A stretch of DNA of 64,000 nt from Hyphomicrobiales bacterium (GTDB lineage Bacteria; Pseudomonadota; Alphaproteobacteria; Rhizobiales; Beijerinckiaceae). The stretch covers positions 1 through 64,000 of the forward strand of contig JAPLOU010000044.1 of NCBI GenBank assembly GCA_026400535.1, read 5' to 3'. Of the stretch, positions 1-64,000 are shown piece by piece. The stretch's first letter is position 1; each line of letters starts with the position of its first letter. The notes under the pieces were generated by a model. That model saw nothing but the letters and a program-made list of their open reading frames with translations. It was not told the DNA's origin and made no database searches. A program made the translations under genes and the position numbers.

Positions 1-618
1 GAGCGCCCTGCGTGCGCCGGCCAGCCGCCCCGCCTGCCGGTCATTGAACGGAAGATGCCCCACAACCATGCCGATGCGCCTGTGGCCGAGATCGATGAGA
101 TGCTGCGCCGCAAACTCCCCCGCCCGCTCATTGTCGACGGTAACGGCGGCAAAGTCAGCTTCGCCGCACCAGGTCAGAACCACCGGAACGCCGGCCGCCC
201 GCAGCAGATTTTTCGCCTCCTTTGCCCGCCCGGCGCCCACCAGCATCAACCCGTCGACACCGCGCGCCAGCAGCGTACGGATCGCCTCGGTCTCTGCCTC
301 TGGATTCATCTCATGCGAGGCGACGAGAAGCTGGTAGCCTTCGCGCGCCAGCGTCGACTGCATGGCCTGAAGCACGCGGGCAAAAATCGTGCTGTCCAGC
401 GTCGGAACGATCGCGCCGATGGTCATCGTCCGGCCTGAGGCGAGAGCGCGCGCCATCCCGTCTGGCCGGTAGCCCAGCTTACGCGCGCTTTCGTGCACGC
501 GGTGCAAGGTCGCGGCCGCGAGCAGGTCCGGTTGTGCCATGGCGCGCGAAACGGTCGCGGGCGAAACGCCCGCATCCCTGGCGACATCCACCAATCTGGC
601 TTTGCGGCGCGTTGACAT
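1..618 (-). CDS. LacI-family transcriptional regulator (C-terminus beyond left edge)
   Basis: Reading leftward from the ATG whose first base is 618, 206 codons stay open to the window edge. The N-terminus carries a LacI-type helix-turn-helix (VARDAGVSPATVSRAM, residues about 11-26) and hinge (LGYRPDGMARALASGR), followed by a periplasmic-binding-protein-like sensor domain (IGAIVPTLDSTIFA...). The protein would repress or activate genes in response to a small metabolite. It is divergent to the ABC/dehydrogenase operon starting near 774, and a perfect palindrome at 729-744 between them is the likely operator. The last third of the sensor domain is outside the window. Family is clear; the ligand is unknown. 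Confidence 0.93.
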   Translation of the reverse strand, partial: MSTRRKARLVDVARDAGVSPATVSRAMAQPDLLAAATLHRVHESARKLGYRPDGMARALASGRTMTIGAIVPTLDSTIFARVLQAMQSTLAREGYQLLVASHEMNPEAETEAIRTLLARGVDGLMLVGAGRAKEAKNLLRAAGVPVVLTWCGEADFAAVTVDNERAGEFAAQHLIDLGHRRIGMVVGHLPFNDRQAGRLAGARRAL

Positions 619-697
619 CACGCCACGATGAAAAAAATGTCATCGCCTGTCCAGAGAAAGCGCGCTGATCACGGTCAGGACTGACCAATCCCTGCCG

Positions 698-726
698 TTG
701 ACACCGGCTTCATCATCTGGAACTCT
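698..726 (+). promoter_or_regulatory. Candidate sigma-70 promoter of the ABC/dehydrogenase operon
   Basis: A perfect TTGACA is at 698-703. With 17-bp spacing, the hexamer at 721-726 (AACTCT) is a weak -10. Transcription would begin a few bases later, inside the palindrome at 729-744, so a bound repressor would block initiation. The -10 is a guess. Confidence 0.45.
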
Positions 727-728
727 AG

Positions 729-744
729 ATGAAAGCGCTTTCAT
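729..744. promoter_or_regulatory. Perfect 16-bp palindrome, LacI-family operator
   Basis: ATGAAAGCGCTTTCAT is its own reverse complement. The centre-CG form with GAAAGC/GCTTTC arms is typical of LacI/CcpA-type operators. It lies between the divergent LacI gene (start 618) and the transport operon, just downstream of a TTGACA box. It contains the first ATG (729) of the first permease frame, which argues against that ATG being the start. Confidence 0.8.
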
Positions 745-773
745 CAGAAGAGCATCGGGAGGCTCGACAAGCT

Positions 774-1550
774 ATGCTCGGACGGCGGAGCTGGATTGGC
801 GTGGGGACGATCGCGACGCTTCTGGCGGCGTGGTTCGTGCTGACGACCATGACCGGCATCGTATCCCCGGCCCGCTTTCCCGCGCCAGGCGAGTTCTGGA
901 CCTCGCTGCGGCAAATTTCGGTGCGTGGCTACGCCGGCGGTCAACTGCTCACCCATGCGCTGCACAGCCTGAAGCTTGTCGCCATGGGCTTTATGGTCGC
1001 CATCCTCACCGGGGTGCCTCTCGGCCTGTGGATGGGCTGGAGCCGCAAGGCAGAAGCGGCGATCAATCCGGTCTTCCTGATCATCCGCCCGATCCCGCCG
1101 CTGGCCTGGATCCCGCTGGCCATCCTTTGGCTCGGGCTGGGCGATGCGGCCAAGATCATGGTCATCTGGTTCTCGGCCTTCGTACCATCCGTGATCAACT
1201 CCTTTGCCGGCGTGCGCAACATCGACAAGCCGATCATCGAAGCGGCCCGCATGCTCGGCACCCCGCGCTGGCGGCTGGTGAGCGAGGTGATCGCGCCGGC
1301 GGCCTCCCCGATGATCTTCACGGGGCTGCGGCTCTCGCTGCAGGCGGCGTGGACAACCCTCGTCGCGGCTGAACTGGTCGGAGCGCTCGTCGGCATCGGG
1401 TTCATCCTCAACATGGCGCAGCAGGACCTCTACCCCGGCATGATCCTGGTCGGCATGGTCGTGGTCGGGCTTCTCGGCTGGGCGACGACATGGCTGCTGG
1501 GCCTCGCCGAGAAGCGCGCCCTGTCCTGGAACATGGCGGCGCGGGACTAG
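774..1550 (+). CDS. ABC transporter permease, nitrate/sulfonate/taurine type (SsuC/TauC-like)
   Basis: Inner-membrane permease of about 258 residues with several hydrophobic spans. It carries the EAA-type cytoplasmic loop (EAARMLGTPRWRLVSEV) that docks to the ATPase. Family members import sulfonates, taurine, nitrate or pyrimidine precursors. I choose ATG 774, preceded by GGGAGG at 757-762. The in-frame ATG at 729 lies inside the operator palindrome and has no ribosome binding site. It is followed after 3 bases by a second permease, so the pair probably forms a heterodimer. The substrate is not readable from the sequence; downstream dehydrogenases suggest an organosulfonate or polyol-like acid. 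Confidence 0.88.
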   Translation: MLGRRSWIGVGTIATLLAAWFVLTTMTGIVSPARFPAPGEFWTSLRQISVRGYAGGQLLTHALHSLKLVAMGFMVAILTGVPLGLWMGWSRKAEAAINPVFLIIRPIPPLAWIPLAILWLGLGDAAKIMVIWFSAFVPSVINSFAGVRNIDKPIIEAARMLGTPRWRLVSEVIAPAASPMIFTGLRLSLQAAWTTLVAAELVGALVGIGFILNMAQQDLYPGMILVGMVVVGLLGWATTWLLGLAEKRALSWNMAARD

Positions 1551-1553
1551 GCC

Positions 1554-2342
1554 ATGGGCGATGCCTCACTCAGCCTTCGCGAACGATTGGCCTGGGGCGC
1601 CTTTGGCCTTGTGCTGTTTCTGGGTATCTGGACCTTCCTGTCGACCTCCGGCGTCGTGCCAGGCCCGTTCCTGCCCTCCCCGCTCGAGGTCCTGAACCGG
1701 ATCATCCGGCTGATGACCAACCCCTTCGCCGGTGCGACGCTGCCGCAACATCTCGCCTCCAGCGTCCAGCGCTATGGCTTCGGCGTGCTGCTCGCCGCCG
1801 CCATCGGCGTGCCACTCGGCCTGCTGATGGGCTGGTTCCGGCTGCTCGACGACATCATCACCCCGATCTTCGACGGCCTGCGCTTCATCGCCCCCATTGC
1901 CTGGGTGCCGTTCGCCGCGCTCTGGTTTGGCACCGGCATTGGCGGGCCGGTCATGATCATCTTCGCCGGCGCCTTTCCGCCATGCCTGATCAACGCCTAT
2001 CGCGGCGCCCGCTTTGTCGAGCCGCGCCTGATCGAGGCGGCCAGGATGCTCGGCACCGGCAACATGCGCATGATCCTCGAAGTCCTGCTGCCAGCCGCCA
2101 CCCCGTCGATCGTCGCGGGCCTTCGGGTCTCCGCCGGGCTTGGATGGCAGTCCCTGGTCGGTGCCGAACTGATTGTCGCAGCCGCCGGCGTCGGCTTCAT
2201 GATGGTGCAGGCGCAGGCGAATGTCGCGACCCCCACGGTGATGGCCGGAATGCTGGCCATCGGTGTCATCGGCATGCTGATCGATGTGCTGTTGAGACAA
2301 GGCGAAGGCTGGCTGCGCCGCCGTCGCGGCCTTGAGGCGTGA
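1554..2342 (+). CDS. ABC transporter permease, second subunit (SsuC/TauC-like)
   Basis: A 262-residue paralogue of the preceding permease with the same architecture and EAA loop (EAARMLGTGNMRMILEVL). It starts 3 bases after the first permease stop. Two different permease genes in a row are less common in the SsuC/TauC family, where one gene usually forms a homodimer, so a heterodimeric channel is inferred. The stop overlaps a GTG in frame with the ATPase, showing tight operon organisation. Confidence 0.88.
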   Translation: MGDASLSLRERLAWGAFGLVLFLGIWTFLSTSGVVPGPFLPSPLEVLNRIIRLMTNPFAGATLPQHLASSVQRYGFGVLLAAAIGVPLGLLMGWFRLLDDIITPIFDGLRFIAPIAWVPFAALWFGTGIGGPVMIIFAGAFPPCLINAYRGARFVEPRLIEAARMLGTGNMRMILEVLLPAATPSIVAGLRVSAGLGWQSLVGAELIVAAAGVGFMMVQAQANVATPTVMAGMLAIGVIGMLIDVLLRQGEGWLRRRRGLEA

Positions 2343-2353
2343 GGGGGACAATC

Positions 2354-3151
2354 ATGGGGTCGATCCGCTTCGACAAGGTCGACAAGGTGTTTGGCCCAAA
2401 GGCGGGGGGCGTCAAGGCGCTCGACAACATCAATCTGGAGATCGGCGAGAAGGAATTCGTCGCCATCGTCGGCCCGTCCGGCTGTGGCAAGACCACCTGC
2501 CTCAGGATGGTAGCGGGGTTCGAAGCCCCCAGCGCCGGCGTGGTCAGCGTCAGCGGCAAGCCAGTGACGGCCCCCGGTCCCGACCGGGCCGTGGTGTTTC
2601 AGCAGTTCGCGCTGTTTCCGTGGAAGTCCGTGCGCGAGAACATCGAGCTCGGATTGCGTAACAAGAACCTGCCGGCCGGCGAACGGGCCGATCTGGTGGC
2701 CAGCGCCCTCAAGCTGATGAACCTTGAGACCCACGCCGAGGCGTTCCCGCATCAGCTGTCCGGCGGCATGCAGCAGCGCGTTGCCATAGCCCGTGCCTAT
2801 GTGCTTGATCCGGACGTGCTCTTGATGGACGAGCCGTTCGGCGCGCTCGACGCCCAGACCCGCGTTGTCATGCAGGAGGAACTGGTGCGCCTCGCCCGCG
2901 TCAACCCGCGCACGGTGTTGTTCATCACCCATGCGGTGGAGGAGGCGGTTTATCTCGCCGACCGCGTCGCCATCATGACGAGGCGTCCGGGCCGCATCAA
3001 GCAGGTGCTCGATGTCCGCAAGATCCGGCAGGCCGAGAACTGGGACAAGCACCCGCGCATCGAGGACGTGATGGACCTTGAATCCTTCGTGCACCTGCGC
3101 ACCCAGATCTGGAAGTCGCTGCGTGAGGAGAAGAGCGCCAATGTCATCTGA
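2354..3151 (+). CDS. ABC transporter ATP-binding protein (SsuB/TauB-like)
   Basis: About 265 residues with every ABC ATPase motif: Walker A GPSGCGKTT, Q-loop in VFQQFALFPW, signature LSGGMQQR, Walker B VLLMDEPFGALD and the switch His in FITHAVEEA. It powers the two upstream permeases. ATG 2354 is preferred over the GTG at 2339 because GAGGGGG (2341-2347) lies six bases ahead of it. The 3' end overlaps the start of the aminotransferase gene by 11 bases. Confidence 0.9.
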   Translation: MGSIRFDKVDKVFGPKAGGVKALDNINLEIGEKEFVAIVGPSGCGKTTCLRMVAGFEAPSAGVVSVSGKPVTAPGPDRAVVFQQFALFPWKSVRENIELGLRNKNLPAGERADLVASALKLMNLETHAEAFPHQLSGGMQQRVAIARAYVLDPDVLLMDEPFGALDAQTRVVMQEELVRLARVNPRTVLFITHAVEEAVYLADRVAIMTRRPGRIKQVLDVRKIRQAENWDKHPRIEDVMDLESFVHLRTQIWKSLREEKSANVI

Positions 3152-4412
3152 CCTCGCCGCGTTGCCTCGTCTGACCCGTGACCTGACCGAGCCGGAACCG
3201 ATCCCAGAAGCTGGCATCGCGCGGGCCAATGAACTGATGCGATCCGGCCGACTGTTCCGCTATGGCGAAATGGGCACTGATCAGCTTGATGTGTCGTTGC
3301 TGGAGCAGGAATTTGCCGGCTTTGTGGGCCGCAGGTTCTGCGTGGCCGTCAATTCCGGCGGCGGCGCGCTGTTTCTGGCGCTCAAGGTGCTGGGCGTAGA
3401 GCCGGGCGAGCCGGTGCTGGTCAACGGCTTCACGCTGGCGCCGGTTCCGGGCGCCATTGTCCATGCCGGCGCAAGGCCGGTCATCGTCGAGATCGGGCCG
3501 GACTACGTGATCGACCTCGATGACCTGCGCGCGAAAGCAAGATCCTCGGGCGCGCGCGTGCTCATGCTCTCGCACATGCGCGGGCACGTCACCGACATGG
3601 ACGCAATGGCCGATGTCTGCCGTGAACTGGGTCTCCGGCTGGTCGAAGATTGCGCCCATTCACTGTGCGCGTCCTGGCGCGGCAAGACGATTGGCACCTT
3701 TGGCGAGGCGGCGGCCTTCAGCGCCCAGACCTACAAGCACCTCAATGCCGGTGAGGGCGGGTTTCTGGTTCTGGATGATCCGGATATGGCGGCCCGGGCC
3801 ATCGTCCATTCGGGCAGTTACATGCTGCATGCCCAGCATCTGAGCAGTCCCGGCGCAGAGGTGCTGGCACGGCATGCCGAAACGACTCCCAATTTCAGCA
3901 TGCGGATGACGGCGCTGGCCGCGGCCTTGCTGCGTCCGCAATTGCAGGAGTTGCCACGCCGTGCCGCGCGCTGGAACGCAATCCACGATCGCATTGCGGC
4001 TGGCCTGGCACGCTCGCAAGCCGTGCGGCTACCCGTCCGGCACGCGGACGAGCGCTACTCCGCGACCTCGGTGCAATTCTCCCTGCTCGGCTTCGAGGCT
4101 GCCGAAATCGGGGCTTTCCTCGCCCGAACCAGGGCGCGCGGCGTGCCCATCAAGTGGTTTGGCGCCGAGAGCCAGGTCGGCTTCACCAGCGCCCCCCGAC
4201 ATTGGCGCTATGCCGGCGAGCAGGGCGGACTGACCCAGACCCATCAGGTACTGGCAGGCCTGTTCGATATCCGAACGCCCGTCTCGATGACGGACGATGA
4301 ATGCGACCTCGCGGCCGAGATTGTGCGCGAGGCAATCCAATCCGTGATCTCCGACAGAACGGGGACAGGGCAGGCCCGGGAGGCAACGGCACGCCACAAG
4401 CTGGCAGGCTGA
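3141..4412 (+). CDS. DegT/DnrJ/EryC1/StrS-family PLP aminotransferase
   Basis: About 423 residues of fold-type-I PLP enzyme. Landmarks are VNSGGGALFLAL for phosphate binding, VEDCAHSLCASWRGK with the PLP-pyridine Asp, and the Schiff-base Lys in SAQTYKHLNAGEGG. ATG 3141 follows GAGGAG (3125-3130) and overlaps the ATPase end. The family usually transfers amino groups to or from keto-sugars. It lies between the ABC ATPase and the binding-protein gene, so it probably acts on the imported compound or its ketone product. This position is unusual for the family. No sugar-nucleotide genes are nearby, so a biosynthetic role is less likely. The substrate is unknown. Confidence 0.85.
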   Translation: MSSDLAALPRLTRDLTEPEPIPEAGIARANELMRSGRLFRYGEMGTDQLDVSLLEQEFAGFVGRRFCVAVNSGGGALFLALKVLGVEPGEPVLVNGFTLAPVPGAIVHAGARPVIVEIGPDYVIDLDDLRAKARSSGARVLMLSHMRGHVTDMDAMADVCRELGLRLVEDCAHSLCASWRGKTIGTFGEAAAFSAQTYKHLNAGEGGFLVLDDPDMAARAIVHSGSYMLHAQHLSSPGAEVLARHAETTPNFSMRMTALAAALLRPQLQELPRRAARWNAIHDRIAAGLARSQAVRLPVRHADERYSATSVQFSLLGFEAAEIGAFLARTRARGVPIKWFGAESQVGFTSAPRHWRYAGEQGGLTQTHQVLAGLFDIRTPVSMTDDECDLAAEIVREAIQSVISDRTGTGQAREATARHKLAG

Positions 4413-4447
4413 TGCCGCTCACTCAGACAAACAGGGAGAGACAGACC

Positions 4448-5497
4448 ATGAAACGTTACCTCGCAGGACTAGCACTGGCCGCGGCACTCGGCGTCGCAGC
4501 ACCCGCGCCGACACAGGCCCAGACCGCCATTGGCGTCAGCTATCAGCCCTCGCTCTACTGGGCACTTCCATTCCACTACGCCAACGTCAAGGGCTGGTGG
4601 AAGGATGTCGGCCTGACACCAAACTTCACCACCTTCCCGGCAGGCGCGCCCCAGATCGCCGCCTCGGCAGCCAAATCCTGGGATGTCGGCGGCACTGGCT
4701 CGGTGCCAGCCGTTCTCGGTGCGGTCCGCTTCAACATCCTGACCATCGGCATCACCAATGACGAGTCCAAGACCAACGCCATGATGGTGCGCGGCGACAG
4801 GTTCGACACCATCAAGGCCAACCCTCAGACCCTCAAGGGTCAGCGCTTGCTGCTGACAACCAATTCGACAGTGGACTACGCCGCCCGCAAGTGCCTGGTG
4901 AAGATGGGCCTTGGCGCCAATGACATGCAGTTTGTCAATCTCGGACAGGCGCAGATCATCACCGCCCTGACCTCGAACAATGGCGATATTGCCGGTGTCT
5001 GGGCTCCGAACACCTACACGCTCGAAGAGCGTGCCAATGCCAGGTACCTGTGCTCCGGCGCGGATGCAGACGCGATTGTTCCAGGCGCCTTGATCGTGCG
5101 CGGCGACTTCGCCAAGGAGCGACCTGATGATGTCGCCAAATTCCTGGCCGTGTTCCTGCGCGGCTGGTCATGGGCCAAGGCCAACCCGGTCGAGGCCCGC
5201 ACGCTGGCGCTGGACTTCTACAAGCAGGGCGGGCTGGAAGTGTCTGCCCGGGCCATGGACCAGGAGTTCGCGCTGCGGCCGACCTTCGGCCTCGACGAGC
5301 AGCTCAAGCTGATGGCGCGCGGCGCAGCCGGGTCGACGGTTGACGGCTGGTTCTCCGAGATCGGCAAGTTCATCACCGATGTTGGCACCATCCCCGCCAA
5401 CCCCGAAGCGAGGAGCTACCTCACCGATGACTTCCTGAAGCGCGTCGCCGCTGATCCCAAGCTGCGCACTTTTGCTACGGAATTCGACAAGAAGTGA
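4448..5497 (+). CDS. ABC transporter periplasmic substrate-binding protein (NMT1/SsuA-like)
   Basis: 349 residues. The signal peptide (MKRYLAGLALAAALGVAAPA, cleavage probably after TQAQ) is followed by an NMT1/SsuA-type domain, with YWALPFHYANVKGWWKDVGL near the start and the typical GGTGSVPAVLGA stretch. It delivers the ligand to the permease pair upstream. ATG 4448 has GGGAGAG just ahead. The gene is separated from the transporter genes by the aminotransferase and followed by a strong hairpin (5505-5537), which may raise its mRNA level relative to the rest. Confidence 0.9.
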   Translation: MKRYLAGLALAAALGVAAPAPTQAQTAIGVSYQPSLYWALPFHYANVKGWWKDVGLTPNFTTFPAGAPQIAASAAKSWDVGGTGSVPAVLGAVRFNILTIGITNDESKTNAMMVRGDRFDTIKANPQTLKGQRLLLTTNSTVDYAARKCLVKMGLGANDMQFVNLGQAQIITALTSNNGDIAGVWAPNTYTLEERANARYLCSGADADAIVPGALIVRGDFAKERPDDVAKFLAVFLRGWSWAKANPVEARTLALDFYKQGGLEVSARAMDQEFALRPTFGLDEQLKLMARGAAGSTVDGWFSEIGKFITDVGTIPANPEARSYLTDDFLKRVAADPKLRTFATEFDKK

Positions 5498-6879
<1,382 letters not shown>

Positions 6880-6880
<1 letters not shown>

Positions 6881-7653
6881 TGGCGTTCCGGCTCGCCTGC
6901 CTGTTCGACCTGACCGGCAGGACCGCGCTGGTCACCGGCGGCAACAGCGGCATCGGCCTTGCGATGGCGCGCGCGCTCGGGCTCGCCGGCGCGGCGGTGC
7001 TGCTGGCGGCGCGGCGGCAGGACGAGACGGCTAGCGCACTCGAAGCTCTTGCGCGTGAGGACATCGCGGCCGCCGGCATGTCCGTCGATCTGGCCAGGCC
7101 CGATTGCGCGACCATCGTCAGGGAACAACTCGCGGCGGCAGACAGCTCGCCCGACATTCTGGTCAATGCAGCCGGCGTGAACCTGCGCCAGCCCTTCGAG
7201 GAGGTGACGGCCGAGGCCTTCGACCTGCACATGGCGCTGCATCTGCGTGCGCCGTTCCTGCTGGCCCAGGCGCTGGCGCCGGCCATGGCCAGCCGCAAGT
7301 TCGGCCGGATCATCAACATCGCGTCATTGCAGAGCTACCGTGCCTTCCCCAACTCCGCCCCCTATGGCGCCGCCAAGGGCGGTGTGGTGCAACTCACCCG
7401 CGCGATTGCCGAGGAATGGTCGGCGCATGGCGTCACCTGCAATGCGGTCGCGCCGGGCTTCTTCCCCACGGCGCTGACGGCTCCGGTTTTCGGCGACCCG
7501 GTGCGGTCTGCAAGAAACGCGGCGCAGACCGCGATCGGACGCAACGGGGACCTTGATGATCTGACCGGGGTGACCGTGTTTCTGTCCTCATCGGCATCGT
7601 CCTATATCACAGGTCAGACGCTGGCCGTCGATGGCGGCTTCACCGCCAAATGA
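6880..7653 (+). CDS. SDR-family oxidoreductase
   Basis: 257 residues of a classical short-chain dehydrogenase: nucleotide motif TGGNSGIG, NAAG, the catalytic Ser in NIASLQSY and YGAAK with the Tyr/Lys pair, ending in the typical GQTLAVDGG. It resembles gluconate-5-dehydrogenase-type enzymes. Its ATG overlaps the last base of the HpsN-like gene's stop codon, so translation is coupled. In a DHPS setting it would be one of the two 2-dehydrogenases that interconvert (S)- and (R)-DHPS through sulfohydroxyacetone (HpsO/HpsP role). That is inference from context. Confidence 0.85.
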
Positions 7654-7666
7654 GAGGAAGCGAACC

Positions 7667-8671
7667 ATGAGGGCGCTTGTCTACACCGGCCTGAACACCC
7701 TGGTCTATCGCGACGAGCCGGACCCCGTCCCGGGCGCGGGCGAAGTGCTGGTCAGGGTCGAGGCCGTCGGCATCTGCGGCTCAGACATGCACGCCTATCA
7801 CGGGCATGATTCGCGCCGCCCTGCCCCGCTTATCCTCGGTCATGAGGCTGCCGGACGGATTGTTTCAGGAGCACGCGCCGGCGAGCGGGTCACCATCAAC
7901 CCGCTGGTTGTCGACCCCAACTGTCCATATGCGATCGAAGGGCGCTGGCACCTGTCGCCGACCCGCCAGATCCTGTCCACGCCCCTGCGTCCCGGCGCGT
8001 TCGCCGAACTGGTCCTCGTCCCGGAGCGCAATCTTGTGACCATTCCGGATTGGCTTGCCATTGAGCACGCCGCGCTGGCAGAGCCGATTGCTGTCGCCTG
8101 GCACGCGCTGAGGCTTGGCAAGAAGCTCATGCACCAGCCACTGGCTGCCTGCCGTGTCGTGGTTCTGGGCGGCGGCGCCATTGGCCTCGCGGTGGCCATC
8201 GTGGCGCGGCTGTTCGGCGCCTGCGACATCCGGATTGGCGAAACCAACGCCATGCGCCGCGCGACGATCGCACGCGCGGAAGGCTTTGACGCCTATCAGC
8301 CCGGCACCAATGCAGAGCCGCCTGACAGCTCCGTTGATCTGGTGATCGACGCCGTCGGCGCGGCGCAGACCCGCGTGGGAGCATCCGCCATGGTTAGGCC
8401 GGGTGGCGCCATCGTTCACGTCGGACTTCTGCCCGGCCACGAGGGACTGGATATCCGGAAGATAACCCTTCAGGAGATCACGCTCAGCGGCTCATATTGC
8501 TACACGCCGCAGGATTTCGAGCAGACCGTTGCGGCCTTGGCGGGCCGGCGTCTCGGCCGCCTCGCCTGGTTCGAGGAGCGCCCCTTGTCCGACGGCCCCC
8601 GCGCCTTTGCGGACATCGATGCTGGCACGACTGCGTCCTCCAAGATCGTCTTGCGCCCGCCGGGGTCCTGA
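7667..8671 (+). CDS. MDR-family alcohol dehydrogenase (Zn-type)
   Basis: 334 residues. The GroES-like N-domain has the catalytic-zinc motif (GICGSDMHAYHG then LGHEAAG), and the Rossmann fold has LGGGAIGLAVAIVARL. The lobe that normally holds the four structural-zinc cysteines is shortened (VDPNCPYAIEGRWHLS, one Cys), so the structural zinc is probably absent. ATG 7667 follows GAGGAAG. It closes the operon and is the likely partner of the SDR in oxidising or epimerising the same hydroxyl. Confidence 0.85.
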   Translation: MRALVYTGLNTLVYRDEPDPVPGAGEVLVRVEAVGICGSDMHAYHGHDSRRPAPLILGHEAAGRIVSGARAGERVTINPLVVDPNCPYAIEGRWHLSPTRQILSTPLRPGAFAELVLVPERNLVTIPDWLAIEHAALAEPIAVAWHALRLGKKLMHQPLAACRVVVLGGGAIGLAVAIVARLFGACDIRIGETNAMRRATIARAEGFDAYQPGTNAEPPDSSVDLVIDAVGAAQTRVGASAMVRPGGAIVHVGLLPGHEGLDIRKITLQEITLSGSYCYTPQDFEQTVAALAGRRLGRLAWFEERPLSDGPRAFADIDAGTTASSKIVLRPPGS

Positions 8672-8691
8672 TCGGGCCGTTCGCCTGCGGC

Positions 8692-9087
8692 TCAGATGGC
8701 GCCATAGCGGTGCAGATCGTCCGAAAGGCGTCTGGCAAGCTGGTCGGCAGGCGGGCTTAGCGAGCGGTTTGCCGGCACGACAAGGCCAAGGCGCAGCCTT
8801 TTGACCTGCGCCGACACGAGCGGCCGCCAGGCAATGCTGCCTTGTTCGATCTCCTGCAGAAACCCCAGACGCGTGAAGAACGACACGTCCATGTTCAGCA
8901 TGATGGTCAGCTTCAGCCTCTGGATCGAGTTTGATTGCAACCGCGGGCGCAGTGGCTCCTTGAAGGTCGCGAAAGCTGCATCGATGTCTGCAAAGGCGCT
9001 GGGCCCGGGCCTCGACCGCCGTCAGATGGGCGATGCGCCCCACCACCTGCTTGATCGCGCGCCGGAAGGGGGTTTGCCGGCGCGACC
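8692..9087 (-). pseudogene. LysR-family regulator remnant (N-terminus lost, frameshifted)
   Basis: The last 95 or so residues read like the end of a LysR effector domain (SNSIQRLKLTIMLNMDVSFF, FTRLGFLQEIEQGSIAWRPL, VVPANRSLSPPADQLARRL, stop at 8692-8694). Upstream, near 8990-9000, the plausible reading frame switches to another frame carrying AIKQVVGRIAHLTAVEARAQ, which itself meets a TGA near 9095. No helix-turn-helix is found. This looks like a LysR gene with an internal deletion and frameshift. It sits just past the end of the leftward train and may be its former regulator. The family call is moderate. Confidence 0.5.
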
Positions 9088-9297
9088 ATCATCTCGACCT
9101 TTTTCCCCTGCATCGATTGCGCCCGCGCCATCGTGCAGACCGGCATCGCCCGTCTCACGACCTATGATCCGCCGCTGGATGATCCGGTGTGGGGCTCGGC
9201 CTTCCCGCGCTCGCAGATCATTCTGCAGGAAGGCGGCGTGGCCGTCACGCTGTTGCCGAGGCCGCCTTTGCCGCAAGATTGCCGCGCGACGGCATGA
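9061..9297 (+). pseudogene. C-terminal fragment of a dCMP/cytidine-deaminase-family gene
   Basis: The frame ending at the TGA at 9295-9297 translates to the second half of a deoxycytidylate-deaminase-like protein. The zinc motif PCxxC (FFPCIDCARAIVQTGI) is intact and is followed by the conserved PVWGSAF and ILQEGGVAVTLL stretches. The first zinc ligand motif (HAE) and everything upstream are missing, and a TGA at 9052-9054 closes the frame. The end overlaps the 3' end of the oppositely oriented DapA-family gene by about 50 bases. A remnant is the simplest reading. Confidence 0.65.
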
Positions 9298-10240
9298 GCC
9301 CGCTGCCCGCGAAAGCCGTGACGATCACCTGACGCTCGGCCTCGCTCAATGGCAGCATCGGCCGACGCACCGCTCCCCCGACCTGGCCCAGCAGCTCCTG
9401 CCAGCACTTCGCGTGCGCCTGCGGCTTCTCGGGCGGACGCGAGGTCTTGAAGGCGTGGCGGACCGGTTCGAGCGACTGCCAGATCGCCCGAGCGCCCCTA
9501 ACGTCACCGGCGAAAGCCCTCTCGGTATACGCATGCATCCGCAGGTCGCCGGCGGTCTGGAACAGGTAGGGCGGGTTGGAGCACAGATAGCACTGCCAGT
9601 TCAGCTCGAGGATGTTGTCGAGCCATTCCTCCTCAGAGGCGGTGGAGACGATGATCCTGTCGCCAGCCATCTGCGTGAGCTTCACATACATCTCGCGCGG
9701 CACACTGTACTTGATGGCGACGATGTTGGGCAGTTCGGCAATCCGCGCGCACAACTCCGGGCTCATCAGATAACCCGAATCCGGATGGCTCCACATGGCG
9801 ATGCCGATGTTCACCCGCTCGGAAATGTACTTGTAGTAGGCGTAAAGGGTCTCATCCTGCGCCTTCAGGAAATGCAGTACCGGCGCATGCACGACAACGA
9901 AGTCGGCGCCGATTGCCTCGGCATAGCGCGCCAGTTCGACGACGGTGTCCATGTTCTGGTCCGAGCAGGACAGGATCACGCCGGCACTTGTGCCGATCTC
10001 GTCGACAGCGATGTCGAAGGCCCGCTTGCGCTCGTCCAGCGACATGGCGAAGAACTCGCCCTGCTTGCCGTTGATGAAGAGGCCGCGGATCCTCAGATCG
10101 TCGATCCAGTGACGGATATTGTTGCGGAAACCGCGCTCATCAAGCGACAGGTCAAGGCCGAAGGGCTGAAGCGCCGCAGCCCAGATACCGCGGAGGTTCT
10201 CTCGCGCATAGGCCTTCGCATCGGTGCGGGCATACTTCAT
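9245..10240 (-). CDS. DapA-superfamily class I aldolase/lyase, divergent active site
   Basis: 331 residues of the DHDPS/NAL TIM barrel. The Schiff-base Lys is in NIVAIKYS, and the GxxGE loop reads NGKQGEFF. Aligned by eye with dihydrodipicolinate synthase, the GTTGE Thr and the catalytic Tyr of YNVPSRTG are replaced (GKQGE, and MWSHPDSG). The PYY motif is PVL. It is therefore not a true DapA and probably cleaves or dehydrates another 2-keto acid. Its ATG at 10240 overlaps the stop of the molybdenum-hydroxylase gene, so it belongs to the kynurenine-type train. Its product could act on a ring-cleavage or keto-acid intermediate; this is a guess. Confidence 0.8.
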   Translation of the reverse strand: MKYARTDAKAYARENLRGIWAAALQPFGLDLSLDERGFRNNIRHWIDDLRIRGLFINGKQGEFFAMSLDERKRAFDIAVDEIGTSAGVILSCSDQNMDTVVELARYAEAIGADFVVVHAPVLHFLKAQDETLYAYYKYISERVNIGIAMWSHPDSGYLMSPELCARIAELPNIVAIKYSVPREMYVKLTQMAGDRIIVSTASEEEWLDNILELNWQCYLCSNPPYLFQTAGDLRMHAYTERAFAGDVRGARAIWQSLEPVRHAFKTSRPPEKPQAHAKCWQELLGQVGGAVRRPMLPLSEAERQVIVTAFAGSGLMPSRGNLAAKAASATA

Positions 10241-12471
10241 CGCGCTTCTCCCTTGCGGGCCTGGGCTTGCAGGGCCGTCCAGATGGTCTGGGCGGTACAT
10301 GGCATGTCGATCCGCGAGACGCCAGCCGGCGCAAGCGCGTCATGGATGGCATTGACGATCGCGGCGGGAATACCGATGCAACCGGCCTCGCCAGCGCCCT
10401 TTGCGCCGAGCAGGTTCATGCGCGATGGCACCGATCGGCTGACGATCCGCGACGGCGGCATGTCGGCAGCGCGCGGGACGCGATAGTCCATCAGGCTTCC
10501 CGTCAGAAGCTGGCCGTCCGGATCATGGACAAGGCGCTCCATCAGGGCCTCGCCCAGACCTTGCGCCAGGCCGCCAAGAAGCTGACCCTTCAGCAAAACA
10601 GGGTTGATCACGACGCCCGCATCATCGATCCAGACGATCTGCCCCACCGTGGGAACGCCGGTGTCCGCATCGATGCTGACGGTCGCCACCACAGCGCCGG
10701 AAGCCCAGGCCTCGCCTTTCGCCTCGTAGCGGACCTCAGTCATCAGTCCCCTGTTGCGGACCCCGGACGCGTGCGCCGCCTTAGCGAGCGCCTCCCAGGA
10801 CAGGCTCGCCGCTCCTGTCCGGCTGACCCATCCCGCAGCGTTCCGAACAAGGGATCGTGGCTCGGCCTGCAAGGTGGTGGCCGCCAGCGCGCGGGCCTTG
10901 CGCAGGAAGATCCGCGCGGCCTTCACGATGGCGCTGCCGCCGATCGGGGTCGAGCGGCTGGCAAGCGCGCCGATTCCCTCCGGCGTCAGCGCGGTATCGC
11001 CATGGACCACCCGCAGGCGGGCCTCCGCGCAGCCCAGCGCGCCCGCCGCAATCTGCGCGGCTGCGGTCTCGCGGCCCTGCCCCTGCGATGTCGAGCCCGT
11101 TGCGACAAGGATCGCACCGGATGGATCGAGGCTGATCGCGGCGCTTTCCCAGCCCTGGCCGCACGGCTCGGCATAGAGCGCCACACCGAGCCCGGCGAGC
11201 CTTCCCAGCGCGCGCAGCCGCGCCACCTCGCGCCGCAAGCGGCTCAAGCCCGCCCTCCGCCGCAAGGCCCTGATCAGACCCGGAAAGTCGGACGCGTCGA
11301 TAATCTCGCCTGCGGCTGTTGCCGATGGCAGGCTGGTGCGCGCGTGGACATTCCTGAGCCTGAGCACGACCGGATCCATGTTGATCGTCCGTGCCGCCGC
11401 GTCGACCAGCCGCTCCATCAAGAGCGTCGCTTCCGGCCGACCGGCGCCGCGGTAGATGCCAACCGGCGCGTGTCCGGTCAGCGCGGCGGAAACAGTGATG
11501 TCGACATGCGGTATCCTGTACGGTCCCGGCAGGATGCGGCCGGCATTGCGCGCAGGCACGGCCCCGGAAAACGGCATCCAGCCGCCCAGCGGAAAGGTGC
11601 CCTCCACGTCCAGCGCCATGAACATCCCGTCGGCCATGACGCCAAGCCGCGCCGACATGCGCCCGCCCCGACCGGCGGTCGCGCTGAGGAAGTCCTCCGA
11701 TCGGGTCGCGGTCCACTTCACCGGGCGTCCGGTCCTGATGGCGGCCAATGCCACCACCGCGTCCTCGGGATAGAGTGACGCTTTGCCTCCGAAGGAGCCG
11801 CCGACATGTGGCGCGATCACGCGCACCTGGTCGGGCGACAGTCTGAGGATGCGGGCCAGATCCAGGCGCGCCCTATGCGGCGTCTGCGTCGGAAGCCAGA
11901 CGTTGAGCACCTGCCGGGCCTCGTCCCAATGCGCCAGCGCCGCACGTGGCTCAAGCGCCATGGGCGCGAGCAGCGCGTGCTGCACAGAAACCGCAATCAC
12001 ATGATCGGCTCGCGCCATCGCCGCCGGCACGTCACCCTGCGACCAGCTCTGCCGCAGGGCCTCGCGCGGCCCGGGCAGGTCCGGCGTGATCTCGAGGCCG
12101 ATGCTCTCCGCAAGATCCATGGCCGTCCAGCGGTCCTGTGCCACCACGGCGGCAACGGGCTGACCGAGGCACAGAACGCGGTCCTGCGCCAGCAAGGGAG
12201 CCGGATGCGCGCACAGGCCAGGAACCAGCGGATTGACGGACGTCCGCCCAAGAGCGGCGACCTCGGCGCCCGTCAGGGTGAGGATCGCATCCGCCGAGCG
12301 GCGCGCCGGCTCCGCATCGAGCCGCGTAATGACCCCGCCGGCATGGGCGCTGCGGGTAAAGCAGAGGAACAGGCAACCCGGTGGCGCAAGATCGTCCACA
12401 AAGGTAGCCTGTCCACGCACGAGGGCATCATCCTCGCGTCGCACCGATGCTGTACCGAATACGCGGCTCAC
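10237..12471 (-). CDS. Xanthine-dehydrogenase-family molybdopterin-binding subunit (CoxL/XdhB type)
   Basis: 744 residues. It has the N-terminal aldehyde-oxidase/xanthine-dehydrogenase hammerhead domain, then the molybdopterin domain with GGSFGGK, YRGAGRPEA and the catalytic Glu in GAKGAGEAG. Such subunits hydroxylate N-heteroaromatics, aldehydes or CO at a Mo centre. The GTG start overlaps the stop of the upstream 3-hydroxyanthranilate dioxygenase gene. The partner 2Fe-2S and FAD subunits that these enzymes need are not adjacent and not seen in the window, so it must borrow them or be a split complex. The substrate is unknown; an aromatic in the tryptophan/kynurenine route is a reasonable guess. 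Confidence 0.87.
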   Translation of the reverse strand: MSRVFGTASVRREDDALVRGQATFVDDLAPPGCLFLCFTRSAHAGGVITRLDAEPARRSADAILTLTGAEVAALGRTSVNPLVPGLCAHPAPLLAQDRVLCLGQPVAAVVAQDRWTAMDLAESIGLEITPDLPGPREALRQSWSQGDVPAAMARADHVIAVSVQHALLAPMALEPRAALAHWDEARQVLNVWLPTQTPHRARLDLARILRLSPDQVRVIAPHVGGSFGGKASLYPEDAVVALAAIRTGRPVKWTATRSEDFLSATAGRGGRMSARLGVMADGMFMALDVEGTFPLGGWMPFSGAVPARNAGRILPGPYRIPHVDITVSAALTGHAPVGIYRGAGRPEATLLMERLVDAAARTINMDPVVLRLRNVHARTSLPSATAAGEIIDASDFPGLIRALRRRAGLSRLRREVARLRALGRLAGLGVALYAEPCGQGWESAAISLDPSGAILVATGSTSQGQGRETAAAQIAAGALGCAEARLRVVHGDTALTPEGIGALASRSTPIGGSAIVKAARIFLRKARALAATTLQAEPRSLVRNAAGWVSRTGAASLSWEALAKAAHASGVRNRGLMTEVRYEAKGEAWASGAVVATVSIDADTGVPTVGQIVWIDDAGVVINPVLLKGQLLGGLAQGLGEALMERLVHDPDGQLLTGSLMDYRVPRAADMPPSRIVSRSVPSRMNLLGAKGAGEAGCIGIPAAIVNAIHDALAPAGVSRIDMPCTAQTIWTALQAQARKGEAR

Positions 12472-13013
12472 TTCGCCTGCGGCCGGCCCGGATTGACGTG
12501 TCCGCAGCGCTTGCAGGTCTGGTTCGCCGGGTCGGCGTAGTAGGCTTCGAACACCGGCGGCATGTCACGTTCCAGATTCTCGATATGCACCGCCTTCTCG
12601 AAAATCACGGCGTTGCAGCTCTGGCAGTACCAGCGATGCGTGTCGAGCATTCCATTCTTGCGGATCCGCTCGACGATCAGGCCGACCGTGTTCGCAGGCC
12701 GCATCGGCGCGTGCGGGACCCCGGCCGGAAGGACATAGATAGAGCCCTCATTGATCTTCACATCATGGGGCTTGCCATCCTTCTGGATGCGCAGGGTCAT
12801 CTCACCGGTCAACTGGAAGAAGAATTCTTCGGTCTGGTTGACGTGGTAGTCGGTCCGCGCATTGGGTCCGCCCACAACCGTGACCATGAAATCATCCATC
12901 CGGAAAATGGTCTTGGCCGCCGTCGGCGGCTTGAGTTGCTCCCGGTTCTCGTTGATCCACTTGATCAGGTTGAACGAGGCGGGTTCAGCGGCGATCTGCG
13001 GCAAAGTGGACAT
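12468..13013 (-). CDS. nbaC: 3-hydroxyanthranilate 3,4-dioxygenase
   Basis: 181 residues, the usual length for bacterial HAAO. The cupin iron ligands are visible (DYHVNQTEEFFFQL with His and Glu, then VPHAPMRP with His). The C-terminal rubredoxin-like site has both CxxC pairs (WYCQSC and CKRC). It opens 3-hydroxyanthranilate to 2-amino-3-carboxymuconate semialdehyde with O2. ATG 13013 has GGAGC just upstream. It lies between kynureninase and the Mo-hydroxylase gene. The next enzymes of the 2-nitrobenzoate/kynurenine meta route (decarboxylase NbaD, dehydrogenase NbaE) are not in the window. Confidence 0.95.
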   Translation of the reverse strand: MSTLPQIAAEPASFNLIKWINENREQLKPPTAAKTIFRMDDFMVTVVGGPNARTDYHVNQTEEFFFQLTGEMTLRIQKDGKPHDVKINEGSIYVLPAGVPHAPMRPANTVGLIVERIRKNGMLDTHRWYCQSCNAVIFEKAVHIENLERDMPPVFEAYYADPANQTCKRCGHVNPGRPQAK

Positions 13014-13068
13014 GGTCTGTGCTCCTGCGGATAATGTGTCTGTTGAAGGATGGGTCGCGGGCACCCTC

Positions 13069-14319
13069 TCAGGTGGTCGGACCGTCGCGCTCACCGGCAA
13101 AGCGTCGCCAGTCGCCTGTCTCCAGGATGTCGCGCAGGATGTCGGCGGCGCGCCAGACCTCGTCGAAGCTGGTGTAAAGCGGCGTCAATCCGAAGCGCAG
13201 GATGTCCGGCGCGCGGAAATCACCGACGACTCCACGGCTGATCAGCGCCTTCATGATGCGGAAACCCTCGGGATGGCTCCACGAGACCTGGCTGCCACGG
13301 ACCCGCTCATCGCGCGGCGAAGCAAGAGCAAGGTCATACCGGGCCGCATAGGCGTCGACGCAGGCGATGAAGTAGCGGGTCAACTGCACGCTCTTGGCGC
13401 GGACGGCCTGCATCGATGTCCTGTCCCAGATATCCAGCGATGCCTCCAGCGCGGCATAGGACAGGATCGGCGGCGTGCCGCACTGGAAGGCGCGGATGCC
13501 CGCATCCGGCGCGTAATCAAGGCTGAAGGCAAACGGATCGCTGTGGCCAAGCCAGCCGGTCAAGGGCTGGCGGACATGGGGTTGATGCCGCTTCGGACAG
13601 TAGACGAAAGCGGGCGCGCCGGGCCCGCCATTGAGATACTTGTAGCCGCAACCGACAGCGAAATCGGCCTTCGCTGCGGTCAGGTCGACCTCGAGCGCGC
13701 CGGCGCTGTGCGCCAGATCCCAGATCATCAGGGCTCCGGCCGCCTGCACCTCGGCCGTCACGGCAGCCATGTCGTGGAAGGCCCCCGACCGGAAATCGAC
13801 ATGGGTGAGCAGGACGACGCCAGCCCCGTCGAGCAGCGTTGCCAGCGGCCTGTCCGGCGTCGCAATCCTGATCTCGATGTCGCCCAGGAGATCGCGGATG
13901 CCCTGGAGCATGTAGATGTCGGTCGGGAAATTCGACGCCTCCGACACGAAGACGCGGCGAGCCGGGCGCAGCCGCAGCGCCGCGCAGACCACCTTGAAGA
14001 TGTTGAGCGAGGTGCTGTCGAGGGCGATCACCTCGCCGGCCTTAGCACCGATCAGCCGGCCGATCCGGTCACCGACCACCTGCGGCTTCACGAACCATCC
14101 GGCCGTGTTCCAGCTGGCGATCAGGTTGTCGCCCCATTCCTGCCGGAGCGTGGCCAGGAGCCGACCCTCCGCACCCTTCGGCAGGGCGCCCAGGGAATTG
14201 CCGTCGAGGTAGATCTTGCCCTGCGGCAGATGAAAGCTGTCCCTCAGGCCGGCGAGGCCGTCCGCTGCATCGAGCGTCTCGGCTTCGCGTCGCAGGCCAG
14301 CCAGTTCAGTGCTCGGCAT
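13069..14319 (-). CDS. kynU: Kynureninase
   Basis: 416 residues of a PLP fold-type-I enzyme with the kynureninase hallmarks: YLDGNSLGALP near the N-terminus, DLAHSAGALEVDL with the PLP Asp, and the Schiff-base Lys in GCGYKYLNGGPGAPAF. It cleaves kynurenine or 3-hydroxykynurenine to anthranilate or 3-hydroxyanthranilate plus alanine. Its start overlaps the formamidase stop by one base. With a downstream HAAO, 3-hydroxykynurenine would be the useful substrate, but no kynurenine 3-monooxygenase gene is present nearby. Confidence 0.95.
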   Translation of the reverse strand: MPSTELAGLRREAETLDAADGLAGLRDSFHLPQGKIYLDGNSLGALPKGAEGRLLATLRQEWGDNLIASWNTAGWFVKPQVVGDRIGRLIGAKAGEVIALDSTSLNIFKVVCAALRLRPARRVFVSEASNFPTDIYMLQGIRDLLGDIEIRIATPDRPLATLLDGAGVVLLTHVDFRSGAFHDMAAVTAEVQAAGALMIWDLAHSAGALEVDLTAAKADFAVGCGYKYLNGGPGAPAFVYCPKRHQPHVRQPLTGWLGHSDPFAFSLDYAPDAGIRAFQCGTPPILSYAALEASLDIWDRTSMQAVRAKSVQLTRYFIACVDAYAARYDLALASPRDERVRGSQVSWSHPEGFRIMKALISRGVVGDFRAPDILRFGLTPLYTSFDEVWRAADILRDILETGDWRRFAGERDGPTT

Positions 14320-15179
14320 CAGGTTGTCTTTCCATGTGCAAGGTCCAGCGTGGCGCGCGTCATCCGCGATCCAGGATCGGCGAGGTCCATCAGCGAATTG
14401 AAGTGATTGAGCCCCGGCTGAATGTAGACCTCCAGCGCGGGCATCAGCAAGCGCCAGGCCGCCGCCAGCGCCTGAGACTGGCGGTGAAAACCCGGTGTCT
14501 CATGCTCGGCCCAGGTCATGGCCACAGGGCAGCGCAGCAGTGGGGTCTGGTGCGCAGGGCTGTTGCGCAGGGCCTCGGCCTCATCCATGCGCATGACATC
14601 GTTGACATAACTCAGGCGGACCGGCTTGAGATCGAACACGCCCCCGATCAGGTGCAGCCCTGCCAGCGCGGGCAGGCCGGCGACGCCGCGCACTGCGGCC
14701 ATCGCGGCAAGATGGGCACCAGCCGAGTGCCCTGCTAGCACGATCCGGCCGGTATCGAAACCCAGTTCGGGCGCCCGTGCGACCAGAAAGGCCAGGGCCG
14801 TCACGACGTCATGAACAATGCCGTCCAGCCGCGTCGTCTCCCCCAGGCGATAGCTGATGGCCACATAGTTCACGCCGCCCGCGCGCATGGCCGGCGCCGG
14901 AAAGCTGGCGAAGTCCTTGGACAGCGCCTGCCAGAACCCGCCATGGATGAACACGACCAGCGGCGCGCCACGCCCAGCGCAGGGGAAATAGTCAAGGACA
15001 TGCCGCTCATCAGGTCCGTAGGCCAAGCCAAGCTGCGCTGATGATCCGACGGCGGCGCGCGCCAGCCGACTCTGTTCTGCATAAAGCCAGATGTAATGCT
15101 CGATCCGTTCCACGGTCTTGCTGGGGGAGAAGTCAAGATCGAGGGCGGCCTTCAAGGCCGCGTCAGGCTGCCCGTTCAT
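14319..15179 (-). CDS. Alpha/beta hydrolase, probable kynurenine formamidase (arylformamidase)
   Basis: 286 residues. The esterase/lipase-type HGGFW oxyanion motif (residues about 75-79) is characteristic of the animal/yeast-like kynurenine formamidases. The nucleophile elbow is GHSAGAH, and a late GLNHFNSL supplies the His. This is not the metal-dependent KynB type. It would hydrolyse N-formylkynurenine to kynurenine, fitting its place between the dioxygenase and kynureninase genes, both of which overlap it by a few bases. Substrate assignment rests mainly on context. Confidence 0.85.
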   Translation of the reverse strand: MNGQPDAALKAALDLDFSPSKTVERIEHYIWLYAEQSRLARAAVGSSAQLGLAYGPDERHVLDYFPCAGRGAPLVVFIHGGFWQALSKDFASFPAPAMRAGGVNYVAISYRLGETTRLDGIVHDVVTALAFLVARAPELGFDTGRIVLAGHSAGAHLAAMAAVRGVAGLPALAGLHLIGGVFDLKPVRLSYVNDVMRMDEAEALRNSPAHQTPLLRCPVAMTWAEHETPGFHRQSQALAAAWRLLMPALEVYIQPGLNHFNSLMDLADPGSRMTRATLDLAHGKTT

Positions 15180-16342
15180 GCCACGCCGGTCCTGCCCACC
15201 GCGCTCTTCGCCGTGCCGACCCGGGCCTCCCGCAACAGATCGACAAAGGACGTCCCCCCGGTCCCGAGGCTGCCCATGCGGCCCGAGGGCTTGAGGATGT
15301 CATCGACGCTGAGCCCGATGTGGCGCCGCCGGAAGATGTCGCGCTGTTCGACGGCCACACCATACGCAGCCCTCGGCTCGGCATGGCCCTCCACGGCCAC
15401 GCGCTGGCGCACCGTTGCCGCCGCGAAGTCCTGCACGAAGGCGCGGTAAAGTGTCGGCATGGAGTTCCGCATCTCCCTGAGGAACGCACCGGCTTGGCCC
15501 TCATGGCTGATGCCCAAAGCTGGGTCTGATGTCTGGATCAGGGAACGCTGCCCGGCACTGCCGCCAGCAATCACGACAGGGTTGGGCCAAACCCCCTCAT
15601 AGATCGCTCCGGGCTCCGGCCAGCCGGCGAGATGGGGCCCTATCCAGTAAAAGACGATGTAAGGATCGCACCATTCCTGCGTCCGTTCGAGCGCGATGAT
15701 CAGCGTTGGCAGGCCTTCCGCCAGCTGCCACAGCGCGCGCGCCAGGCCAGGAAGGTCTCCGGCATCCGCATGGCGAGCGGCATCCGCCGCGGCCGCGATC
15801 AGTGGCGCGCCGAGGATCTCGATGCCGAGCGTCGCGGTGAAGGACCAGGTCTCGTCCGAGCCACCGGGAAAGCCCAACAGCACGGTCGCATTGTCCGCCG
15901 AAACCGGACTGCCCAGGTCCACCCGCCGACAGGTCTGAAGCGTCATGGACGCATGCAAGACCAGCGGCTTGCGGCCCAGCATGGCGGCAAGCTGGCAGAC
16001 AGGAACCGCGGGATTGGCCGGAATCTGGACATCGGGCTCGGCATCGCCCCAGACCCAGGCATTTTTCAGCACGCTCAGCGCCAGAAAGACGCTCTCCTGT
16101 TCCGCCGGCATGGCAAGTTGTGCGACATCAAGGGGCGGCAACACCCGGATGGCATGCCTGACCCGCCGCATCCCGATCAAGGCGGCCAGATCCCGCGCAA
16201 CGGCACCCCAGGCCGAGAACCAGTCCGGGTCCGTCACCAGCGGGGCCGCCTCGGGCACGAAGCCGGTCGTGGCGCTGATCCCGTAATCCGCCAGAGCTCC
16301 GAGGGTCTGCCGGGGCGCAACGGGCGTGGCTGCACATGTCAT
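15176..16342 (-). CDS. Indoleamine 2,3-dioxygenase-family heme protein
   Basis: 388 residues. The IDO-family core is present: GGSAGQRSLIQ, HEGQAGAFLREMRNSMP and YRAF, with the likely proximal heme His in RRRHIGLSVDDIL. The protein shows none of the bacterial tryptophan 2,3-dioxygenase (KynA) hallmarks. IDO-type enzymes open the indole ring of tryptophan or related indoles to the N-formylkynurenine type. It overlaps the formamidase gene by 4 bases. Bacterial IDOs often have poor affinity for tryptophan, so another indole substrate is possible. Confidence 0.88.
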   Translation of the reverse strand: MTCAATPVAPRQTLGALADYGISATTGFVPEAAPLVTDPDWFSAWGAVARDLAALIGMRRVRHAIRVLPPLDVAQLAMPAEQESVFLALSVLKNAWVWGDAEPDVQIPANPAVPVCQLAAMLGRKPLVLHASMTLQTCRRVDLGSPVSADNATVLLGFPGGSDETWSFTATLGIEILGAPLIAAAADAARHADAGDLPGLARALWQLAEGLPTLIIALERTQEWCDPYIVFYWIGPHLAGWPEPGAIYEGVWPNPVVIAGGSAGQRSLIQTSDPALGISHEGQAGAFLREMRNSMPTLYRAFVQDFAAATVRQRVAVEGHAEPRAAYGVAVEQRDIFRRRHIGLSVDDILKPSGRMGSLGTGGTSFVDLLREARVGTAKSAVGRTGVA

Positions 16343-16432
16343 GACAGGCCTTTTTCACTAACGGTCGCCACATCAGCGGACCATGGCCGATTCCGCGCCG
16401 GAGGAGGAGCCCCCTGCAGCGCGGGATACATG

Positions 16433-17719
16433 TCAGGCGGCGCGTTCGTCGATCCAGTCGCACGCCTGCATCCACCAGTAAGCGCCTTGCGTGGCGGCGC
16501 GCCCGACCGGACCGCCGGCCCAGCGCACGGCCCAGGGCGAGAACATGCGCCAGCGCCCGTCCCCGTCGGCAATGGCAGCCGCCAAGACGATCGCCACGGC
16601 GGCTGTCTGGGCCACGCCATGCCCCCCGAAGGCAGAGGACAGCCACAGGCCGTCCTTCAGGCGCGTCACATGGGGCATCATGTGTGTCGCATAGCCCATC
16701 ACGCCGGGCCAGGCATGGCTGATGCTGACATCCTCAAGCTGGGGATAGACCGACAGGATGTCACGGCGCATCATCGCCCGAAGGGCCGGCGGTTCGCGCG
16801 TGTCGGTCGTGATGCGACCGCCCCAGAGCAGCCTGTCGCCAGCGACGATGCGGTAATAATCGCCGGCGCGCCGGCTGTCCGACAGGGCTCCGCGCCAGGT
16901 CAGGGCCTGCGCCAGGCGCGGACCAAGCGGTTCGGTCACGGCCACATAGGTCGCGACCGGCAGGAGCGCCTGCGCAGCGGCGCGGTGGATGCCGCCAAGG
17001 TCGGCATTGCCCGCCAAGACCACATGGCGCGCGCTGATGTCCGGGCCGGAGCCGGTTCGCACGCGCCAGCCGGCGCCCTCGGCGATCAGCGCAACGGCCT
17101 GTGTTCCTTCATGGACCAGGCCGCCCGCCCGCTCGATCCGCCGGGCCAGCGCCAGCGCCAGATTGAGCGGGTGGAGCTGAAAGGCGCTGGGGTCATGACT
17201 GGCCTCGAAATACCGTTGCGTGCGCGCGACGGCCCGGACCCGTTCGACGCTCCATGGCTCGGTGGCCGTTCCCAGACGCGCGGCCATCTCGCGGGTGCGG
17301 GCCGCGAAATCCGCGCCCTGCTTCGTGCGGTAAACGGTGAGCTTGCCTGTGCCCATGATCAGGGCGGGATCTGCCGCGAGCGCCACCTCGCGCACGAGTT
17401 CAACACCCTCACGGGACAGGCCATAAAGCGCACGCGCCGCCGTCTCGCCGACACGGGCGATGATCGGCGCCGCCCGCTGCGCAAAGCCCGGGCTGACAAA
17501 GCCACCGTTGCGGCCCGATGCACCCCAGCCGATCCGCCGGCGTTCCAGCACCGCGACGCCAAGCCCGCGCTCTGCCAGCAGCCGGCCGATATGCAGGCCA
17601 GCGAAGCCGCCGCCAACGATGCAGACATCGAGCTTCACGGATGCTGCGGGTTGTGGTCGCGCCGGATCGTCCCAGCGCGTGGCCGCATACCAGCTGTCAG
17701 GGTAGTCGTTTTGCCCCAT
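16433..17719 (-). CDS. FAD-dependent amine/amino-acid oxidoreductase (DAO family)
   Basis: 428 residues of a DadA/PuuB-like flavoprotein. The FAD dinucleotide motif is VCIVGGGFAGLHIGRLLAERG (residues about 31-51), followed by WGASGRNGGF, a hallmark of the gamma-glutamylputrescine-oxidase-like branch, and the C-terminal FAD-contact GGHGVAQT. It would oxidise a secondary or primary amine or D-amino acid with O2 or a quinone. It is 90 bases upstream of the IDO-like gene and one base after the class V aminotransferase-like gene. It lacks kynurenine-monooxygenase features, so it does not fill that pathway gap. Confidence 0.87.
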   Translation of the reverse strand: MGQNDYPDSWYAATRWDDPARPQPAASVKLDVCIVGGGFAGLHIGRLLAERGLGVAVLERRRIGWGASGRNGGFVSPGFAQRAAPIIARVGETAARALYGLSREGVELVREVALAADPALIMGTGKLTVYRTKQGADFAARTREMAARLGTATEPWSVERVRAVARTQRYFEASHDPSAFQLHPLNLALALARRIERAGGLVHEGTQAVALIAEGAGWRVRTGSGPDISARHVVLAGNADLGGIHRAAAQALLPVATYVAVTEPLGPRLAQALTWRGALSDSRRAGDYYRIVAGDRLLWGGRITTDTREPPALRAMMRRDILSVYPQLEDVSISHAWPGVMGYATHMMPHVTRLKDGLWLSSAFGGHGVAQTAAVAIVLAAAIADGDGRWRMFSPWAVRWAGGPVGRAATQGAYWWMQACDWIDERAA

Positions 17720-17720
17720 C

Positions 17721-18938
17721 TCAGCCTGCCAGCGCGCGCTCGAGGCTGGCTGTCAGGCGGTCCACTTCCTCGATCGTGTTGTAGTGCACCATCGAGACGC
17801 GCAGCACGCCGCCGCCATCGGCGAGCCCGAGATGCTCGACCAGCCGGCGCGAATGGAAATCCCCATGGCGGATGCCGATCCGGTCAGCGTCCACGCACCT
17901 GACGATCTCATCCGACCGACGGCCATCGAACTTGAAGGCGATGGTCGGAACCCGGCTCTCCTTCGGCGCATGGCGGTCGCCGATGATGCGCACATCATTG
18001 CGGTCGCGCAGCCAGCCGAGCAGGCGTTCCCCAAGCACCGCCTCGTGGTCTGCCACCGCATCGAAGGCCCGCACGATGGCCACGCGGTCACCCGTGCCGC
18101 CCCCAAGCCCATCGAAGTAGTCGACGATGCCGGTGCAGCCCCAGGCCAGTTCGTAATTGGCATTGCCCGGTTCCAGCTTGGTCGGCACTTTGTCCTTCGT
18201 ATAGAAGTAGTGGTACTGGCTCTCGAGCTCAGCCAGCAGGTCATAACGACCCCACAGCATCGCGAAGTGCGGCCCGAAGGTCTTGTAGAACGAGAAGGCG
18301 TAGAAGTCGGCGCCTGAGGCCTGGACATCGACCGCGCGGTGCGGCGCATAGGCGACGGCGTCGACAGCGAGCTTCGCGCCGCCCGCATGCACGATGGCCG
18401 CGATCTCGGCGATCGGATTGATGGTTCCCAGGATGTTCGACGCATGGGTCACCGCGACCAGCCGCGTGCGCTTGCTCATCAGCTGGCGCAGGTCATCGAG
18501 ATCGACACGGAATGTGTCGGGATTGATCGTCCAGACCCTGAACACGACCCCGCGCTCCTGGAGGATATGCCATGGACCGATGTTGGATTCATGATCGAAC
18601 ACGGTGACAATCACCTCGTCCCCGGGACTGAACTGCGGCGCCATCGCGGTCGCCAGCAGGCGCATCAGCGCCGATGTCGTTGGGCCCAGAACGATCTCTT
18701 CAGGCCAGCTGGCATTGACAAACCGCGCGATGCTGGCCCGCGATTGCGCCAGCCTCTCCGAGGCGCGCATGGAGTGGCTGTAGGATGCGCCCGTCTGCAC
18801 GCTCGTGGTCAGAAGATACTCCGACACCCGCTCCGCCACGTCGCGCAGCACCAGTGAGCCGCCTGCATTGTCAAGATAGACGAAACCGTCCGCAAGCGCG
18901 GGAAACCGTGCGCGCACGGATGTCAGGTCGAGCATCAC
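17721..18938 (-). CDS. Class V aminotransferase / cysteine-desulfurase-like protein
   Basis: 405 residues of PLP fold type I. Landmarks are YLDNAGGSL at the N-terminus, FDHESNIGPW, DAVAYAPHRAVD with the PLP Asp, and the Schiff-base Lys in FSFYKTFGPH. It matches the cysteine-desulfurase-like group whose substrates are mostly undefined. No iron-sulfur assembly genes are near, so housekeeping desulfuration is unlikely. A GTG (18938) with AAGGA eight bases upstream or the next ATG (18935) could start it. Within the train it probably removes an amino group or splits a C-X bond from an amino acid. Confidence 0.85.
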   Translation of the reverse strand: MMLDLTSVRARFPALADGFVYLDNAGGSLVLRDVAERVSEYLLTTSVQTGASYSHSMRASERLAQSRASIARFVNASWPEEIVLGPTTSALMRLLATAMAPQFSPGDEVIVTVFDHESNIGPWHILQERGVVFRVWTINPDTFRVDLDDLRQLMSKRTRLVAVTHASNILGTINPIAEIAAIVHAGGAKLAVDAVAYAPHRAVDVQASGADFYAFSFYKTFGPHFAMLWGRYDLLAELESQYHYFYTKDKVPTKLEPGNANYELAWGCTGIVDYFDGLGGGTGDRVAIVRAFDAVADHEAVLGERLLGWLRDRNDVRIIGDRHAPKESRVPTIAFKFDGRRSDEIVRCVDADRIGIRHGDFHSRRLVEHLGLADGGGVLRVSMVHYNTIEEVDRLTASLERALAG

Positions 18939-18977
18939 GGAAGAAGTCCTTCGGTCATGGAATGAACCTGCAGCCTG

Positions 18978-19131
18978 TCACAGGATCTGGCAGAGGAAAA
19001 GCTGCGTTCGATCATACTGGGGCCGCGCGAAGAACAGCTCGGGCAGGGCCTCCTCGACGATCTCGCCCTGGTCCATGAAGATCACCCGGTCGGCCACTTC
19101 CGCGCAAAACCCGCGGATTGCGGGCCGGGTC
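18978..19131 (-). pseudogene. Remnant of an amino-acid ABC transporter ATP-binding gene (3' end only)
   Basis: About 50 codons ending at the TGA at 18978-18980 read as the C-terminus of a GlnQ-type ATPase: GFCAEVADRVIFMDQGEIVE, then a P..LFF..P..DRTQLFLCQIL ending. Walker A, signature and Walker B are all missing. It fills the gap between the class V aminotransferase-like gene and the CoA-transferase gene in the same orientation. A deletion probably removed the rest of a transporter that once belonged to this operon. Confidence 0.75.
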
Positions 19132-19153
19132 TGACGCGGTCTTCCGGGCGCGG

Positions 19154-20368
19154 TCAGGCGTCAGTGGGCGGCTTGCCCAGGACGCAAGCTGCAAGAAGGC
19201 TGGCGATCTCGGCTTCATCGAGGCCAAGTTCCCGCGCGATGTCGCTGGTTGCCGCGCCCGCCAGGGGGATGTCGTGCCGGAGTTTCGGGCGCACGCCGTC
19301 GATCTCGATCGGCAGCGAGGGCAATCGGGTCGTTCGGCCATCGGGCAAGGTGATGTCCGTCATGGCGCCCGGATGGGCGAGATGCGGATCATCGAACATG
19401 TCCTCGGGTCTGTTGATCGGCGCGAAGGGCAGGCCGATGCGTTCGCAGGTGGCGAGGATTGTGGCGTGGTCGAGGCTGCCGAACAGCGCACGGACCTGCG
19501 GCATGAAGCGGTCGCGCGCAAGCACCCGCTCACGGTTCGACCCCAGGGCAGGGTCCAACCTCAGCTGTTCAAGGCCGAACGCGGAGCAGAAGGCCTCCCA
19601 CTGGCCATCGGAGACGACCCCGACGAAGACCTGAGAGCCGTCGGCCGTATCGAACACATCGTAAATGGCCCAGGCAGCGACCCGGTTCGGCATCGGCGCG
19701 GCCGCCTTGCCGGTCACGGCAAACTGCATCATGTGCTGGCTGACGAGAAACATGTTGTTCTCGAACAGACCGATCTTGAGCAGCCGGCCGAGCCCCGTGC
19801 GCTGGCGCTCGTGGACAGCGGCCAGGATACCAATCACGCCGAACATTCCGCCCATGATGTCGTTGACGGACGCGCCGGCGCGCAGCGGCCGCCCCGGCGG
19901 CCCTGTCATGTAGGCCAGTCCACCCATCATCTGCACGACCTCGTCGAGCGCGGTGCGGTTCTCGTAGGGCCCGGTCAGGAAGCCCTTCAGCGAGCAGTAG
20001 ATCAGCGTGGGCCGCTCCGCCTTCAGCGCTTCGTAGCCCAGACCCAGTGCCTCTAGCGCGCCAGGTCTGAAGTTCTCGGTCAGGACATCCGCGGTGCCGA
20101 TCAGACGCTTGATCAGTGCGAGCCCCTTGTCAGATTGAAGATCGACCTGGAACGAGCGCTTGTTGCGGTTGAAGGACACGAAGAAGCCGGCGCCCGACCC
20201 GGCCAGCGCCCGCGTGTTGTCGCCACGGCCCATCGGCTCGACCTTGATGACATCTGCGCCGAGATCGGCCAGGATGAGCCCGGCGCTTGGGCCCATCACC
20301 ATGTGCGAGAACTCGATCACGCGGATGCCCGCCAGCGGCTGCGGGCCCTGGGTCGCCGTCCTGGTCAT
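19154..20368 (-). CDS. Class III CoA-transferase (CaiB/Frc family)
   Basis: 404 residues. Family landmarks are IRVIEFSHMVMGPSAGLILADLGAD at the N-terminus (Rossmann-like domain), VIKVEPMGRGD, ENFRPG and the likely catalytic Asp in TALDEVVQMMGG. It moves CoA between a carboxylic acid and an acyl-CoA donor. The start overlaps the HMG-CoA-lyase-like gene by 4 bases, so the two probably act in sequence, with activation of a hydroxy-dicarboxylic acid followed by C-C cleavage. The substrate is unknown. Confidence 0.9.
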   Translation of the reverse strand: MTRTATQGPQPLAGIRVIEFSHMVMGPSAGLILADLGADVIKVEPMGRGDNTRALAGSGAGFFVSFNRNKRSFQVDLQSDKGLALIKRLIGTADVLTENFRPGALEALGLGYEALKAERPTLIYCSLKGFLTGPYENRTALDEVVQMMGGLAYMTGPPGRPLRAGASVNDIMGGMFGVIGILAAVHERQRTGLGRLLKIGLFENNMFLVSQHMMQFAVTGKAAAPMPNRVAAWAIYDVFDTADGSQVFVGVVSDGQWEAFCSAFGLEQLRLDPALGSNRERVLARDRFMPQVRALFGSLDHATILATCERIGLPFAPINRPEDMFDDPHLAHPGAMTDITLPDGRTTRLPSLPIEIDGVRPKLRHDIPLAGAATSDIARELGLDEAEIASLLAACVLGKPPTDA

Positions 20369-21321
20369 GGGGCGCTTCCTTTGGTTGCGGCGACAAAGCC
20401 CCTGGGAAGACCGGCATCAGGGACATGGCCATAAAGGCTCTCGCCCGGCAGCCCTGCGCGGATCAGTGCGCGCGCCGTGATCAGCCTGTCGATGTCGATG
20501 CCTGTCCTCAGACCCATGGCTTCGAGCAGGAAAACCAGATCCTCGGTGACGATGTTGCCCGTAGCGCCCGGCGCATAGGGACAGCCGCCGATCCCTCCTT
20601 GCGAGGCATCGAAGGTGGTCACACCCACGTCCAGCGCTGCGACGACATTCGCCAGTCCCAGTCCGCGCGTGTTGTGCAGATGCGCGCCCCCGGCCTTGCC
20701 GCCCACCTCGCTCTGCAGGCGCCTGAACAGACGCCGCACCTGCGCGGGATTGCCCATACCCGTCGTGTCGGACAGGTTGATCGTATCGGCGCCAGCCTTC
20801 GCCAGCAGGCCTGCCAGCGCGATCACCCAATCTTCCGCGACAGGCCCTTCCATGGTGCAGCCGAAAGCCGTGGAGATGCCGACCTCGACACCGGGGCGAC
20901 CCCGGCCGGGCAGATGGCCGGGGGGAAGGCTGTCGCGCAGCGCCACGACCGCCGCGACCTCTTCGACGGCTTGTTCCGGCGTCATCTTGATGTTGCTCTG
21001 CGAATGCAGCCGCGAAGCCGAGACCGGCATGCAGACCCGGTGCACCCTGGCCGCGAAGGCGCGCTCCGCTCCCTTCAGATTGGGCGCGAGCGCGAGGATG
21101 GCGACATCAGGCAGCGCCACGCTCTGGGCGACAACCTCTGAAGCGTCCGCCATCTGCGGCAGCTGTCGCGGGGAAACGAAGGAGCCGACCTCGATCTCCG
21201 GAAGGCCGGCCGCAGCAAGGGCGGTGATCCACCTCAGTTTGGCCGCCGTCGGCATCACCTGCTTGATGCTTTGCAGTCCGTCGCGAGGACCAACCTCGCT
21301 GACAACGACATCCCTGATCAC
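20365..21321 (-). CDS. Hydroxymethylglutaryl-CoA lyase family protein
   Basis: 318 residues of a DRE-TIM lyase. The first strand has EVGPRDGLQ, metal ligands appear as HLHNTRG, and the family signature loop GIGGCPYAPGATGN carries the catalytic Cys. True HMG-CoA lyase splits HMG-CoA into acetyl-CoA and acetoacetate; relatives cleave other 3-hydroxyacyl-CoAs. It is the first gene of the leftward train and is coupled to a CoA-transferase. Conversion of free 3-hydroxy-3-methylglutarate or a similar acid would fit. The promoter is presumably in 21322-21516, shared with the divergent DUF3108 gene. Confidence 0.9.
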   Translation of the reverse strand: MIRDVVVSEVGPRDGLQSIKQVMPTAAKLRWITALAAAGLPEIEVGSFVSPRQLPQMADASEVVAQSVALPDVAILALAPNLKGAERAFAARVHRVCMPVSASRLHSQSNIKMTPEQAVEEVAAVVALRDSLPPGHLPGRGRPGVEVGISTAFGCTMEGPVAEDWVIALAGLLAKAGADTINLSDTTGMGNPAQVRRLFRRLQSEVGGKAGGAHLHNTRGLGLANVVAALDVGVTTFDASQGGIGGCPYAPGATGNIVTEDLVFLLEAMGLRTGIDIDRLITARALIRAGLPGESLYGHVPDAGLPRGFVAATKGSAP

Positions 21322-21516
21322 CGAAGCGCCCTCCCCGCACGGTCATGTGAGCGCTCCTGAGAGCGGTGTAAAGGTTTCCCAGAGCCCTCCCGGCAGGGCG
21401 GACGAAGGCCCGGTTCATCTGGCGTTGAGGAATTGTGAAGGAGAGATGATTAACCATAAGCCTTGGTTTTGTCAGAATCGGGTCTCATGCCTCGTGTTCG
21501 GTTTTGGAGTTCGCCC

Positions 21517-22383
21517 ATGCATCGCGCCTCAATGTCATCGCTGACAGGCTTTCTTGCTGCCGCCTGCCTGACGTTCGCCATTCCGGCGGCGGCGCAGACG
21601 GCCAGCTCCGGCAAATGGCAGGCGACCTATGGCGTTTCGCTGATCGGCCTGCCGATCGGCATTGCCAATGTGACAGCGGCGCTTGAGCAACAGCGCTACA
21701 AGATCGACCTTCAGGCACGGCTCACAGGACTGGCCGGCATGGTGAGCGGCGGCCGCGGCGCGGGTCAGGCCTCTGGCGGCCTCAGCGATGGCCGTCCCGT
21801 CTCCAGCGGCTATTCGGCGTCCGGCTCCAATGGCAAGGAATCGCGCACGGTTCGCATGGCCGTGAGTGGCGGCACGGCGACGGCGGTGGACATCTCGCCG
21901 CCCATCGTCAAGAAGCCGGACGCGATCCCGGTCGCCGACAGCCACAAGCGTGGCATCACCGATCCGGTCTCGGCGCTGCTGATGCCGGTTCCCGCCGGTC
22001 AGAACCCGGTATCAGCCGCGGCCTGCAACCGCTCGATCCAGATCTTCGACGGCAATGCCCGCTATGACATCGCGCTCAGCTATGCCGGCACGCGCACTGT
22101 CGAGGGGCGAGGCTACAACGGCCCGGTCGTGGTCTGCAATGCGCGCTATGTACCGATTTCCGGGCATCGTGACGGCAAGGCCACGCAGTACATGGCCCAG
22201 AACCGGGACATCCAGGCCTGGCTGGCCCCGGTCTCCGGGACCTCGCTGATGGCGCCCTACCGCATCGCGGTCCGCAGCGAGATCGGCATGGTGGTGATCG
22301 AGGCCACCCGCTTCGAAGGCATGGTCAAGGCCGCTGGTACATCCGGTGAGGCGCGGACCCGCAGCGCCAGCGTCCAGCGCTGA
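21517..22383 (+). CDS. DUF3108-domain exported protein
   Basis: 288 residues with a Sec signal peptide (SLTGFLAAACLTFAIPAAAQ). A DUF3108-type beta-rich domain starts at WQATYGVSLIGLPIGIANV. It is periplasmic. DUF3108 proteins are of unknown role and are often found in alphaproteobacteria. ATG 21517 is chosen because GGAG (21506-21509) lies seven bases ahead and the resulting N-terminus is a clean signal peptide. The in-frame ATGs at 21463 and 21487 would put extra residues before the signal. Confidence 0.8.
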   Translation: MHRASMSSLTGFLAAACLTFAIPAAAQTASSGKWQATYGVSLIGLPIGIANVTAALEQQRYKIDLQARLTGLAGMVSGGRGAGQASGGLSDGRPVSSGYSASGSNGKESRTVRMAVSGGTATAVDISPPIVKKPDAIPVADSHKRGITDPVSALLMPVPAGQNPVSAAACNRSIQIFDGNARYDIALSYAGTRTVEGRGYNGPVVVCNARYVPISGHRDGKATQYMAQNRDIQAWLAPVSGTSLMAPYRIAVRSEIGMVVIEATRFEGMVKAAGTSGEARTRSASVQR

Positions 22384-22573
22384 TGATGTCAGCCACGAGG
22401 CTGAGCCACCCGATAGCACCGTGAACAAACCCTGATTCTGTTCGGCGTCACCGATTCGGGCCGGTTTCGTTCCTAGGCTGTTCCCTTGCTGGCGAGCCTG
22501 CGCTGAAACGACCGTGCACATGGCCCGAATGCGTGTTGCGCCCGTCGTGCCGGCGTGGTCAGTGCAAGCTGCA

Positions 22574-25500
22574 ATGTCCGTCCGCGCCCTGACCCCAGCC
22601 TTCCGTACCCGTGGCGTCACAGCCGTGCTGGGGCCAACGAATACCGGCAAGACCCATTATGCGCTTGAGCGCATGACGGCCCATGCCACGGGGATGATCG
22701 GCCTGCCCCTGCGGCTGCTCGCGCGCGAGGTTTACGGCAAGCTGGTCGCAAGGGTCGGCGTCAAGGCGGTCGCGCTCGTGACCGGCGAGGAGAAGATCAA
22801 GCCCGACAACCCGCGCTTCTGGGTTTCGACCGTGGAGGCGATGCCGCGCGACCTGAGCGTCGACTTCGTCGCGGTTGACGAAGTCCAGCTTGCCGCTGAT
22901 GACGACCGCGGCCATGTCTTCACCGACCGGCTTCTGAACCAGCGCGGCCGTTCCGAGACGCTGTTGATCGGGGCGGGCACCATGCGCCCGCTGATCGAGC
23001 AGTTGATGCCGGGCGTTCATGTGGTCACCCGGCCCCGGCTGTCGAACCTGAGCTTCGCGGGCGAGAAGAAACTCACGCGTCTCGCCCCGCGAACCGCGAT
23101 CGTGGCTTTCTCCGCCGACGAGGTCTATGCGGTCGCCGAGCTGATCCGCCGCCAGAAGGGCGGCGCGGCCGTGGTGATGGGCTCGCTCAGCCCGCGCACC
23201 CGCAACGCCCAGGTCGAGCTCTTCCAAAATGGCGACGTCGACTACCTTGTGGCAACCGATGCGGTCGGCATGGGCCTCAATCTCGACGTCGACCAGGTCG
23301 TCTTCGCTGCCGACCGCAAGTTCGACGGCCACCGCTTTCGCCCTCTTTATCCGGCCGAACTCGGCCAGATTGCGGGACGCGCCGGCCGTCATATGCGCGA
23401 TGGCCTGTTCGGGACGACCGGCCGCTGCCCTCCCTTCGATCCCGACCTGATCGAGGCGATCGAAAACCATCAGTTCGACGCCGTCCGCCAATTGCAGTGG
23501 CGCAACCCGGATCTGGATTTCCGCTCCCTCAATGCACTGAAAGCCTCCCTCGCCATTCAGCCCAGCGAGCCGGGCCTCGCCAAGGCGCCGGCCGCAGACG
23601 ACGAGATCGCGCTCGAAATCGTCACGGCGGATGTCGAACTGCGCAACCTCGCCAACGGTCGCGCGGCGGTCGAGAACCTCTGGGACGCCTGCCAGGTTCC
23701 GGACTACCGCAAGGTTTCGCCGCATATCCACGCGGAGCTTGTCGCCACGATCTATCGTTTCCTCATGGACCGCCGTGGCATCCCCGCGGATTGGTTCAAG
23801 CGCCAGATCGCGCAGCTTGACCGCATGGATGGCGACATCGACACCTTGTCCAACCGGATTGCACAGATCAGGACCTGGACGTTCGTGGCCAACAGGCCGG
23901 ACTGGTTGCCGCAAGCAGAGCATTGGCAGGCCGTGACGCGTGCGGTAGAGGACAAACTATCCGACGCTCTGCATGAGCGTCTGGCGGCCCGCTTCGTGGA
24001 CCGCCGGACGAGTGTGCTGATGCGTCGCTTGCGGGAGAATACGATGCTTGAGGCTCAGGTCACTGCCACAGGTGACGTTCTGATCGAAGGTCAGCATGTC
24101 GGCAGCCTGTCCGGTTTTCATTTCCTGCCGGATGCCAACGCCTCGGGACCTGAGGCCAAGGCGCTGAATGCGGCTGCGCAGAAGGCTCTGGTGAGCGAAT
24201 TGGAGGCGCGTGCGGCGCGTGTCTCCCTCGCTGGCGACGAGGCCTTCGTTCTGGCCAATGACGGCCTGATCCGCTGGGTTGGAGCGCCGGTCGCCAAGCT
24301 CACGGCGGGTGAGAAGATTCTCGCGCCCAGGATGAGGGTCATCGCCGATGAGGCCCTGACGGGTGCGGCGCGCGAACAGGTCGAACAGCGGCTGGAGTTG
24401 TGGATCAAGGCCCAGATCACACGGCATCTGGGGGCGCTTGTTGTCCTTGAGGACGCGCCCGAGCTGACCGGCATCGCCCGCGGGATCGCCTTCCAGCTCT
24501 CAGAGGCGCTCGGCGTGCTCGACCGGGCCAAGGTCGCAAACGACGTCAAGTCGCTGGAACAGGACGCGCGCGCCTCGCTGCGCAAGCATGGCGTCCGCTT
24601 CGGCGCCTACCATCTCTATCTTCCGCTTCTGCTGAAGCCCACGCCGCGCGCGCTGGCCTCCTTGCTCTGGGCCCTGAAGCACGGCGGCCTTGAGCAGAAA
24701 GGCCGCGACGAGATTGCCCATCTGGCCCTGTCGGGCAGGACATCGATTCCGGCAGACAAGGATGTGCACCGCGACCTGTACCGCGCCGCCGGCTTCCACG
24801 TGGCGGGCGAGCGCGCGCTTCGTGTCGACATCCTGGAACGGCTGGCGGACCTGATCAGGGCAGCGATCGCCTATCGGCCCGGCGTGACGGTGGGCGAGCC
24901 TCCACCCGGAGCGGCCGATGGCGACGGCTTCGTGATCACGGGGGCGATGACCTCGCTGGTCGGAGCATCGGGGCCGGATTTCGCCAGCGTGCTGAAGGCG
25001 CTCGGCTACGCCGTCACATCCCGGAAGGGCCCGGCGATCACGGTCCCGCTGCTGATGCCGGCGCCGACCACGCCGGCCGTTGTCGCCGTTGTACCGTCCC
25101 CGGCCGAAGCCGCACCGGGCGTTGCGACCGAACATCCGGCACAGGCCGTGCAGCCGGCCGAGCCTGCAACCGCTGAAGCTGAGCCGACGGAGATCCAGTC
25201 GACCGAGCCGGTCGCGACAGCCGCCGTTGAGGCGACAGCAGAACCCGAGGCAGTCGAAGGCGCCGAAGCTCCGGCGGCAGTCGACGCTGGACCCGCGCCT
25301 GATGTGCCTGAGATCGACGTCTGGCGCCCGCACCGCCAGCACCAGCGTGATCAGCGCGGCAGCCAGCGCCCGGGACGCGGGCGCGGCAAGCCGGGTGAGG
25401 CAGCGCAGGGCGTACCGCGCCGGAACCGTGGCCGCGGTGTTGCACCTGCGGCCCCTGCGCAGGGCGAGCCGCCGGCGGATGGCACTGCGCCCACGTCCCT

Positions 25501-25894
25501 GCGCCCCCGCGAGGACCGCGCGGGTCGCTTCCGGCCTGACGCGCAGCGGGCCAATGGGCCAAGGCCCCCGGGCGGCGGCCCCAGATCGACTGATGCCGAG
25601 GGTGCCAATCGTACGGGCCGCGGCAAACCCTTCGGCAATCGCGACAGGGGGCCTGCGCCGCGCGCCATCGGCCACGACGCAGGTGAGGCGGATGGCGGCA
25701 GGAGGTTTGGCGGAGGCGACCAGCGTGGTCCGCGCCCGGAGCATCGCGGCGACAAACGCGCCGACGCGCGGCCGGATCGCGTTTTCCGCGATGAGCCGCG
25801 CGCGCCGAGGCCCGAGCGCCAGCCAGATCCCGATTCGCCCTTCGCGAAGCTTGCCGCCCTCAAGGCGCGGCTTGAAGGCGACCGCAAGCCCTGA
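22574..25894 (+). CDS. SUV3-like DExH RNA helicase with long low-complexity C-terminus
   Basis: About 1106 residues. Helicase motifs are Walker A GPTNTGKTHYALERM near residue 20, DEVQ in VDEVQLAADDDRGH, VATDAVGMGLNL and motif VI QIAGRAGRH. It resembles mitochondrial SUV3, which unwinds RNA in degradation complexes. After about residue 830 the protein becomes Ala/Pro/Glu-rich and then Arg/Gly/Pro-rich to near the end, a likely disordered RNA-binding tail. Start is uncertain: ATG 22574, ATG 22520 and GTG 22514 are in frame and none has a clear ribosome site. The S4-domain gene follows 15 bases downstream, supporting an RNA-metabolism operon. Confidence 0.87.
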   Translation: MSVRALTPAFRTRGVTAVLGPTNTGKTHYALERMTAHATGMIGLPLRLLAREVYGKLVARVGVKAVALVTGEEKIKPDNPRFWVSTVEAMPRDLSVDFVAVDEVQLAADDDRGHVFTDRLLNQRGRSETLLIGAGTMRPLIEQLMPGVHVVTRPRLSNLSFAGEKKLTRLAPRTAIVAFSADEVYAVAELIRRQKGGAAVVMGSLSPRTRNAQVELFQNGDVDYLVATDAVGMGLNLDVDQVVFAADRKFDGHRFRPLYPAELGQIAGRAGRHMRDGLFGTTGRCPPFDPDLIEAIENHQFDAVRQLQWRNPDLDFRSLNALKASLAIQPSEPGLAKAPAADDEIALEIVTADVELRNLANGRAAVENLWDACQVPDYRKVSPHIHAELVATIYRFLMDRRGIPADWFKRQIAQLDRMDGDIDTLSNRIAQIRTWTFVANRPDWLPQAEHWQAVTRAVEDKLSDALHERLAARFVDRRTSVLMRRLRENTMLEAQVTATGDVLIEGQHVGSLSGFHFLPDANASGPEAKALNAAAQKALVSELEARAARVSLAGDEAFVLANDGLIRWVGAPVAKLTAGEKILAPRMRVIADEALTGAAREQVEQRLELWIKAQITRHLGALVVLEDAPELTGIARGIAFQLSEALGVLDRAKVANDVKSLEQDARASLRKHGVRFGAYHLYLPLLLKPTPRALASLLWALKHGGLEQKGRDEIAHLALSGRTSIPADKDVHRDLYRAAGFHVAGERALRVDILERLADLIRAAIAYRPGVTVGEPPPGAADGDGFVITGAMTSLVGASGPDFASVLKALGYAVTSRKGPAITVPLLMPAPTTPAVVAVVPSPAEAAPGVATEHPAQAVQPAEPATAEAEPTEIQSTEPVATAAVEATAEPEAVEGAEAPAAVDAGPAPDVPEIDVWRPHRQHQRDQRGSQRPGRGRGKPGEAAQGVPRRNRGRGVAPAAPAQGEPPADGTAPTSLRPREDRAGRFRPDAQRANGPRPPGGGPRSTDAEGANRTGRGKPFGNRDRGPAPRAIGHDAGEADGGRRFGGGDQRGPRPEHRGDKRADARPDRVFRDEPRAPRPERQPDPDSPFAKLAALKARLEGDRKP

Positions 25895-25909
25895 CCGCTC
25901 CGGCTGCCG

Positions 25910-26179
25910 ATGCGTGACGACAGGCAGCGGCTGGACAAGTGGATCTGGTTCGCACGCTTTGCCCGCACACGCACGGCAGCGCGGGATCTCATCGAGGCCG
26001 GCCACGTGCGCATCGCCGGCCGCCGGGTGACGTCAGCTGCGCATGCCCTCAAATGCGGGGACGTTCTGACCATCGCTGTCCCCCATGCGACGGCGGTGGT
26101 CCGGGTCATCGGCCTCGGCACCCGGCGGGGCGGTGCGGCCAGCGTCACGGACCTTTACGAGCCGTTCGATCCAGACTGA
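25910..26179 (+). CDS. S4-domain RNA-binding protein (HslR-like)
   Basis: 89 residues. A single S4 domain opens with QRLDKWIWFARFARTRTAARDLIEAGHVRI, the alpha-L motif of heat-shock protein 15 (HslR), which binds 50S subunits carrying stalled nascent chains. It sits 15 bases after the SUV3-like helicase gene, a pairing that points to a shared RNA or ribosome-rescue function. It is shorter than E. coli HslR, lacking most of the C-terminal extension. Confidence 0.88.
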   Translation: MRDDRQRLDKWIWFARFARTRTAARDLIEAGHVRIAGRRVTSAAHALKCGDVLTIAVPHATAVVRVIGLGTRRGGAASVTDLYEPFDPD

Positions 26180-26306
26180 TCCGCAATCGGCACAGCTTGA
26201 ACACATGGTCGTGCGAGGCTAGACCTCGATCATGGTTCACCGCAGCCGGCCTCAAGGGGTCTGCGATCACAGCCAATCGGCCACAAAGGCCCGCCGGGGA
26301 TAGTGT

Positions 26307-26645
26307 ATGACCTACGTCGTTACCGAGAACTGCATCAAGTGCAAGTACATGGACTGTGTCGAGGTTTGCCCCGTCGACTGTTTCTATGAGGGCGAGAACA
26401 TGCTCGTCATCCACCCGGACGAATGCATAGATTGCGGCGTATGCGAACCCGAATGCCCCGCCGAGGCGATCAAGCCGGACACCGAACCGGGCCTCGAGCA
26501 ATGGCTGAAGCTAAACGTCGACTACGCGAAGGCATGGCCGAACATCACCCGCAAGAAGGACGCGCCGGGCGACGCCAAGAGTTTTGACGGGGTGGCTGGC
26601 AAGTTCGAAGCCTATTTTTCGCCCGAGCCAGGCGAGGGTGACTGA
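26307..26645 (+). CDS. fdxA: Seven-iron ferredoxin FdxA
   Basis: 112 residues. The N-terminal 3Fe-4S/4Fe-4S pattern is complete: [18 protein letters not shown] followed by [16 protein letters not shown]. The C-terminal extension ([13 protein letters not shown]) is typical of alphaproteobacterial FdxA. It is a soluble electron carrier. It stands alone between the S4 gene and a long leader ahead of carD. Confidence 0.95.
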
Positions 26646-27009
26646 CGGACTGCCCCGTTCGGCCGGGGTCTGTTAACCATGCGCGCTCGGCATGTGGTTA
26701 ACAAATCGCTAAAGCTTTGAAACCGGCGGAAAACTATGGTAGGGTTTTCTCACAGTCGGAAGTCATGTCCACGCTCCCGCAAAGCGGAGTATTCCACAAC
26801 AGGTTGTCGATCATTCCGGGCCGTCAGTGATTGCGGTCGGAACGAAGGGGCGTGCCAGCGGGACATGGTGTTCACAAGCGGCTGAGGGGAAGTGCGCAAG
26901 CGTCTTGTCACGCATGCGGAGTGGTGATGGGCAACCTGTGCCGGCCCGGCATGGGTGACTCGAATGTGTTGTCTGCCGGCAGGCAGATCGATCAGGAGAT
27001 TGATTCTAG
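26646..27009. other. 364-base intergenic region upstream of carD
   Basis: I see no convincing gene here. It holds two GTTAAC-type motifs (near 26692 and 26708-26715, about 21 bases between TTAA cores, so not a standard CtrA site) and AT-richer sequence around 26700-26755 that probably contains the carD promoter. AGGAG at the right end is the ribosome site of carD. The remaining roughly 250 bases would be a long 5' leader. Confidence 0.4.
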
Positions 27010-27594
27010 ATGACCACAATCAAGAAGAGCGTCACGCGCCAGGGCTTCAGGACCGGCGAGCATGTTGTCTATCCGGCCCATGGTGTTGGACAGATCGTGG
27101 CGATTGAGGAACAGGAAGTCGCCGGGTTCAAACTCGAATTGTTTGTCGTCAACTTTTCGAAGGACAAGATGACGCTGCGTGTCCCGACCGCCAAAGCGGC
27201 GGCTGTCGGCATGCGGAAACTGGCCGACGAGCCGACTGTGGCCAAGGCGCTCGAAACCCTGACGGGCCGTGCACGCGTCAAGCGCACCATGTGGTCGCGC
27301 CGCGCCCAGGAGTATGAGGCGAAGATCAATTCGGGCGACATCATCGCCATTTCGGAAGTTGTCCGCGACCTGCATCGGTCCGAGGCACAGCCGGAGCAGT
27401 CATACTCGGAACGGCAGCTCTACGAGGCGGCGCTGGATCGCATGGTGCGCGAAATTGCCGCGGTCGACGATGTCACCGACACCGAGGCGCTGAAGAAAAT
27501 CGAGGGTCAACTCGCGAAGTCTCCGCGCCGCGCCGCAAAGGGTGCGGAAGAGGCCGAGACCGACGAAGCCGGCGACGAGGCACAAGCCGCCTGA
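27010..27594 (+). CDS. CarD-family transcriptional regulator
   Basis: 194 residues. The N-terminal CarD/TRCF RNA-polymerase-interaction domain (GEHVVYPAHGVGQIVAIEEQ) is followed by a helical DNA-binding domain (RRAQEYEAKINSGDIIAISEVVRDL). Such proteins bind the RNA polymerase beta subunit and stabilise open promoter complexes; in alphaproteobacteria they are linked to rRNA and stress control. ATG 27010 follows AGGAG. The C-terminal tail is acidic and Ala-rich (EEAETDEAGDEAQAA). An intrinsic terminator follows at 27622. Confidence 0.93.
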   Translation: MTTIKKSVTRQGFRTGEHVVYPAHGVGQIVAIEEQEVAGFKLELFVVNFSKDKMTLRVPTAKAAAVGMRKLADEPTVAKALETLTGRARVKRTMWSRRAQEYEAKINSGDIIAISEVVRDLHRSEAQPEQSYSERQLYEAALDRMVREIAAVDDVTDTEALKKIEGQLAKSPRRAAKGAEEAETDEAGDEAQAA

Positions 27595-27621
27595 CCAAGC
27601 CGGCCTTGCGATAAGGATGAA

Positions 27622-27650
27622 CCCGGCGCTTCGCGCCGGGATTTCTTTTT
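27622..27650 (+). terminator. Intrinsic terminator of carD
   Basis: CCCGGCG (27622-27628), loop CTTCG and CGCCGGG (27634-27640) form a 7-bp GC stem followed by ATTTCTTTTT. It separates carD from rpoH. Confidence 0.85.
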
Positions 27651-27769
27651 CACCTGCGTCAACCGGGCTGAAGGCTAGGGCCTGAAAAAGTAAAGAAGAC
27701 GTTAGGCCCGGTGATCCACCAGGACCCTTTGTCCGTAAGTATACGTAGTCTTGGGGAGCAGTACCGCGT

Positions 27770-28642
27770 ATGGCTGAGGTCGCCGGAGTTCAACGCAGTT
27801 TCATCAGGGCGGCGATGAACGCTCCCTTTCTTGAACGCGATGAGGAACGCGCCCTGGCCGTCCGTTGGAGAAACGACCGCGATGAGGTCGCCCTGCACCG
27901 CCTTGCGTCCGCCCATATGCGGCTGGTGATCGCCCTTGCCGCCCGGTTTCGGCACTACGGCCTGCCGATGGCGGACCTGGTTCAGGAAGGCCATATTGGC
28001 CTGCTTGAGGCAGCTGCTCGCTTCGAGCCGGACCGCGAGGTCCGCTTCTCGACCTACGCGACGTGGTGGATCAGGGCCTCCATTCAGGATTTCATCCTGC
28101 GCAACTGGTCGATCGTTCGCGGCGGCACAAGCTCCGCGCAGAAGGCGCTGTTCTTCAATCTTCGCCGACTGCGCGCCAGGTTGACGCGCAATGGCGACGA
28201 GCGCGTCAGCGACAAGGTTCACCAGCACATCGCGACGACGCTTGGCGTGTCGAAAGCTGATGTCGCGACGATGGACGCACGCCTTTCGGGACCGGACGTT
28301 TCGCTCAACGCACCGCTGGTCGACGATGACTCGGGAGCGTCTGCAGAGCGGATGGATTTCATTCCGGACAACGCGCCGTTGCAGGATGAGGTCGTCGGCG
28401 ACGGCATTGACAGCGAACGCCGGACAAAATGGCTGCGGGCGGCTCTGGCCGTCCTGTCGGAACGTGAAATGCGCATCCTTCAGGAACGCCGGCTCAGCGA
28501 TGAGCAGGCCACCCTTGAATCGCTCGGCGCGGTTCTCGGGATTTCCAAGGAACGTGTGCGCCAGATCGAGAACCGGGCCATCGAGAAACTCAAGCGGGCC
28601 CTTCTTGACCGGCACCCGAGACCCGAGGGCGCGCTGGTCTGA
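27770..28642 (+). CDS. rpoH: RNA polymerase sigma factor RpoH (sigma-32 family)
   Basis: 290 residues. Region 2 is clear (DLVQEGHIGLLEAAARFEPDR, then FSTYATWWIRASIQDFILRN), the RpoH box is QKALFFNLRRLR, and region 4 ends with GISKERVRQIENRAIEKLK. It directs transcription of heat-shock genes. Alphaproteobacteria commonly have two RpoH proteins; the short N-terminus and flanking genes suggest the RpoH2 type, but that is not certain. It converges on the M48 protease gene with only 7 bases between the stops. Confidence 0.93.
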   Translation: MAEVAGVQRSFIRAAMNAPFLERDEERALAVRWRNDRDEVALHRLASAHMRLVIALAARFRHYGLPMADLVQEGHIGLLEAAARFEPDREVRFSTYATWWIRASIQDFILRNWSIVRGGTSSAQKALFFNLRRLRARLTRNGDERVSDKVHQHIATTLGVSKADVATMDARLSGPDVSLNAPLVDDDSGASAERMDFIPDNAPLQDEVVGDGIDSERRTKWLRAALAVLSEREMRILQERRLSDEQATLESLGAVLGISKERVRQIENRAIEKLKRALLDRHPRPEGALV

Positions 28643-28649
28643 CCCGCGC

Positions 28650-30155
28650 TTACTCGGTGATGATCTTGTAGCGCTGGCCCGGCACCGGACCGGCATTGCG
28701 CTCCAGCCCATTGAGAATGACGAACTGCTCAAGCGGCCTGTCCTCGATCGCCATCTGCCCGGCCAGCGAGGTGAGCGTGTCGCTTGTGCCGGCGGTGACG
28801 ATCCTGAGGCGCAGCGGCCTCACGGCAGAAGCCTCGTCCGGGGAAAGCTGGCGGAAACTGGTGATCACCGCGCGGAACTGCCGGTCAAGATCGCCTTCCG
28901 GCTCCCTGGCGGCAAAGATGAATCGGTAGGTGCGCTGGTTGCTCTGGATAGCGGCAAGCCGGAAGGTCCAGTCTGTCCCCTTGCCTGAGGTCAGGGCGGC
29001 AGGCAGACCGTTCAGCGACAGACGCTCCACCGGCCCGGGCGTGACGCCTTCGATCCAGCCCGCGCCCACATAAGATTCGAGCGTCTGGTTGCCGTCGAGC
29101 TGGACACTGTCGAAGCGCATGGCCCGGCTGCCATTGCCGCCGACGCCGAGAACGGCATCGGCGGTGCTTTCAAGCGTCAGGCCCTCGGGAGCCATGAAGC
29201 TCAGGCCAAGCGCCGGATTGACATAGCGCCGCCCGCGCACGATGCCGTCCTTCGGCTCATCCCCAAAGGTCACCCCGTCCAGCGCAGCCAGCCAGCCGTC
29301 CCGGTCGCGGACGCCGAGGCCTGGCGCAGAAATCTGCCGGGCCGATGCCAGCGTCAGCTGGACGCGTTCGGTGGTGGACGGATGCGTTGACAGGATGTCG
29401 AGGCCGTTCTGCCCCGGCCGCTCGCCTATCAGCATGGACCGGTGACTGGTGGTACGGCCCAAGGAGGCCAGAAAGCGCGAGGCTCCGTAAGGATCATAGC
29501 CCGCCGCAGCGATGGCGCGCACGGCGATCAGGTCGGCCTCAAGCTCCTGCTGCCGCGAGAAACTGGCAATCGATATGCGTGAGCGCGCCTGGAGCAGCGC
29601 GCCTGCGACAGGGTCTTCGAGAACCTGCGAGACAACCCGCTGCACCAGCTCCGAGCGCTGCTGCAGCTCGGCCCGTTCGACCGCATGCCGCGCCTGCACA
29701 TGGGCGATCTCGTGCGCGATAACGGCCGCCATCTCGGACTTGTCATTGGCGAGCGCAAGCAGGCCGCGCGTCAGGTAGAGCCGTCCGTTGGGCAAGGCGA
29801 AGGCATTGACCACCGGCGAGTTCAGCAAGGTGACCTCATACTGGCTATCCGCCTTGCCCGAAGTCGCCGCCAGTTTGGCGATGATCTGCTCGATCGAGCG
29901 CTTGGCCGCCGGTGCGCGATACTCACCGCCGAAGGCGGACATCAACCGCAGATGTTCACGCTGGGCGGCCGCATCGATCGCATGGCCCGCTCCGTTTGCC
30001 TGCGCCGGCAGACGGGGCGGCGGCTCGGGCGGCAGGAACACCGGGCGCTCGCCCGCGCAGCCACCGAGGAGCGCCGCGGCCAGCAGCGCGGCGAGCACGG
30101 GGCGGACCCGCGCCGCCGCCAACAATCCTCGCCAGATGACCCTCACGCGTTTCAT
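28650..30155 (-). CDS. M48-family metalloprotease lipoprotein with C-terminal LysM-like region
   Basis: 501 residues. A lipoprotein signal (AALLAAALLGGC, lipobox LGGC) places it on the periplasmic face of a membrane. The zinc protease motif HEIAHVQARH and the third ligand region (QELEADLIAV) are intact. After the protease domain come a beta-rich segment and a C-terminal stretch (LEQFVILNGL...PGQRYKIIT) resembling a LysM-type fold. Relatives such as BepA/LoiP act in outer-membrane protein quality control. ATG 30155 is preferred because it gives a proper lipoprotein signal; a longer start at 30194 would add 13 residues. Confidence 0.9.
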   Translation of the reverse strand: MKRVRVIWRGLLAAARVRPVLAALLAAALLGGCAGERPVFLPPEPPPRLPAQANGAGHAIDAAAQREHLRLMSAFGGEYRAPAAKRSIEQIIAKLAATSGKADSQYEVTLLNSPVVNAFALPNGRLYLTRGLLALANDKSEMAAVIAHEIAHVQARHAVERAELQQRSELVQRVVSQVLEDPVAGALLQARSRISIASFSRQQELEADLIAVRAIAAAGYDPYGASRFLASLGRTTSHRSMLIGERPGQNGLDILSTHPSTTERVQLTLASARQISAPGLGVRDRDGWLAALDGVTFGDEPKDGIVRGRRYVNPALGLSFMAPEGLTLESTADAVLGVGGNGSRAMRFDSVQLDGNQTLESYVGAGWIEGVTPGPVERLSLNGLPAALTSGKGTDWTFRLAAIQSNQRTYRFIFAAREPEGDLDRQFRAVITSFRQLSPDEASAVRPLRLRIVTAGTSDTLTSLAGQMAIEDRPLEQFVILNGLERNAGPVPGQRYKIITE

Positions 30156-30165
30156 GCCCGCCGTT

Positions 30166-30537
30166 TCAATCCACTCTCTCGATGGAGCTTGCATCCGTGA
30201 CCAGCATGCGTGCGGGGTTGGCCGTCCCGATCACCCCGCGCGGCGTAGAAGTCTGGCCACGAAGGCTGTCGCATGTCCAGCCCTTCCGCTCCAGCTCACG
30301 CCAGACCGGAAGGCTGCGCTCAGCGCGCGCGCCGACATGCACAAGGGCCGCCCGCCGGGTTTGTCCGACATGGCTGACCCGCCGCTGCATCACCACCATT
30401 TCCCCTGCCCGGCCCGCGAGGACCTGCCGTTGTATCGCGTCCATAAGACCCCAACCGACTCCAGCCCACAGGCTGCGCGCCGCCGTGCGGGCTGCTGCTT
30501 CGGTTTCAAAGTATGGATTACGGCAGTTTGGCGGCAT
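30166..30537 (-). CDS. Small hypothetical protein
   Basis: 123 residues, no family recognised. The reading is protein-like, with an Ala/Arg-rich helical start (TEAAARTAARSLWAGVGWGL) and a segment QRRVSHVGQTRRAALVHVGA. It follows the next hypothetical gene after about 10 bases in the same direction, and ends 11 bases before the protease gene's preferred start. No good ribosome site is seen. A role cannot be inferred. Confidence 0.4.
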   Translation of the reverse strand: MPPNCRNPYFETEAAARTAARSLWAGVGWGLMDAIQRQVLAGRAGEMVVMQRRVSHVGQTRRAALVHVGARAERSLPVWRELERKGWTCDSLRGQTSTPRGVIGTANPARMLVTDASSIERVD

Positions 30538-30546
30538 TTCTGCGGG

Positions 30547-30936
30547 CTACACCATGGCAACGCCGAATTCCAGCAGGCTCAAGGCCAGATCACGCCCGGG
30601 ATCAGGACCCTGTGACACAGCTGCAACCGCAACGCGTCCCCACCGGTCCGGTGCCCAGGACGGCTCAAGAAGCGCAACGGCTGCCCCGGGCCAGGGCGAC
30701 AGTACACGGCTCGATGTCCCTTCGCTGCCGGCCGGGGGGCGAACACGCATGCCCGAAAGCCGCCCGCGGCCGCCATCACTCAGAAGCATGTTGCCCTGCG
30801 CCGTCCTGCTATCGAACAACAGGAAAGACAGCTCCCGGGTTGGCCAGCCACAGGCCAAGGCCAAGGCCGGACAGATGATCAGCAAGCCCGCCACCAGAGC
30901 ATGGACCGCATGCCCCAGGAGCTTGCAATCACCCAT
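30547..30936 (-). CDS. Small exported hypothetical protein coupled to the TauE/SafE gene
   Basis: 129 residues. A hydrophobic N-terminal segment (ALVAGLLIICPALALACG) looks like a signal peptide, followed by a Gly/Pro/Arg-rich domain of about 100 residues. Its ATG overlaps the stop of the TauE/SafE permease gene by one base (TGATG), which suggests translational coupling and a shared function. I recognise no family. Confidence 0.5.
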   Translation of the reverse strand: MGDCKLLGHAVHALVAGLLIICPALALACGWPTRELSFLLFDSRTAQGNMLLSDGGRGRLSGMRVRPPAGSEGTSSRVLSPWPGAAVALLEPSWAPDRWGRVAVAAVSQGPDPGRDLALSLLEFGVAMV

Positions 30937-31769
30937 CAGCGGCCTGTCGCCAGACTGTAGAGGAAGCGGAGGCAGACGATCAGCAGGAAGATGCCGAAGG
31001 CAAGTTCAAGTCGCCGCCGCGGCAGCCTGTGCGCGAGGCTGGCGCCAAGCGGAGCGGTGAAGATGCTGGCGGGCACGATGCAGGAGAACGCGATCAACGA
31101 GACATAGCCCAGCGAGCCTGGCGGCAGGATCGCCATCTTCGGCCAGCCGGCAAAAACATAGCCCAGAGCGCCCGGGATGGCGATGATCACGCCGAGGCCG
31201 GCCGAGGTCGACACGGCCTGCCGGATATCACGCCCGTAAAGCATCATGAAGATGTTCGAGATCTGGCCCCCGCCAATCCCCATCAGCGAGGACATGGCCC
31301 CGATGAGCCCGCCCAACAGCCGCATGACCCCGTTTGACGGCAGCGTGTCCGAAATCTTCCACTTGTCGTTGCCAAACAGCAGGCGCGCGGCGGAAGCACC
31401 GGCAACAACGACAAACACGATCTTGAACAGGCCCGCCGGCGCATAACGCGCCACCACGCTGCCCACAATGACGCCCAGCAGAACCGGAACCGCCCAGAGC
31501 CGGAGAATGTCCTGCTCGACGAGGCCCTTGCTCAGATGCTTACGAAAGGAACTGATGGCCGTCGGGATGATCGCCATCAGGGACGTGCCGACGCACAAGG
31601 GCATCCGCACCTCAGCCGGCACGCCCACCACGCCGAAGACCTCATAGAGGATCGGCACCATGACGGCTCCGCCGCCGACGCCAAACAGCCCGGCCAGCAG
31701 GCCGGTCACGGCGCCTCCGGCCAGAAGCGCGAGGGCCATCAGGCCCAGTTCAAGCATGGTCGATGTCAT
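30936..31769 (-). CDS. Sulfite exporter TauE/SafE (TSUP) family permease
   Basis: 277 residues, mostly transmembrane helices. The family motif GLLAGLFGVGGGAVMVP opens the first repeat and GIGGGQISNIF the second. TSUP proteins move sulfite, sulfoacetate or related anions across the inner membrane. ATG 31769 is chosen over an upstream in-frame start (31841) because CAGGG lies ahead and the N-terminus then begins just before the first helix. A sulfonate-linked role would fit region A, but the two loci are 23 kb apart and TSUP substrates vary. Confidence 0.9.
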   Translation of the reverse strand: MTSTMLELGLMALALLAGGAVTGLLAGLFGVGGGAVMVPILYEVFGVVGVPAEVRMPLCVGTSLMAIIPTAISSFRKHLSKGLVEQDILRLWAVPVLLGVIVGSVVARYAPAGLFKIVFVVVAGASAARLLFGNDKWKISDTLPSNGVMRLLGGLIGAMSSLMGIGGGQISNIFMMLYGRDIRQAVSTSAGLGVIIAIPGALGYVFAGWPKMAILPPGSLGYVSLIAFSCIVPASIFTAPLGASLAHRLPRRRLELAFGIFLLIVCLRFLYSLATGR

Positions 31770-31935
31770 GGAGCCCTGTTGCTGGCGGTTCGAGCGATGA
31801 ACATGCGGTGCCTCTGTGCGACAGCGGCGCGCGCCCCGCAAGGGTGATAGCCGCAGGGCAGCATGCGCTCAACGGACGGATGATGGGCAAGGCCTCTTCA
31901 CCACTGTCCAAATCATGCTAAGGGAGAGCCCGTGC

Positions 31936-32012
31936 GGTTCCGTAGCTCAGCAGGATAGAGCAGTGGTTTCCTAAACCAAAGGTCAGGGGTTCGAATCCCT
32001 TCGGGACCGCCA
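31936..32012 (+). tRNA. tRNA-Arg (anticodon CCT)
   Basis: A complete 77-base cloverleaf. The acceptor is GGTTCCG paired with CGGGACC (one G-T pair), then T8 A9, D-arm GCTC/GAGC, anticodon loop TTCCTAA giving CCT, T-arm AGGGG-TTCGAAT-CCCTT, and an encoded CCA end. It reads AGG codons. The first anticodon-stem pair (G-A) is mismatched by my alignment. It is oriented opposite to both neighbouring genes. Confidence 0.95.
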
Positions 32013-32039
32013 CGACCCCTTCGCCATGGCCATGACAGG

Positions 32040-33092
32040 TCAGTGCCCCTTCGGCCCGCCCGCTTCAAGCGATCGGCTCCAGCGCGACAGGGCAAAGCAG
32101 ATCAGCCAGTATATGGTTCCGGCGAACAGGTAGGCTTCCATGTTCATGCCGACCCAGGCCGGGTCCGCGAGCGAACTCTGGGCAATGCCGAGCAGGTCGA
32201 GGATCGAGACGACCAGCACGAGCGTCGTGTTCTTGACCAGCGCGATGAACTCGTTGGTCATGGCCGGCAGCGAGATGCGCAGCGCCTGCGGCAATGTGAT
32301 CAGGCCCGTGGTCTGCCAGTAGCCGAGACCGAGTGCGGAAGCGGCCTCCGCCTGGCCCCTGGGCAGGGCCTGCAGGCCCCCGCGCACCGCCTCCGCCATG
32401 TAGGCGGCGATGACAAGGCCAAGGCCGATGATGGCGCGCGCCAGCCGGTCGACGCCGACGCCGGCCGGCATGACCAGCGGCAGCAGCAGCGAGGCAAGAA
32501 AGATCACCGCGATGATCGGAACCCCGCGCCAGAACTCGATGAACACCACCGACAAGGTCCGGATCAAGGGCAGGCGCGATTGCCGCCCCAGCGCGAGCAG
32601 GATGCCCAGCGGCACGGCGATCAGCCCGGCATAGATGGCGATGAAGAGCGTCAGCATCAGCCCGCCCCAGGCCCGCGTCTCGACGGCGGCAAGCCCATAG
32701 CCGCCCCCGATCAGCCAGACGCCCAGCGGCGGCAGAACCAGCAGCGCCGCGATTGCGAGCCGCAGCCGCGCCCTGCCGGTCAGGACAAACAGCGGCGCAA
32801 TGGCCGCCAGCGACACAAGTCCGAACAGATTGGGCCGCCAGCGCTCGGCCACTGGATAGAACCCGTACATGAACTGGCCGAAACGGGCGCGGATAAAGAC
32901 CCAGCAGGCACCGCCCGGGGCGCAATCGGCGCGCGTCTCGCCGGTCCAGGTCGCATTGACGAGGGCCCAGCGCATGAATGGCGTCAGCAGCCAGATCACG
33001 CAGGCGGCGATCGCCAGCGTGATCGCGGTCTGCGCCGGGGTCGAGAACAGGCGCTTGCGCCATAGCCGCAGGGAGCCAGGGGTTGCGCTCAT
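32040..33092 (-). CDS. aapM: General L-amino-acid ABC transporter permease (AapM-like)
   Basis: 350 residues. An N-terminal extension with membrane helices is followed by a HisM/GlnP-type permease domain with the EAA-like loop (QAEAASALGLGYWQTTGLITLPQALR). The extra helices and length match AapM of the rhizobial general amino-acid transporter. ATG 33092 overlaps the AapQ stop (33089-33091). It ends just before the tRNA gene on the opposite strand. No AapP ATPase gene follows. Confidence 0.88.
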   Translation of the reverse strand: MSATPGSLRLWRKRLFSTPAQTAITLAIAACVIWLLTPFMRWALVNATWTGETRADCAPGGACWVFIRARFGQFMYGFYPVAERWRPNLFGLVSLAAIAPLFVLTGRARLRLAIAALLVLPPLGVWLIGGGYGLAAVETRAWGGLMLTLFIAIYAGLIAVPLGILLALGRQSRLPLIRTLSVVFIEFWRGVPIIAVIFLASLLLPLVMPAGVGVDRLARAIIGLGLVIAAYMAEAVRGGLQALPRGQAEAASALGLGYWQTTGLITLPQALRISLPAMTNEFIALVKNTTLVLVVSILDLLGIAQSSLADPAWVGMNMEAYLFAGTIYWLICFALSRWSRSLEAGGPKGH

Positions 33093-34246
33093 CGCGTCAC
33101 CACTGCGATGCGGGCGTTGTACCAGTTCATCAGCGCCGACACGATCAGCCCGAAGAACAGGTACACGGCCAGTGTCATGGCAATGATCTCGATGGCCTGG
33201 CCGGTGTCGTTGAGTGCCGACCCCATGAACAGGCTGACCACATCTGGATAGGCGATGGCCGCGCCGAACGACGAGTTCTTCAGCACGTTGAGATACTGGC
33301 TGGTCATCGGCGGGACCATCACGCGCATCGCCTGCGGGATGACGACGAACCGGAGGATCTGGCCAGGCTTCAACCCGAGCGAGGCAGCCGCCTCGCGCTG
33401 GCCCTTGGCCACCGCGCTGATGCCGCCGCGCACGATCTCGGCGACGAAACCAGCCGTATAGGTCACCAGGGCGGCCAGCAGCGCAACGAATTCGGGGATG
33501 ATCACAAAGCCGCCGCGCAGGTTGAAGCGCCCGGCCTGCGGCATGTCCCAGCCGGTGGAGCGCGCCGCCCACACAAGCGCCGCGATGGGCACGAGGACAC
33601 ACAGCACAAGGCCGATGGCCAGCACCGGCGTGTCGGCGCCGGTCTCGGCCTTGCGGCGCACAGCAAGGCGCGACACCAGCCATTGGGCTGTGAAGGCGAG
33701 CACGATGACCGCCAGCGCCCAAGGGAACGGTGCGCCACTGGTTGCAGCCGGCACCGTCAGGCCGCGGTTGTTGAGGAAGATTGCCGAGAACAGGCTGAGG
33801 CTGTCACGCGGCTGAGGCAAGGCGGCGATGACGCCAAAATACCAGAACAGCACGAAGAACAGCAGCGGGATGTTGCGCACGAACTCGACATAGGCTCCGG
33901 CGATGGCCGACAGCAGCCAGTGCGAGGACAGGCGCGCGAGACCGATCAGGAAGCCGAGCAGCGTCGCCAGCAGCATCGAGATCAGCGACACGAACACGGT
34001 GTTGGTCACACCGGCCCAGAACAGGGCCAAGATGTTGTCGGAGGACTTGTAGCCTGTCAGCGTAAAGGGAACATCGATGCCTGCCGAGCGCCACAGGAAG
34101 TCGAAGCCGGAGGCGATGCCGGCATTGACCATGTTCTGCGAGGCGTTGCGCACGAAAAAGACTGTCAGCCCGACCAGAGCCGCCGAGATCACGACCTGCC
34201 AGAACAGGTCGCGCATCCTTGCGTCATAGAACAGGCGGCGGAGCAT
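33089..34246 (-). CDS. aapQ: General L-amino-acid ABC transporter permease (AapQ-like)
   Basis: 385 residues. The protein has long N-terminal helices, a central periplasmic loop and a permease domain with the EAA loop (QREAAASLGLKPGQILRFVVIPQAMR). It pairs with AapM to form the channel. ATG 34246 is taken as the start; a TTG at 34267 would add seven residues. It follows aapJ after about 240 bases containing a hairpin at 34394-34416. The linkage to dgcN/dgcA suggests D-glutamate or acidic amino acids as cargo, by inference. Confidence 0.88.
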   Translation of the reverse strand: MLRRLFYDARMRDLFWQVVISAALVGLTVFFVRNASQNMVNAGIASGFDFLWRSAGIDVPFTLTGYKSSDNILALFWAGVTNTVFVSLISMLLATLLGFLIGLARLSSHWLLSAIAGAYVEFVRNIPLLFFVLFWYFGVIAALPQPRDSLSLFSAIFLNNRGLTVPAATSGAPFPWALAVIVLAFTAQWLVSRLAVRRKAETGADTPVLAIGLVLCVLVPIAALVWAARSTGWDMPQAGRFNLRGGFVIIPEFVALLAALVTYTAGFVAEIVRGGISAVAKGQREAAASLGLKPGQILRFVVIPQAMRVMVPPMTSQYLNVLKNSSFGAAIAYPDVVSLFMGSALNDTGQAIEIIAMTLAVYLFFGLIVSALMNWYNARIAVVTR

Positions 34247-34393
34247 GGTCGCGGGTGTCCGGATCAAACAGCTCGATGCGAGCCAACGCTTCTGTCACGA
34301 TCATCGGGAAGCGCGCTCAACGATTGTCCTTGGTGTCGTGACCGCGCTTCTGGTGGTCATCTCGGTTTGGAGAAACTTCAGACCACGGCCCCG

Positions 34394-34416
34394 ATCACCG
34401 GCACGAGGCCGGTGAT
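34394..34416 (-). other. Intercistronic hairpin between aapJ and aapQ
   Basis: ATCACCGGC (34394-34402) and GCCGGTGAT (34408-34416) give a perfect 9-bp stem with a 5-base loop. On the leftward transcript no U-run follows. As with 5505-5537, it directly follows a binding-protein gene and may protect that part of the mRNA. Confidence 0.65.
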
Positions 34417-34488
34417 GACAATGAATCTTGCCGCGCCAAGGACAAGGGAACTGGCCCGCATCAAAGACTGAAGCGAACCGTGACCAGA

Positions 34489-35526
34489 TCACTGGAATGG
34501 CGGGGTGAACAGCAGTCCGCCCTTCGTCCACAGCGCATTCTGGCCACGTTCGAGCTTGAGCGAGGAGTCCTTGCCGACCGTGCGGTCGAAGCTCTCGCCG
34601 TAATTGCCGACGGCCTTGATGGCGTTGTACATCCAGTCATTCGACAGGCCGAGCATCTGGCCGAAATTGCCTTCGGCGCCGAGCAGGCGGCGCACCTCGG
34701 CATTCTTCGAGTTGGCCCGCATGTCGTCGACATTCTTCGACGTCACGCCAAGGTTCTCGGCGGCGATCATGCCGTTCAGAACCCAGCGCACCACGGCCTG
34801 CCAACGCTCGTCGCCATAGCGCGTCACAGGCCCTTGCGGATCATTGGAGATCGGCTCGGCCATGATGATGTGGTCATCGGGCGTCTTCAGTTTGGCGCGC
34901 TGCCCGGCAAGGGCTCCAACGCCGGCGGTATAGGCGTCGCAGCGTCCGGCATCATAGGCGGCGATGGCGTCGTCGTTCTTCTGGAAGTTGGTGATGGTGA
35001 CCTTCAGGTTGCGCTCGCGGAACCAGTCGGCAGCGTTCTTCTCTTCGGTCGATCCGGCCGCGACGCAGACAGAGGCGCCGTCAAGGTCCTTGGCGGCGGT
35101 GGCCTTGGAGGCCTTGCGCACGATGAAGGTCTGGCCTTCATAGAAGTTGATGCCCTGGAAGTTCACGCCCAGCGTCGCATTGCGCGAAAAGGTGATGGTG
35201 GTGTTGCGCGAAAGCAGGTCAACCTGGCCCGATTGCAACACCGGCCAGCGCTGCTGAACCGTCGTGGGGGTGAACTTCACCTTGCCGGCATCGCCGAGAA
35301 CGGCCGCCGCGAGCGCCCGGCAGTAGTCCACGTCAAGGCCGCTCCACTCGCCCTTGTCGTTCGGGAACGAGAAACCCGGCACCCCGACATGCACGCCGCA
35401 TTCGAGATTGCCGCGGACGCGGATGGCCTCCAGCGTCGGGCTTGGCACCAGCGTTTGCGCCACGGCGGCCCCGCCAGCCAGTATGGCCGTTGCGGCGATC
35501 ACAGTCGTCAGATTGGTCTTGGTCAT
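34489..35526 (-). CDS. aapJ: Amino-acid ABC transporter binding protein (AapJ-like)
   Basis: 345 residues. A signal peptide (TVIAATAILAGGAAVAQ) is followed by a family-3 solute-binding domain (VRGNLECGVHVGVPGFSFPN, GEWSGLDVDYCRALAAAVLGD). It captures amino acids in the periplasm for AapQM. ATG 35526 follows AGGGA. It lies about 65 bases after dgcA in the same direction, placing transport and D-glutamate processing in one operon. Confidence 0.9.
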   Translation of the reverse strand: MTKTNLTTVIAATAILAGGAAVAQTLVPSPTLEAIRVRGNLECGVHVGVPGFSFPNDKGEWSGLDVDYCRALAAAVLGDAGKVKFTPTTVQQRWPVLQSGQVDLLSRNTTITFSRNATLGVNFQGINFYEGQTFIVRKASKATAAKDLDGASVCVAAGSTEEKNAADWFRERNLKVTITNFQKNDDAIAAYDAGRCDAYTAGVGALAGQRAKLKTPDDHIIMAEPISNDPQGPVTRYGDERWQAVVRWVLNGMIAAENLGVTSKNVDDMRANSKNAEVRRLLGAEGNFGQMLGLSNDWMYNAIKAVGNYGESFDRTVGKDSSLKLERGQNALWTKGGLLFTPPFQ

Positions 35527-35590
35527 GGTCACATCATCCCTGTTCTTGTTGTCGAAATCGCGCATCGCTCCGGCCCGTGTCCGGATACGA

Positions 35591-36586
35591 TCATCCCCAG
35601 AGCGTCACCGGATAAGGATGGATCGTTGATCCTTCAAATTGCAAGCCCGGAACACGGTCCTGCTTCAGCAGCAGCGGCCCGTCGAGATCGACGAACGCCG
35701 CTCCCGCGGCGATCAGCATGGCCGGCGCCATAGCCAGCGACGTGCCCAGCATGCAGCCGACCATGACCGGCATCTCGTGCCGGCGCGCCGCCTCCGCCAC
35801 CTGAAGGGCGGCGCTCAGGCCGCCGGTCTTGTCGAGCTTGATGTTGATGGCGTCGTAGAGCTCCATGGTCGCAGCAAGCTTGTCGAGGCCATGGAAGCTC
35901 TCATCCGCACAGATCGGAATCGGGCTGCTCAGATGCCTCAGCGCCCAGTCATCGGCCGCCGGCAGCGGTTGCTCGATCAGTTCGACACGTGCGGCAGCAC
36001 AGGCCGCGACATGCCGGTCGAAATTCGCCTCGGTCCAGGCTTCGTTGGCGTCGACCACGATGCGTGATTGCGGCGCGCCACGACGGACCGCGGCAATCCG
36101 CTCCGAATCGCCCTCGCCGCCAAGCTTGACCTTGAGCAGCGGACGGTGGCTCGCGGCCTCGGCGGCGGCCTGCATGCTCGCGGGATCGCCAAGGCTCAGC
36201 GTGTAACAGGTGATGACCGGCCTGGGCGCAGCAACGCCGGCAACCTCCCAGACCCGTTTGCCGGCAGCCTTCGCCGCCAGATCCCACAGGGCGCAGTCAA
36301 GTGCGTTGCGCGCCGCGCCGGCCTTGAGCACGGCCGTCAGCGCTGCCTGATCGCCGCCGCCCGCAAGCAAACCGCCTTGCGCCTCGATGGCCGCGGCGAC
36401 CCCCTCGACGGTCTCGCCATAGCGCGGATAGGGCACGCATTCGGCGCGGCCCACATGTTGACCATCCGAGACCGTGGCGGTCACCACGACGGCTTCAGTC
36501 CGGCTGCCGCGGGAAATGGTGAAAGCCCCGGCGATCGGAAAGCGTTCGATCGCCACAGCCAGGCTGAGGGAGCCAAACTGGTTCAT
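35591..36586 (-). CDS. dgcA: N-acetyl-D-glutamate racemase DgcA (dipeptide-epimerase-like, enolase superfamily)
   Basis: 331 residues of a muconate-lactonizing-type enolase-superfamily enzyme. Landmarks are LKVKLGG with the catalytic Lys pair, metal ligands in VVDANEAW, LIEQPLP and CADESF, and the second Lys in INIKLDKTGG. This is the Ala-Glu epimerase class. Next to dgcN it matches DgcA, which converts N-acetyl-D-glutamate to N-acetyl-L-glutamate. Two ATGs (36589, 36586) are possible; GAGGG lies just ahead. Start and dgcN stop are within a few bases. Confidence 0.85.
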   Translation of the reverse strand: MNQFGSLSLAVAIERFPIAGAFTISRGSRTEAVVVTATVSDGQHVGRAECVPYPRYGETVEGVAAAIEAQGGLLAGGGDQAALTAVLKAGAARNALDCALWDLAAKAAGKRVWEVAGVAAPRPVITCYTLSLGDPASMQAAAEAASHRPLLKVKLGGEGDSERIAAVRRGAPQSRIVVDANEAWTEANFDRHVAACAAARVELIEQPLPAADDWALRHLSSPIPICADESFHGLDKLAATMELYDAINIKLDKTGGLSAALQVAEAARRHEMPVMVGCMLGTSLAMAPAMLIAAGAAFVDLDGPLLLKQDRVPGLQFEGSTIHPYPVTLWG

Positions 36587-36593
36587 CATGCCC

Positions 36594-37625
36594 TCAATCT
36601 GTTTTCGTGCGCGTCGATGCGGGGTACTCAGCCGTGATCCTGTCGACGATGGCACCGACGCCGAAGCGCACCGGGTCCACCGCCGGCAGATGATGTTTCG
36701 CGGAGGTTTCGGCCAGCACGTGCAAGGCGGCCGCCTGATCGAGCGCCTGCGTGTTGATCGCGATCCCCACGCAGCGGATGGCCGGATTGGTCAGTTGTCC
36801 GCAGGTGATGGTCAGGTCGATCACCTGCTGGATTGTCGGCAGCAGATGCTGGACGCCGCGCATCTTGGTGCGGGTCGGTTCGTGGCAGACCACGAAGGCG
36901 TCGGGCTGGGCGCCATGCAGCAGCCCGAGCGTCACCCCGGAGAACGAGGGATGGAACAGCGATCCCTGACCTTCGATCAGATCCCAATGGCCCGGATCGG
37001 CGGCCGGCGCGATCCACTCCACCGCGCCGGAGATGAAATCCGCGACCACGGCGTCGATCGCCACACCCCGGCCAGAAATGAAGATGCCGGTCTGCCCGGT
37101 CGCGCGGAAATCGGCGTCGAAGCCGCGTGCGCGCATCTCCTTCTCCAGCGCCAGCGCCGTGTACTTCTTGCCGGCTGAACAATCCGTGCCGACCGTCAGC
37201 AGCCTGAGGCCCGGGCGCTTGGTGCCCTTGCCGGTCGCGAAACGGCGGTTGGTGTGGCGCACATCGAACAGGTGCCGGCCGTGCTTGGCCGCAGCTGCCG
37301 CGATCTCGGTGTTGTCGCCCAGCTTCATGTGCAGCCCGCTGGCGACATCCATGCCGGCCTCGATTGCTGCCACAATGGAGGTGGCCCAGTGCGCCGGCAG
37401 AACGCCGCCGGCATTGGCGACGCCGACGATCATCGTCATTGCGCCTTTCGCCCGTGCCTCCGCAATGCCCATGTCCGGGATGTGCAGGTCGGCACCGCAG
37501 CCCGGCAGGCGCATCTGCCCGATGCACCACTCGGCTCGCCAGTCGACGATGCCATGCGCCGTCTTCGCTGCGAGCTGGTCCGGGACATCGCCAAGGAACA
37601 TGAGGTAGGGCGGGTTGATCTGCAT
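36594..37625 (-). CDS. dgcN: D-glutamate N-acetyltransferase DgcN (DUF1611 family)
   Basis: 343 residues. The DUF1611 fold has an N-terminal Rossmann-like part (GAMTMIVGVANAGGVLP) and a P-loop domain (LTVGTDCSAGKKYTALALE). DgcN proteins acetylate D-glutamate using acetyl-CoA as the first step of a recently described D-glutamate catabolic route, paired with DgcA. Here dgcN is the first gene of the leftward operon dgcN-dgcA-aapJ-aapQ-aapM, with a divergent LysR gene. The identification relies on this conserved pairing. Confidence 0.85.
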   Translation of the reverse strand: MQINPPYLMFLGDVPDQLAAKTAHGIVDWRAEWCIGQMRLPGCGADLHIPDMGIAEARAKGAMTMIVGVANAGGVLPAHWATSIVAAIEAGMDVASGLHMKLGDNTEIAAAAAKHGRHLFDVRHTNRRFATGKGTKRPGLRLLTVGTDCSAGKKYTALALEKEMRARGFDADFRATGQTGIFISGRGVAIDAVVADFISGAVEWIAPAADPGHWDLIEGQGSLFHPSFSGVTLGLLHGAQPDAFVVCHEPTRTKMRGVQHLLPTIQQVIDLTITCGQLTNPAIRCVGIAINTQALDQAAALHVLAETSAKHHLPAVDPVRFGVGAIVDRITAEYPASTRTKTD

Positions 37626-37674
37626 GGTCCTGCGGGGCCTCGTTGGATGCGCCAAGACTGCATGCAAGCACGTG

Positions 37675-37689
37675 TTGCGGCCAATGCAA
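37675..37689. promoter_or_regulatory. LysR-type dyad, dgcN-proximal site
   Basis: TTGCGGCCAATGCAA contains TTGC-N7-GCAA and the T-N11-A pattern of LysR boxes. It lies 50-64 bases upstream of dgcN. It shares the core TGCG-N5-TGCA with the second site at 37757-37771. Confidence 0.6.
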
Positions 37690-37756
37690 AGCCCGCAACA
37701 GCGCGTGGCACGGCAAGGCCGGATGATGCTGCAGCAGCGCTCTTCTTGCCGTGATG

Positions 37757-37771
37757 ATGCGAAAATTGCAT
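37757..37771. promoter_or_regulatory. LysR-type dyad, dgcR-proximal site
   Basis: ATGCGAAAATTGCAT has ATGC-N7-GCAT arms and the same TGCG-N5-TGCA core as 37675-37689, with the two centres 82 bases apart. The spacing and shared core suggest two operator sites for the divergent LysR regulator. Confidence 0.6.
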
Positions 37772-37855
37772 AGCATCTGGCGGAGCTGGTGCGGAACAAC
37801 CTGCGTGGGATTGCGCGCAACAGCCGATCTGCAGGCCTCGGGGCGGAGATTTGCG

Positions 37856-38794
37856 GTGGACACACGCTGGCTGCAGGACTTTCTGACCCTTGCTGAAACC
37901 CGGAACTTCACGCGCGCCGCGGCGCGGCGCAACACCTCGCAGGCCGCCTTCAGCCGCCGGATACAGTCGCTGGAAGCCTGGGCGGGCGCAGCCTTGATCG
38001 ACCGGGGCGTGTTTCCGCCGGCCCTCACCACGGCTGGCGAGCAGTTCCGCAACCACGCCGCCGACCTGCTCGCACGATTGGCAGACGCGCGCGGCGACAT
38101 CGAGGGCCGGCCCGTCTTCGGGCGCGACCATGTCCGCGTCGCCCTGCCCTATGTGATCGCGACGTCGATGTTCAGCCGCTGGTGGTCGCAGTGGACCACG
38201 GCCAGCGGCGCCACCTGCGCCCTGGTCCACGGCAATGTGCTTGATCTCGTCGGCTCGCTCGTCTCAGGCTCGACAGACATCATGATCTGCCACGAAACAG
38301 CCCAGCAGCCGGTCCACCTCGACCCGGCCCAGTTCGAACGGATCGTGCTGGGCCGCGATGTCCTCAGACCCTGGGCTGGCAAGGCAGCCATGGCGCGAGG
38401 CTGGAGCTTCCCCGGCAGCGAGACGCGCCCGGTGCCGCTGCTGATGTACTCGCCGGCCATCTATTTCGCCCGGCTCGTTGATCTGATCATCGAGGCAGCG
38501 CCGCAACGCCTCCTCGGCGTCCGCTGCGCCGAAAGCGACATGGCCGACGTGCTGCATGCCATGACCTGCGCGGGCCTCGGGGTTGGCTGGTTCACCGATG
38601 CCACCGTCGGCCATCACGGCACGGAACTGCTCCCGCTCGGCGGCCCGGGCTGGACCCTGCCGCTGTCGATCGTGGCGTTCCGCGCCAGGCACACGCGCCG
38701 CAGGAGCGTGGCCGACATCTGGTCGCACATGCTGTCCCATGCCGCATTGCAAGACGGTGTGGGCCATCCTGAACGGACCCGCAAAGGGCCATGA
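37856..38794 (+). CDS. dgcR: LysR-family regulator, probable D-glutamate pathway activator (DgcR-like)
   Basis: 312 residues from a GTG at 37856, with GGAG nearby. The N-terminal winged helix-turn-helix is clear (WLQDFLTLAETRNFTRAAAR...QAAFSRRIQSLEAWAGAALIDR), followed by an effector domain. The longer frame from 37751 would add 35 residues that do not look like LysR sequence and would overlap the dyad at 37757. It is divergent to dgcN, and LysR regulators next to dgcN/dgcA are known to activate them. The symbol is given by context. Confidence 0.8.
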   Translation: MDTRWLQDFLTLAETRNFTRAAARRNTSQAAFSRRIQSLEAWAGAALIDRGVFPPALTTAGEQFRNHAADLLARLADARGDIEGRPVFGRDHVRVALPYVIATSMFSRWWSQWTTASGATCALVHGNVLDLVGSLVSGSTDIMICHETAQQPVHLDPAQFERIVLGRDVLRPWAGKAAMARGWSFPGSETRPVPLLMYSPAIYFARLVDLIIEAAPQRLLGVRCAESDMADVLHAMTCAGLGVGWFTDATVGHHGTELLPLGGPGWTLPLSIVAFRARHTRRRSVADIWSHMLSHAALQDGVGHPERTRKGP

Positions 38795-38882
38795 TCGTCG
38801 GCCACGACTCCGGCAGGTCTTGCCTTTGCCCTGCGTGCATGGCGAGGCTGGCCAAACACGAATCAGCGGGTTGGAGATTGTC

Positions 38883-41486
38883 ATGACGCCGACAGGACAG
38901 CGGGATGGGCAAAGTCTTCGGCATTGCGCCTGGCGCCGTGGATCGTTGGGCTGCACGCGCCTGTTGGCCTTGATGCTGTTCGTCCTCGCTCCTTGCATGG
39001 CCGCCCTGGCGCAGGCTCCCGCTGATCCGGCCGCGCCGCGTGTCCGCCTCGACCTGCTCCGCTCGGAACTGCAGCAGATGGAGACCGCGCTGTCCGGCCG
39101 GGAACTGGACGACCCGGCCCTGCAGCGCATGCGCCTGCGCGCCGTGCCCGTGCTCGACGAGTTGCGGGCGATGGTGGACGATCTTGGTCCGCGCGCGGAT
39201 CAGGCGAGGGCGCGTCTGGAGCAGCTTGGCCCAAAGCCGGATGCCAAGGCGCCCCCTGAAAGCGCCGATCTCGCCAACGAGCGGGCCGCCCGGGAAAAGG
39301 CGCTCACCGATACCGACGAGCTGGCCAGGCTCTCGCGGACGCTGCAGCTCCAGACCGAACAGATTACGAGCACGATTGCCGACAAGCGGCGGACGCTGTT
39401 TGCGCGGACGCTGTTCGAACACGGACCCAGCCTGTTCAGCCCCAGCCTGTGGCTGTCGGTCCTGTCCTCGCTTGCCGACGATCTGCACGCGCTCAACCTG
39501 CTGGCGCGGGACTGGCTCTTGTCGATCGTCACGCGGCTCGGTGACAGCCGTTTCCTGCTTGTGATCCTGTCAGCCGTCGCTGCGACCGGTCTTTACCTGG
39601 CCCGCTCACGTTATCTGCCGGTGGTCATGGCGCGGTTTGGCACGGAGGCCGAGGCGACACGCATGAACCGCGTGGTGGCCGCCCTTGTCCGGCTCGTCGC
39701 CGGCACGCTCCCCGCAGCGATTGGAAGCTGGCTGTTCTACACCGCGCTGATCAATGGCGGCCTCGTTCCGCGCCGGGTCGAGCCCTTCGTTTGGGCCCTT
39801 CTGGGCGGGCTCGCCTTTCTGGCCTTTGTCAGCGCCTTGTCGGATGCGACACTCGCGCCAAAATGGCCGCAGCGCCGCATCTTCGGCGTCGCCGACCGCA
39901 ATGCGGCGGCACTGAAGAAGATGGTTGTCGCCTGCGCCGCCGTGCTGGTTACAGCCAAGGCAGCTGAAGCTCTCTTACAGGCAATCGCCGCCGGTCTGTC
40001 CATCTCCATCCTCACGCGCTCGGTGTTCGCGCTGCTGTTTGCGACCGTGCTGGCCTATTGGCTCAACAAACTTCGCGACACCGCGCAAGATCACGACGCG
40101 CAGGGGCTTGGTCCCTACGTTCCGGTCGATGGCGCGGTCCTCGCGCCGCTCAGGCTTCTGGGCTGGGCGCTGGTCATCGCCATCGGCGCGGGAACCTTGC
40201 TGGGCTACGTTGCCTTCGGCTCGTTTCTGGTCGAGCAATCGGCTTGGGTGCTCATCGTCGCCACTCTGATCGGTCTGGCGCTCATCCTGGCCGATGAAGG
40301 GTTGCAGACCATCCTTGCCGGTGATGGCAAGGTATCGACCACGCTGCAGACCAATATCGGCCTGCGCAAACGCTCCCTGGAGCAGGCCGCAGTGGTGACC
40401 GCGGGCCTGGTCAAGCTGGTCCTGATCATCGTGGCGCTGATGCTGATCCTGGCGCCTTGGGGCATCGAATCCACCGACCTGACATCGTCGCTGAAAGCCG
40501 CATTCTTTGGCTTCAAGGTCGGCGACGTCACGATCTCGCTCTCGGCCATCGTGGTTGCCGGCGTGCTGTTCGCCCTGGGTCTGGCTGCAACCAAGGCCCT
40601 GACCCGCTGGCTTGACGAGCGTTTCCTGCCGGCCACCGACCTCGACACCGGCCTGCGCAATTCGCTGCGCACGATGGCGGGATACATCGGCTTTGTGGCC
40701 GCGCTGGCCCTCGCCATTTCCTCGCTTGGCCTCAGTCTGGAGCGGCTCACCATCGTGGCAGGCGCGCTGTCGGTCGGCATCGGCTTTGGCCTGCAGTCGA
40801 TCGTCTCGAATTTCGTGTCCGGGCTGATCTTGCTCTGGGAGCGCCCGATCAGGGTCGGCGACCTGATCGTGGTCGGCGAGGGAGAGGGCATCGTCAGGCG
40901 CATCAATGTGCGCTCGACCGAAATCGAGACCTTTGACCGCTCGACGGTCATCATTCCGAACTCAAACCTGATATCGGGCGTGGTCAAGAACCGCGTCCGT
41001 TCAGACCGGACCGGCCGCATCATCGTCTCGCTGAGCGTGCCACGCACGGCCGACCCCGCGCGCGTCAACAACGTGATGCTGGCAGCCGCAGCGCGCCATG
41101 CACAGGTCCTGAAGGAGCCAAAACCACGTGTGCTGTTCAAGAAGATCACCGAAACCGCGCTGGATTTCGATCTGATCTGCATCGTACCGGAAGTCGACAG
41201 CGTGGGGCTGGTGGCCAGTGACCTGCATTTCGCCATTTTCGCCAATCTGGTTCAGGAGGGCATCGGCCAGCCTGAACGCGAGGTCGCCATCAAGGGGCTG
41301 GACCGCATCGAGGATACGCTCGAGGATCTCGTCGATACGCTCGAGGACGCCCAGGAAGCCCAGACGGCCGCGCTTCAGGCACGCCGCCGGTCCGCCGCGC
41401 AGCCACAGGCAGGGGCAGGGACAGGGGCAGGGGCCGTGGCAGGCGCCAAGGCAAGGTCCGCGGCGCGCGGACCGGCAAAACCGTGA
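38883..41486 (+). CDS. MscS-family mechanosensitive channel with DUF3772 domain
   Basis: 867 residues. A signal sequence (LLALMLFVLAPCMAALAQ) precedes a helical periplasmic DUF3772 region (LDLLRSELQQMETALSGREL...). Many transmembrane helices follow, then the MscS pore and beta domain (IGFGLQSIVSNFVSGLILLW, then IRVGDLIVVGEGEGIVRRI and STVIIPNSNLISGVVKNRV). It is an inner-membrane channel opening under tension to release solutes in hypo-osmotic shock. The C-terminal tail is Ala/Gln/Gly-rich. ATG 38883 gives the signal sequence. Confidence 0.92.
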   Translation: MTPTGQRDGQSLRHCAWRRGSLGCTRLLALMLFVLAPCMAALAQAPADPAAPRVRLDLLRSELQQMETALSGRELDDPALQRMRLRAVPVLDELRAMVDDLGPRADQARARLEQLGPKPDAKAPPESADLANERAAREKALTDTDELARLSRTLQLQTEQITSTIADKRRTLFARTLFEHGPSLFSPSLWLSVLSSLADDLHALNLLARDWLLSIVTRLGDSRFLLVILSAVAATGLYLARSRYLPVVMARFGTEAEATRMNRVVAALVRLVAGTLPAAIGSWLFYTALINGGLVPRRVEPFVWALLGGLAFLAFVSALSDATLAPKWPQRRIFGVADRNAAALKKMVVACAAVLVTAKAAEALLQAIAAGLSISILTRSVFALLFATVLAYWLNKLRDTAQDHDAQGLGPYVPVDGAVLAPLRLLGWALVIAIGAGTLLGYVAFGSFLVEQSAWVLIVATLIGLALILADEGLQTILAGDGKVSTTLQTNIGLRKRSLEQAAVVTAGLVKLVLIIVALMLILAPWGIESTDLTSSLKAAFFGFKVGDVTISLSAIVVAGVLFALGLAATKALTRWLDERFLPATDLDTGLRNSLRTMAGYIGFVAALALAISSLGLSLERLTIVAGALSVGIGFGLQSIVSNFVSGLILLWERPIRVGDLIVVGEGEGIVRRINVRSTEIETFDRSTVIIPNSNLISGVVKNRVRSDRTGRIIVSLSVPRTADPARVNNVMLAAAARHAQVLKEPKPRVLFKKITETALDFDLICIVPEVDSVGLVASDLHFAIFANLVQEGIGQPEREVAIKGLDRIEDTLEDLVDTLEDAQEAQTAALQARRRSAAQPQAGAGTGAGAVAGAKARSAARGPAKP

Positions 41487-41499
41487 TCGGAGGTCAGCG

Positions 41500-41994
41500 A
41501 TGAGCTGCATACAGGCGGCCGCCGCGCTCGCAGCCATGCTGGGGCTGGCGGGCTGCACCGACACCCAGCGCAGCTCCGGCAACCAGCCGAGCTTTTACGC
41601 CGATCTTGGCCGGACCGGTGCCGTCGTGGACAGCGCGCAGGCCCGCGCCATGATCTCGGCCTATCGGATGAATACGGGGCTCGGCTCTCTGCGCCTTGAT
41701 GCGGCGCTCTCGGCCGCAGCCCTGCGTGAAGCCCAGGCCATGGCTGCCTCGGACAAGCCCGCCTCGGCCGAGGCAGCCAAGCATCGCCTGCGGCGTGGGG
41801 GAACGGCCAGTCCGCAGGTCAATCTCTCCGCCGGCTACCGCTCGCTCGCAGAAGCCTTCTCCGGCTGGCGCGACTCAGCCCAGCACGACCGCGTCATGCG
41901 CAGCGCGAGCGCGACGCGCATGGGCATTGCGACCGCCTATGCGCCGGCTTCGAAATACAAGGTCTACTGGGCGCTCGTCGTGGCCGCCGACTAG
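41500..41994 (+). CDS. CAP/SCP-domain lipoprotein
   Basis: 164 residues. A lipobox (AMLGLAGC) suggests an outer- or inner-membrane lipoprotein, followed by a CAP (cysteine-rich secretory/PR-1-like) domain fragment: MISAYRMNTGLGSLRLDAAL and WRDSAQHDRVMRS. Function of bacterial CAP proteins is poorly known. ATG 41500 follows GGAGG and lies 13 bases after the channel gene, so the two are probably cotranscribed. Confidence 0.82.
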   Translation: MSCIQAAAALAAMLGLAGCTDTQRSSGNQPSFYADLGRTGAVVDSAQARAMISAYRMNTGLGSLRLDAALSAAALREAQAMAASDKPASAEAAKHRLRRGGTASPQVNLSAGYRSLAEAFSGWRDSAQHDRVMRSASATRMGIATAYAPASKYKVYWALVVAAD

Positions 41995-42002
41995 CGCGCC
42001 CT

Positions 42003-42827
42003 TCAGGGCTTGAGCCCCAGAGGCAAGGGCGCGGACTCATAGAGCAAGGTGATGGTCACGCGCCGGTTCGCGGCGAGATCCGCGTTGTCCGGGAACATCG
42101 GTTCGGTGTCGGCCTTGCCCGTCACGGAGGCGAAGCGACCGTCCGGAACGCCGGCATTGGCCAGGATCTCGCGCACCGCCGCCGCACGGCCCACCGACAG
42201 CTCCCATCCGCCGCCCGTCAGGCGCTGGCCTGGCCGCGGACCGGATGTATGCCCGCTGATGGCGATCCGGTTCGGCAGACGGAGCAGGGTCGGCACAACC
42301 GACTCCAGCACCATGCGGGTCCTCTCTAACGGATTGACCGATCCATCCGCGAACATTGAACGCCCGTCCTGGTCGACGAGCGAGAGGTTCAGGCCGTCCT
42401 TGGTTTCCTCGATGATGATGTTCTTCGAGACCTGCGCAATTTCGGGCATGTCATTGAGCGCCTGCCGCAGCGATGTCGTCGCGAGCGCAAAGCCACGATC
42501 AGAGGTCGCGACCCTGGTGCCTTCGGTCCTGCGCTTGAAGTCGTTGGGCGCGGTGAAATCCGAGGCTTCCTCGATCGGCCTGAGCTTCGAATTGAGCAGA
42601 TGCGGCCGGGTCGGAATGCCGTTCTGTTCGATGATGCCGGCAAAGCGGTTGTCCTTGTTGCTGCCGAACGCCTCGCGGAAAGACCCCGCAATGACCTGCA
42701 TCTTCTCCTTGTTCTGTGAGGAATACGCCGCGACCATGACGAAGAAGCTCATCAGCAACGCCATGAGGTCGGCAAAGGTCACGAACCAGCCATGTCCTCC
42801 GTGTCCTCCCCGTTTCTTCTTGGCCAT
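42003..42827 (-). CDS. MotB/OmpA-family flagellar-motor-type stator protein
   Basis: 274 residues. A single N-terminal helix carries the proton/ion-channel Asp (FVTFADLMALLMSFFVMV), followed by a plug/linker and a C-terminal OmpA-like peptidoglycan-binding domain (ISGHTSGPRPGQ, ANRRVTITLLY). It partners with the MotA-like protein encoded 33 bases upstream. No other flagellar genes are in the window. Confidence 0.9.
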   Translation of the reverse strand: MAKKKRGGHGGHGWFVTFADLMALLMSFFVMVAAYSSQNKEKMQVIAGSFREAFGSNKDNRFAGIIEQNGIPTRPHLLNSKLRPIEEASDFTAPNDFKRRTEGTRVATSDRGFALATTSLRQALNDMPEIAQVSKNIIIEETKDGLNLSLVDQDGRSMFADGSVNPLERTRMVLESVVPTLLRLPNRIAISGHTSGPRPGQRLTGGGWELSVGRAAAVREILANAGVPDGRFASVTGKADTEPMFPDNADLAANRRVTITLLYESAPLPLGLKP

Positions 42828-42860
42828 GCCCTGCCGCCTGTCCTGTCCACCGCCGGACCG

Positions 42861-43628
42861 TCAGGCGTCCGCGAATTCGGCGCGGTGCGTGTCAGGCAGA
42901 TAGGCCAGCAGCATCTCCTTGATCAGCGTCGGGCTCTTGGACTCGCGCATCTGAAGGACGCCGTCGATGATGAGCGTGCGGGATATCTCCTCCTCCTCGA
43001 TCTTGACATGCAGCTTGTCCGCGATCGGGGTGGCAATGGCATTGGCGATGACCGCGCCGTAGAGCGTCGCCAGCAGGGCTGTGGCCATGGCAGGGCCGAG
43101 CTTTGACGGGTCGGACATGTTGGCGAACATCGTGACCATGCCCAGGATGGTACCGATCATGCCCCAGGCCGGCGCGCAGTCGCCGATGGCGCGGTAGACC
43201 TTCGAGCCCTCGTCGAGCCGTTGAAGGAAGTTGTCCCGGTCGCGCTCCATCGTGCTGCGGATGAAATCCTTGTCGTATCCGTCCGCGATGTAGCGGGCGC
43301 CCTGCGCCAGGAACGGATCGGAAATGGCCGCGCTTTCGAGCCCCACCGGACCTTGCTTGCGGACGATGTCGGCCAGCGTCGTGATCTCGCCGATGAGATC
43401 GCGCGGATGGAACGCGCGCATCTGGAAGGCAAACTTCAGGCCCATCGGAATGCCGTGGATGATCACGGAAAACGGATAGCGCACCATGGTCGAGGCGATG
43501 ACGCCGCCGAAGATGATGATGACTGCGTGCTTGTCGAAAAAAGCGCCGAAATTGCCGCCATCGATGATAATGATCGCGCAGATCGTCGCCATGCCGGCGA
43601 TCAAACCAAGCCCTGTTGCGATATCCAT
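42861..43628 (-). CDS. MotA/PomA-like stator protein
   Basis: 255 residues with four transmembrane helices: IATGLGLIAGMATICAIIII at the N-terminus and AIGDCAPAWGMIGTILGMV, the conserved MotA/PomA/ExbB segment. Its cytoplasmic loop lies between helices 2 and 3. With the MotB-like protein it forms an ion-driven stator. The PomA-like length suggests the sodium-type branch, but ion choice cannot be told from this. Confidence 0.9.
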   Translation of the reverse strand: MDIATGLGLIAGMATICAIIIIDGGNFGAFFDKHAVIIIFGGVIASTMVRYPFSVIIHGIPMGLKFAFQMRAFHPRDLIGEITTLADIVRKQGPVGLESAAISDPFLAQGARYIADGYDKDFIRSTMERDRDNFLQRLDEGSKVYRAIGDCAPAWGMIGTILGMVTMFANMSDPSKLGPAMATALLATLYGAVIANAIATPIADKLHVKIEEEEISRTLIIDGVLQMRESKSPTLIKEMLLAYLPDTHRAEFADA

Positions 43629-43763
43629 CGATGACTCCCGGAAACACAAGGAACGGGGCGCACTCACCCCACGTTCACGCCTGCAGTTTTATCCTCCGGT
43701 GCTTGAAGGAAGCGTTAAGGATGAGACTTTCCTCGGAAGTCTCGCTCCGCTACATCTCGGTCC

Positions 43764-45626
43764 ATGTCGATGTTCAAGATCTATCTTCGCGTTCTGGGAC
43801 AGCTTGGTCCCGAGAAGCGGCTGGGCGTCTTCCTCGCCTTCGCCAACCTGTTTCTGGCGGTCGCTGCCTTTGCCGAACCGGTGCTCTTCGGCAAGATCAT
43901 CGACGTCCTGACCCGCACAGCCGGCACAGGCGCGAAGCCCACCTGGCCGGAACTGATGCCGTTGATGCTGGGTTGGGTCGGATTCGGCATTTTCACCATC
44001 ATGGCCGGTGTCTACGTGGCCCTGCACGCCGACCGGCTTGCCCATCGCCGGCGCCTTGCGGTGATGGCCGACTATTTCGAGCATGCGCTGACACTGCCGG
44101 TCGCCTACCACACCGCCACCCATTCGGGGCGGGTGCTGAAGGTGATGCTCGATGGCACGTCGGGCATGTGGGGCCTGTGGCTGTCCTTCTTCCGCGAGCA
44201 TTGCGCCTCGATCGTCGCGCTCTTTGTGCTCCTGCCCTTCACCATGTGGCTGAACTGGCAGATGGGCCTGCTGCTTGTCGTGCTTGTCCTGTTCTTTGGA
44301 GCGCTCACCGCTTTCGTGCTCCGCAAGACCGAGAAGCTGCAGGGCAGCGTCGAGCGCTACCATTCCGACCTCGCCGAACGGGCATCGGATGCGCTTGGCA
44401 ACGTCCCCGTGATCCAGAGCTTCACACGCATCGAAACGGAGGTGCGTGGCCTTCATACAACCATCAAGAGTCTGCTCGACGCGCAGATCCCGGTGCTGTC
44501 CTGGTGGGCACTGGCAACAATCGCCACCCGCGCTTCTGCGACCCTCACCGTTTTGTCGATCTTCTCGCTTGGCACCTGGCTCTATATGCAGGGCCTGACC
44601 ACGGTGGGCGAGATCGTGACCTTCACCAGCTTCGCCACCATGTTGATTGGCCGGCTCGAACAGGTGGTTGGCTTCGTCAACTTCATCTTCATGCAGGCCC
44701 CGAAGATGCGCGAGTTCTTCGAGGTCATGGATACGTTGCCCCAGGTGCGCGACAAGCCGGATGGCAGGGAAGCGACACGGCTGTCCGGGCAGATCAGCTT
44801 CAACAACGTCTCGTTTTCCTATGACGGCAAGCGCCCGGCCGTGCTTGATGTGTCATTCGATGTCTCTCCCGGCGAGACCATCGCCATCGTCGGCTCGACC
44901 GGCTCGGGCAAATCGACCACGCTCGGGCTGCTGCACCGTGCCTTCGACCCGCAATCGGGGGGCATCAGCGCAGACGGTGTCGATCTGCGCGACTACACCC
45001 TCGGCTCGCTCAGGCGGAACATCGGTGTGGTCTTTCAGGAGCCGATGCTGTTTGCGCGCACCATCCGCGAGAACCTGCTGGTGGGCAAGCCGGACGCCAC
45101 GGAAGACGAGATGCAGATGGCCCTGGAGCGCGCCCAGGCCACTGAAATCATGGCGCGGCAGAGCGATGGCCTCGACACCATGGTGGGCGAACGCGGGCGG
45201 ACGCTATCCGGAGGCGAGCGCCAGCGTATATCGATTGCCCGCGCCTTGCTGAAAAATCCACCGATTCTCATTCTGGATGAAGCCACCTCGGCGCTCGACG
45301 CTACGACCGAAGCCAAGCTGCAGAAGGCACTGGACGAAGTCATGAGGGGCCGCACCACCTTCGTCATCGCCCACCGGCTCGCCACCATCCGCAACGCCAC
45401 CCGCATTCTCGTCTTCGAGCAGGGCAAGGTGGTCGAAAGCGGCAACTTCGAAGAACTGGTCACCAGCGGCGGCCGCTTCGCGGCGTTGGCCCGCGCGCAA
45501 TATCTCTCAGGGGCCGAGACAAAGAACAAGACCGTCCCGGCCGCGCCGAAGAAGGGCCGGAGGGCTGCCAGGACCGAAGAAGAACCGGCGCCCAGCCCGC
45601 TCGCCACAAAGATCGGTGGCGCATGA
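43764..45626 (+). CDS. ndvA: Cyclic beta-1,2-glucan exporter, ABC ATPase-permease (NdvA/ChvA)
   Basis: 620 residues. A six-helix exporter domain ([20 protein letters not shown]..., with [20 protein letters not shown]) is followed by an ATPase with Walker [10 protein letters not shown], signature LSGGERQR and Walker [13 protein letters not shown]. The sequence fits NdvA/ChvA, which export cyclic glucans to the periplasm for osmoadaptation and host interaction. The C-terminus adds a Lys/Arg/Ala-rich tail ([16 protein letters not shown]). A strong terminator follows directly. The glucan synthase gene ndvB is not in the window. Confidence 0.92.
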
Positions 45627-45630
45627 ATCA

Positions 45631-45667
45631 CGGTTCCGGCGGGATGGTCACCCGCCGGAACCGTTTC
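45631..45667 (+). terminator. Intrinsic terminator after ndvA
   Basis: CGGTTCCGGCGGG (45631-45643) and CCCGCCGGAACCG (45651-45663) form a perfect 13-bp stem with a 7-base loop, followed by a short TTT. Confidence 0.8.
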
Positions 45668-46017
45668 GCTCATCCATTCTCCAGGCGCGGCGCCAGACGG
45701 CAACGGCGAAGTCCGGAAACCAGCGCCAGAGGCGCAGCCACCGACTGGAGGCCTGCAGCGGCAGGCAGCACCGTGCGCAGGCAGGTCGCGGCAATCAGCG
45801 TCCGATCAGCCCGGCAAAGGCTGCGGTCCAGCCCATGCCGAGCCGGCTGAGCACGAAGCCGGCAAGGATCAGCCAGGGACCGCTACCAAGCTGCACGCCC
45901 AGCCACGTCCCTGCCGCGCCGGCATAACCAGTGAGCAACGGCTTTGGAGATCTCGATCGCAGCCCGCTGTGCGGGGTCGGGTCGGCCAGTCTGAACCGGC
46001 AGGGACCTGGCCGTGTT
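45668..46017. other. 350-base region between the ndvA terminator and the histidine kinase gene
   Basis: No well-supported gene. On the minus strand, TTG 45938 to the stop at 45795 encodes 47 residues with two hydrophobic stretches (GTWLGVQLGSGPWLILAGFVL and MGWTAAFAGLIG). It could be a small membrane protein read downstream of the kinase gene, but there is no ATG and no clear ribosome site. Confidence 0.3.
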
Positions 46018-47028
46018 TCAAACATGCGCGAGAACGACAACCACGCCGGGCCTTGCATCGGTGATGCTGATGGTCGCGTCCAGTTGCCCGGCAAGGGCCT
46101 CGACAATGCCGGTGCCGAGCCCGGGCTTGGACGCCGGACCATCTGGCATGCCGACGCCGTCATCGCCCACGGTGAGAACCCACCGGGAGCCTTGTCCGCG
46201 ATATGTGACATGGATCTTGCCCGGCCGGCGATCCGGAAAGCCATGCTTGAGGGCGTTGATGATCAGTTCAGTGACAATCAGCCCCAGGCTCATGGACGCA
46301 TTGGCGCTGACGCAGACATCATCGATGATGGTGATGATCGACAACTGCCGCTGGTCATAGATCATCGAGGCGCCGAGGCTCTCGCAAAGCTGGATCAGGT
46401 ATGGCCGCAGTGGCACCTCGCCCACCGGCATGATCGACAGGTGACGCTGCACGGCGGCAATGGACATGACGCGATGATGCGCGTCCTGCAGATGCACCCG
46501 CGCCTCCGCCGACTGCACCATCCTGGCGCTCTGCATCAGCACGCTGGCGATGATCTGGAGGCTGTTGGCGACCCGGTGCTGTACCTCATGCAGCAGAATG
46601 GCCTTCTCCCGGATGAGCGCATCTTTCTGCCGGGATTCCTCCCGCGCAACCGTGATATCCGTGATCGCCAGAAGCAGCCGAACATGGCCCGCGACGGCAT
46701 CATCCAGCTTTCTGGCGTTCAGCAGCAGGCAGAGCGTCGGCTGATCCTTCCGGACCAGGCTCATCTCATAAGCTTCGATCATGGCGCTGCCTGACGCCGT
46801 GGCCTGCAGGAGTGAAGCAAGTTGCGGCAAGCTCCATTCGCCGTCCCCCAACTCGGCAAGCGTGCGACCCGACACGCCGGCGGGGTCAATCCGGAAGTTT
46901 CGGCAGAACGACGCGCTGGCGGCAATCACGCGCAGACTGCCGGTCAGAAACAACAGCGGCTCATTGGACGCGGCGATGATGGCAAGGGTGCTTGCCGCTT
47001 CAACATGGGTCGGCTTGAAAGAGGTCAT
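46018..47028 (-). CDS. Orphan sensor histidine kinase with PAS domain (HisKA_2/HWE-like)
   Basis: 336 residues. A PAS-like N-terminus (LFLTGSLRVIAASASFCRNF...GRTLAELG) is followed by a HisKA_2 dimerisation region with the phospho-His in LLHEVQHRVANSLQIIASVL and an ATPase domain (LIVTELIINALKHGF, VGDDGVGMPDG, GTGIVEALAGQL). There is no membrane segment, so it is probably cytoplasmic. No response-regulator gene adjoins it. Such kinases often feed the alphaproteobacterial general stress response. ATG 47028 follows GGAGGG at a spacing of about 8; a longer frame to 47115 lacks support. Confidence 0.88.
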   Translation of the reverse strand: MTSFKPTHVEAASTLAIIAASNEPLLFLTGSLRVIAASASFCRNFRIDPAGVSGRTLAELGDGEWSLPQLASLLQATASGSAMIEAYEMSLVRKDQPTLCLLLNARKLDDAVAGHVRLLLAITDITVAREESRQKDALIREKAILLHEVQHRVANSLQIIASVLMQSARMVQSAEARVHLQDAHHRVMSIAAVQRHLSIMPVGEVPLRPYLIQLCESLGASMIYDQRQLSIITIIDDVCVSANASMSLGLIVTELIINALKHGFPDRRPGKIHVTYRGQGSRWVLTVGDDGVGMPDGPASKPGLGTGIVEALAGQLDATISITDARPGVVVVLAHV

Positions 47029-47287
47029 GGTGGTGGCCCTCCAAGGCCGGAGGCGCGCGACGCGCGAGCCATGACCCGGGCAGACACAATGAAGAAGAGC
47101 AAAACACGTCTTCACTGATCCATCTCAAGCCTAGCACGCATGGACCAGCAAACCTAACCGTGAGTCGATTCGATGGCGCACCGGTTTGATGTCTCCCGGG
47201 CCCGGTACCGCGACAATGCCACGGCCGGGACAGGCTGGTCCGCCGCCATCATGATCGGCGGCAAGGGTCGCCACCGCCACGCGCACG

Positions 47288-48580
47288 TCAGCCCGCCTTC
47301 TTCTCCACGGGCGTGATCTTCAGCGAGGTGATCTTGTTGCGGCTGCGGCGCAGCACCTCGAAGCGGAAGCCATGGAAGGTGAAGGCCTGGCCGGCATCAG
47401 GGATGAGGCGGGCTTCATGGATAACCAGGCCGGCGATCGTGGTGGCCTCTTCGTCGGGCAAGGACCATTCCATTGCGCGATTGACATCACGGATCGGCAC
47501 GGCGCCGTCGACCACGACCGAGCCGTCGGGTTGCGGGCGCACCCCTTGCACGGTCAGGTCATGCTCGTCCTTGATGTCGCCGACGATCTCCTCGAGGATG
47601 TCTTCAAGTGTCACCAGTCCCATGACCTCGCCATATTCATCGACGGCAAGCGCGAAGTGCGTCTTCTTGGCGAGGAAGGCCTTGAGCTGGCCTGATAGCG
47701 AGGAATTCACCGGCACGAACCAGGGCGCGAACGAGATCTGCTGCACGTTGAGCTTGGCCGCGTCGCCGCCAACCGCGTCGAGCGCCCTCAACAGGTCCTT
47801 GGCGTGCAGCACCCCGATGATGTTCTCGGTCGTGCCTCGCCACAGCGGCATCCGCGTGTAGGGCGAGGCGAGCACCTCGCGCACGATTTCGGCGGGGCCA
47901 AGATCCGCATCGATGGTCCGCATCTTGGTGCGGTGGATCATCACATCCTCGACCGTGAGTTCCTTCAGATCGAGAAGACCGCCGAGCATGTCGCGGTCGG
48001 ATTTGACCACTCCGCCCTCGCGATGGAGCAGATCGACCGTGCCCTTGATCTCGTCATGGGCAGAGAGCATCGACTGGTTCTCGCCGATCACCACGCCGAA
48101 CGGGCGCAGGATCAGCCTCACCAGGACCTCGATGGCAAACAGGAGCGGCGCGAACAGCGCGACCGCCCACGACACCGGGCGCGCGAACAAGAGCGCCACC
48201 TGGTCAGGCTTGATGATGGCCACCGTCTTCGGCGTGACCTCGGCGAAGACGATGATGAACAGGGACATCAGCAGCGTGGCGTAGATCACCCCTGCGTCCC
48301 CGAACATTCCGACCAGAACCACGGTCGTGAACGACGACACGCCGACATTGACGATATTGTTGCCGACCAGCATCGCGCCGATCAGGCGCTCGCGCGCCAT
48401 CAAGAGGCGGTTGACGATGATGGCGCGCTTGTCGCCGCCGCTTTCCAACGCGTGCATGCGGGCGCGGGACGCAGCCGTGAGGGCTGTCTCGCTGGCCGAG
48501 AAGAAGGCCGACAAGGCCAGGCACAGCACCACGATCGCCAGCGCAAGCCACGGATTGGATGAGATGTCGAAGATGTCCAT
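47288..48580 (-). CDS. CNNM/CorC-family transporter or hemolysin-like protein
   Basis: 430 residues. An N-terminal DUF21/CNNM transmembrane domain (LALSAFFSASETALTAASRAR, TPKTVAIIKPD), a CBS pair (YTRMPLWRGTTENIIGVLHAKDL, DEYGEVMGLVTLEDILEEIVGD) and a CorC-HlyC C-terminal domain follow in order. Such proteins are linked to magnesium or cobalt efflux. The gene ends the leftward cluster aroK-aroB-CNNM, about 25 bases after aroB, and conserved linkage to aroB is common in alphaproteobacteria. Confidence 0.92.
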   Translation of the reverse strand: MDIFDISSNPWLALAIVVLCLALSAFFSASETALTAASRARMHALESGGDKRAIIVNRLLMARERLIGAMLVGNNIVNVGVSSFTTVVLVGMFGDAGVIYATLLMSLFIIVFAEVTPKTVAIIKPDQVALLFARPVSWAVALFAPLLFAIEVLVRLILRPFGVVIGENQSMLSAHDEIKGTVDLLHREGGVVKSDRDMLGGLLDLKELTVEDVMIHRTKMRTIDADLGPAEIVREVLASPYTRMPLWRGTTENIIGVLHAKDLLRALDAVGGDAAKLNVQQISFAPWFVPVNSSLSGQLKAFLAKKTHFALAVDEYGEVMGLVTLEDILEEIVGDIKDEHDLTVQGVRPQPDGSVVVDGAVPIRDVNRAMEWSLPDEEATTIAGLVIHEARLIPDAGQAFTFHGFRFEVLRRSRNKITSLKITPVEKKAG

Positions 48581-48605
48581 GGCATTGACGTAATGCGAAA
48601 TGGCC

Positions 48606-49739
48606 TCAGGTGCCAGCCATCTCGTGGTCCAGAAAGCGGATCACCGTCTCGGCGGGGATGTTGCGCGCAATGAAACTGTCGCCGATCCCGCGGGCCAGGA
48701 TGAAGGTGAGTTCGCCGGCGCTCACCTTCTTGTCCTGCGCCATCGCGTTCAGCAGTGCTTCTGGCGATCCTGCGCCGCCCGGCACATCGCCAAGCCCAGT
48801 CGGCATGCGGAGCGCGCTCAGATGAGCCGTCACGCGTGCGGCGTCCTGCCCGGAGCACAGCCCCAGCGCGACAGAAAGCCGGAATGCCAGAGACAATCCG
48901 ACCGATACCGCCTCGCCATGCACCATGCGGGCATTGTCATACGCGACCATCCGCTCGATCGCGTGGGCGAAGGTATGGCCGAGATTGAGCAGCGCGCGCT
49001 CGCCTTCCTCGCGCTCGTCCCGCATGACGATGGCCGCCTTGGCAGCGCAGCTCACGGCCACGGCGTGATCGAGTTCCGGCCCGCCGGCGATGACCGCAGC
49101 GCCATGGCGCTCGCACCATTCGAAAAAGCTGTGGTCATTGATCAGACCGTACTTCACCACCTCGGCATAGCCGGCCTTGCGCTCGCGCAGCGGCAGTGTG
49201 TCGATCAGGGCGGTGTCGGCCAGCACAAGAGCGGGCTGGTGGAATGCCCCGACAAGGTTCTTGCCATGCGGCGAGTTGATCCCCGTCTTGCCACCCACGG
49301 ATGAATCGACCTGAGCCAGCACAGTTGTCGGCACCTGCACCAGGCGAACGCCGCGCCGCAGCGTGGCGGCGGCAAACCCGGCAAGATCACCGACCACGCC
49401 CCCGCCAAAGGCAAGGACAACGTCCTTGCGCTCGATCCTGGCCGCCAGAAGCGCATCACAGACCTGGGCGAACATGCCATAGGACTTCGATGTTTCGCCG
49501 GGCGGAATGGTGATTCGGTCATGCCGAAGCCCCGCCGCTGACAGCGACGCCTCCAGTGCCGCCGCATGCAACGGCCCGACATGGTCGTCGGTGACGATCG
49601 CGACCTTGCGCACCTGCCCCAGCGCTGCGATGCGCTGGCCCGCGCCCGACAGCAGGTTGCGGCCAATGCAGATGTCATAGGCAACCCCCGGAAGGGCCAC
49701 GGTGACGGTTGCCGGCGACGGACCTGACGGGCTGCTCAT
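48606..49739 (-). CDS. aroB: 3-dehydroquinate synthase
   Basis: 377 residues. NAD-binding GGGVVGDLAGFAAATLRRG, the substrate loop PTTVLAQVDSSVGGKTGIN and the zinc-ligand region NLGHTFAHAIE and MVHGEAVSVG are all present. It converts DAHP to 3-dehydroquinate in the shikimate pathway. Start overlaps the aroK stop by 4 bases. Confidence 0.96.
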   Translation of the reverse strand: MSSPSGPSPATVTVALPGVAYDICIGRNLLSGAGQRIAALGQVRKVAIVTDDHVGPLHAAALEASLSAAGLRHDRITIPPGETSKSYGMFAQVCDALLAARIERKDVVLAFGGGVVGDLAGFAAATLRRGVRLVQVPTTVLAQVDSSVGGKTGINSPHGKNLVGAFHQPALVLADTALIDTLPLRERKAGYAEVVKYGLINDHSFFEWCERHGAAVIAGGPELDHAVAVSCAAKAAIVMRDEREEGERALLNLGHTFAHAIERMVAYDNARMVHGEAVSVGLSLAFRLSVALGLCSGQDAARVTAHLSALRMPTGLGDVPGGAGSPEALLNAMAQDKKVSAGELTFILARGIGDSFIARNIPAETVIRFLDHEMAGT

Positions 49740-50341
49740 GCGTCGCGCCGCACATCGCTTGCGGGCCGGTCGACGAATTCGTCAAGAGCCGCCAGCAAGG
49801 CTTCGACAACCACCTCGTGCGGTTCCTCGCGCGACATCACCGCGATGTCGGCCAGGGCGTAGACCGGCTCGCGCTCCGCCATCAGGGCGCGCAGCGTTGC
49901 CTCCGGATCGGCGGTGCGCAGCAAGGGGCGGTTGCTGCGCTTGCGCACGCGCCGGTACAAGGTGTCGAAATCCGCCTGGAGCCAGATGGATATCCCGGTC
50001 TGGGTGATGCGCGCGCGTGTCTCGGCGCTCATGAAGGCGCCGCCACCGGTCGCGATCACCTGAGGGCCCTGCCCCAAGAGCCTGGCGATGACGCGCCGCT
50101 CACCGGCCCGGAACTCCGCTTCGCCATGGCTGGCGAAAATGTCGGGGATCGACATGCCAGCGGCCGTTTCGATCTCGGTGTCGGCATCCACGAAGCGCAG
50201 ACCCAGCCTTGCGGCCAGCCGGGTGCCGATGGTGCTCTTGCCCGATCCCATCATCCCGACCAGCACGACCGGGCGCTCCCCGAGCCGCTCGCGCAGGCTC
50301 GCTGTCGGCAGTGCTATCGTCGTGGTGCTTGTGCCGCCCAT
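49736..50341 (-). CDS. aroK: Shikimate kinase
   Basis: 201 residues. Walker A GMMGSGKSTIG, the substrate-binding DAD (FVDADTEIE), GGG (ATGGGAF) and the lid RxxRP (RKRSNRPLL) are intact. It phosphorylates shikimate. ATG 50341 is chosen; an upstream in-frame extension (to 50497) has no kinase-like sequence. It is the first gene of the aroKB cluster. Confidence 0.95.
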   Translation of the reverse strand: MGGTSTTTIALPTASLRERLGERPVVLVGMMGSGKSTIGTRLAARLGLRFVDADTEIETAAGMSIPDIFASHGEAEFRAGERRVIARLLGQGPQVIATGGGAFMSAETRARITQTGISIWLQADFDTLYRRVRKRSNRPLLRTADPEATLRALMAEREPVYALADIAVMSREEPHEVVVEALLAALDEFVDRPASDVRRDA

Positions 50342-50487
50342 TGAGCGCCTGTAGCATGGGCGGCGGGTCCACGTCATCCTGCCGCAGCCCGGCAGCCACA
50401 ACGAACTTCGCCCGAGGGAAGGCTTGCAAGCCGTCCGGCAACAGGCCATTGAGAGGCGCAGCACCCTCCCAACCACGGGTTCAGACG

Positions 50488-50627
50488 TTGCCGACACTGT
50501 TCAGGTTTCTCGGATTTCTGGCCATTGTGGGCGCAATCGTGTTCGGCGGCATGCTGGCGCTCACCATCTTCGTCACGCCGGAGCAGCGCGAGATGAGCAC
50601 CCCCATTCCGGCTCAACGGTTCAACCG

Positions 50628-50631
<4 letters not shown>
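50488..50631 (+). CDS. Small membrane protein upstream of xerD
   Basis: 47 residues from a TTG at 50488. One hydrophobic segment (LFRFLGFLAIVGAIVFGGML) is followed by a short soluble tail ending in REMSTPIPAQRFNR. Short proteins of this pattern, ending in a charged-aromatic PREM...R-type tail, occur upstream of xerD in Hyphomicrobiales. Its stop overlaps the xerD ATG, which supports it. The start codon is uncertain because no ATG is available nearby. Confidence 0.55.
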
Positions 50632-51560
<929 letters not shown>

Positions 51561-51581
51561 CCGCGCCGGCGCGGGCGAGGG

Positions 51582-51890
51582 TCAGACAGACCGCTTGAAC
51601 GCGGCCAGGAACAGCGGCAGCAGCACGCTTGACAGCCCGCAGACCAGAAGAGCGTTGGTGAAGTCCCTGCGGCTTGGCGGCAGGCCAAGCCAGTTGACCA
51701 GCAGCAGGCCCAGACAGGCACCGACGAACATCAGGATCGTGTTGAGGATGACCCCGAAGCTCAGGCGCTCCATGATCAGGTCGATCATGTACGCCATGAT
51801 CAGGAAGACGCCGAAGGACACACCGATGATAAACCAAAGCTCGTCTCTCGAGACGAACCTGAGCCCCAGCAAGTGCACAATCTCCGCCAT
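51582..51890 (-). CDS. Hypothetical membrane protein
   Basis: 102 residues with three predicted transmembrane helices (LWFIIGVSFGVFLIMAYMI, VILNTILMFVGACLGLLLV and ALLVCGLSSVLLPLFLA). ATG 51890 begins MAEIVHLLGLRF and has GAGGG nearby. No family recognised. It converges on xerD and lies near the BrkB-like gene. Confidence 0.65.
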   Translation of the reverse strand: MAEIVHLLGLRFVSRDELWFIIGVSFGVFLIMAYMIDLIMERLSFGVILNTILMFVGACLGLLLVNWLGLPPSRRDFTNALLVCGLSSVLLPLFLAAFKRSV

Positions 51891-52021
51891 CAGCGGCCCT
51901 CGAATGAGAGAATCACATGAGATATCGCTCAGGATCGGATAGAATGACTGACAAATGATGAAAGCAATCGCCGCGTTTCCGGGGCATGCCGCATACCGCC
52001 CCATGCACGCAAGCGGCAACC

Positions 52022-52882
52022 TCAGAAGGTCGACAACGCTTCGCGGATCCTGGGCCGCGGCTTTGTTTCATCCTCGATCGCGCCGTTCAGCTCGGCCCCC
52101 AGCAGGAAGATCGCCGACAGCACATAAAGGAACACAAGTGCGATCATCGCTGTGGCCAGACCGGCATAGGTCGTGACATAGGCGCCGGCAAAGGAGTCGA
52201 GATAGGCGCCGAAGATCACGCCTCCCAGCAGCCAGAACACCAGGGTGAAGATGATGCCCGGCCGCAACGCCGGCCAGCTCATGCGCCCAGCCGGCAGGAG
52301 CCGGTGCGCGATCGCCAGGGCAAAGATTACAATGAGCGCGGCAACGGCAATGCGCGTGAAGGCGAGGACGCCACCAAAGGGAGCGAGGCCTGGCACCCAG
52401 CGCAGCAGCGCGCGCCAGCCGAGCGGAAACAACACGATCAGGAAGGCAAAGGCGATCATGGCGATCGCCGCCGCAATGACGTAACCGATCGACTCAAGGC
52501 GCGTGATCCAGAAGCTGCGCCACTCATAGGCCTCATAGGCCCGGTTGAGACCGACGCGCAGGGCCTCCACCCCCGATGACGCGAAATACAGCGACAGGAT
52601 GGCGCCGATGGCCAGCGCATCGCCACGCACTGCGGTGAGGACCGACCGGATCTCGTTGGCGATCGGCTGGGCCACTTCCTTCGGCCAGGCTTCGAGCAGA
52701 AGACGCGCCACCTCGTTGGCCAGGTTCTCCGAGCCGAACAACCCGGTGAGCGCCGTCACCAGGATCAGGAACGGGAACAGCGACATCAGCACCGACAGGG
52801 CGATGTGGCTGGCGATCGCCCAGCCATCATGGGCGATGAAACGGTCGAAGGCCGATCTCAGGAGACGAAGCGCGCGGATCAT
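52022..52882 (-). CDS. YihY/BrkB-family inner-membrane protein
   Basis: 286 residues, largely transmembrane, with the YihY/virulence-factor BrkB pattern: AIASHIALSVLMSLFPFLIL near the N-terminus, LYFASSGVEALRVGLNRAY and YAGLATAMIALVFLYVLSAI. Function is unsettled; BrkB was linked to serum resistance in Bordetella. It ends with a short soluble tail. Confidence 0.9.
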   Translation of the reverse strand: MIRALRLLRSAFDRFIAHDGWAIASHIALSVLMSLFPFLILVTALTGLFGSENLANEVARLLLEAWPKEVAQPIANEIRSVLTAVRGDALAIGAILSLYFASSGVEALRVGLNRAYEAYEWRSFWITRLESIGYVIAAAIAMIAFAFLIVLFPLGWRALLRWVPGLAPFGGVLAFTRIAVAALIVIFALAIAHRLLPAGRMSWPALRPGIIFTLVFWLLGGVIFGAYLDSFAGAYVTTYAGLATAMIALVFLYVLSAIFLLGAELNGAIEDETKPRPRIREALSTF

Positions 52883-52925
52883 CGGGCCTGACTATCACGA
52901 AAGCGCGCGCGTTGCAGGCCGGCGC

Positions 52926-54716
52926 TCACTCCTGCGAGCCGAACTGCAGTTGCGCCAGCCGTGCATAGAGCCCGCCATGCGCGACCAACGCTTCATGGGT
53001 GCCCTCCTCGACGATCCGCCCCCTGTCGATCACCACGATCCGGTCAGCCGACAGGACTGTCGCCAGCCTGTGCGCCACCACCAGGGTCGTGCGGCTGCGC
53101 ATCAGCTCCTCGAGGGCGATCTGCACCGCCCGCTCGCTTTCGGAGTCGAGCGCCGAGGTTGCCTCGTCGAGCAGGAGGATCGGAGCATCCTTGAGAATGG
53201 CGCGCGCGATGGCGAGCCGCTGGCGTTGGCCACCGGACAGCGTGACGCCGCGCTCGCCGATCTCGGTATCGTAGCCGTGCGGCAGACCGGTGATGAAATC
53301 ATGCGCCGAGGCCATCTGAGCCGCCGTGAGCACATCGGCGTTGCTGGCCTCTGGCCGGCCATAGCGGATGTTGTCGCTGACACTTGCGCCGAAGACAACC
53401 GGATCCTGCGGCACCAGCGCGAAAGCCCGGCGCCAGTCAGTCGGATCGGCTCCGGTGGACGCAATATTGTCGACCGTGATCACGCCCGCCTGGGGATCGT
53501 AGAAGCGCAAGGCGAGCTGGAGCACCGTGCTTTTCCCCGCGCCCGACGGCCCCACGAGCGCAACGCGCTCGCCCGGCTTCACATGCAAGGTGAAATCGTC
53601 GAGCGCGGCATCGTCCCGGCCCGCATAGCGGAAGGTGACGTGACTGAACGACAGCGATCCGGCAATCTTCGCGGGCAGAGGCGCCGGGTTGGGCGGCGGC
53701 GCGACCGCCGGACGCGCGGCCAGCAATTCGCCGATGCGTCCCGCTGACCCAGCCGCCGCCTGGACCTCACCATAGACCTCGGACAGCTGCCCGAGCGAGC
53801 TCGCGGCAAACACGGCATAGAGCACGAACTGCGAGAGCCGCCCGCCGGTCATCGTGCCGGCCATCACGTCGCCAGCACCCGTCCACAGCACCCAGACCAC
53901 GCTGGCCGACACCATGAAGATGCCGAAACCGGATAGCCAGGCACGCGACGCCGTCGATCTGCGTGCCGCCTCGAAGGCGTTCTCCGCCGCCACGGCGAAG
54001 CGCCTCGTGGTCTCGGCCTCCGCGCCGAACGCCTGCATGGTGCGCGAGGCGCCGATCGCCTCGGTGGCATAGGCCGAAGCGTCGGCCAGCTTGTCCTGCG
54101 CCGTGCGGGCCTGCCGACGCACGCCACGACCGGACAAAACGAGCGGAATGACGATCAGTGGAATGGCGGCCAGAACCAGCATGGACAGGCGCGGGCTGGT
54201 GATGATCATCATCACGCTTGCGCCCATGAACAGCAGCGTGTTGCGCAGCGCGATCGAGGCGGACGCGCCGAAGGTCGACTGGATCTTGGTGGTGTCCGCC
54301 GACAGCCTGGAGACGATCTCGCCCGACTTGGTCCGGTCGAAGAAGGCAGCGTCAAGTGTCGTGAGATGCCGGAAGACATCCTGTCGCACGGATGCGACAA
54401 TGCGTTCGCCGAGCGTAATCACGAGGTAGTAGCGCACGGAACTGGCGATCGCGAGAACGGCGACCACCACGACCAGCGTCATGAAGTAGCTGTCGGTCCG
54501 CGAGCGCTCGGCGGCGTCGAAGGCGGTGTCGATGACCCTGCGCAGGGCCATCGGCAGGGTCAGGGTGGCAAGCGACGCCACGAGCAGGGCGGCCAGCGCA
54601 GCCGCGATCCGCCATTTGTGTTGCCCGACATAAGGCAACAGCGCCTTCAGCGCCGACATGGGCGCCTTGGGCGCACTGCTGCTGTCCGGGGTCGTACCCT
54701 TCTTTGGCTTTCGCAA
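52926..54716 (-). CDS. ABC exporter, ATPase-permease fusion (MsbA/ABCB-like)
   Basis: About 596 residues. An ABC exporter membrane domain (SALKALLPYVGQHKWRIAAA, LTTLDAAFFDRTKSGEIVSRL) is followed by an ATPase with GPSGAGKST, LSGGQRQR and [12 protein letters not shown]. It is a half-transporter acting as a homodimer, cargo unknown. A TTG at 54716, eight bases after GGGGGGAG, is the most likely start; the ATG at 54773 has no ribosome site and adds 19 atypical residues. Confidence 0.87.
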   Translation of the reverse strand: MRKPKKGTTPDSSSAPKAPMSALKALLPYVGQHKWRIAAALAALLVASLATLTLPMALRRVIDTAFDAAERSRTDSYFMTLVVVVAVLAIASSVRYYLVITLGERIVASVRQDVFRHLTTLDAAFFDRTKSGEIVSRLSADTTKIQSTFGASASIALRNTLLFMGASVMMIITSPRLSMLVLAAIPLIVIPLVLSGRGVRRQARTAQDKLADASAYATEAIGASRTMQAFGAEAETTRRFAVAAENAFEAARRSTASRAWLSGFGIFMVSASVVWVLWTGAGDVMAGTMTGGRLSQFVLYAVFAASSLGQLSEVYGEVQAAAGSAGRIGELLAARPAVAPPPNPAPLPAKIAGSLSFSHVTFRYAGRDDAALDDFTLHVKPGERVALVGPSGAGKSTVLQLALRFYDPQAGVITVDNIASTGADPTDWRRAFALVPQDPVVFGASVSDNIRYGRPEASNADVLTAAQMASAHDFITGLPHGYDTEIGERGVTLSGGQRQRLAIARAILKDAPILLLDEATSALDSESERAVQIALEELMRSRTTLVVAHRLATVLSADRIVVIDRGRIVEEGTHEALVAHGGLYARLAQLQFGSQE

Positions 54717-54832
54717 CTTGCGTCTCCCCCCTGGTTCGGTTATGACCCGCCCACTTGACCAACACTGTCGCATGACGTCGCAACCGTCACTTTGATGTGA
54801 CGCAAGATGCGACCTGCGCGCAAGAGGCTGCG

Positions 54833-54972
54833 ATGAAAGACAAGATTCACCCGGACTATCACTTCATCAAGGTCGTGATGACCGATGGCACCGAGTACAT
54901 GACGCGCTCGACCTACGGCAAGGACGGCGACACGATGAACCTCGACATCGATCCATTTCCTTCAAGAAGTAA
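54833..54972 (+). pseudogene. rpmE: 50S ribosomal protein L31 (rpmE), internally deleted and frameshifted
   Basis: The ATG at 54833 (AAGAGG ahead) opens a correct L31 N-terminus ([20 protein letters not shown] ... MNLDIDP). In normal alphaproteobacterial L31 about 30 residues with HPAWTGG and the DxGGR region come next, then a short C-terminus. Here DIDP is followed at once, in another frame, by ATTTCCTTCAAGAAGTAA (ISFKK, stop). The open frame itself runs on through the terminator at 55006. A deletion of about 90 bases plus frameshift is the simplest reading, or an assembly error. Confidence 0.75.
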
Positions 54973-55005
54973 GCATCCGGCGCCCTGCGCCAGGGTGCTG
55001 TCTGG

Positions 55006-55030
55006 AAGCCCGGGACCGCCCGGGCTTTTT
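55006..55030 (+). terminator. Intrinsic terminator downstream of rpmE
   Basis: AAGCCCGGG (55006-55014), loop ACCG and CCCGGGCTT (55019-55027) form a 9-bp stem running into a five-T tract at 55026-55030. It is a textbook terminator and matches the end of an rpmE transcript unit, which supports rpmE having been a normal gene. Confidence 0.9.
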
Positions 55031-55135
55031 GCTGTCCGGCCAAGCTTCTCCGAAAGTTGCTCTCGACGCCGTCCGCGCGGCATGATGTGACAGCGCGTTG
55101 TCGCCCGGCAGAAGGCGGCAGGCACGGAGCGACCG

Positions 55136-57046
55136 ATGAGCGACAGCCGCTATCACGAGACCTACCGCAGCTGGCAGGCGGATCCCGAGGCGTTCTGGCG
55201 CAATGCGGCCTCCGCAATCGACTGGATCAAGCCCCCGACGATGATCCTCGACCGGCAGGCGGGTCTCTACGGCCACTGGTTCACAGACGCAACCTGCAAC
55301 ACCTGTTACAATGCGGTCGACCGCCATGCGGACGGGGGGCGCGCGGATCAGGCGGCGCTGATCTATGACAGCCCGGTCACCGGCATCAAGCGCAGCTTCA
55401 CCTTTGCCGAACTCAAGCGCGAAGTGGCGACACTCGGCGCCGTGCTCCTCGACATGGGCATCGTCCGCGGCGACCGGGTCATCCTGTACATGCCGATGAT
55501 CCCCGAGACCGTGTTCGCCATGTTGGCCTGCGCCCGCATCGGCGCAATCCATTCGGTGGTCTTCGGTGGCTTTGCCGCGCGGGAACTGGCCACGCGAATC
55601 GATGACGCCAGACCCAAAGCCATCCTTGCGGCGTCCTGCGGCATCGAAGGCGCAAGGATCGTGGCGTACAAACCGCTGCTGGACGAAGCGGTCGATCTTT
55701 CGGCGCACAAGCCGGAGGCCTGCCTGATCCTGCAGCGCCCGCAACTGGCCGCCACGCTCAAGGCAGGGCGCGACCATGACTGGACCGGCGCTGTCGCGGC
55801 TGCCCGCGAGGCGGGCCGGACGGCTGACTGCGCCGAGATGCGCGCCACCGATCCGCTCTATGTGCTCTACACCTCGGGAACCACGGGCAAACCCAAGGGC
55901 GTGGTGCGCGACACCGGCGGGCACATGGTGGCCCTGGCCTGGTCCATGTTCAACCTTTACGGCGTCAGGCCCGGAGAGGTCTTCTGGGCCGCTTCCGATG
56001 TCGGCTGGGTCGTCGGCCACAGCTACATCGTCTACGGCCCGTTGCTGGCCGGCTGCACAACCTTGCTCTACGAAGGCAAGCCTGTGGGCACGCCCGACCC
56101 TGGCGCCTACTGGCGCGTGATCGCAGAGCATAAAGTCGCCGCCCTGTTCACCGCGCCGACAGCCTTTCGCGCCATCCGCAAGGAAGACCCGGAGGCGAGG
56201 CATCTCAGACGGGAGACACTGAACCATTTCCGCGCCCTGTTCCTTGCCGGCGAACGGGCCGACCCGGATACGGTCAAATGGGCCGAGGACATCTTGCAGG
56301 TTCCGGTGATCGACCATTGGTGGCAGACCGAGACCGGTTGGTGCATGGTCGGCAACCCGCTTGGCCTCGGCATGTTGCCGGTGAAACATGGCTCGCCGAC
56401 GGTTCCGATGCCGGGCTATGACATAAGGATCGTCGACGAAGCGGGCAAGCCCGTGCCGGTCGGGCAGATGGGTGCGATCGTGGTGAAGCTGCCCCTGCCG
56501 CCCGGGGCCTTCCCGACACTCTGGCAAGCGGATGACCGCTTCCGCGAGGCCTATCTCGCCGATTTCCCCGGCTTCTACAAAACGGCGGATGCGGGCTTCA
56601 TCGACGCCGACGGCTATCTCTACATCATGGGTCGGACTGACGACATCATCAACGTGGCCGGTCACCGTCTCTCCACGGGCGGCATGGAGGAGGTGCTGGC
56701 CTCGCATCCGGCAGTGGCAGAGTGCGCGGTCATCGGCATCGCCGATGCACTGAAGGGCGAGGCCCCTTGCGGTTTTGTGGTGTTGAAAGCCGGCGTGAAC
56801 ACGCCCCATGCCACGATTGAGGCGGAACTCGTGCAGCTGGTGCGTGACAAGATCGGTCCGGTCGCAGCCTTCAAGCTTGCCATCACCGTTGCGCGTCTGC
56901 CCAAGACGCGCTCGGGCAAGATCCTGCGCGGCACCATGAAGAAGATCGCCGATGGCGACGCATGGACCGTGCCGGCCACCATCGACGACCCGGCCATCCT
57001 CGATGAAATCACCACGGCACTCAAAGCCAAGGGCCTCTGCGCCTGA
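55136..57046 (+). CDS. prpE: Propionyl-CoA synthetase (PrpE family)
   Basis: 636 residues of an AMP-forming acyl-CoA synthetase. The P-loop YTSGTTGKPKGVVRDTGGH has the VRDTGGH form typical of PrpE, with WWQTETGW and the catalytic Lys in KTRSGKILRG. It makes propionyl-CoA from propionate, ATP and CoA. ATG 55136 follows GGAGCG. It stands alone; no methylcitrate-cycle genes are near. Confidence 0.93.
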   Translation: MSDSRYHETYRSWQADPEAFWRNAASAIDWIKPPTMILDRQAGLYGHWFTDATCNTCYNAVDRHADGGRADQAALIYDSPVTGIKRSFTFAELKREVATLGAVLLDMGIVRGDRVILYMPMIPETVFAMLACARIGAIHSVVFGGFAARELATRIDDARPKAILAASCGIEGARIVAYKPLLDEAVDLSAHKPEACLILQRPQLAATLKAGRDHDWTGAVAAAREAGRTADCAEMRATDPLYVLYTSGTTGKPKGVVRDTGGHMVALAWSMFNLYGVRPGEVFWAASDVGWVVGHSYIVYGPLLAGCTTLLYEGKPVGTPDPGAYWRVIAEHKVAALFTAPTAFRAIRKEDPEARHLRRETLNHFRALFLAGERADPDTVKWAEDILQVPVIDHWWQTETGWCMVGNPLGLGMLPVKHGSPTVPMPGYDIRIVDEAGKPVPVGQMGAIVVKLPLPPGAFPTLWQADDRFREAYLADFPGFYKTADAGFIDADGYLYIMGRTDDIINVAGHRLSTGGMEEVLASHPAVAECAVIGIADALKGEAPCGFVVLKAGVNTPHATIEAELVQLVRDKIGPVAAFKLAITVARLPKTRSGKILRGTMKKIADGDAWTVPATIDDPAILDEITTALKAKGLCA

Positions 57047-57088
57047 TCGCCGGGGCGGCGACCGGCGCCACGACCCGGCCCGGCTGTG

Positions 57089-57778
57089 TCAGGCGTCGTC
57101 GCCGCGCTTGAGCTGCTTGAGTTTGCCGAACACGGAATCGGCGGTGTGAACCTCGGGCCTGCGCGGCGCGGCGTCTTCATCCGGCTCCGGCTGCAGCGAC
57201 GCCTCGGCGGAAAGCAGGGTCGGGCCAAGTTCCGGCTCGATCTTCGGCCTGTCCTTGGTGCTGCGGGCGATTTCGATATCAAGATCGATCTGCGAGCACA
57301 GGCCAAGGCTGACCGGATCCATCGGTGTCAGCTGCGCCGAGTTCCAGTGCGTGCGCTCGCGGATCTGCTGGATGGTATGCTTGGTCGTGCCGGCCAGGCG
57401 CATGACGGCCGCGTCCTTGAGCTCGGGATGGTTGCGCAGCAGCCACAGGATGGCATTGGGCCGGTCCTGACGCTTCGACACCGGGGTGTAGCGCGGGCCG
57501 CGCACTTTCTTCATCTCCGGCACGCGCACCTTCGGCTCCGCCACCTTCAGGCGGTGATCCGGGTTCTTCTGGGCCCGCTCGAGTTCCTCGCGGGTCAACT
57601 GGTTCGTGCTGATCGGGTCAAGGCCCTTGATGCCGGCCGCCACTTCGCCATCGGCGATGCCTTTGACCTCGAGCGGATGCAATTTGCAGAAATCAGCGAT
57701 CTGCTCGAAGCTGAGCGAGGTGTTTTCCACCAGCCAGACTGCGGTCGCCTTGGGCATCAGGGGTGCATTCTGGGACAT
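57089..57778 (-). CDS. trcR: TrcR-type cell-cycle transcriptional regulator (DUF1013)
   Basis: 229 residues. The conserved N-terminus (LMPKATAVWLVENTSLSFEQ, IADFCKLHPLEVKGIADGEV) and central PNAILWLLRNHPELKD are hallmarks of the DUF1013 family, renamed TrcR after a Caulobacter RNA-polymerase-associated cell-cycle regulator. ATG 57778 follows GGAGG. The C-terminus is charged and low-complexity. It sits near rcdA and a CtrA site, both linked to cell-cycle control. Confidence 0.85.
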   Translation of the reverse strand: MSQNAPLMPKATAVWLVENTSLSFEQIADFCKLHPLEVKGIADGEVAAGIKGLDPISTNQLTREELERAQKNPDHRLKVAEPKVRVPEMKKVRGPRYTPVSKRQDRPNAILWLLRNHPELKDAAVMRLAGTTKHTIQQIRERTHWNSAQLTPMDPVSLGLCSQIDLDIEIARSTKDRPKIEPELGPTLLSAEASLQPEPDEDAAPRRPEVHTADSVFGKLKQLKRGDDA

Positions 57779-58073
57779 CTTGGGGCCTCCTTGCCGGCCT
57801 GCGCGCGGAGCGCGGCGGCAACTTTGAACTTTGGCGCATGCGTCTGTGGTGCTCCGAACCGGCTGGCAGGCCGGAGCGTTCACGACATAACCATGCAGGG
57901 AACAACGCGCGTTATAGTGTTGTTGCTTCCCCCTGTCCATGTGTTGATGGCGTCGTTTATCCGGTTGGGCAGCGCGCCCTGGCTCTGGCGGCCACACCCT
58001 ACAACAGGGCTGCAATCGGGCGGCACAGCTGGTAGGCTGGTTGACGCAAACGGGGCAAGCGGAGGGGCGGCGC

Positions 58074-58286
58074 ATGGCGATCTTCGGGGATGACGACAAG
58101 CCTGTGATTGAGGCCGCGCACAAGATCGGACAGGATCTGTCGCAGCTCTCGCTCGAGGAGATCGACCGCCGCGTGGCCCTGCTGAAGGCGGAGATCGAAC
58201 GGCTGGACGCGGCCCGCAAGGCCAAGCAGGCCTCGCGCGCCGCTGCTGACCTGTTCTTCAAGGGTGTGGGCAGCGGCCAAGCCTGA
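58074..58286 (+). CDS. DUF1192 family protein
   Basis: 70 residues. AIFGDDDKP at the N-terminus and the coiled-coil-like ELxxRVALLKAEIERLDA segment are typical of DUF1192, a small alphaproteobacterial family of unknown role. ATG 58074 follows GGAGGGG. It precedes a CtrA-box region by about a dozen bases. Confidence 0.85.
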   Translation: MAIFGDDDKPVIEAAHKIGQDLSQLSLEEIDRRVALLKAEIERLDAARKAKQASRAAADLFFKGVGSGQA

Positions 58287-58298
58287 GCGAGCCTGCCA

Positions 58299-58313
58299 TT
58301 AACCCGCGCTTAA
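58299..58313. promoter_or_regulatory. CtrA binding site (TTAA-N7-TTAA)
   Basis: TTAACCCGCGCTTAA is a perfect full CtrA consensus. It lies 268 bases upstream of the rcdA start and 13 bases after the DUF1192 gene. It could control a short transcript ending at the terminator at 58400-58426, or part of the rcdA promoter. Confidence 0.75.
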
Positions 58314-58339
58314 CATTTCCAATGTATGAACGTGAGGCT

Positions 58340-58426
58340 CCAGTTTCTGGATGTCGAGTGGCCCTTGTCACTCTGTTTGACGCCTCCCTGTTGACCTTCG
58401 AGCCGCTTCACCGCGGCTCTTTTTTT
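58340..58426 (+). ncRNA. Candidate small RNA between CtrA box and terminator
   Basis: A CtrA-type promoter at 58299-58313 would start transcription near 58340, and an intrinsic terminator at 58400-58426 closes the unit at about 85 bases. The stretch also holds a short frame from ATG 58326 (22 residues). No known RNA family is recognised. Evidence is only promoter plus terminator, so this is tentative. Confidence 0.35.
58400..58426 (+). terminator. Strong intrinsic terminator upstream of rcdA
   Basis: GAGCCGC (58400-58406), loop TTCACC and GCGGCTC (58413-58419), then seven T. It ends the DUF1192 transcript or the candidate small RNA. Confidence 0.92.
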
Positions 58427-58580
58427 GTCTGCGCTTGAGAGCGTGACGCTTCGTTAAGGTTAACAGGACGTCAACGACACGACGCCGGCAAATGGCGCTA
58501 TCCTTGCGACTGTTGTGATCAGCCCGGCAAACTGCTTCACTTTGAAACAGAACCGGACCACACCGGAGTTGGTTTGCGTC

Positions 58581-59096
58581 ATGATCGAGAGCTTCAGGCC
58601 ACCTGCCCTGTCCTTCGCGCGGACATTTGTCGTGTCTGATGCCTTTCGCGCGCTGTTCCGCGAAGGCATGCTGCTGGTGGAGGACACAGCCGCCTATCTC
58701 GACGGGCCCGGGCGGGACGAGAGCCGTGCCCTGCCGCGCGATGTCGCACTGGCCTACGCCACCGAAAGCATGCGCCTGACCACGCGCCTGATGCAGATCG
58801 CCTCGTGGCTTCTCGTCCAGCGCGCCGTTTCGGAAGGCGAGATCTCGTCAGATCAGGCCCGCTCGGAAAAGAACCGGGTGCGCATCGCAGACGTCAATGC
58901 GCCAACCCCAGAAGCCACGCTTGAACAGTTGCCGAGCCGCCTGCGCGCGTTGATGGCCGCGTCCCATCGCATGCAGGCGCGTGTGCAGCATCTCGAGGCG
59001 CTGGTTAGCATTGACATCGCGCCCGAGGCTCAGGCGCCGGTCGCGAGCAACGACGTCGCCAACCAGCTCGACAAGCTGCGCGCCGCGTTCGGTTGA
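58581..59096 (+). CDS. rcdA: Protease adaptor RcdA (DUF1465, regulator of CtrA degradation)
   Basis: 171 residues. The helical DUF1465 fold is recognised from SFARTFVVSDAFRALFREGM, DVALAYATESMRLTTRLMQI and ASWLLVQRAVSEGEISSDQA. In Caulobacter RcdA hands CtrA to ClpXP through PopA and CpdR. ATG 58581 is taken; a longer frame begins at 58515. A CtrA box is about 270 bases upstream, which suggests feedback, but the terminator at 58400 lies between, so its own promoter must be at 58427-58580. Confidence 0.85.
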   Translation: MIESFRPPALSFARTFVVSDAFRALFREGMLLVEDTAAYLDGPGRDESRALPRDVALAYATESMRLTTRLMQIASWLLVQRAVSEGEISSDQARSEKNRVRIADVNAPTPEATLEQLPSRLRALMAASHRMQARVQHLEALVSIDIAPEAQAPVASNDVANQLDKLRAAFG

Positions 59097-59166
59097 CATG
59101 CGCCGGGGCCCGGTTGCGGGCCTCGCATCTTGCAGGCAAGGGTGATCGCCCATACGGACGCACCTC

Positions 59167-59937
59167 TTGCCCGACAGCCTCGCCTCCCCTGCCTTCTGGA
59201 TTTACGGTTCTGTCGCCGTGGCCGCCTTCGGCTTGTCGAAGGGCGGCTTTGTCGGGCTTGCCTTACTGGCCTTGCCCGTTTTCGCACTGGCCATGGAGCC
59301 ACTTGTGGCCGCGGCCATCCTGCTGCCGGTGCTGATGGCGCAGGATCTGGTCACGATCTGGGCCTTTCGCCGCAACATCGACAGGCGCAGCTTTCTCGTC
59401 CTTCTCGGCGGCTGCGTGATCGGCACGGGTGTCGGCGCGGCCACGGTCACCTGGCTGCCCGATGCCGGGCTCAAGCTGATGCTCGGCGGCATCTCGTTGG
59501 TTTTCGCCCTGAACTGGTGGGTGCGGCGCCTGCGCGGTAATGCCGAGCAACCACCACGGCGCCCCTCCACTGTAGCGGGCGTGTTCTGGGGCAGCATTTG
59601 CGGCCTGACCAGCTTCGTCGCTCATGTCGGCGGGCCACCGGTGCAGGTCTATCTGATGCCGCAGCGGCTGGCCCCTGCCGTCTTCGCGGGCACCATGGCC
59701 TGGCTGTTCTTTGTCGTGAACATCATCAAGCTCTGGCCCTACCTCCAGCTTGGACTGATCACCCGCGAAACGCTGGTCGGCTCAGCCATGCTGCTGCCGG
59801 TGGCGTTGGCCAGCAACATGTTCGGCATCTGGCTGGTGCGCCGCATCTCCGTCGCACGCTTCTATCCGCTGATCTACGGCATACTGCTGCTGGTCGGCCT
59901 GAAGTTGACCTATGACGGGATCAACGCCCTGATCTGA
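59167..59937 (+). CDS. TauE/SafE (TSUP) family permease
   Basis: 256 residues, mostly transmembrane, with the family repeat pattern (AFGLSKGGFVGLALLALPV, then ICGLTSFVAHVGGPPVQVYL). It is the second TSUP gene in the window and is related only distantly to 30936-31769. Start is a TTG at 59167 with no clear ribosome site. Substrate unknown; TSUP members export sulfite or related anions. Confidence 0.87.
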   Translation: MPDSLASPAFWIYGSVAVAAFGLSKGGFVGLALLALPVFALAMEPLVAAAILLPVLMAQDLVTIWAFRRNIDRRSFLVLLGGCVIGTGVGAATVTWLPDAGLKLMLGGISLVFALNWWVRRLRGNAEQPPRRPSTVAGVFWGSICGLTSFVAHVGGPPVQVYLMPQRLAPAVFAGTMAWLFFVVNIIKLWPYLQLGLITRETLVGSAMLLPVALASNMFGIWLVRRISVARFYPLIYGILLLVGLKLTYDGINALI

Positions 59938-60024
59938 CAGGGCCGCCAGACACCGTTTGCCTCCCGGCGGCGCCACGTCATAATGGCGGCAAAGACGGGG
60001 ATCGAACACCCGCCGGAGACGTCG

Positions 60025-61653
60025 ATGAGCCAAGCATCCTACGAACGTGATCTTGACCGCAACCCGGCCAATCACCAGCCGCTGACGCCCTTGGGCTTCC
60101 TTGAACGCGCCGCAGCCGTTTTTCCGGATCGAATGGCGATCATCCATGGCCCGATCCGGCGCAGCTATGCGGCATTCTATGCCCGCGCGCGTCGGCTTGC
60201 CTCGGCGCTGGCGAAGCTTGGGGTCGGGCGCGGTGACACCGTCGCGGTGCTGATGGCGAACACGCCTGGCATGCTCGAATGCCATTACGGCGTGCCAATG
60301 ACCGGAGCTGTGCTCAACACGCTAAATACACGGCTTGATGCCGCGATCATCGGCTTCTGCCTTGATCACGGCGAGGCAAAAGTCCTGATCACCGACCGCG
60401 AGTTCGCGAAACTTGCCGCTCCCGCGCTCGCGCTGGCCCGCAACCGCCCGATCGTGATCGATTATGACGATCCGGTCTATGACGGGCCCGGCGATCTGAT
60501 CGGCGGGCATGACTACGAGACCCTGCTGGCCGCGGCCGATCCAGATTTCGCATGGACCCCGCCAAAGGATGAATGGGACGCGATCAGCCTGAACTACACG
60601 TCCGGCACGACCGGAGACCCCAAGGGCGTCGTGTACCATCACCGTGGAGCCCATCTGCTGGCGCTCGGTAACATCGTCACCTGCTCCATGGCCAAGCACC
60701 CGGTCTATCTGTGGACGCTGCCCATGTTCCATTGCAATGGCTGGTGCTTCCCGTGGTCGATATCCGCGGTCGCCGGCACCCATGTCTGCCTCAGGCAGGT
60801 GCGCGCCAAGGCCATGTTCGACGCGATTGCCGAGCATGGCGTCACCCATCTGTGCGGCGCACCGATCGTGATGTCGACCCTGCTGAACGCCCCGCAACAG
60901 GACAAGCGGCGCCTGCCCCATGTCGTGCAGTTCTACACCGCCGCTGCACCGCCGCCCGAGGCCATCCTGGCCGCCATGGCCGGCACGGGCTTCAATGTCA
61001 CCCACCTTTACGGCCTGACGGAGACCTATGGCCCCTCGGTGATCAATGACTGGAACGAGGCCTGGAGCGCGTTCCCGCCCGCCGAGGCGGCCGCGCTCAA
61101 GGCGAGGCAGGGCGTGCGCTACGTGCCGCTGGAAGCGCTCGACGTGCTTGACCCCGCGACGCTCGCGCCCGTCCCCGCCGATGGCCTCACCATGGGCGAG
61201 GTGATGTTCCGCGGCAACGTTGTGATGAAGGGTTACCTCAAGAACGCTCCCGCGACCCGTGCAGCCTTTGCCGGCGGCTGGTTTCACTCGGGCGATCTCG
61301 GCGTCAAGCATCCCGACGGCTATATCCAGCTCAAGGACCGCTCCAAGGATATCATCATATCGGGGGGCGAAAACATTTCCTCGATCGAGGTCGAGGACGC
61401 GCTCTACAAGCACCCCGCCGTGCAGGCCGCCGCCGTGGTGGCCAGACCTGACGAGCGCTGGGGTGAAACCCCTTGCGCCTTTGTCGAATTGAAGCCGGGT
61501 CTGGCTGCGACCAGTGAGGAGATCATCGCCTGGTGCAAGCAGCATCTGGCAGGTTTCAAATGCCCCCGTCACGTCGTCTTCACAGAGTTGCCGAAAACCT
61601 CGACCGGCAAGATCCAGAAATTCCGCCTGCGCGACATGGCGAAGGCAGTCTAG
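60025..61653 (+). CDS. AMP-forming acyl-CoA ligase (medium-chain or methylthiopropionate type)
   Basis: 542 residues. P-loop YTSGTTGDPKGVVYHHRGAH, LPMFHCNGWCFPW, the hinge HSGDLGVKHPDGY and the catalytic Lys in TSTGKIQKF mark the acyl-CoA ligase class in which many DmdB-like 3-methylmercaptopropionyl-CoA ligases fall. Exact acid is uncertain. ATG 60025 follows GGAGACG. Confidence 0.87.
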   Translation: MSQASYERDLDRNPANHQPLTPLGFLERAAAVFPDRMAIIHGPIRRSYAAFYARARRLASALAKLGVGRGDTVAVLMANTPGMLECHYGVPMTGAVLNTLNTRLDAAIIGFCLDHGEAKVLITDREFAKLAAPALALARNRPIVIDYDDPVYDGPGDLIGGHDYETLLAAADPDFAWTPPKDEWDAISLNYTSGTTGDPKGVVYHHRGAHLLALGNIVTCSMAKHPVYLWTLPMFHCNGWCFPWSISAVAGTHVCLRQVRAKAMFDAIAEHGVTHLCGAPIVMSTLLNAPQQDKRRLPHVVQFYTAAAPPPEAILAAMAGTGFNVTHLYGLTETYGPSVINDWNEAWSAFPPAEAAALKARQGVRYVPLEALDVLDPATLAPVPADGLTMGEVMFRGNVVMKGYLKNAPATRAAFAGGWFHSGDLGVKHPDGYIQLKDRSKDIIISGGENISSIEVEDALYKHPAVQAAAVVARPDERWGETPCAFVELKPGLAATSEEIIAWCKQHLAGFKCPRHVVFTELPKTSTGKIQKFRLRDMAKAV

Positions 61654-61719
61654 GCGGGAAGGACGGGACGGGCGGGCGGACACCCTTGGGAATCCGCCGG
61701 ACCGACATGGGTCAATGGG

Positions 61720-61914
61720 TCAATGCATGGTCTTTCTCGCCGCCGGCAGACTGGCCTTCAGCTTGGCGATCTCGTCCTTGAGTTGCAGTTTCTTGCGCTT
61801 CATCTCCGCCAACTCGACATCACTGGCTGATGGATGCGCCAACGCCGACTCCAGCGCATGTTCCAGCGCCCTGTGCTTCTTCTCGAGTTCGACAAGATGG
61901 GTCTGCAACGACAT
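61720..61914 (-). CDS. DUF465 family protein
   Basis: 64 residues starting MSLQTHLVELEKKHRALEHA. The helical pattern and KRKKLQLKDEIAKL motif identify DUF465 (YdcH-like), small proteins of unknown role. ATG 61914 is preferred. It is oriented opposite to the second DUF465 gene. Confidence 0.85.
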   Translation of the reverse strand: MSLQTHLVELEKKHRALEHALESALAHPSASDVELAEMKRKKLQLKDEIAKLKASLPAARKTMH

Positions 61915-62148
61915 TGAAATCCTCCATGTGATGGAATGCAACACCCTGATTCTGGCAGATCGTAAGCGGGCTGTCGAATTTCAGCCGTGCATCGCAACAT
62001 GAAAGCCAACATCGGGATGTTGAATTTTCAGAGCCGGACATGACCACGGCTCTTGCGGCGCAAGGCCCTGCCCCCTCAAGGATCTTGCCCCCCTCAAGGA
62101 TGCAGCCTAACTTTGCCGTTCAAATGCGGCCAAATGAGAGCAGCTCCC

Positions 62149-62370
62149 ATGATGCGGTTTGATCCGGACGAGGAACGGCGCGGCGCCCTCGAGGCTGAAC
62201 TGCACCGTCTGCGCCAGGAACATGGTGATCTGGATTCCGCGATTCTGGCGCTTGAGCGCATGCCGCTGATCGACCAGATCCAGATCATGCGGCTCAAGCG
62301 TCGCAAGCTCTATCTCAAGGACCGGATCCACTTCCTCGAAGACCAGCTGACGCCGGACATCATCGCGTGA
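62149..62370 (+). CDS. DUF465 family protein, second copy
   Basis: 73 residues. The core [19 protein letters not shown] parallels the neighbouring copy at 61720 (LKDEI versus LKDRI). ATG 62149 follows GAGAG at 8 bases. It lies upstream of purE. DUF465 genes next to purE are common in Hyphomicrobiales. Confidence 0.85.
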
Positions 62371-62431
62371 TCCGCTTGCCGGAAGGCCAAGGCTTGCGCT
62401 AAGGCCAGCGCGTGAAACCGGACCAGGGCGC

Positions 62432-62929
62432 ATGACCTCATCTTCGGCGCCAGTCGCCATCATCATGGGCAGCCAGTCTGACTGGGCCACCATGCGCCAC
62501 GCCGCCGAGACCCTGACAGCCCTGGATATCGCCAGCGAGACCAGGATCGTGTCGGCGCACCGCACGCCTGACCGTCTCGTCGCCTTCGCCAAGGGCGCAA
62601 GGGCAGCCGGCTTTCAGGTCATCATCGCCGGCGCCGGCGGCGCCGCGCACTTGCCGGGCATGACGGCCTCGATGACGCCCCTGCCGGTCTTCGGTGTTCC
62701 GGTCGAATCGAAGGCCCTGTCCGGCCAGGACAGCCTTCTGTCGATCGTGCAAATGCCCGCAGGCATCCCGGTCGGAACGCTGGCCATCGGGCGTGCAGGC
62801 GCCGTCAATGCAGCCTTGCTGGCAGCAGCGGTGCTGGCGCTGCATGATTCGGCGCTGGCAGCCCGCCTCGATGCCTGGCGGCAGCGGCAGACTGATGCCG
62901 TCGCTGACAGGCCGATGGATGATCCCTGA
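62432..62929 (+). CDS. purE: N5-carboxyaminoimidazole ribonucleotide mutase
   Basis: 165 residues. [20 protein letters not shown] with the catalytic His, and [11 protein letters not shown] are all intact. It converts N5-CAIR to CAIR in purine synthesis, paired with purK directly downstream. Confidence 0.97.
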
Positions 62930-62930
62930 C

Positions 62931-64000
62931 ATGGCGTCACCTGCCCTGCCCGCCATGCTTGCTCCCGGCACCACCATCGGCATCCTCGGCGGCGGGCAAC
63001 TCGGTCGCATGCTGGCGCAGGCTGCCGCCGCGCTGGGTTTCAGGGCCCATATCTTTGCCCCGGAGTTCGACAGCCCGGCTTTCGAGGTGACATCTTTAAG
63101 GAGCGTCGCGGCCTATGCCGATGAAATGGCGCTGGCACGCTTCGCGGAAGCCGTCGATGTCGTGACCTACGAGTTCGAGAACGTACCGGTTGATGCCGTG
63201 CGCTTCCTCGAAGCCAGGGTGCCGGTACGGCCCGGTTCTAAAGCGCTTGCTGTGGCACAGGATCGGCTGGCGGAAAAGCGGCTGGCCTGCGACCTGGGTG
63301 CAAGGACGGCTGCGTTCGCCGCTGTCGTCACGCGCGACGACCTCACCCTCGCGATGGCAGCGACCGGGGTGCCCGCCGTCCTCAAGACCGTGCGTTTCGG
63401 CTATGATGGCAAGGGACAGGCCAAGATCCGCTCGTACGAAGAGGCGGACGGAGCCCATGCCGCCATGCGCGGACAGCCGGCCATCCTCGAAAGTTTTGTG
63501 GCCTTCACGGCGGAGATTTCGGTGGTGGCGGCCCGCGGGCTGGACGGAGCCTTCGCCCCCTTCGCAGTTACCCTGAACGACCATCGCAACCATGTCCTGC
63601 ACAGATCGCTCGCGCCTGCCGGGATTGGCGACGAGGTCGCGGCCCGCGCCACCGGAATTGCCCGTGCCATCGCCGACGCGCTCGACTATGTCGGCGTGCT
63701 CGGCGTCGAGTTCTTCGTGGTTGGCGCGGGCGAAAGTCAGACCGTGCTCCTCAATGAGATCGCACCCAGGGTTCACAACTCGGGACACTGGACCATGGAC
63801 GGCGCGGTCACGTCCCAGTTCGAGCAGCACATCCGCGCGGTCGCAGGCTGGCCGCTTGGCTCGGCCCGCATGGTCGCGCCGGCGGCAGAAATGATCAACC
63901 TGATCGGCCCCGAGGCCGATGGCTGGGCCGCCATCGTGCGCGACGGCGAAGCGAAACTGCATCTTTACGGAAAGACTGAAAGCCGACCTGGCCGGAAGAT
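62931..64000 (+). CDS. purK: 5-(carboxyamino)imidazole ribonucleotide synthase (3' end beyond right edge)
   Basis: 356 codons visible, about nine-tenths of the usual length. GILGGGQLGRMLAQAAAALGF opens the biotin-carboxylase-like N-domain, and the ATP-grasp domain shows VTYEFENVP, LKTVRFGYDGKGQ and NEIAPRVHNSGHWT. It uses ATP and bicarbonate to carboxylate AIR. ATG 62931 is one base after the purE stop. Confidence 0.95.
   Translation, partial: MASPALPAMLAPGTTIGILGGGQLGRMLAQAAAALGFRAHIFAPEFDSPAFEVTSLRSVAAYADEMALARFAEAVDVVTYEFENVPVDAVRFLEARVPVRPGSKALAVAQDRLAEKRLACDLGARTAAFAAVVTRDDLTLAMAATGVPAVLKTVRFGYDGKGQAKIRSYEEADGAHAAMRGQPAILESFVAFTAEISVVAARGLDGAFAPFAVTLNDHRNHVLHRSLAPAGIGDEVAARATGIARAIADALDYVGVLGVEFFVVGAGESQTVLLNEIAPRVHNSGHWTMDGAVTSQFEQHIRAVAGWPLGSARMVAPAAEMINLIGPEADGWAAIVRDGEAKLHLYGKTESRPGRK

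Follow-up and report, generated by a model that had tools for sequence, protein, structure and literature searches.

A predicted DHPS catabolic operon with its own ABC importer and a DegT-family aminotransferase, possibly directed at cysteinolate

The window, that is, the whole stretch of 64,000 nucleotides that was analysed, contains near its start a single operon (729–8671) flanked by the divergent gene of a LacI-type regulator. The host is a bacterium related to Bosea. The genes lie in the following order:

1–621, minus strand: LacI-type regulator, divergent, truncated by the contig start (Pfam LacI and Peripla_BP_1)
729–1550, plus strand: ABC permease 1, TauC/SaoP-like (Pfam BPD_transp_1)
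1554–2342, plus strand: ABC permease 2 (Pfam BPD_transp_1)
2339–3151, plus strand: ABC ATPase, alternative start 2354 (Pfam ABC_tran)
3141–4412, plus strand: DegT/DnrJ/EryC1-family PLP aminotransferase, AT (Pfam PF01041, 185 bits)
4448–5497, plus strand: NMT1/SsuA-like substrate-binding protein, SBP (Pfam NMT1)
5567–6880, plus strand: predicted HpsN, R-DHPS 3-dehydrogenase of HisD/HpsN type (PDB match, motif, residues)
6880–7653, plus strand: predicted HpsO, SDR DHPS dehydrogenase (PDB matches, S-x-Q / Y-x3-K spacing)
7667–8671, plus strand: predicted HpsP, MDR DHPS dehydrogenase (PDB 8wwd match, H59-E60, ALAEP)

Every gene named in the preliminary description of 2354–8671 was present with an open reading frame, and both permease genes lie directly upstream of that interval. 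As described there, the transporter is an ABC system with two permeases and the AT gene sits inside the transporter operon; its place is between the genes of the ATPase and the SBP. The AT start (ATG at 3141) overlaps the end of the ATPase gene (stop at 3151), and the HpsN/HpsO junction is a TGATG overlap at 6880. Furthermore, the identical eight-gene order was found in nine named contigs from Bosea, Phreatobacter and other Hyphomicrobiales (L080, L082–L088, L134), with protein identities of 71–90% and the LacI-type regulator (63–84%) in the same place. Thus, the arrangement is not due to chance. In a tenth relative (L081), the contig start cuts the operon, so that only the part from the ATPase onward is seen. 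The LacI-type protein probably regulates the operon.

The identity of the three dehydrogenases was established by homology and residue tests. HpsN is 71% identical to HpsN of Cupriavidus pinatubonensis HN-2, and the two formed one group in the HpsN tree (SH-aLRT 100). It matched PDB 8v35 at E 3e-205, versus 8e-67 for the best histidinol dehydrogenase. The published HpsN motif G-R-Y-A/S-H (with His126, replacing the HisD motif) appears as GRYAH, with H127, and the published zinc and catalytic residues Q248, H251, H411, E318, H319, D352 and K353 are all present as Q249, H252, H412, E319, H320, D353 and K354. A histidinol dehydrogenase function for 5567–6880 was ruled out by this motif and by a separate HisD in the genome (561 bits, contig C18). 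Meanwhile, HpsO is 58% identical to its C. pinatubonensis counterpart; its best PDB match was 9pvq (labelled simply as an SDR, 3.5e-84) and the second 8wwf (R-DHPS dehydrogenase HpsO, 2e-75), and S145/Q147/Y158/K162 of RpHpsO are found with the same spacing in IASLQ...YGAAK. HpsP matched 8wwd, presumably DsHpsP, at 1e-106 (next match 3e-29), and carries the residues of this MDR type (H59, E60, E139) as H59-E60 and ALAEP. Since all three were recognised by solved-structure matches and published active-site residues, the predicted oxidation of DHPS (2,3-dihydroxypropane-1-sulfonate) of HpsN/O/P type, already suspected from the HpsN-like, SDR and MDR set, is well supported.

HpsP of the window differs in one respect. 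It retains one of the four cysteines of the usual structural zinc site, a trait taken from other HpsP-type sequences and not from a published criterion. One of four cysteines was likewise seen in 15 of 16 hpsNOP-AT loci, while all four were kept in HpsP of L094 and in 23 other HpsP-type sequences.

The importer is related to the SsuABC/TauABC sulfonate importers, as judged by homology, and is not equivalent to them. The best PDB match of the SBP was the taurine-binding protein 6ssy (E 2.6e-9), and no SsuABC/TauABC equivalog passed its NCBIfam cut-off (SsuA_fam 100.6 of 163.5 bits, TauC 165 of 342, taurine ATPase 219 of 357). Its closest counterparts lie beside hpsNOP-suyAB in Paracoccus ferrooxidans (permease 1 68%, permease 2 70%, ATPase 73%, SBP 61%), where a LacI gene (45% to that of the window) adjoins hpsN. 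ABC uptake had been presented as a departure from known DHPS clusters; the system is there, but ABC feeding of hpsNOP is not special in itself, as P. ferrooxidans has it without an AT. The real find of the locus is the AT.

The suyA and suyB genes (72% and 78% to P. ferrooxidans) were assigned, by homology, on contig C9 of the same genome, followed by a PF03601 exporter, a 2-hydroxyacid dehydrogenase and an Ldh_2 protein (SlcC/ComC-like genes). A SlcC/ComC-SuyAB scheme is given in the available part of PMC12421959. The route is thus not self-contained in this operon, as had been suggested. In the host genome (93.66% complete), there was no match to Ensifer CuyA or to NF052482, a search in which the controls and 20 of 22 genomes did give matches; CuyB was not found, and the best Xsc score was 245 bits against a cut-off of 676. 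An exit through CuyA or Xsc in this host was therefore rejected, on the missing CuyA match and the low Xsc score.

The AT belongs clearly to family PF01041 (185 bits, cut-off 19.8). Its candidate PLP lysine, position 197 of the fragment starting at 3147, aligned with a lysine of 1b9h/1b9i and was invariant in alignments A1 and A3 (the latter comprising 33 of the 80 named AT loci and the window). With the predicted structure (pLDDT 90.6), the 50 matches listed by Foldseek were sugar aminotransferases and their relatives. However, amino-sugar biosynthesis was rejected for the AT, as no NCBIfam sugar-aminotransferase equivalog reached its cut-off (the best named one, PseC, scored 119 bits against 423.5) and the neighbours are sulfonate genes. 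Among the structural neighbours was Fic25, crystallised, by its title, with an N2-acetyl-DADH adduct. We take N2-acetyl-DADH to be an acyclic amino alcohol, and thus a chemical precedent for action of the AT on an amino alcohol; the literature search on Fic25 brought up nothing relevant.

The association of the AT with HpsN was then examined across genomes. Among the nearest named loci (best 80 of 581 confirmed), hpsN lay within 9 kb of the AT in 60, a proportion biased upward because most ATs in the alignment behind the search patterns were HpsN-linked; in 45 of these 80, hpsN and the AT shared a strand and were at most 400 bp apart. The class sample of 385 genomes, which lacks that bias and in which only four first-look candidates per genome were scored, had HpsN in 19 of 22 genomes with the AT and in 15 of 363 without it (Fisher p 3.6e-20, which overstates independence because these genomes share ancestry). 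SuyB or an over-cut-off CuyA occurred in 14 of those 19. The homologues did not turn out to occur mainly in a characterised non-sulfonate pathway, although in the class sample HpsN lay within 9 kb of only five of 24 AT loci and was missing from that range in the other 19. One Rhodobacterales AT group adjoins glmU/glmS-like, HAD or nuo-type genes (one representative profiled per neighbour family), which we tentatively take as scattered locations.

The AT-hpsN pairs were found in at least three phyla, accompanied by hpsO/hpsP (sought at named contigs within the fetched stretches), by cysteate sulfo-lyase and racemase, or by a PLP decarboxylase. For example, HpsN, CuyA and CuyB were all present with the AT in 10 of 11 plasmid loci, and CuyA and CuyB of Ensifer pass the NCBIfam cut-offs. 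The position of the AT gene in ABC-hpsNOP operons varies: it follows hpsP, separates hpsN from hpsO, or lies between the ATPase and SBP genes. Four changes on the AT tree are required to account for the HpsO/P-linked ATs; left out of the trees were three ATs and two HpsN whose matched stretch contains a stop, and one AT of insufficient length. Since HpsN, cysteate sulfo-lyase and cysteate racemase are recurrent partners of relatives of the AT, the earlier proposal of an amino sulfonate is supported, namely an amino-C3-sulfonate; cysteinolate in particular is our best guess.

We therefore read the locus as a DHPS catabolic operon whose AT may widen the diet to an amino counterpart of DHPS, with cysteinolate the likeliest, a reading to which we give nearly even chances. 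The importer would feed DHPS to HpsN, HpsO and HpsP. HpsN would oxidise R-DHPS to R-sulfolactate, and HpsO and HpsP would bring in both R- and S-DHPS via sulfolactaldehyde. SuyAB, encoded elsewhere in the genome, would cleave R-sulfolactate to pyruvate and sulfite, and the SlcC/ComC-like dehydrogenases would convert S-sulfolactate. For the AT, we infer that the amino group of cysteinolate (2-amino-3-hydroxypropanesulfonate) would pass to a 2-oxo acid, giving sulfohydroxyacetone. From there, DHPS or sulfolactaldehyde might be reached by isomerisation, or with HpsO or the altered HpsP as the reductase. The reduction to DHPS by the SDR/MDR pair, as first suggested, is doubtful, because HpsO and HpsP are reported to oxidise at C3, not C2 (available part of PMC11131964). 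It is weakened further by the 31 of 60 hpsN-linked AT loci (from the best 80 of 581) with neither cuyA nor hpsO/hpsP within 9 kb, and by the lack of an HpsP-type match at 1e-55, genome-wide, in seven of the 19 genomes of the class sample that carry both AT and HpsN (G028, G079, G148, G193, G195, G226, G327). In addition, the SBP is 61% identical to that of an AT-less DHPS-type cluster, and thus may not bind cysteinolate.

The usual substrates that DegT enzymes aminate are ketones or aldehydes of sugar type, which counts against a rather unlikely alternative, that of a plain DHPS operon whose AT is the "missing" cysteate:2-oxo acid aminotransferase (Coa) and joins cysteate with the sulfopyruvate/sulfolactate pool. 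In this host, cysteate would be converted to sulfopyruvate, then to R-sulfolactate by a ComC-like dehydrogenase, and on to SuyAB; in CuyA-type genomes, the AT would run in reverse. The dehydrogenases adjoining suyAB fit such a role, as do CuyA and CuyB in the plasmid loci, and the gene for cysteate aminotransferase in R. pomeroyi is given as unknown in the available part of PMC11382572. Four loci, three of them HpsN-linked, have a gene of an Ldh_2-type family no more than 7 kb from the AT (L139 being the one member profiled), and the annotation of one CuyA-type plasmid locus (L075) lists an "Ldh family oxidoreductase" some 7 kb away from its AT. However, no such dehydrogenase was seen in the other nine, whose gene tables are incomplete, and the one-contig genome G028, with AT, HpsN and CuyA, had no match to the Ldh_2 protein of the host at 1e-20.

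It is still less probable that HpsN of AT-hpsN pairs itself oxidises cysteinolate to cysteate, as histidinol dehydrogenase does with histidinol, and that the AT has a side task, such as the other enantiomer. If so, the AT would be dispensable in CuyA-type clusters and its place in the pathway not fixed. RpHpsN is weakly active on L-histidinol (available part of PMC11131964), whereas CpHpsN had no detectable activity in the available part of PMC11382572, and it is with the C. pinatubonensis DHPS enzyme that HpsN of the window groups. An amino acid such as cysteate would suit the CuyA, CuyB and PLP decarboxylases that adjoin the pair, but neither CuyA nor CuyB was found in this host. Arg124 and His127 are kept in the alignment by all 75 HpsN compared, and the zinc ligands by all save one gapped row; however, 13 of the 75, including those of Actinomycetota and Thermodesulfobacteriota and that of L137, do not match the strict G-R/K-Y-x-H, so glycine or tyrosine must differ there. 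A residue rule separating cysteinolate-type from DHPS-type HpsN was also sought at 15 positions and did not follow substrate. Ser227 and His254-Glu255 mark the group of the window and C. pinatubonensis, and they are not substrate markers because other residues occupy these positions in the DHPS-type clusters of Paracoccus and Leisingera, which lack an AT.

Conversion by the AT of a terminal amine, the putative natural compound 3-amino-2-hydroxypropanesulfonate, to sulfolactaldehyde for oxidation by HpsN is improbable. HpsN does prefer sulfolactaldehyde to R-DHPS as a substrate (available part of PMC11382572), and the scheme can do without a C2 reductase and would also operate in hpsN-AT loci without hpsO/hpsP such as L047. 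However, it leaves the CuyA/CuyB partners, which need cysteate, unexplained, and the literature search listed no paper with this amine as its title subject.

Returning to cysteinolate, a wider proposal is possible though unlikely. The adjacent hpsN and DegT AT pair would be an unrecognised core of bacterial cysteinolate catabolism in Pseudomonadota, Actinomycetota and Thermodesulfobacteriota, and its exits would be interchangeable (HpsO/HpsP/SuyAB via sulfolactate, as in the window; CuyB/CuyA via cysteate; a PLP decarboxylase leading to taurine). Some lineages would extend the range to N-methylated cysteinolates with demethylases and betaine-type importers placed ahead of the pair, and HpsP of the window, without its structural zinc cluster, would be a sulfohydroxyacetone reductase.

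Cysteinolic acid is reportedly widespread in marine microalgae, and its cellular content can exceed that of DMSP (available part of PMC8703288). The available parts of PMC8703288, PMC11131964 and PMC8027193 do not name any bacterial gene that breaks it down. The conserved AT tied to HpsN is a concrete gene candidate for this breakdown; it often accompanies the HpsN pathway in distant bacteria and probably lets them also use an amino-sulfonate such as cysteinolate. The published HpsN survey (PMC11382572, section 2.8) was restricted to the 272 HpsN genes that have hpsO as well as hpsP in their neighbourhood, so AT-hpsN pairs without hpsO/hpsP fall outside it.

Among known systems, the hps/suyAB cluster on plasmid p2 of C. 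pinatubonensis HN-2 shares HpsN, HpsO and HpsP (71%, 58% and 46%) and a LacI-type regulator in front with the window. However, it has an MFS transporter instead of the ABC system, UxaA-type suyA/suyB in the cluster, and no AT in the stretch viewed. The ABC-hpsNOP-suyAB cluster on pFER3 of P. ferrooxidans resembles the window in its permeases, ATPase and SBP (61–73%), LacI and hpsNOP, but hpsNOP points away from the transporter genes, HpsP keeps four cysteines, and the stretch viewed contains no AT. Leisingera caerulea has the same hpsNOP order (HpsN 55%), with a TRAP transporter, ComDE and an alpha-hydroxy acid oxidase downstream, and again no AT in the stretch viewed. The proposed algal DHPS synthesis, from cysteinolic acid via 2-oxo-3-hydroxypropanesulfonate to DHPS, is a phytoplankton biosynthesis with no genes named in the available part of PMC11131964, and it has the same intermediates as the route first suggested for this locus. 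Finally, the plasmid cuyA-AT-cuyB-tauABC-hisD(hpsN-like) clusters of Ensifer, Shinella, two Mesorhizobium, Ancylobacter and Paracoccus alcaliphilus have a single-permease taurine-type transporter, and cysteate sulfo-lyase and racemase in place of HpsO/HpsP/SuyAB, but they share with the window both the AT (47–51%) and the HpsN-like protein (56–58%).

The genome carrying this DNA comprises 3.79 Mb in 100 contigs; contig C31 begins with the window, which covers its first 64 kb. The operon at its start, with the aminotransferase (AT) among the transporter genes, is as follows:

1-621, minus strand, divergent: LacI-type regulator, truncated by the contig start
729-1550, plus strand: ABC permease 1
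1554-2342, plus strand: ABC permease 2
2339/2354-3151 (two possible starts), plus strand: ABC ATPase
3141-4412, plus strand: DegT aminotransferase (AT)
4448-5497, plus strand: NMT1-type binding protein
5567-6880, plus strand: HpsN
6880-7653, plus strand: HpsO, SDR
7667-8671, plus strand: HpsP, MDR

The reading frames of ATPase and AT overlap, as do those of HpsN and HpsO, which suggests translational coupling of each pair. An identical gene order, with 71-90% identity, was found in loci L080, L082-L088 and L134, and L081 has the same order in the portion present on its contig. Among the best 80 of 581 confirmed AT loci, the closest named relatives belong to Bosea, Phreatobacter and other Hyphomicrobiales.

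A probable tryptophan/kynurenine catabolic cluster lies at 9245-21321 on the minus strand. Its predicted members are a DapA-like protein, a molybdopterin-binding dehydrogenase large subunit, 3-hydroxyanthranilate dioxygenase, kynureninase, an alpha/beta hydrolase, indoleamine 2,3-dioxygenase, an FAD oxidoreductase, a class V aminotransferase-like protein, a CoA-transferase III and an HMGL-like protein. Of these, the DapA-like protein and the Mo-enzyme would be unusual partners for 3-hydroxyanthranilate cleavage.

Sequence identifies the operon's three dehydrogenases as HpsN, HpsO and HpsP. The window HpsN is 71% identical over its full length to that of Cupriavidus pinatubonensis, forms a single supported tree group with it, and has the G-R-Y-A/S-H motif of HpsN (PMC11382572) as well as the residues for zinc binding and catalysis. 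In addition, PMC11131964 gives a serine, a glutamine, a tyrosine and a lysine for RpHpsO, all present in the SDR, and a His-Glu pair and a Glu for DsHpsP, all present in the MDR.

Three of the four usual structural zinc-site cysteines are missing from the MDR of the window (7667-8671) and of 15 of the 16 hpsNOP-AT loci (L080-L088, L134, L121, L133, L139, L153 and L157). All four are retained in L094 and in the 23 other HpsP-type sequences compared, namely 19 from class genomes (11 with AT elsewhere) and those of L071, L078, L079 and L103. The cysteine-poor MDRs may be a single lineage; therefore, the loss is a marker for the type of operon and gives only a hint of altered function.

The structure model of the AT (pLDDT 90.6) has sugar aminotransferases and their relatives as neighbours, such as TlmJ, AHBA synthase and Fic25, and the lysine aligning with that of AHBA synthase is kept in every row of two alignments. 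Among the best 80 of 581 confirmed loci, found with patterns built mostly from HpsN-linked ATs and so biased upward, hpsN lies within 9 kb of the AT in 60; in 45 of the 80 it is on the AT's own strand and no more than 400 bp away. Of these 60, 16 carry hpsO and hpsP inside the 9 kb and 12 carry cuyA; in L103 only hpsP is present, and 31 lack all three, some contigs being short. Against such linkage, hpsN was within 9 kb in only 5 of 24 AT loci of the class sample (own genome excluded). Across 385 genomes of the host's class, AT occurred in 22, HpsN in 34 and both in 19. SuyB or an over-cut-off CuyA accompanied the two in 14 of these 19, and an HpsP-type MDR in 12; the other seven, including G028 and G148 (completeness 100), gave no HpsP-type match at 1e-55.

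The AT sits between ATPase and binding protein in Bosea-type loci, between hpsN and hpsO in an otherwise equivalent ABC operon in L121, L133, L139, L153 and L157, and downstream of hpsP in L094. In the AT tree, the HpsO/P-linked ATs require four gains or losses, at least three via well-supported branches. L133 and L139 also have suyAB; therefore, the AT there lies within a cluster spanning import to desulfonation. This gene order speaks for a functional tie of AT and hps operons.

AT-hpsN pairs also occur in Thermodesulfobacteriota (L124, L130, L136 and L151: Mailhella, Halodesulfovibrio, Desulfosarcinaceae and Desulfobacteraceae). Sulfonate respiration is known from these groups. A mostly Rhodobacterales AT group lies away from hpsN (L055, L057-L059, L122, L142-L145, L147, L149, L152, L154, L156, L158 and L159). 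Several of its ATs adjoin glmU/glmS/HAD-like or nuo-type genes, and three of its genomes (G022, G154 and G252) have HpsN elsewhere.

Homology gives good support to a route in which DHPS would enter via the ABC system, be oxidised to sulfolactate and then be cleaved by SuyAB. On contig C9 of the same genome, a GntR-type regulator gene is followed directly by suyA and suyB and then by genes for an exporter (PF03601), a 2-hydroxyacid dehydrogenase and an Ldh_2 enzyme, a row that resembles the SlcC/ComC-SuyAB set discussed in PMC12421959. The top NCBIfam match of the Ldh_2 protein, L-sulfolactate dehydrogenase, scored 181.5, under the cut-off of 500. CuyA and CuyB were searched for in this genome and not found, and none of its proteins reached the Xsc profile cut-off.

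The AT most likely acts on cysteinolate, whose amino group it would remove. The preliminary description had the product, sulfohydroxyacetone, reduced by the SDR and MDR to DHPS for HpsN. That version is limited by the reported oxidation of C3 by HpsO and HpsP (PMC11131964) and by the HpsP-less genomes. We keep cysteinolate, with sulfohydroxyacetone as product, as the first reading. At 10 of 11 plasmid AT loci, hpsN, cuyA and cuyB occur together; the Ensifer products score above cut-off in NCBIfam as D-cysteate sulfo-lyase and cysteate racemase, and Ensifer CuyA shares 81% identity with its R. pomeroyi counterpart. With CuyA and CuyB beside the AT-hpsN pair, the product must pass through cysteate, which would fit either an AT acting between sulfopyruvate and cysteate or direct cysteinolate oxidation by the HpsN-like enzyme. 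The former ranks second. According to PMC11382572, no gene is known for this aminotransferase in R. pomeroyi, and some ATs have Ldh_2 genes nearby, but in the one-contig genome G028, which has AT, HpsN and CuyA, a search for Ldh_2 at 1e-20 gave no match. Direct oxidation ranks third; the papers disagree on L-histidinol, the nearest amino alcohol tested: RpHpsN has weak activity (PMC11131964), whereas none was detected for CpHpsN (PMC11382572). This order follows from weighing C3 oxidation, the HpsP-less genomes, histidinol activity and Ldh_2.

Recurrent neighbours were counted within 7 kb of the AT, and profiles of one or two members gave each family its name. Ldh_2 dehydrogenases were found at 3 HpsN-linked loci and 1 other; Ldh_2/Ldh-family genes lie beside suyAB in L139 (13691-14770, AT in the same cluster) and L069 (10283-11248), and in L075 (1-754) about 7 kb from the AT. 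One Pyridoxal_deC decarboxylase family occurred in 7 and another in 4 HpsN-linked loci, the two profiled members matching NCBIfam names only under cut-off. They adjoin AT-hpsN pairs in L105, L117, L118 and L132, and in L114, L120 and other Acidimicrobiales loci, and possibly convert cysteate to taurine there. Furthermore, FAD/GCV_T demethylase-like proteins (8 HpsN-linked and 3 other loci; seen in L042, L044, L045, L076, L089, L098 and L135), MTTB-type methyltransferases (4 and 4) and OpuAC-type (glycine-betaine-type) binding proteins (3 and 3) hint at N-methylated amino sulfonates as substrates.

HpsN, HpsO, HpsP, SuyAB, CuyA and CuyB are already known. In a limited literature search, including the available portions of PMC11131964, PMC11382572, PMC8703288, PMC8027193 and PMC12421959, we found no report of a DegT aminotransferase that regularly accompanies them; the published survey of HpsN neighbourhoods took in only those HpsN genes that had hpsO as well as hpsP in their vicinity (PMC11382572). 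The AT is a testable gene for an unfilled step of the sulfonate cycle. The ABC proteins of the window all score under the NCBIfam equivalog cut-offs, but the four share 61-73% identity with the ABC system adjoining hpsNOP and suyAB on plasmid pFER3 of Paracoccus ferrooxidans. Unlike the window operon, the pFER3 cluster is without an annotated aminotransferase in the stretch viewed; thus, ABC-fed hpsNOP can occur without AT. Such an AT-less cluster exists in P. ferrooxidans, and the ligand of its ABC system is probably DHPS.
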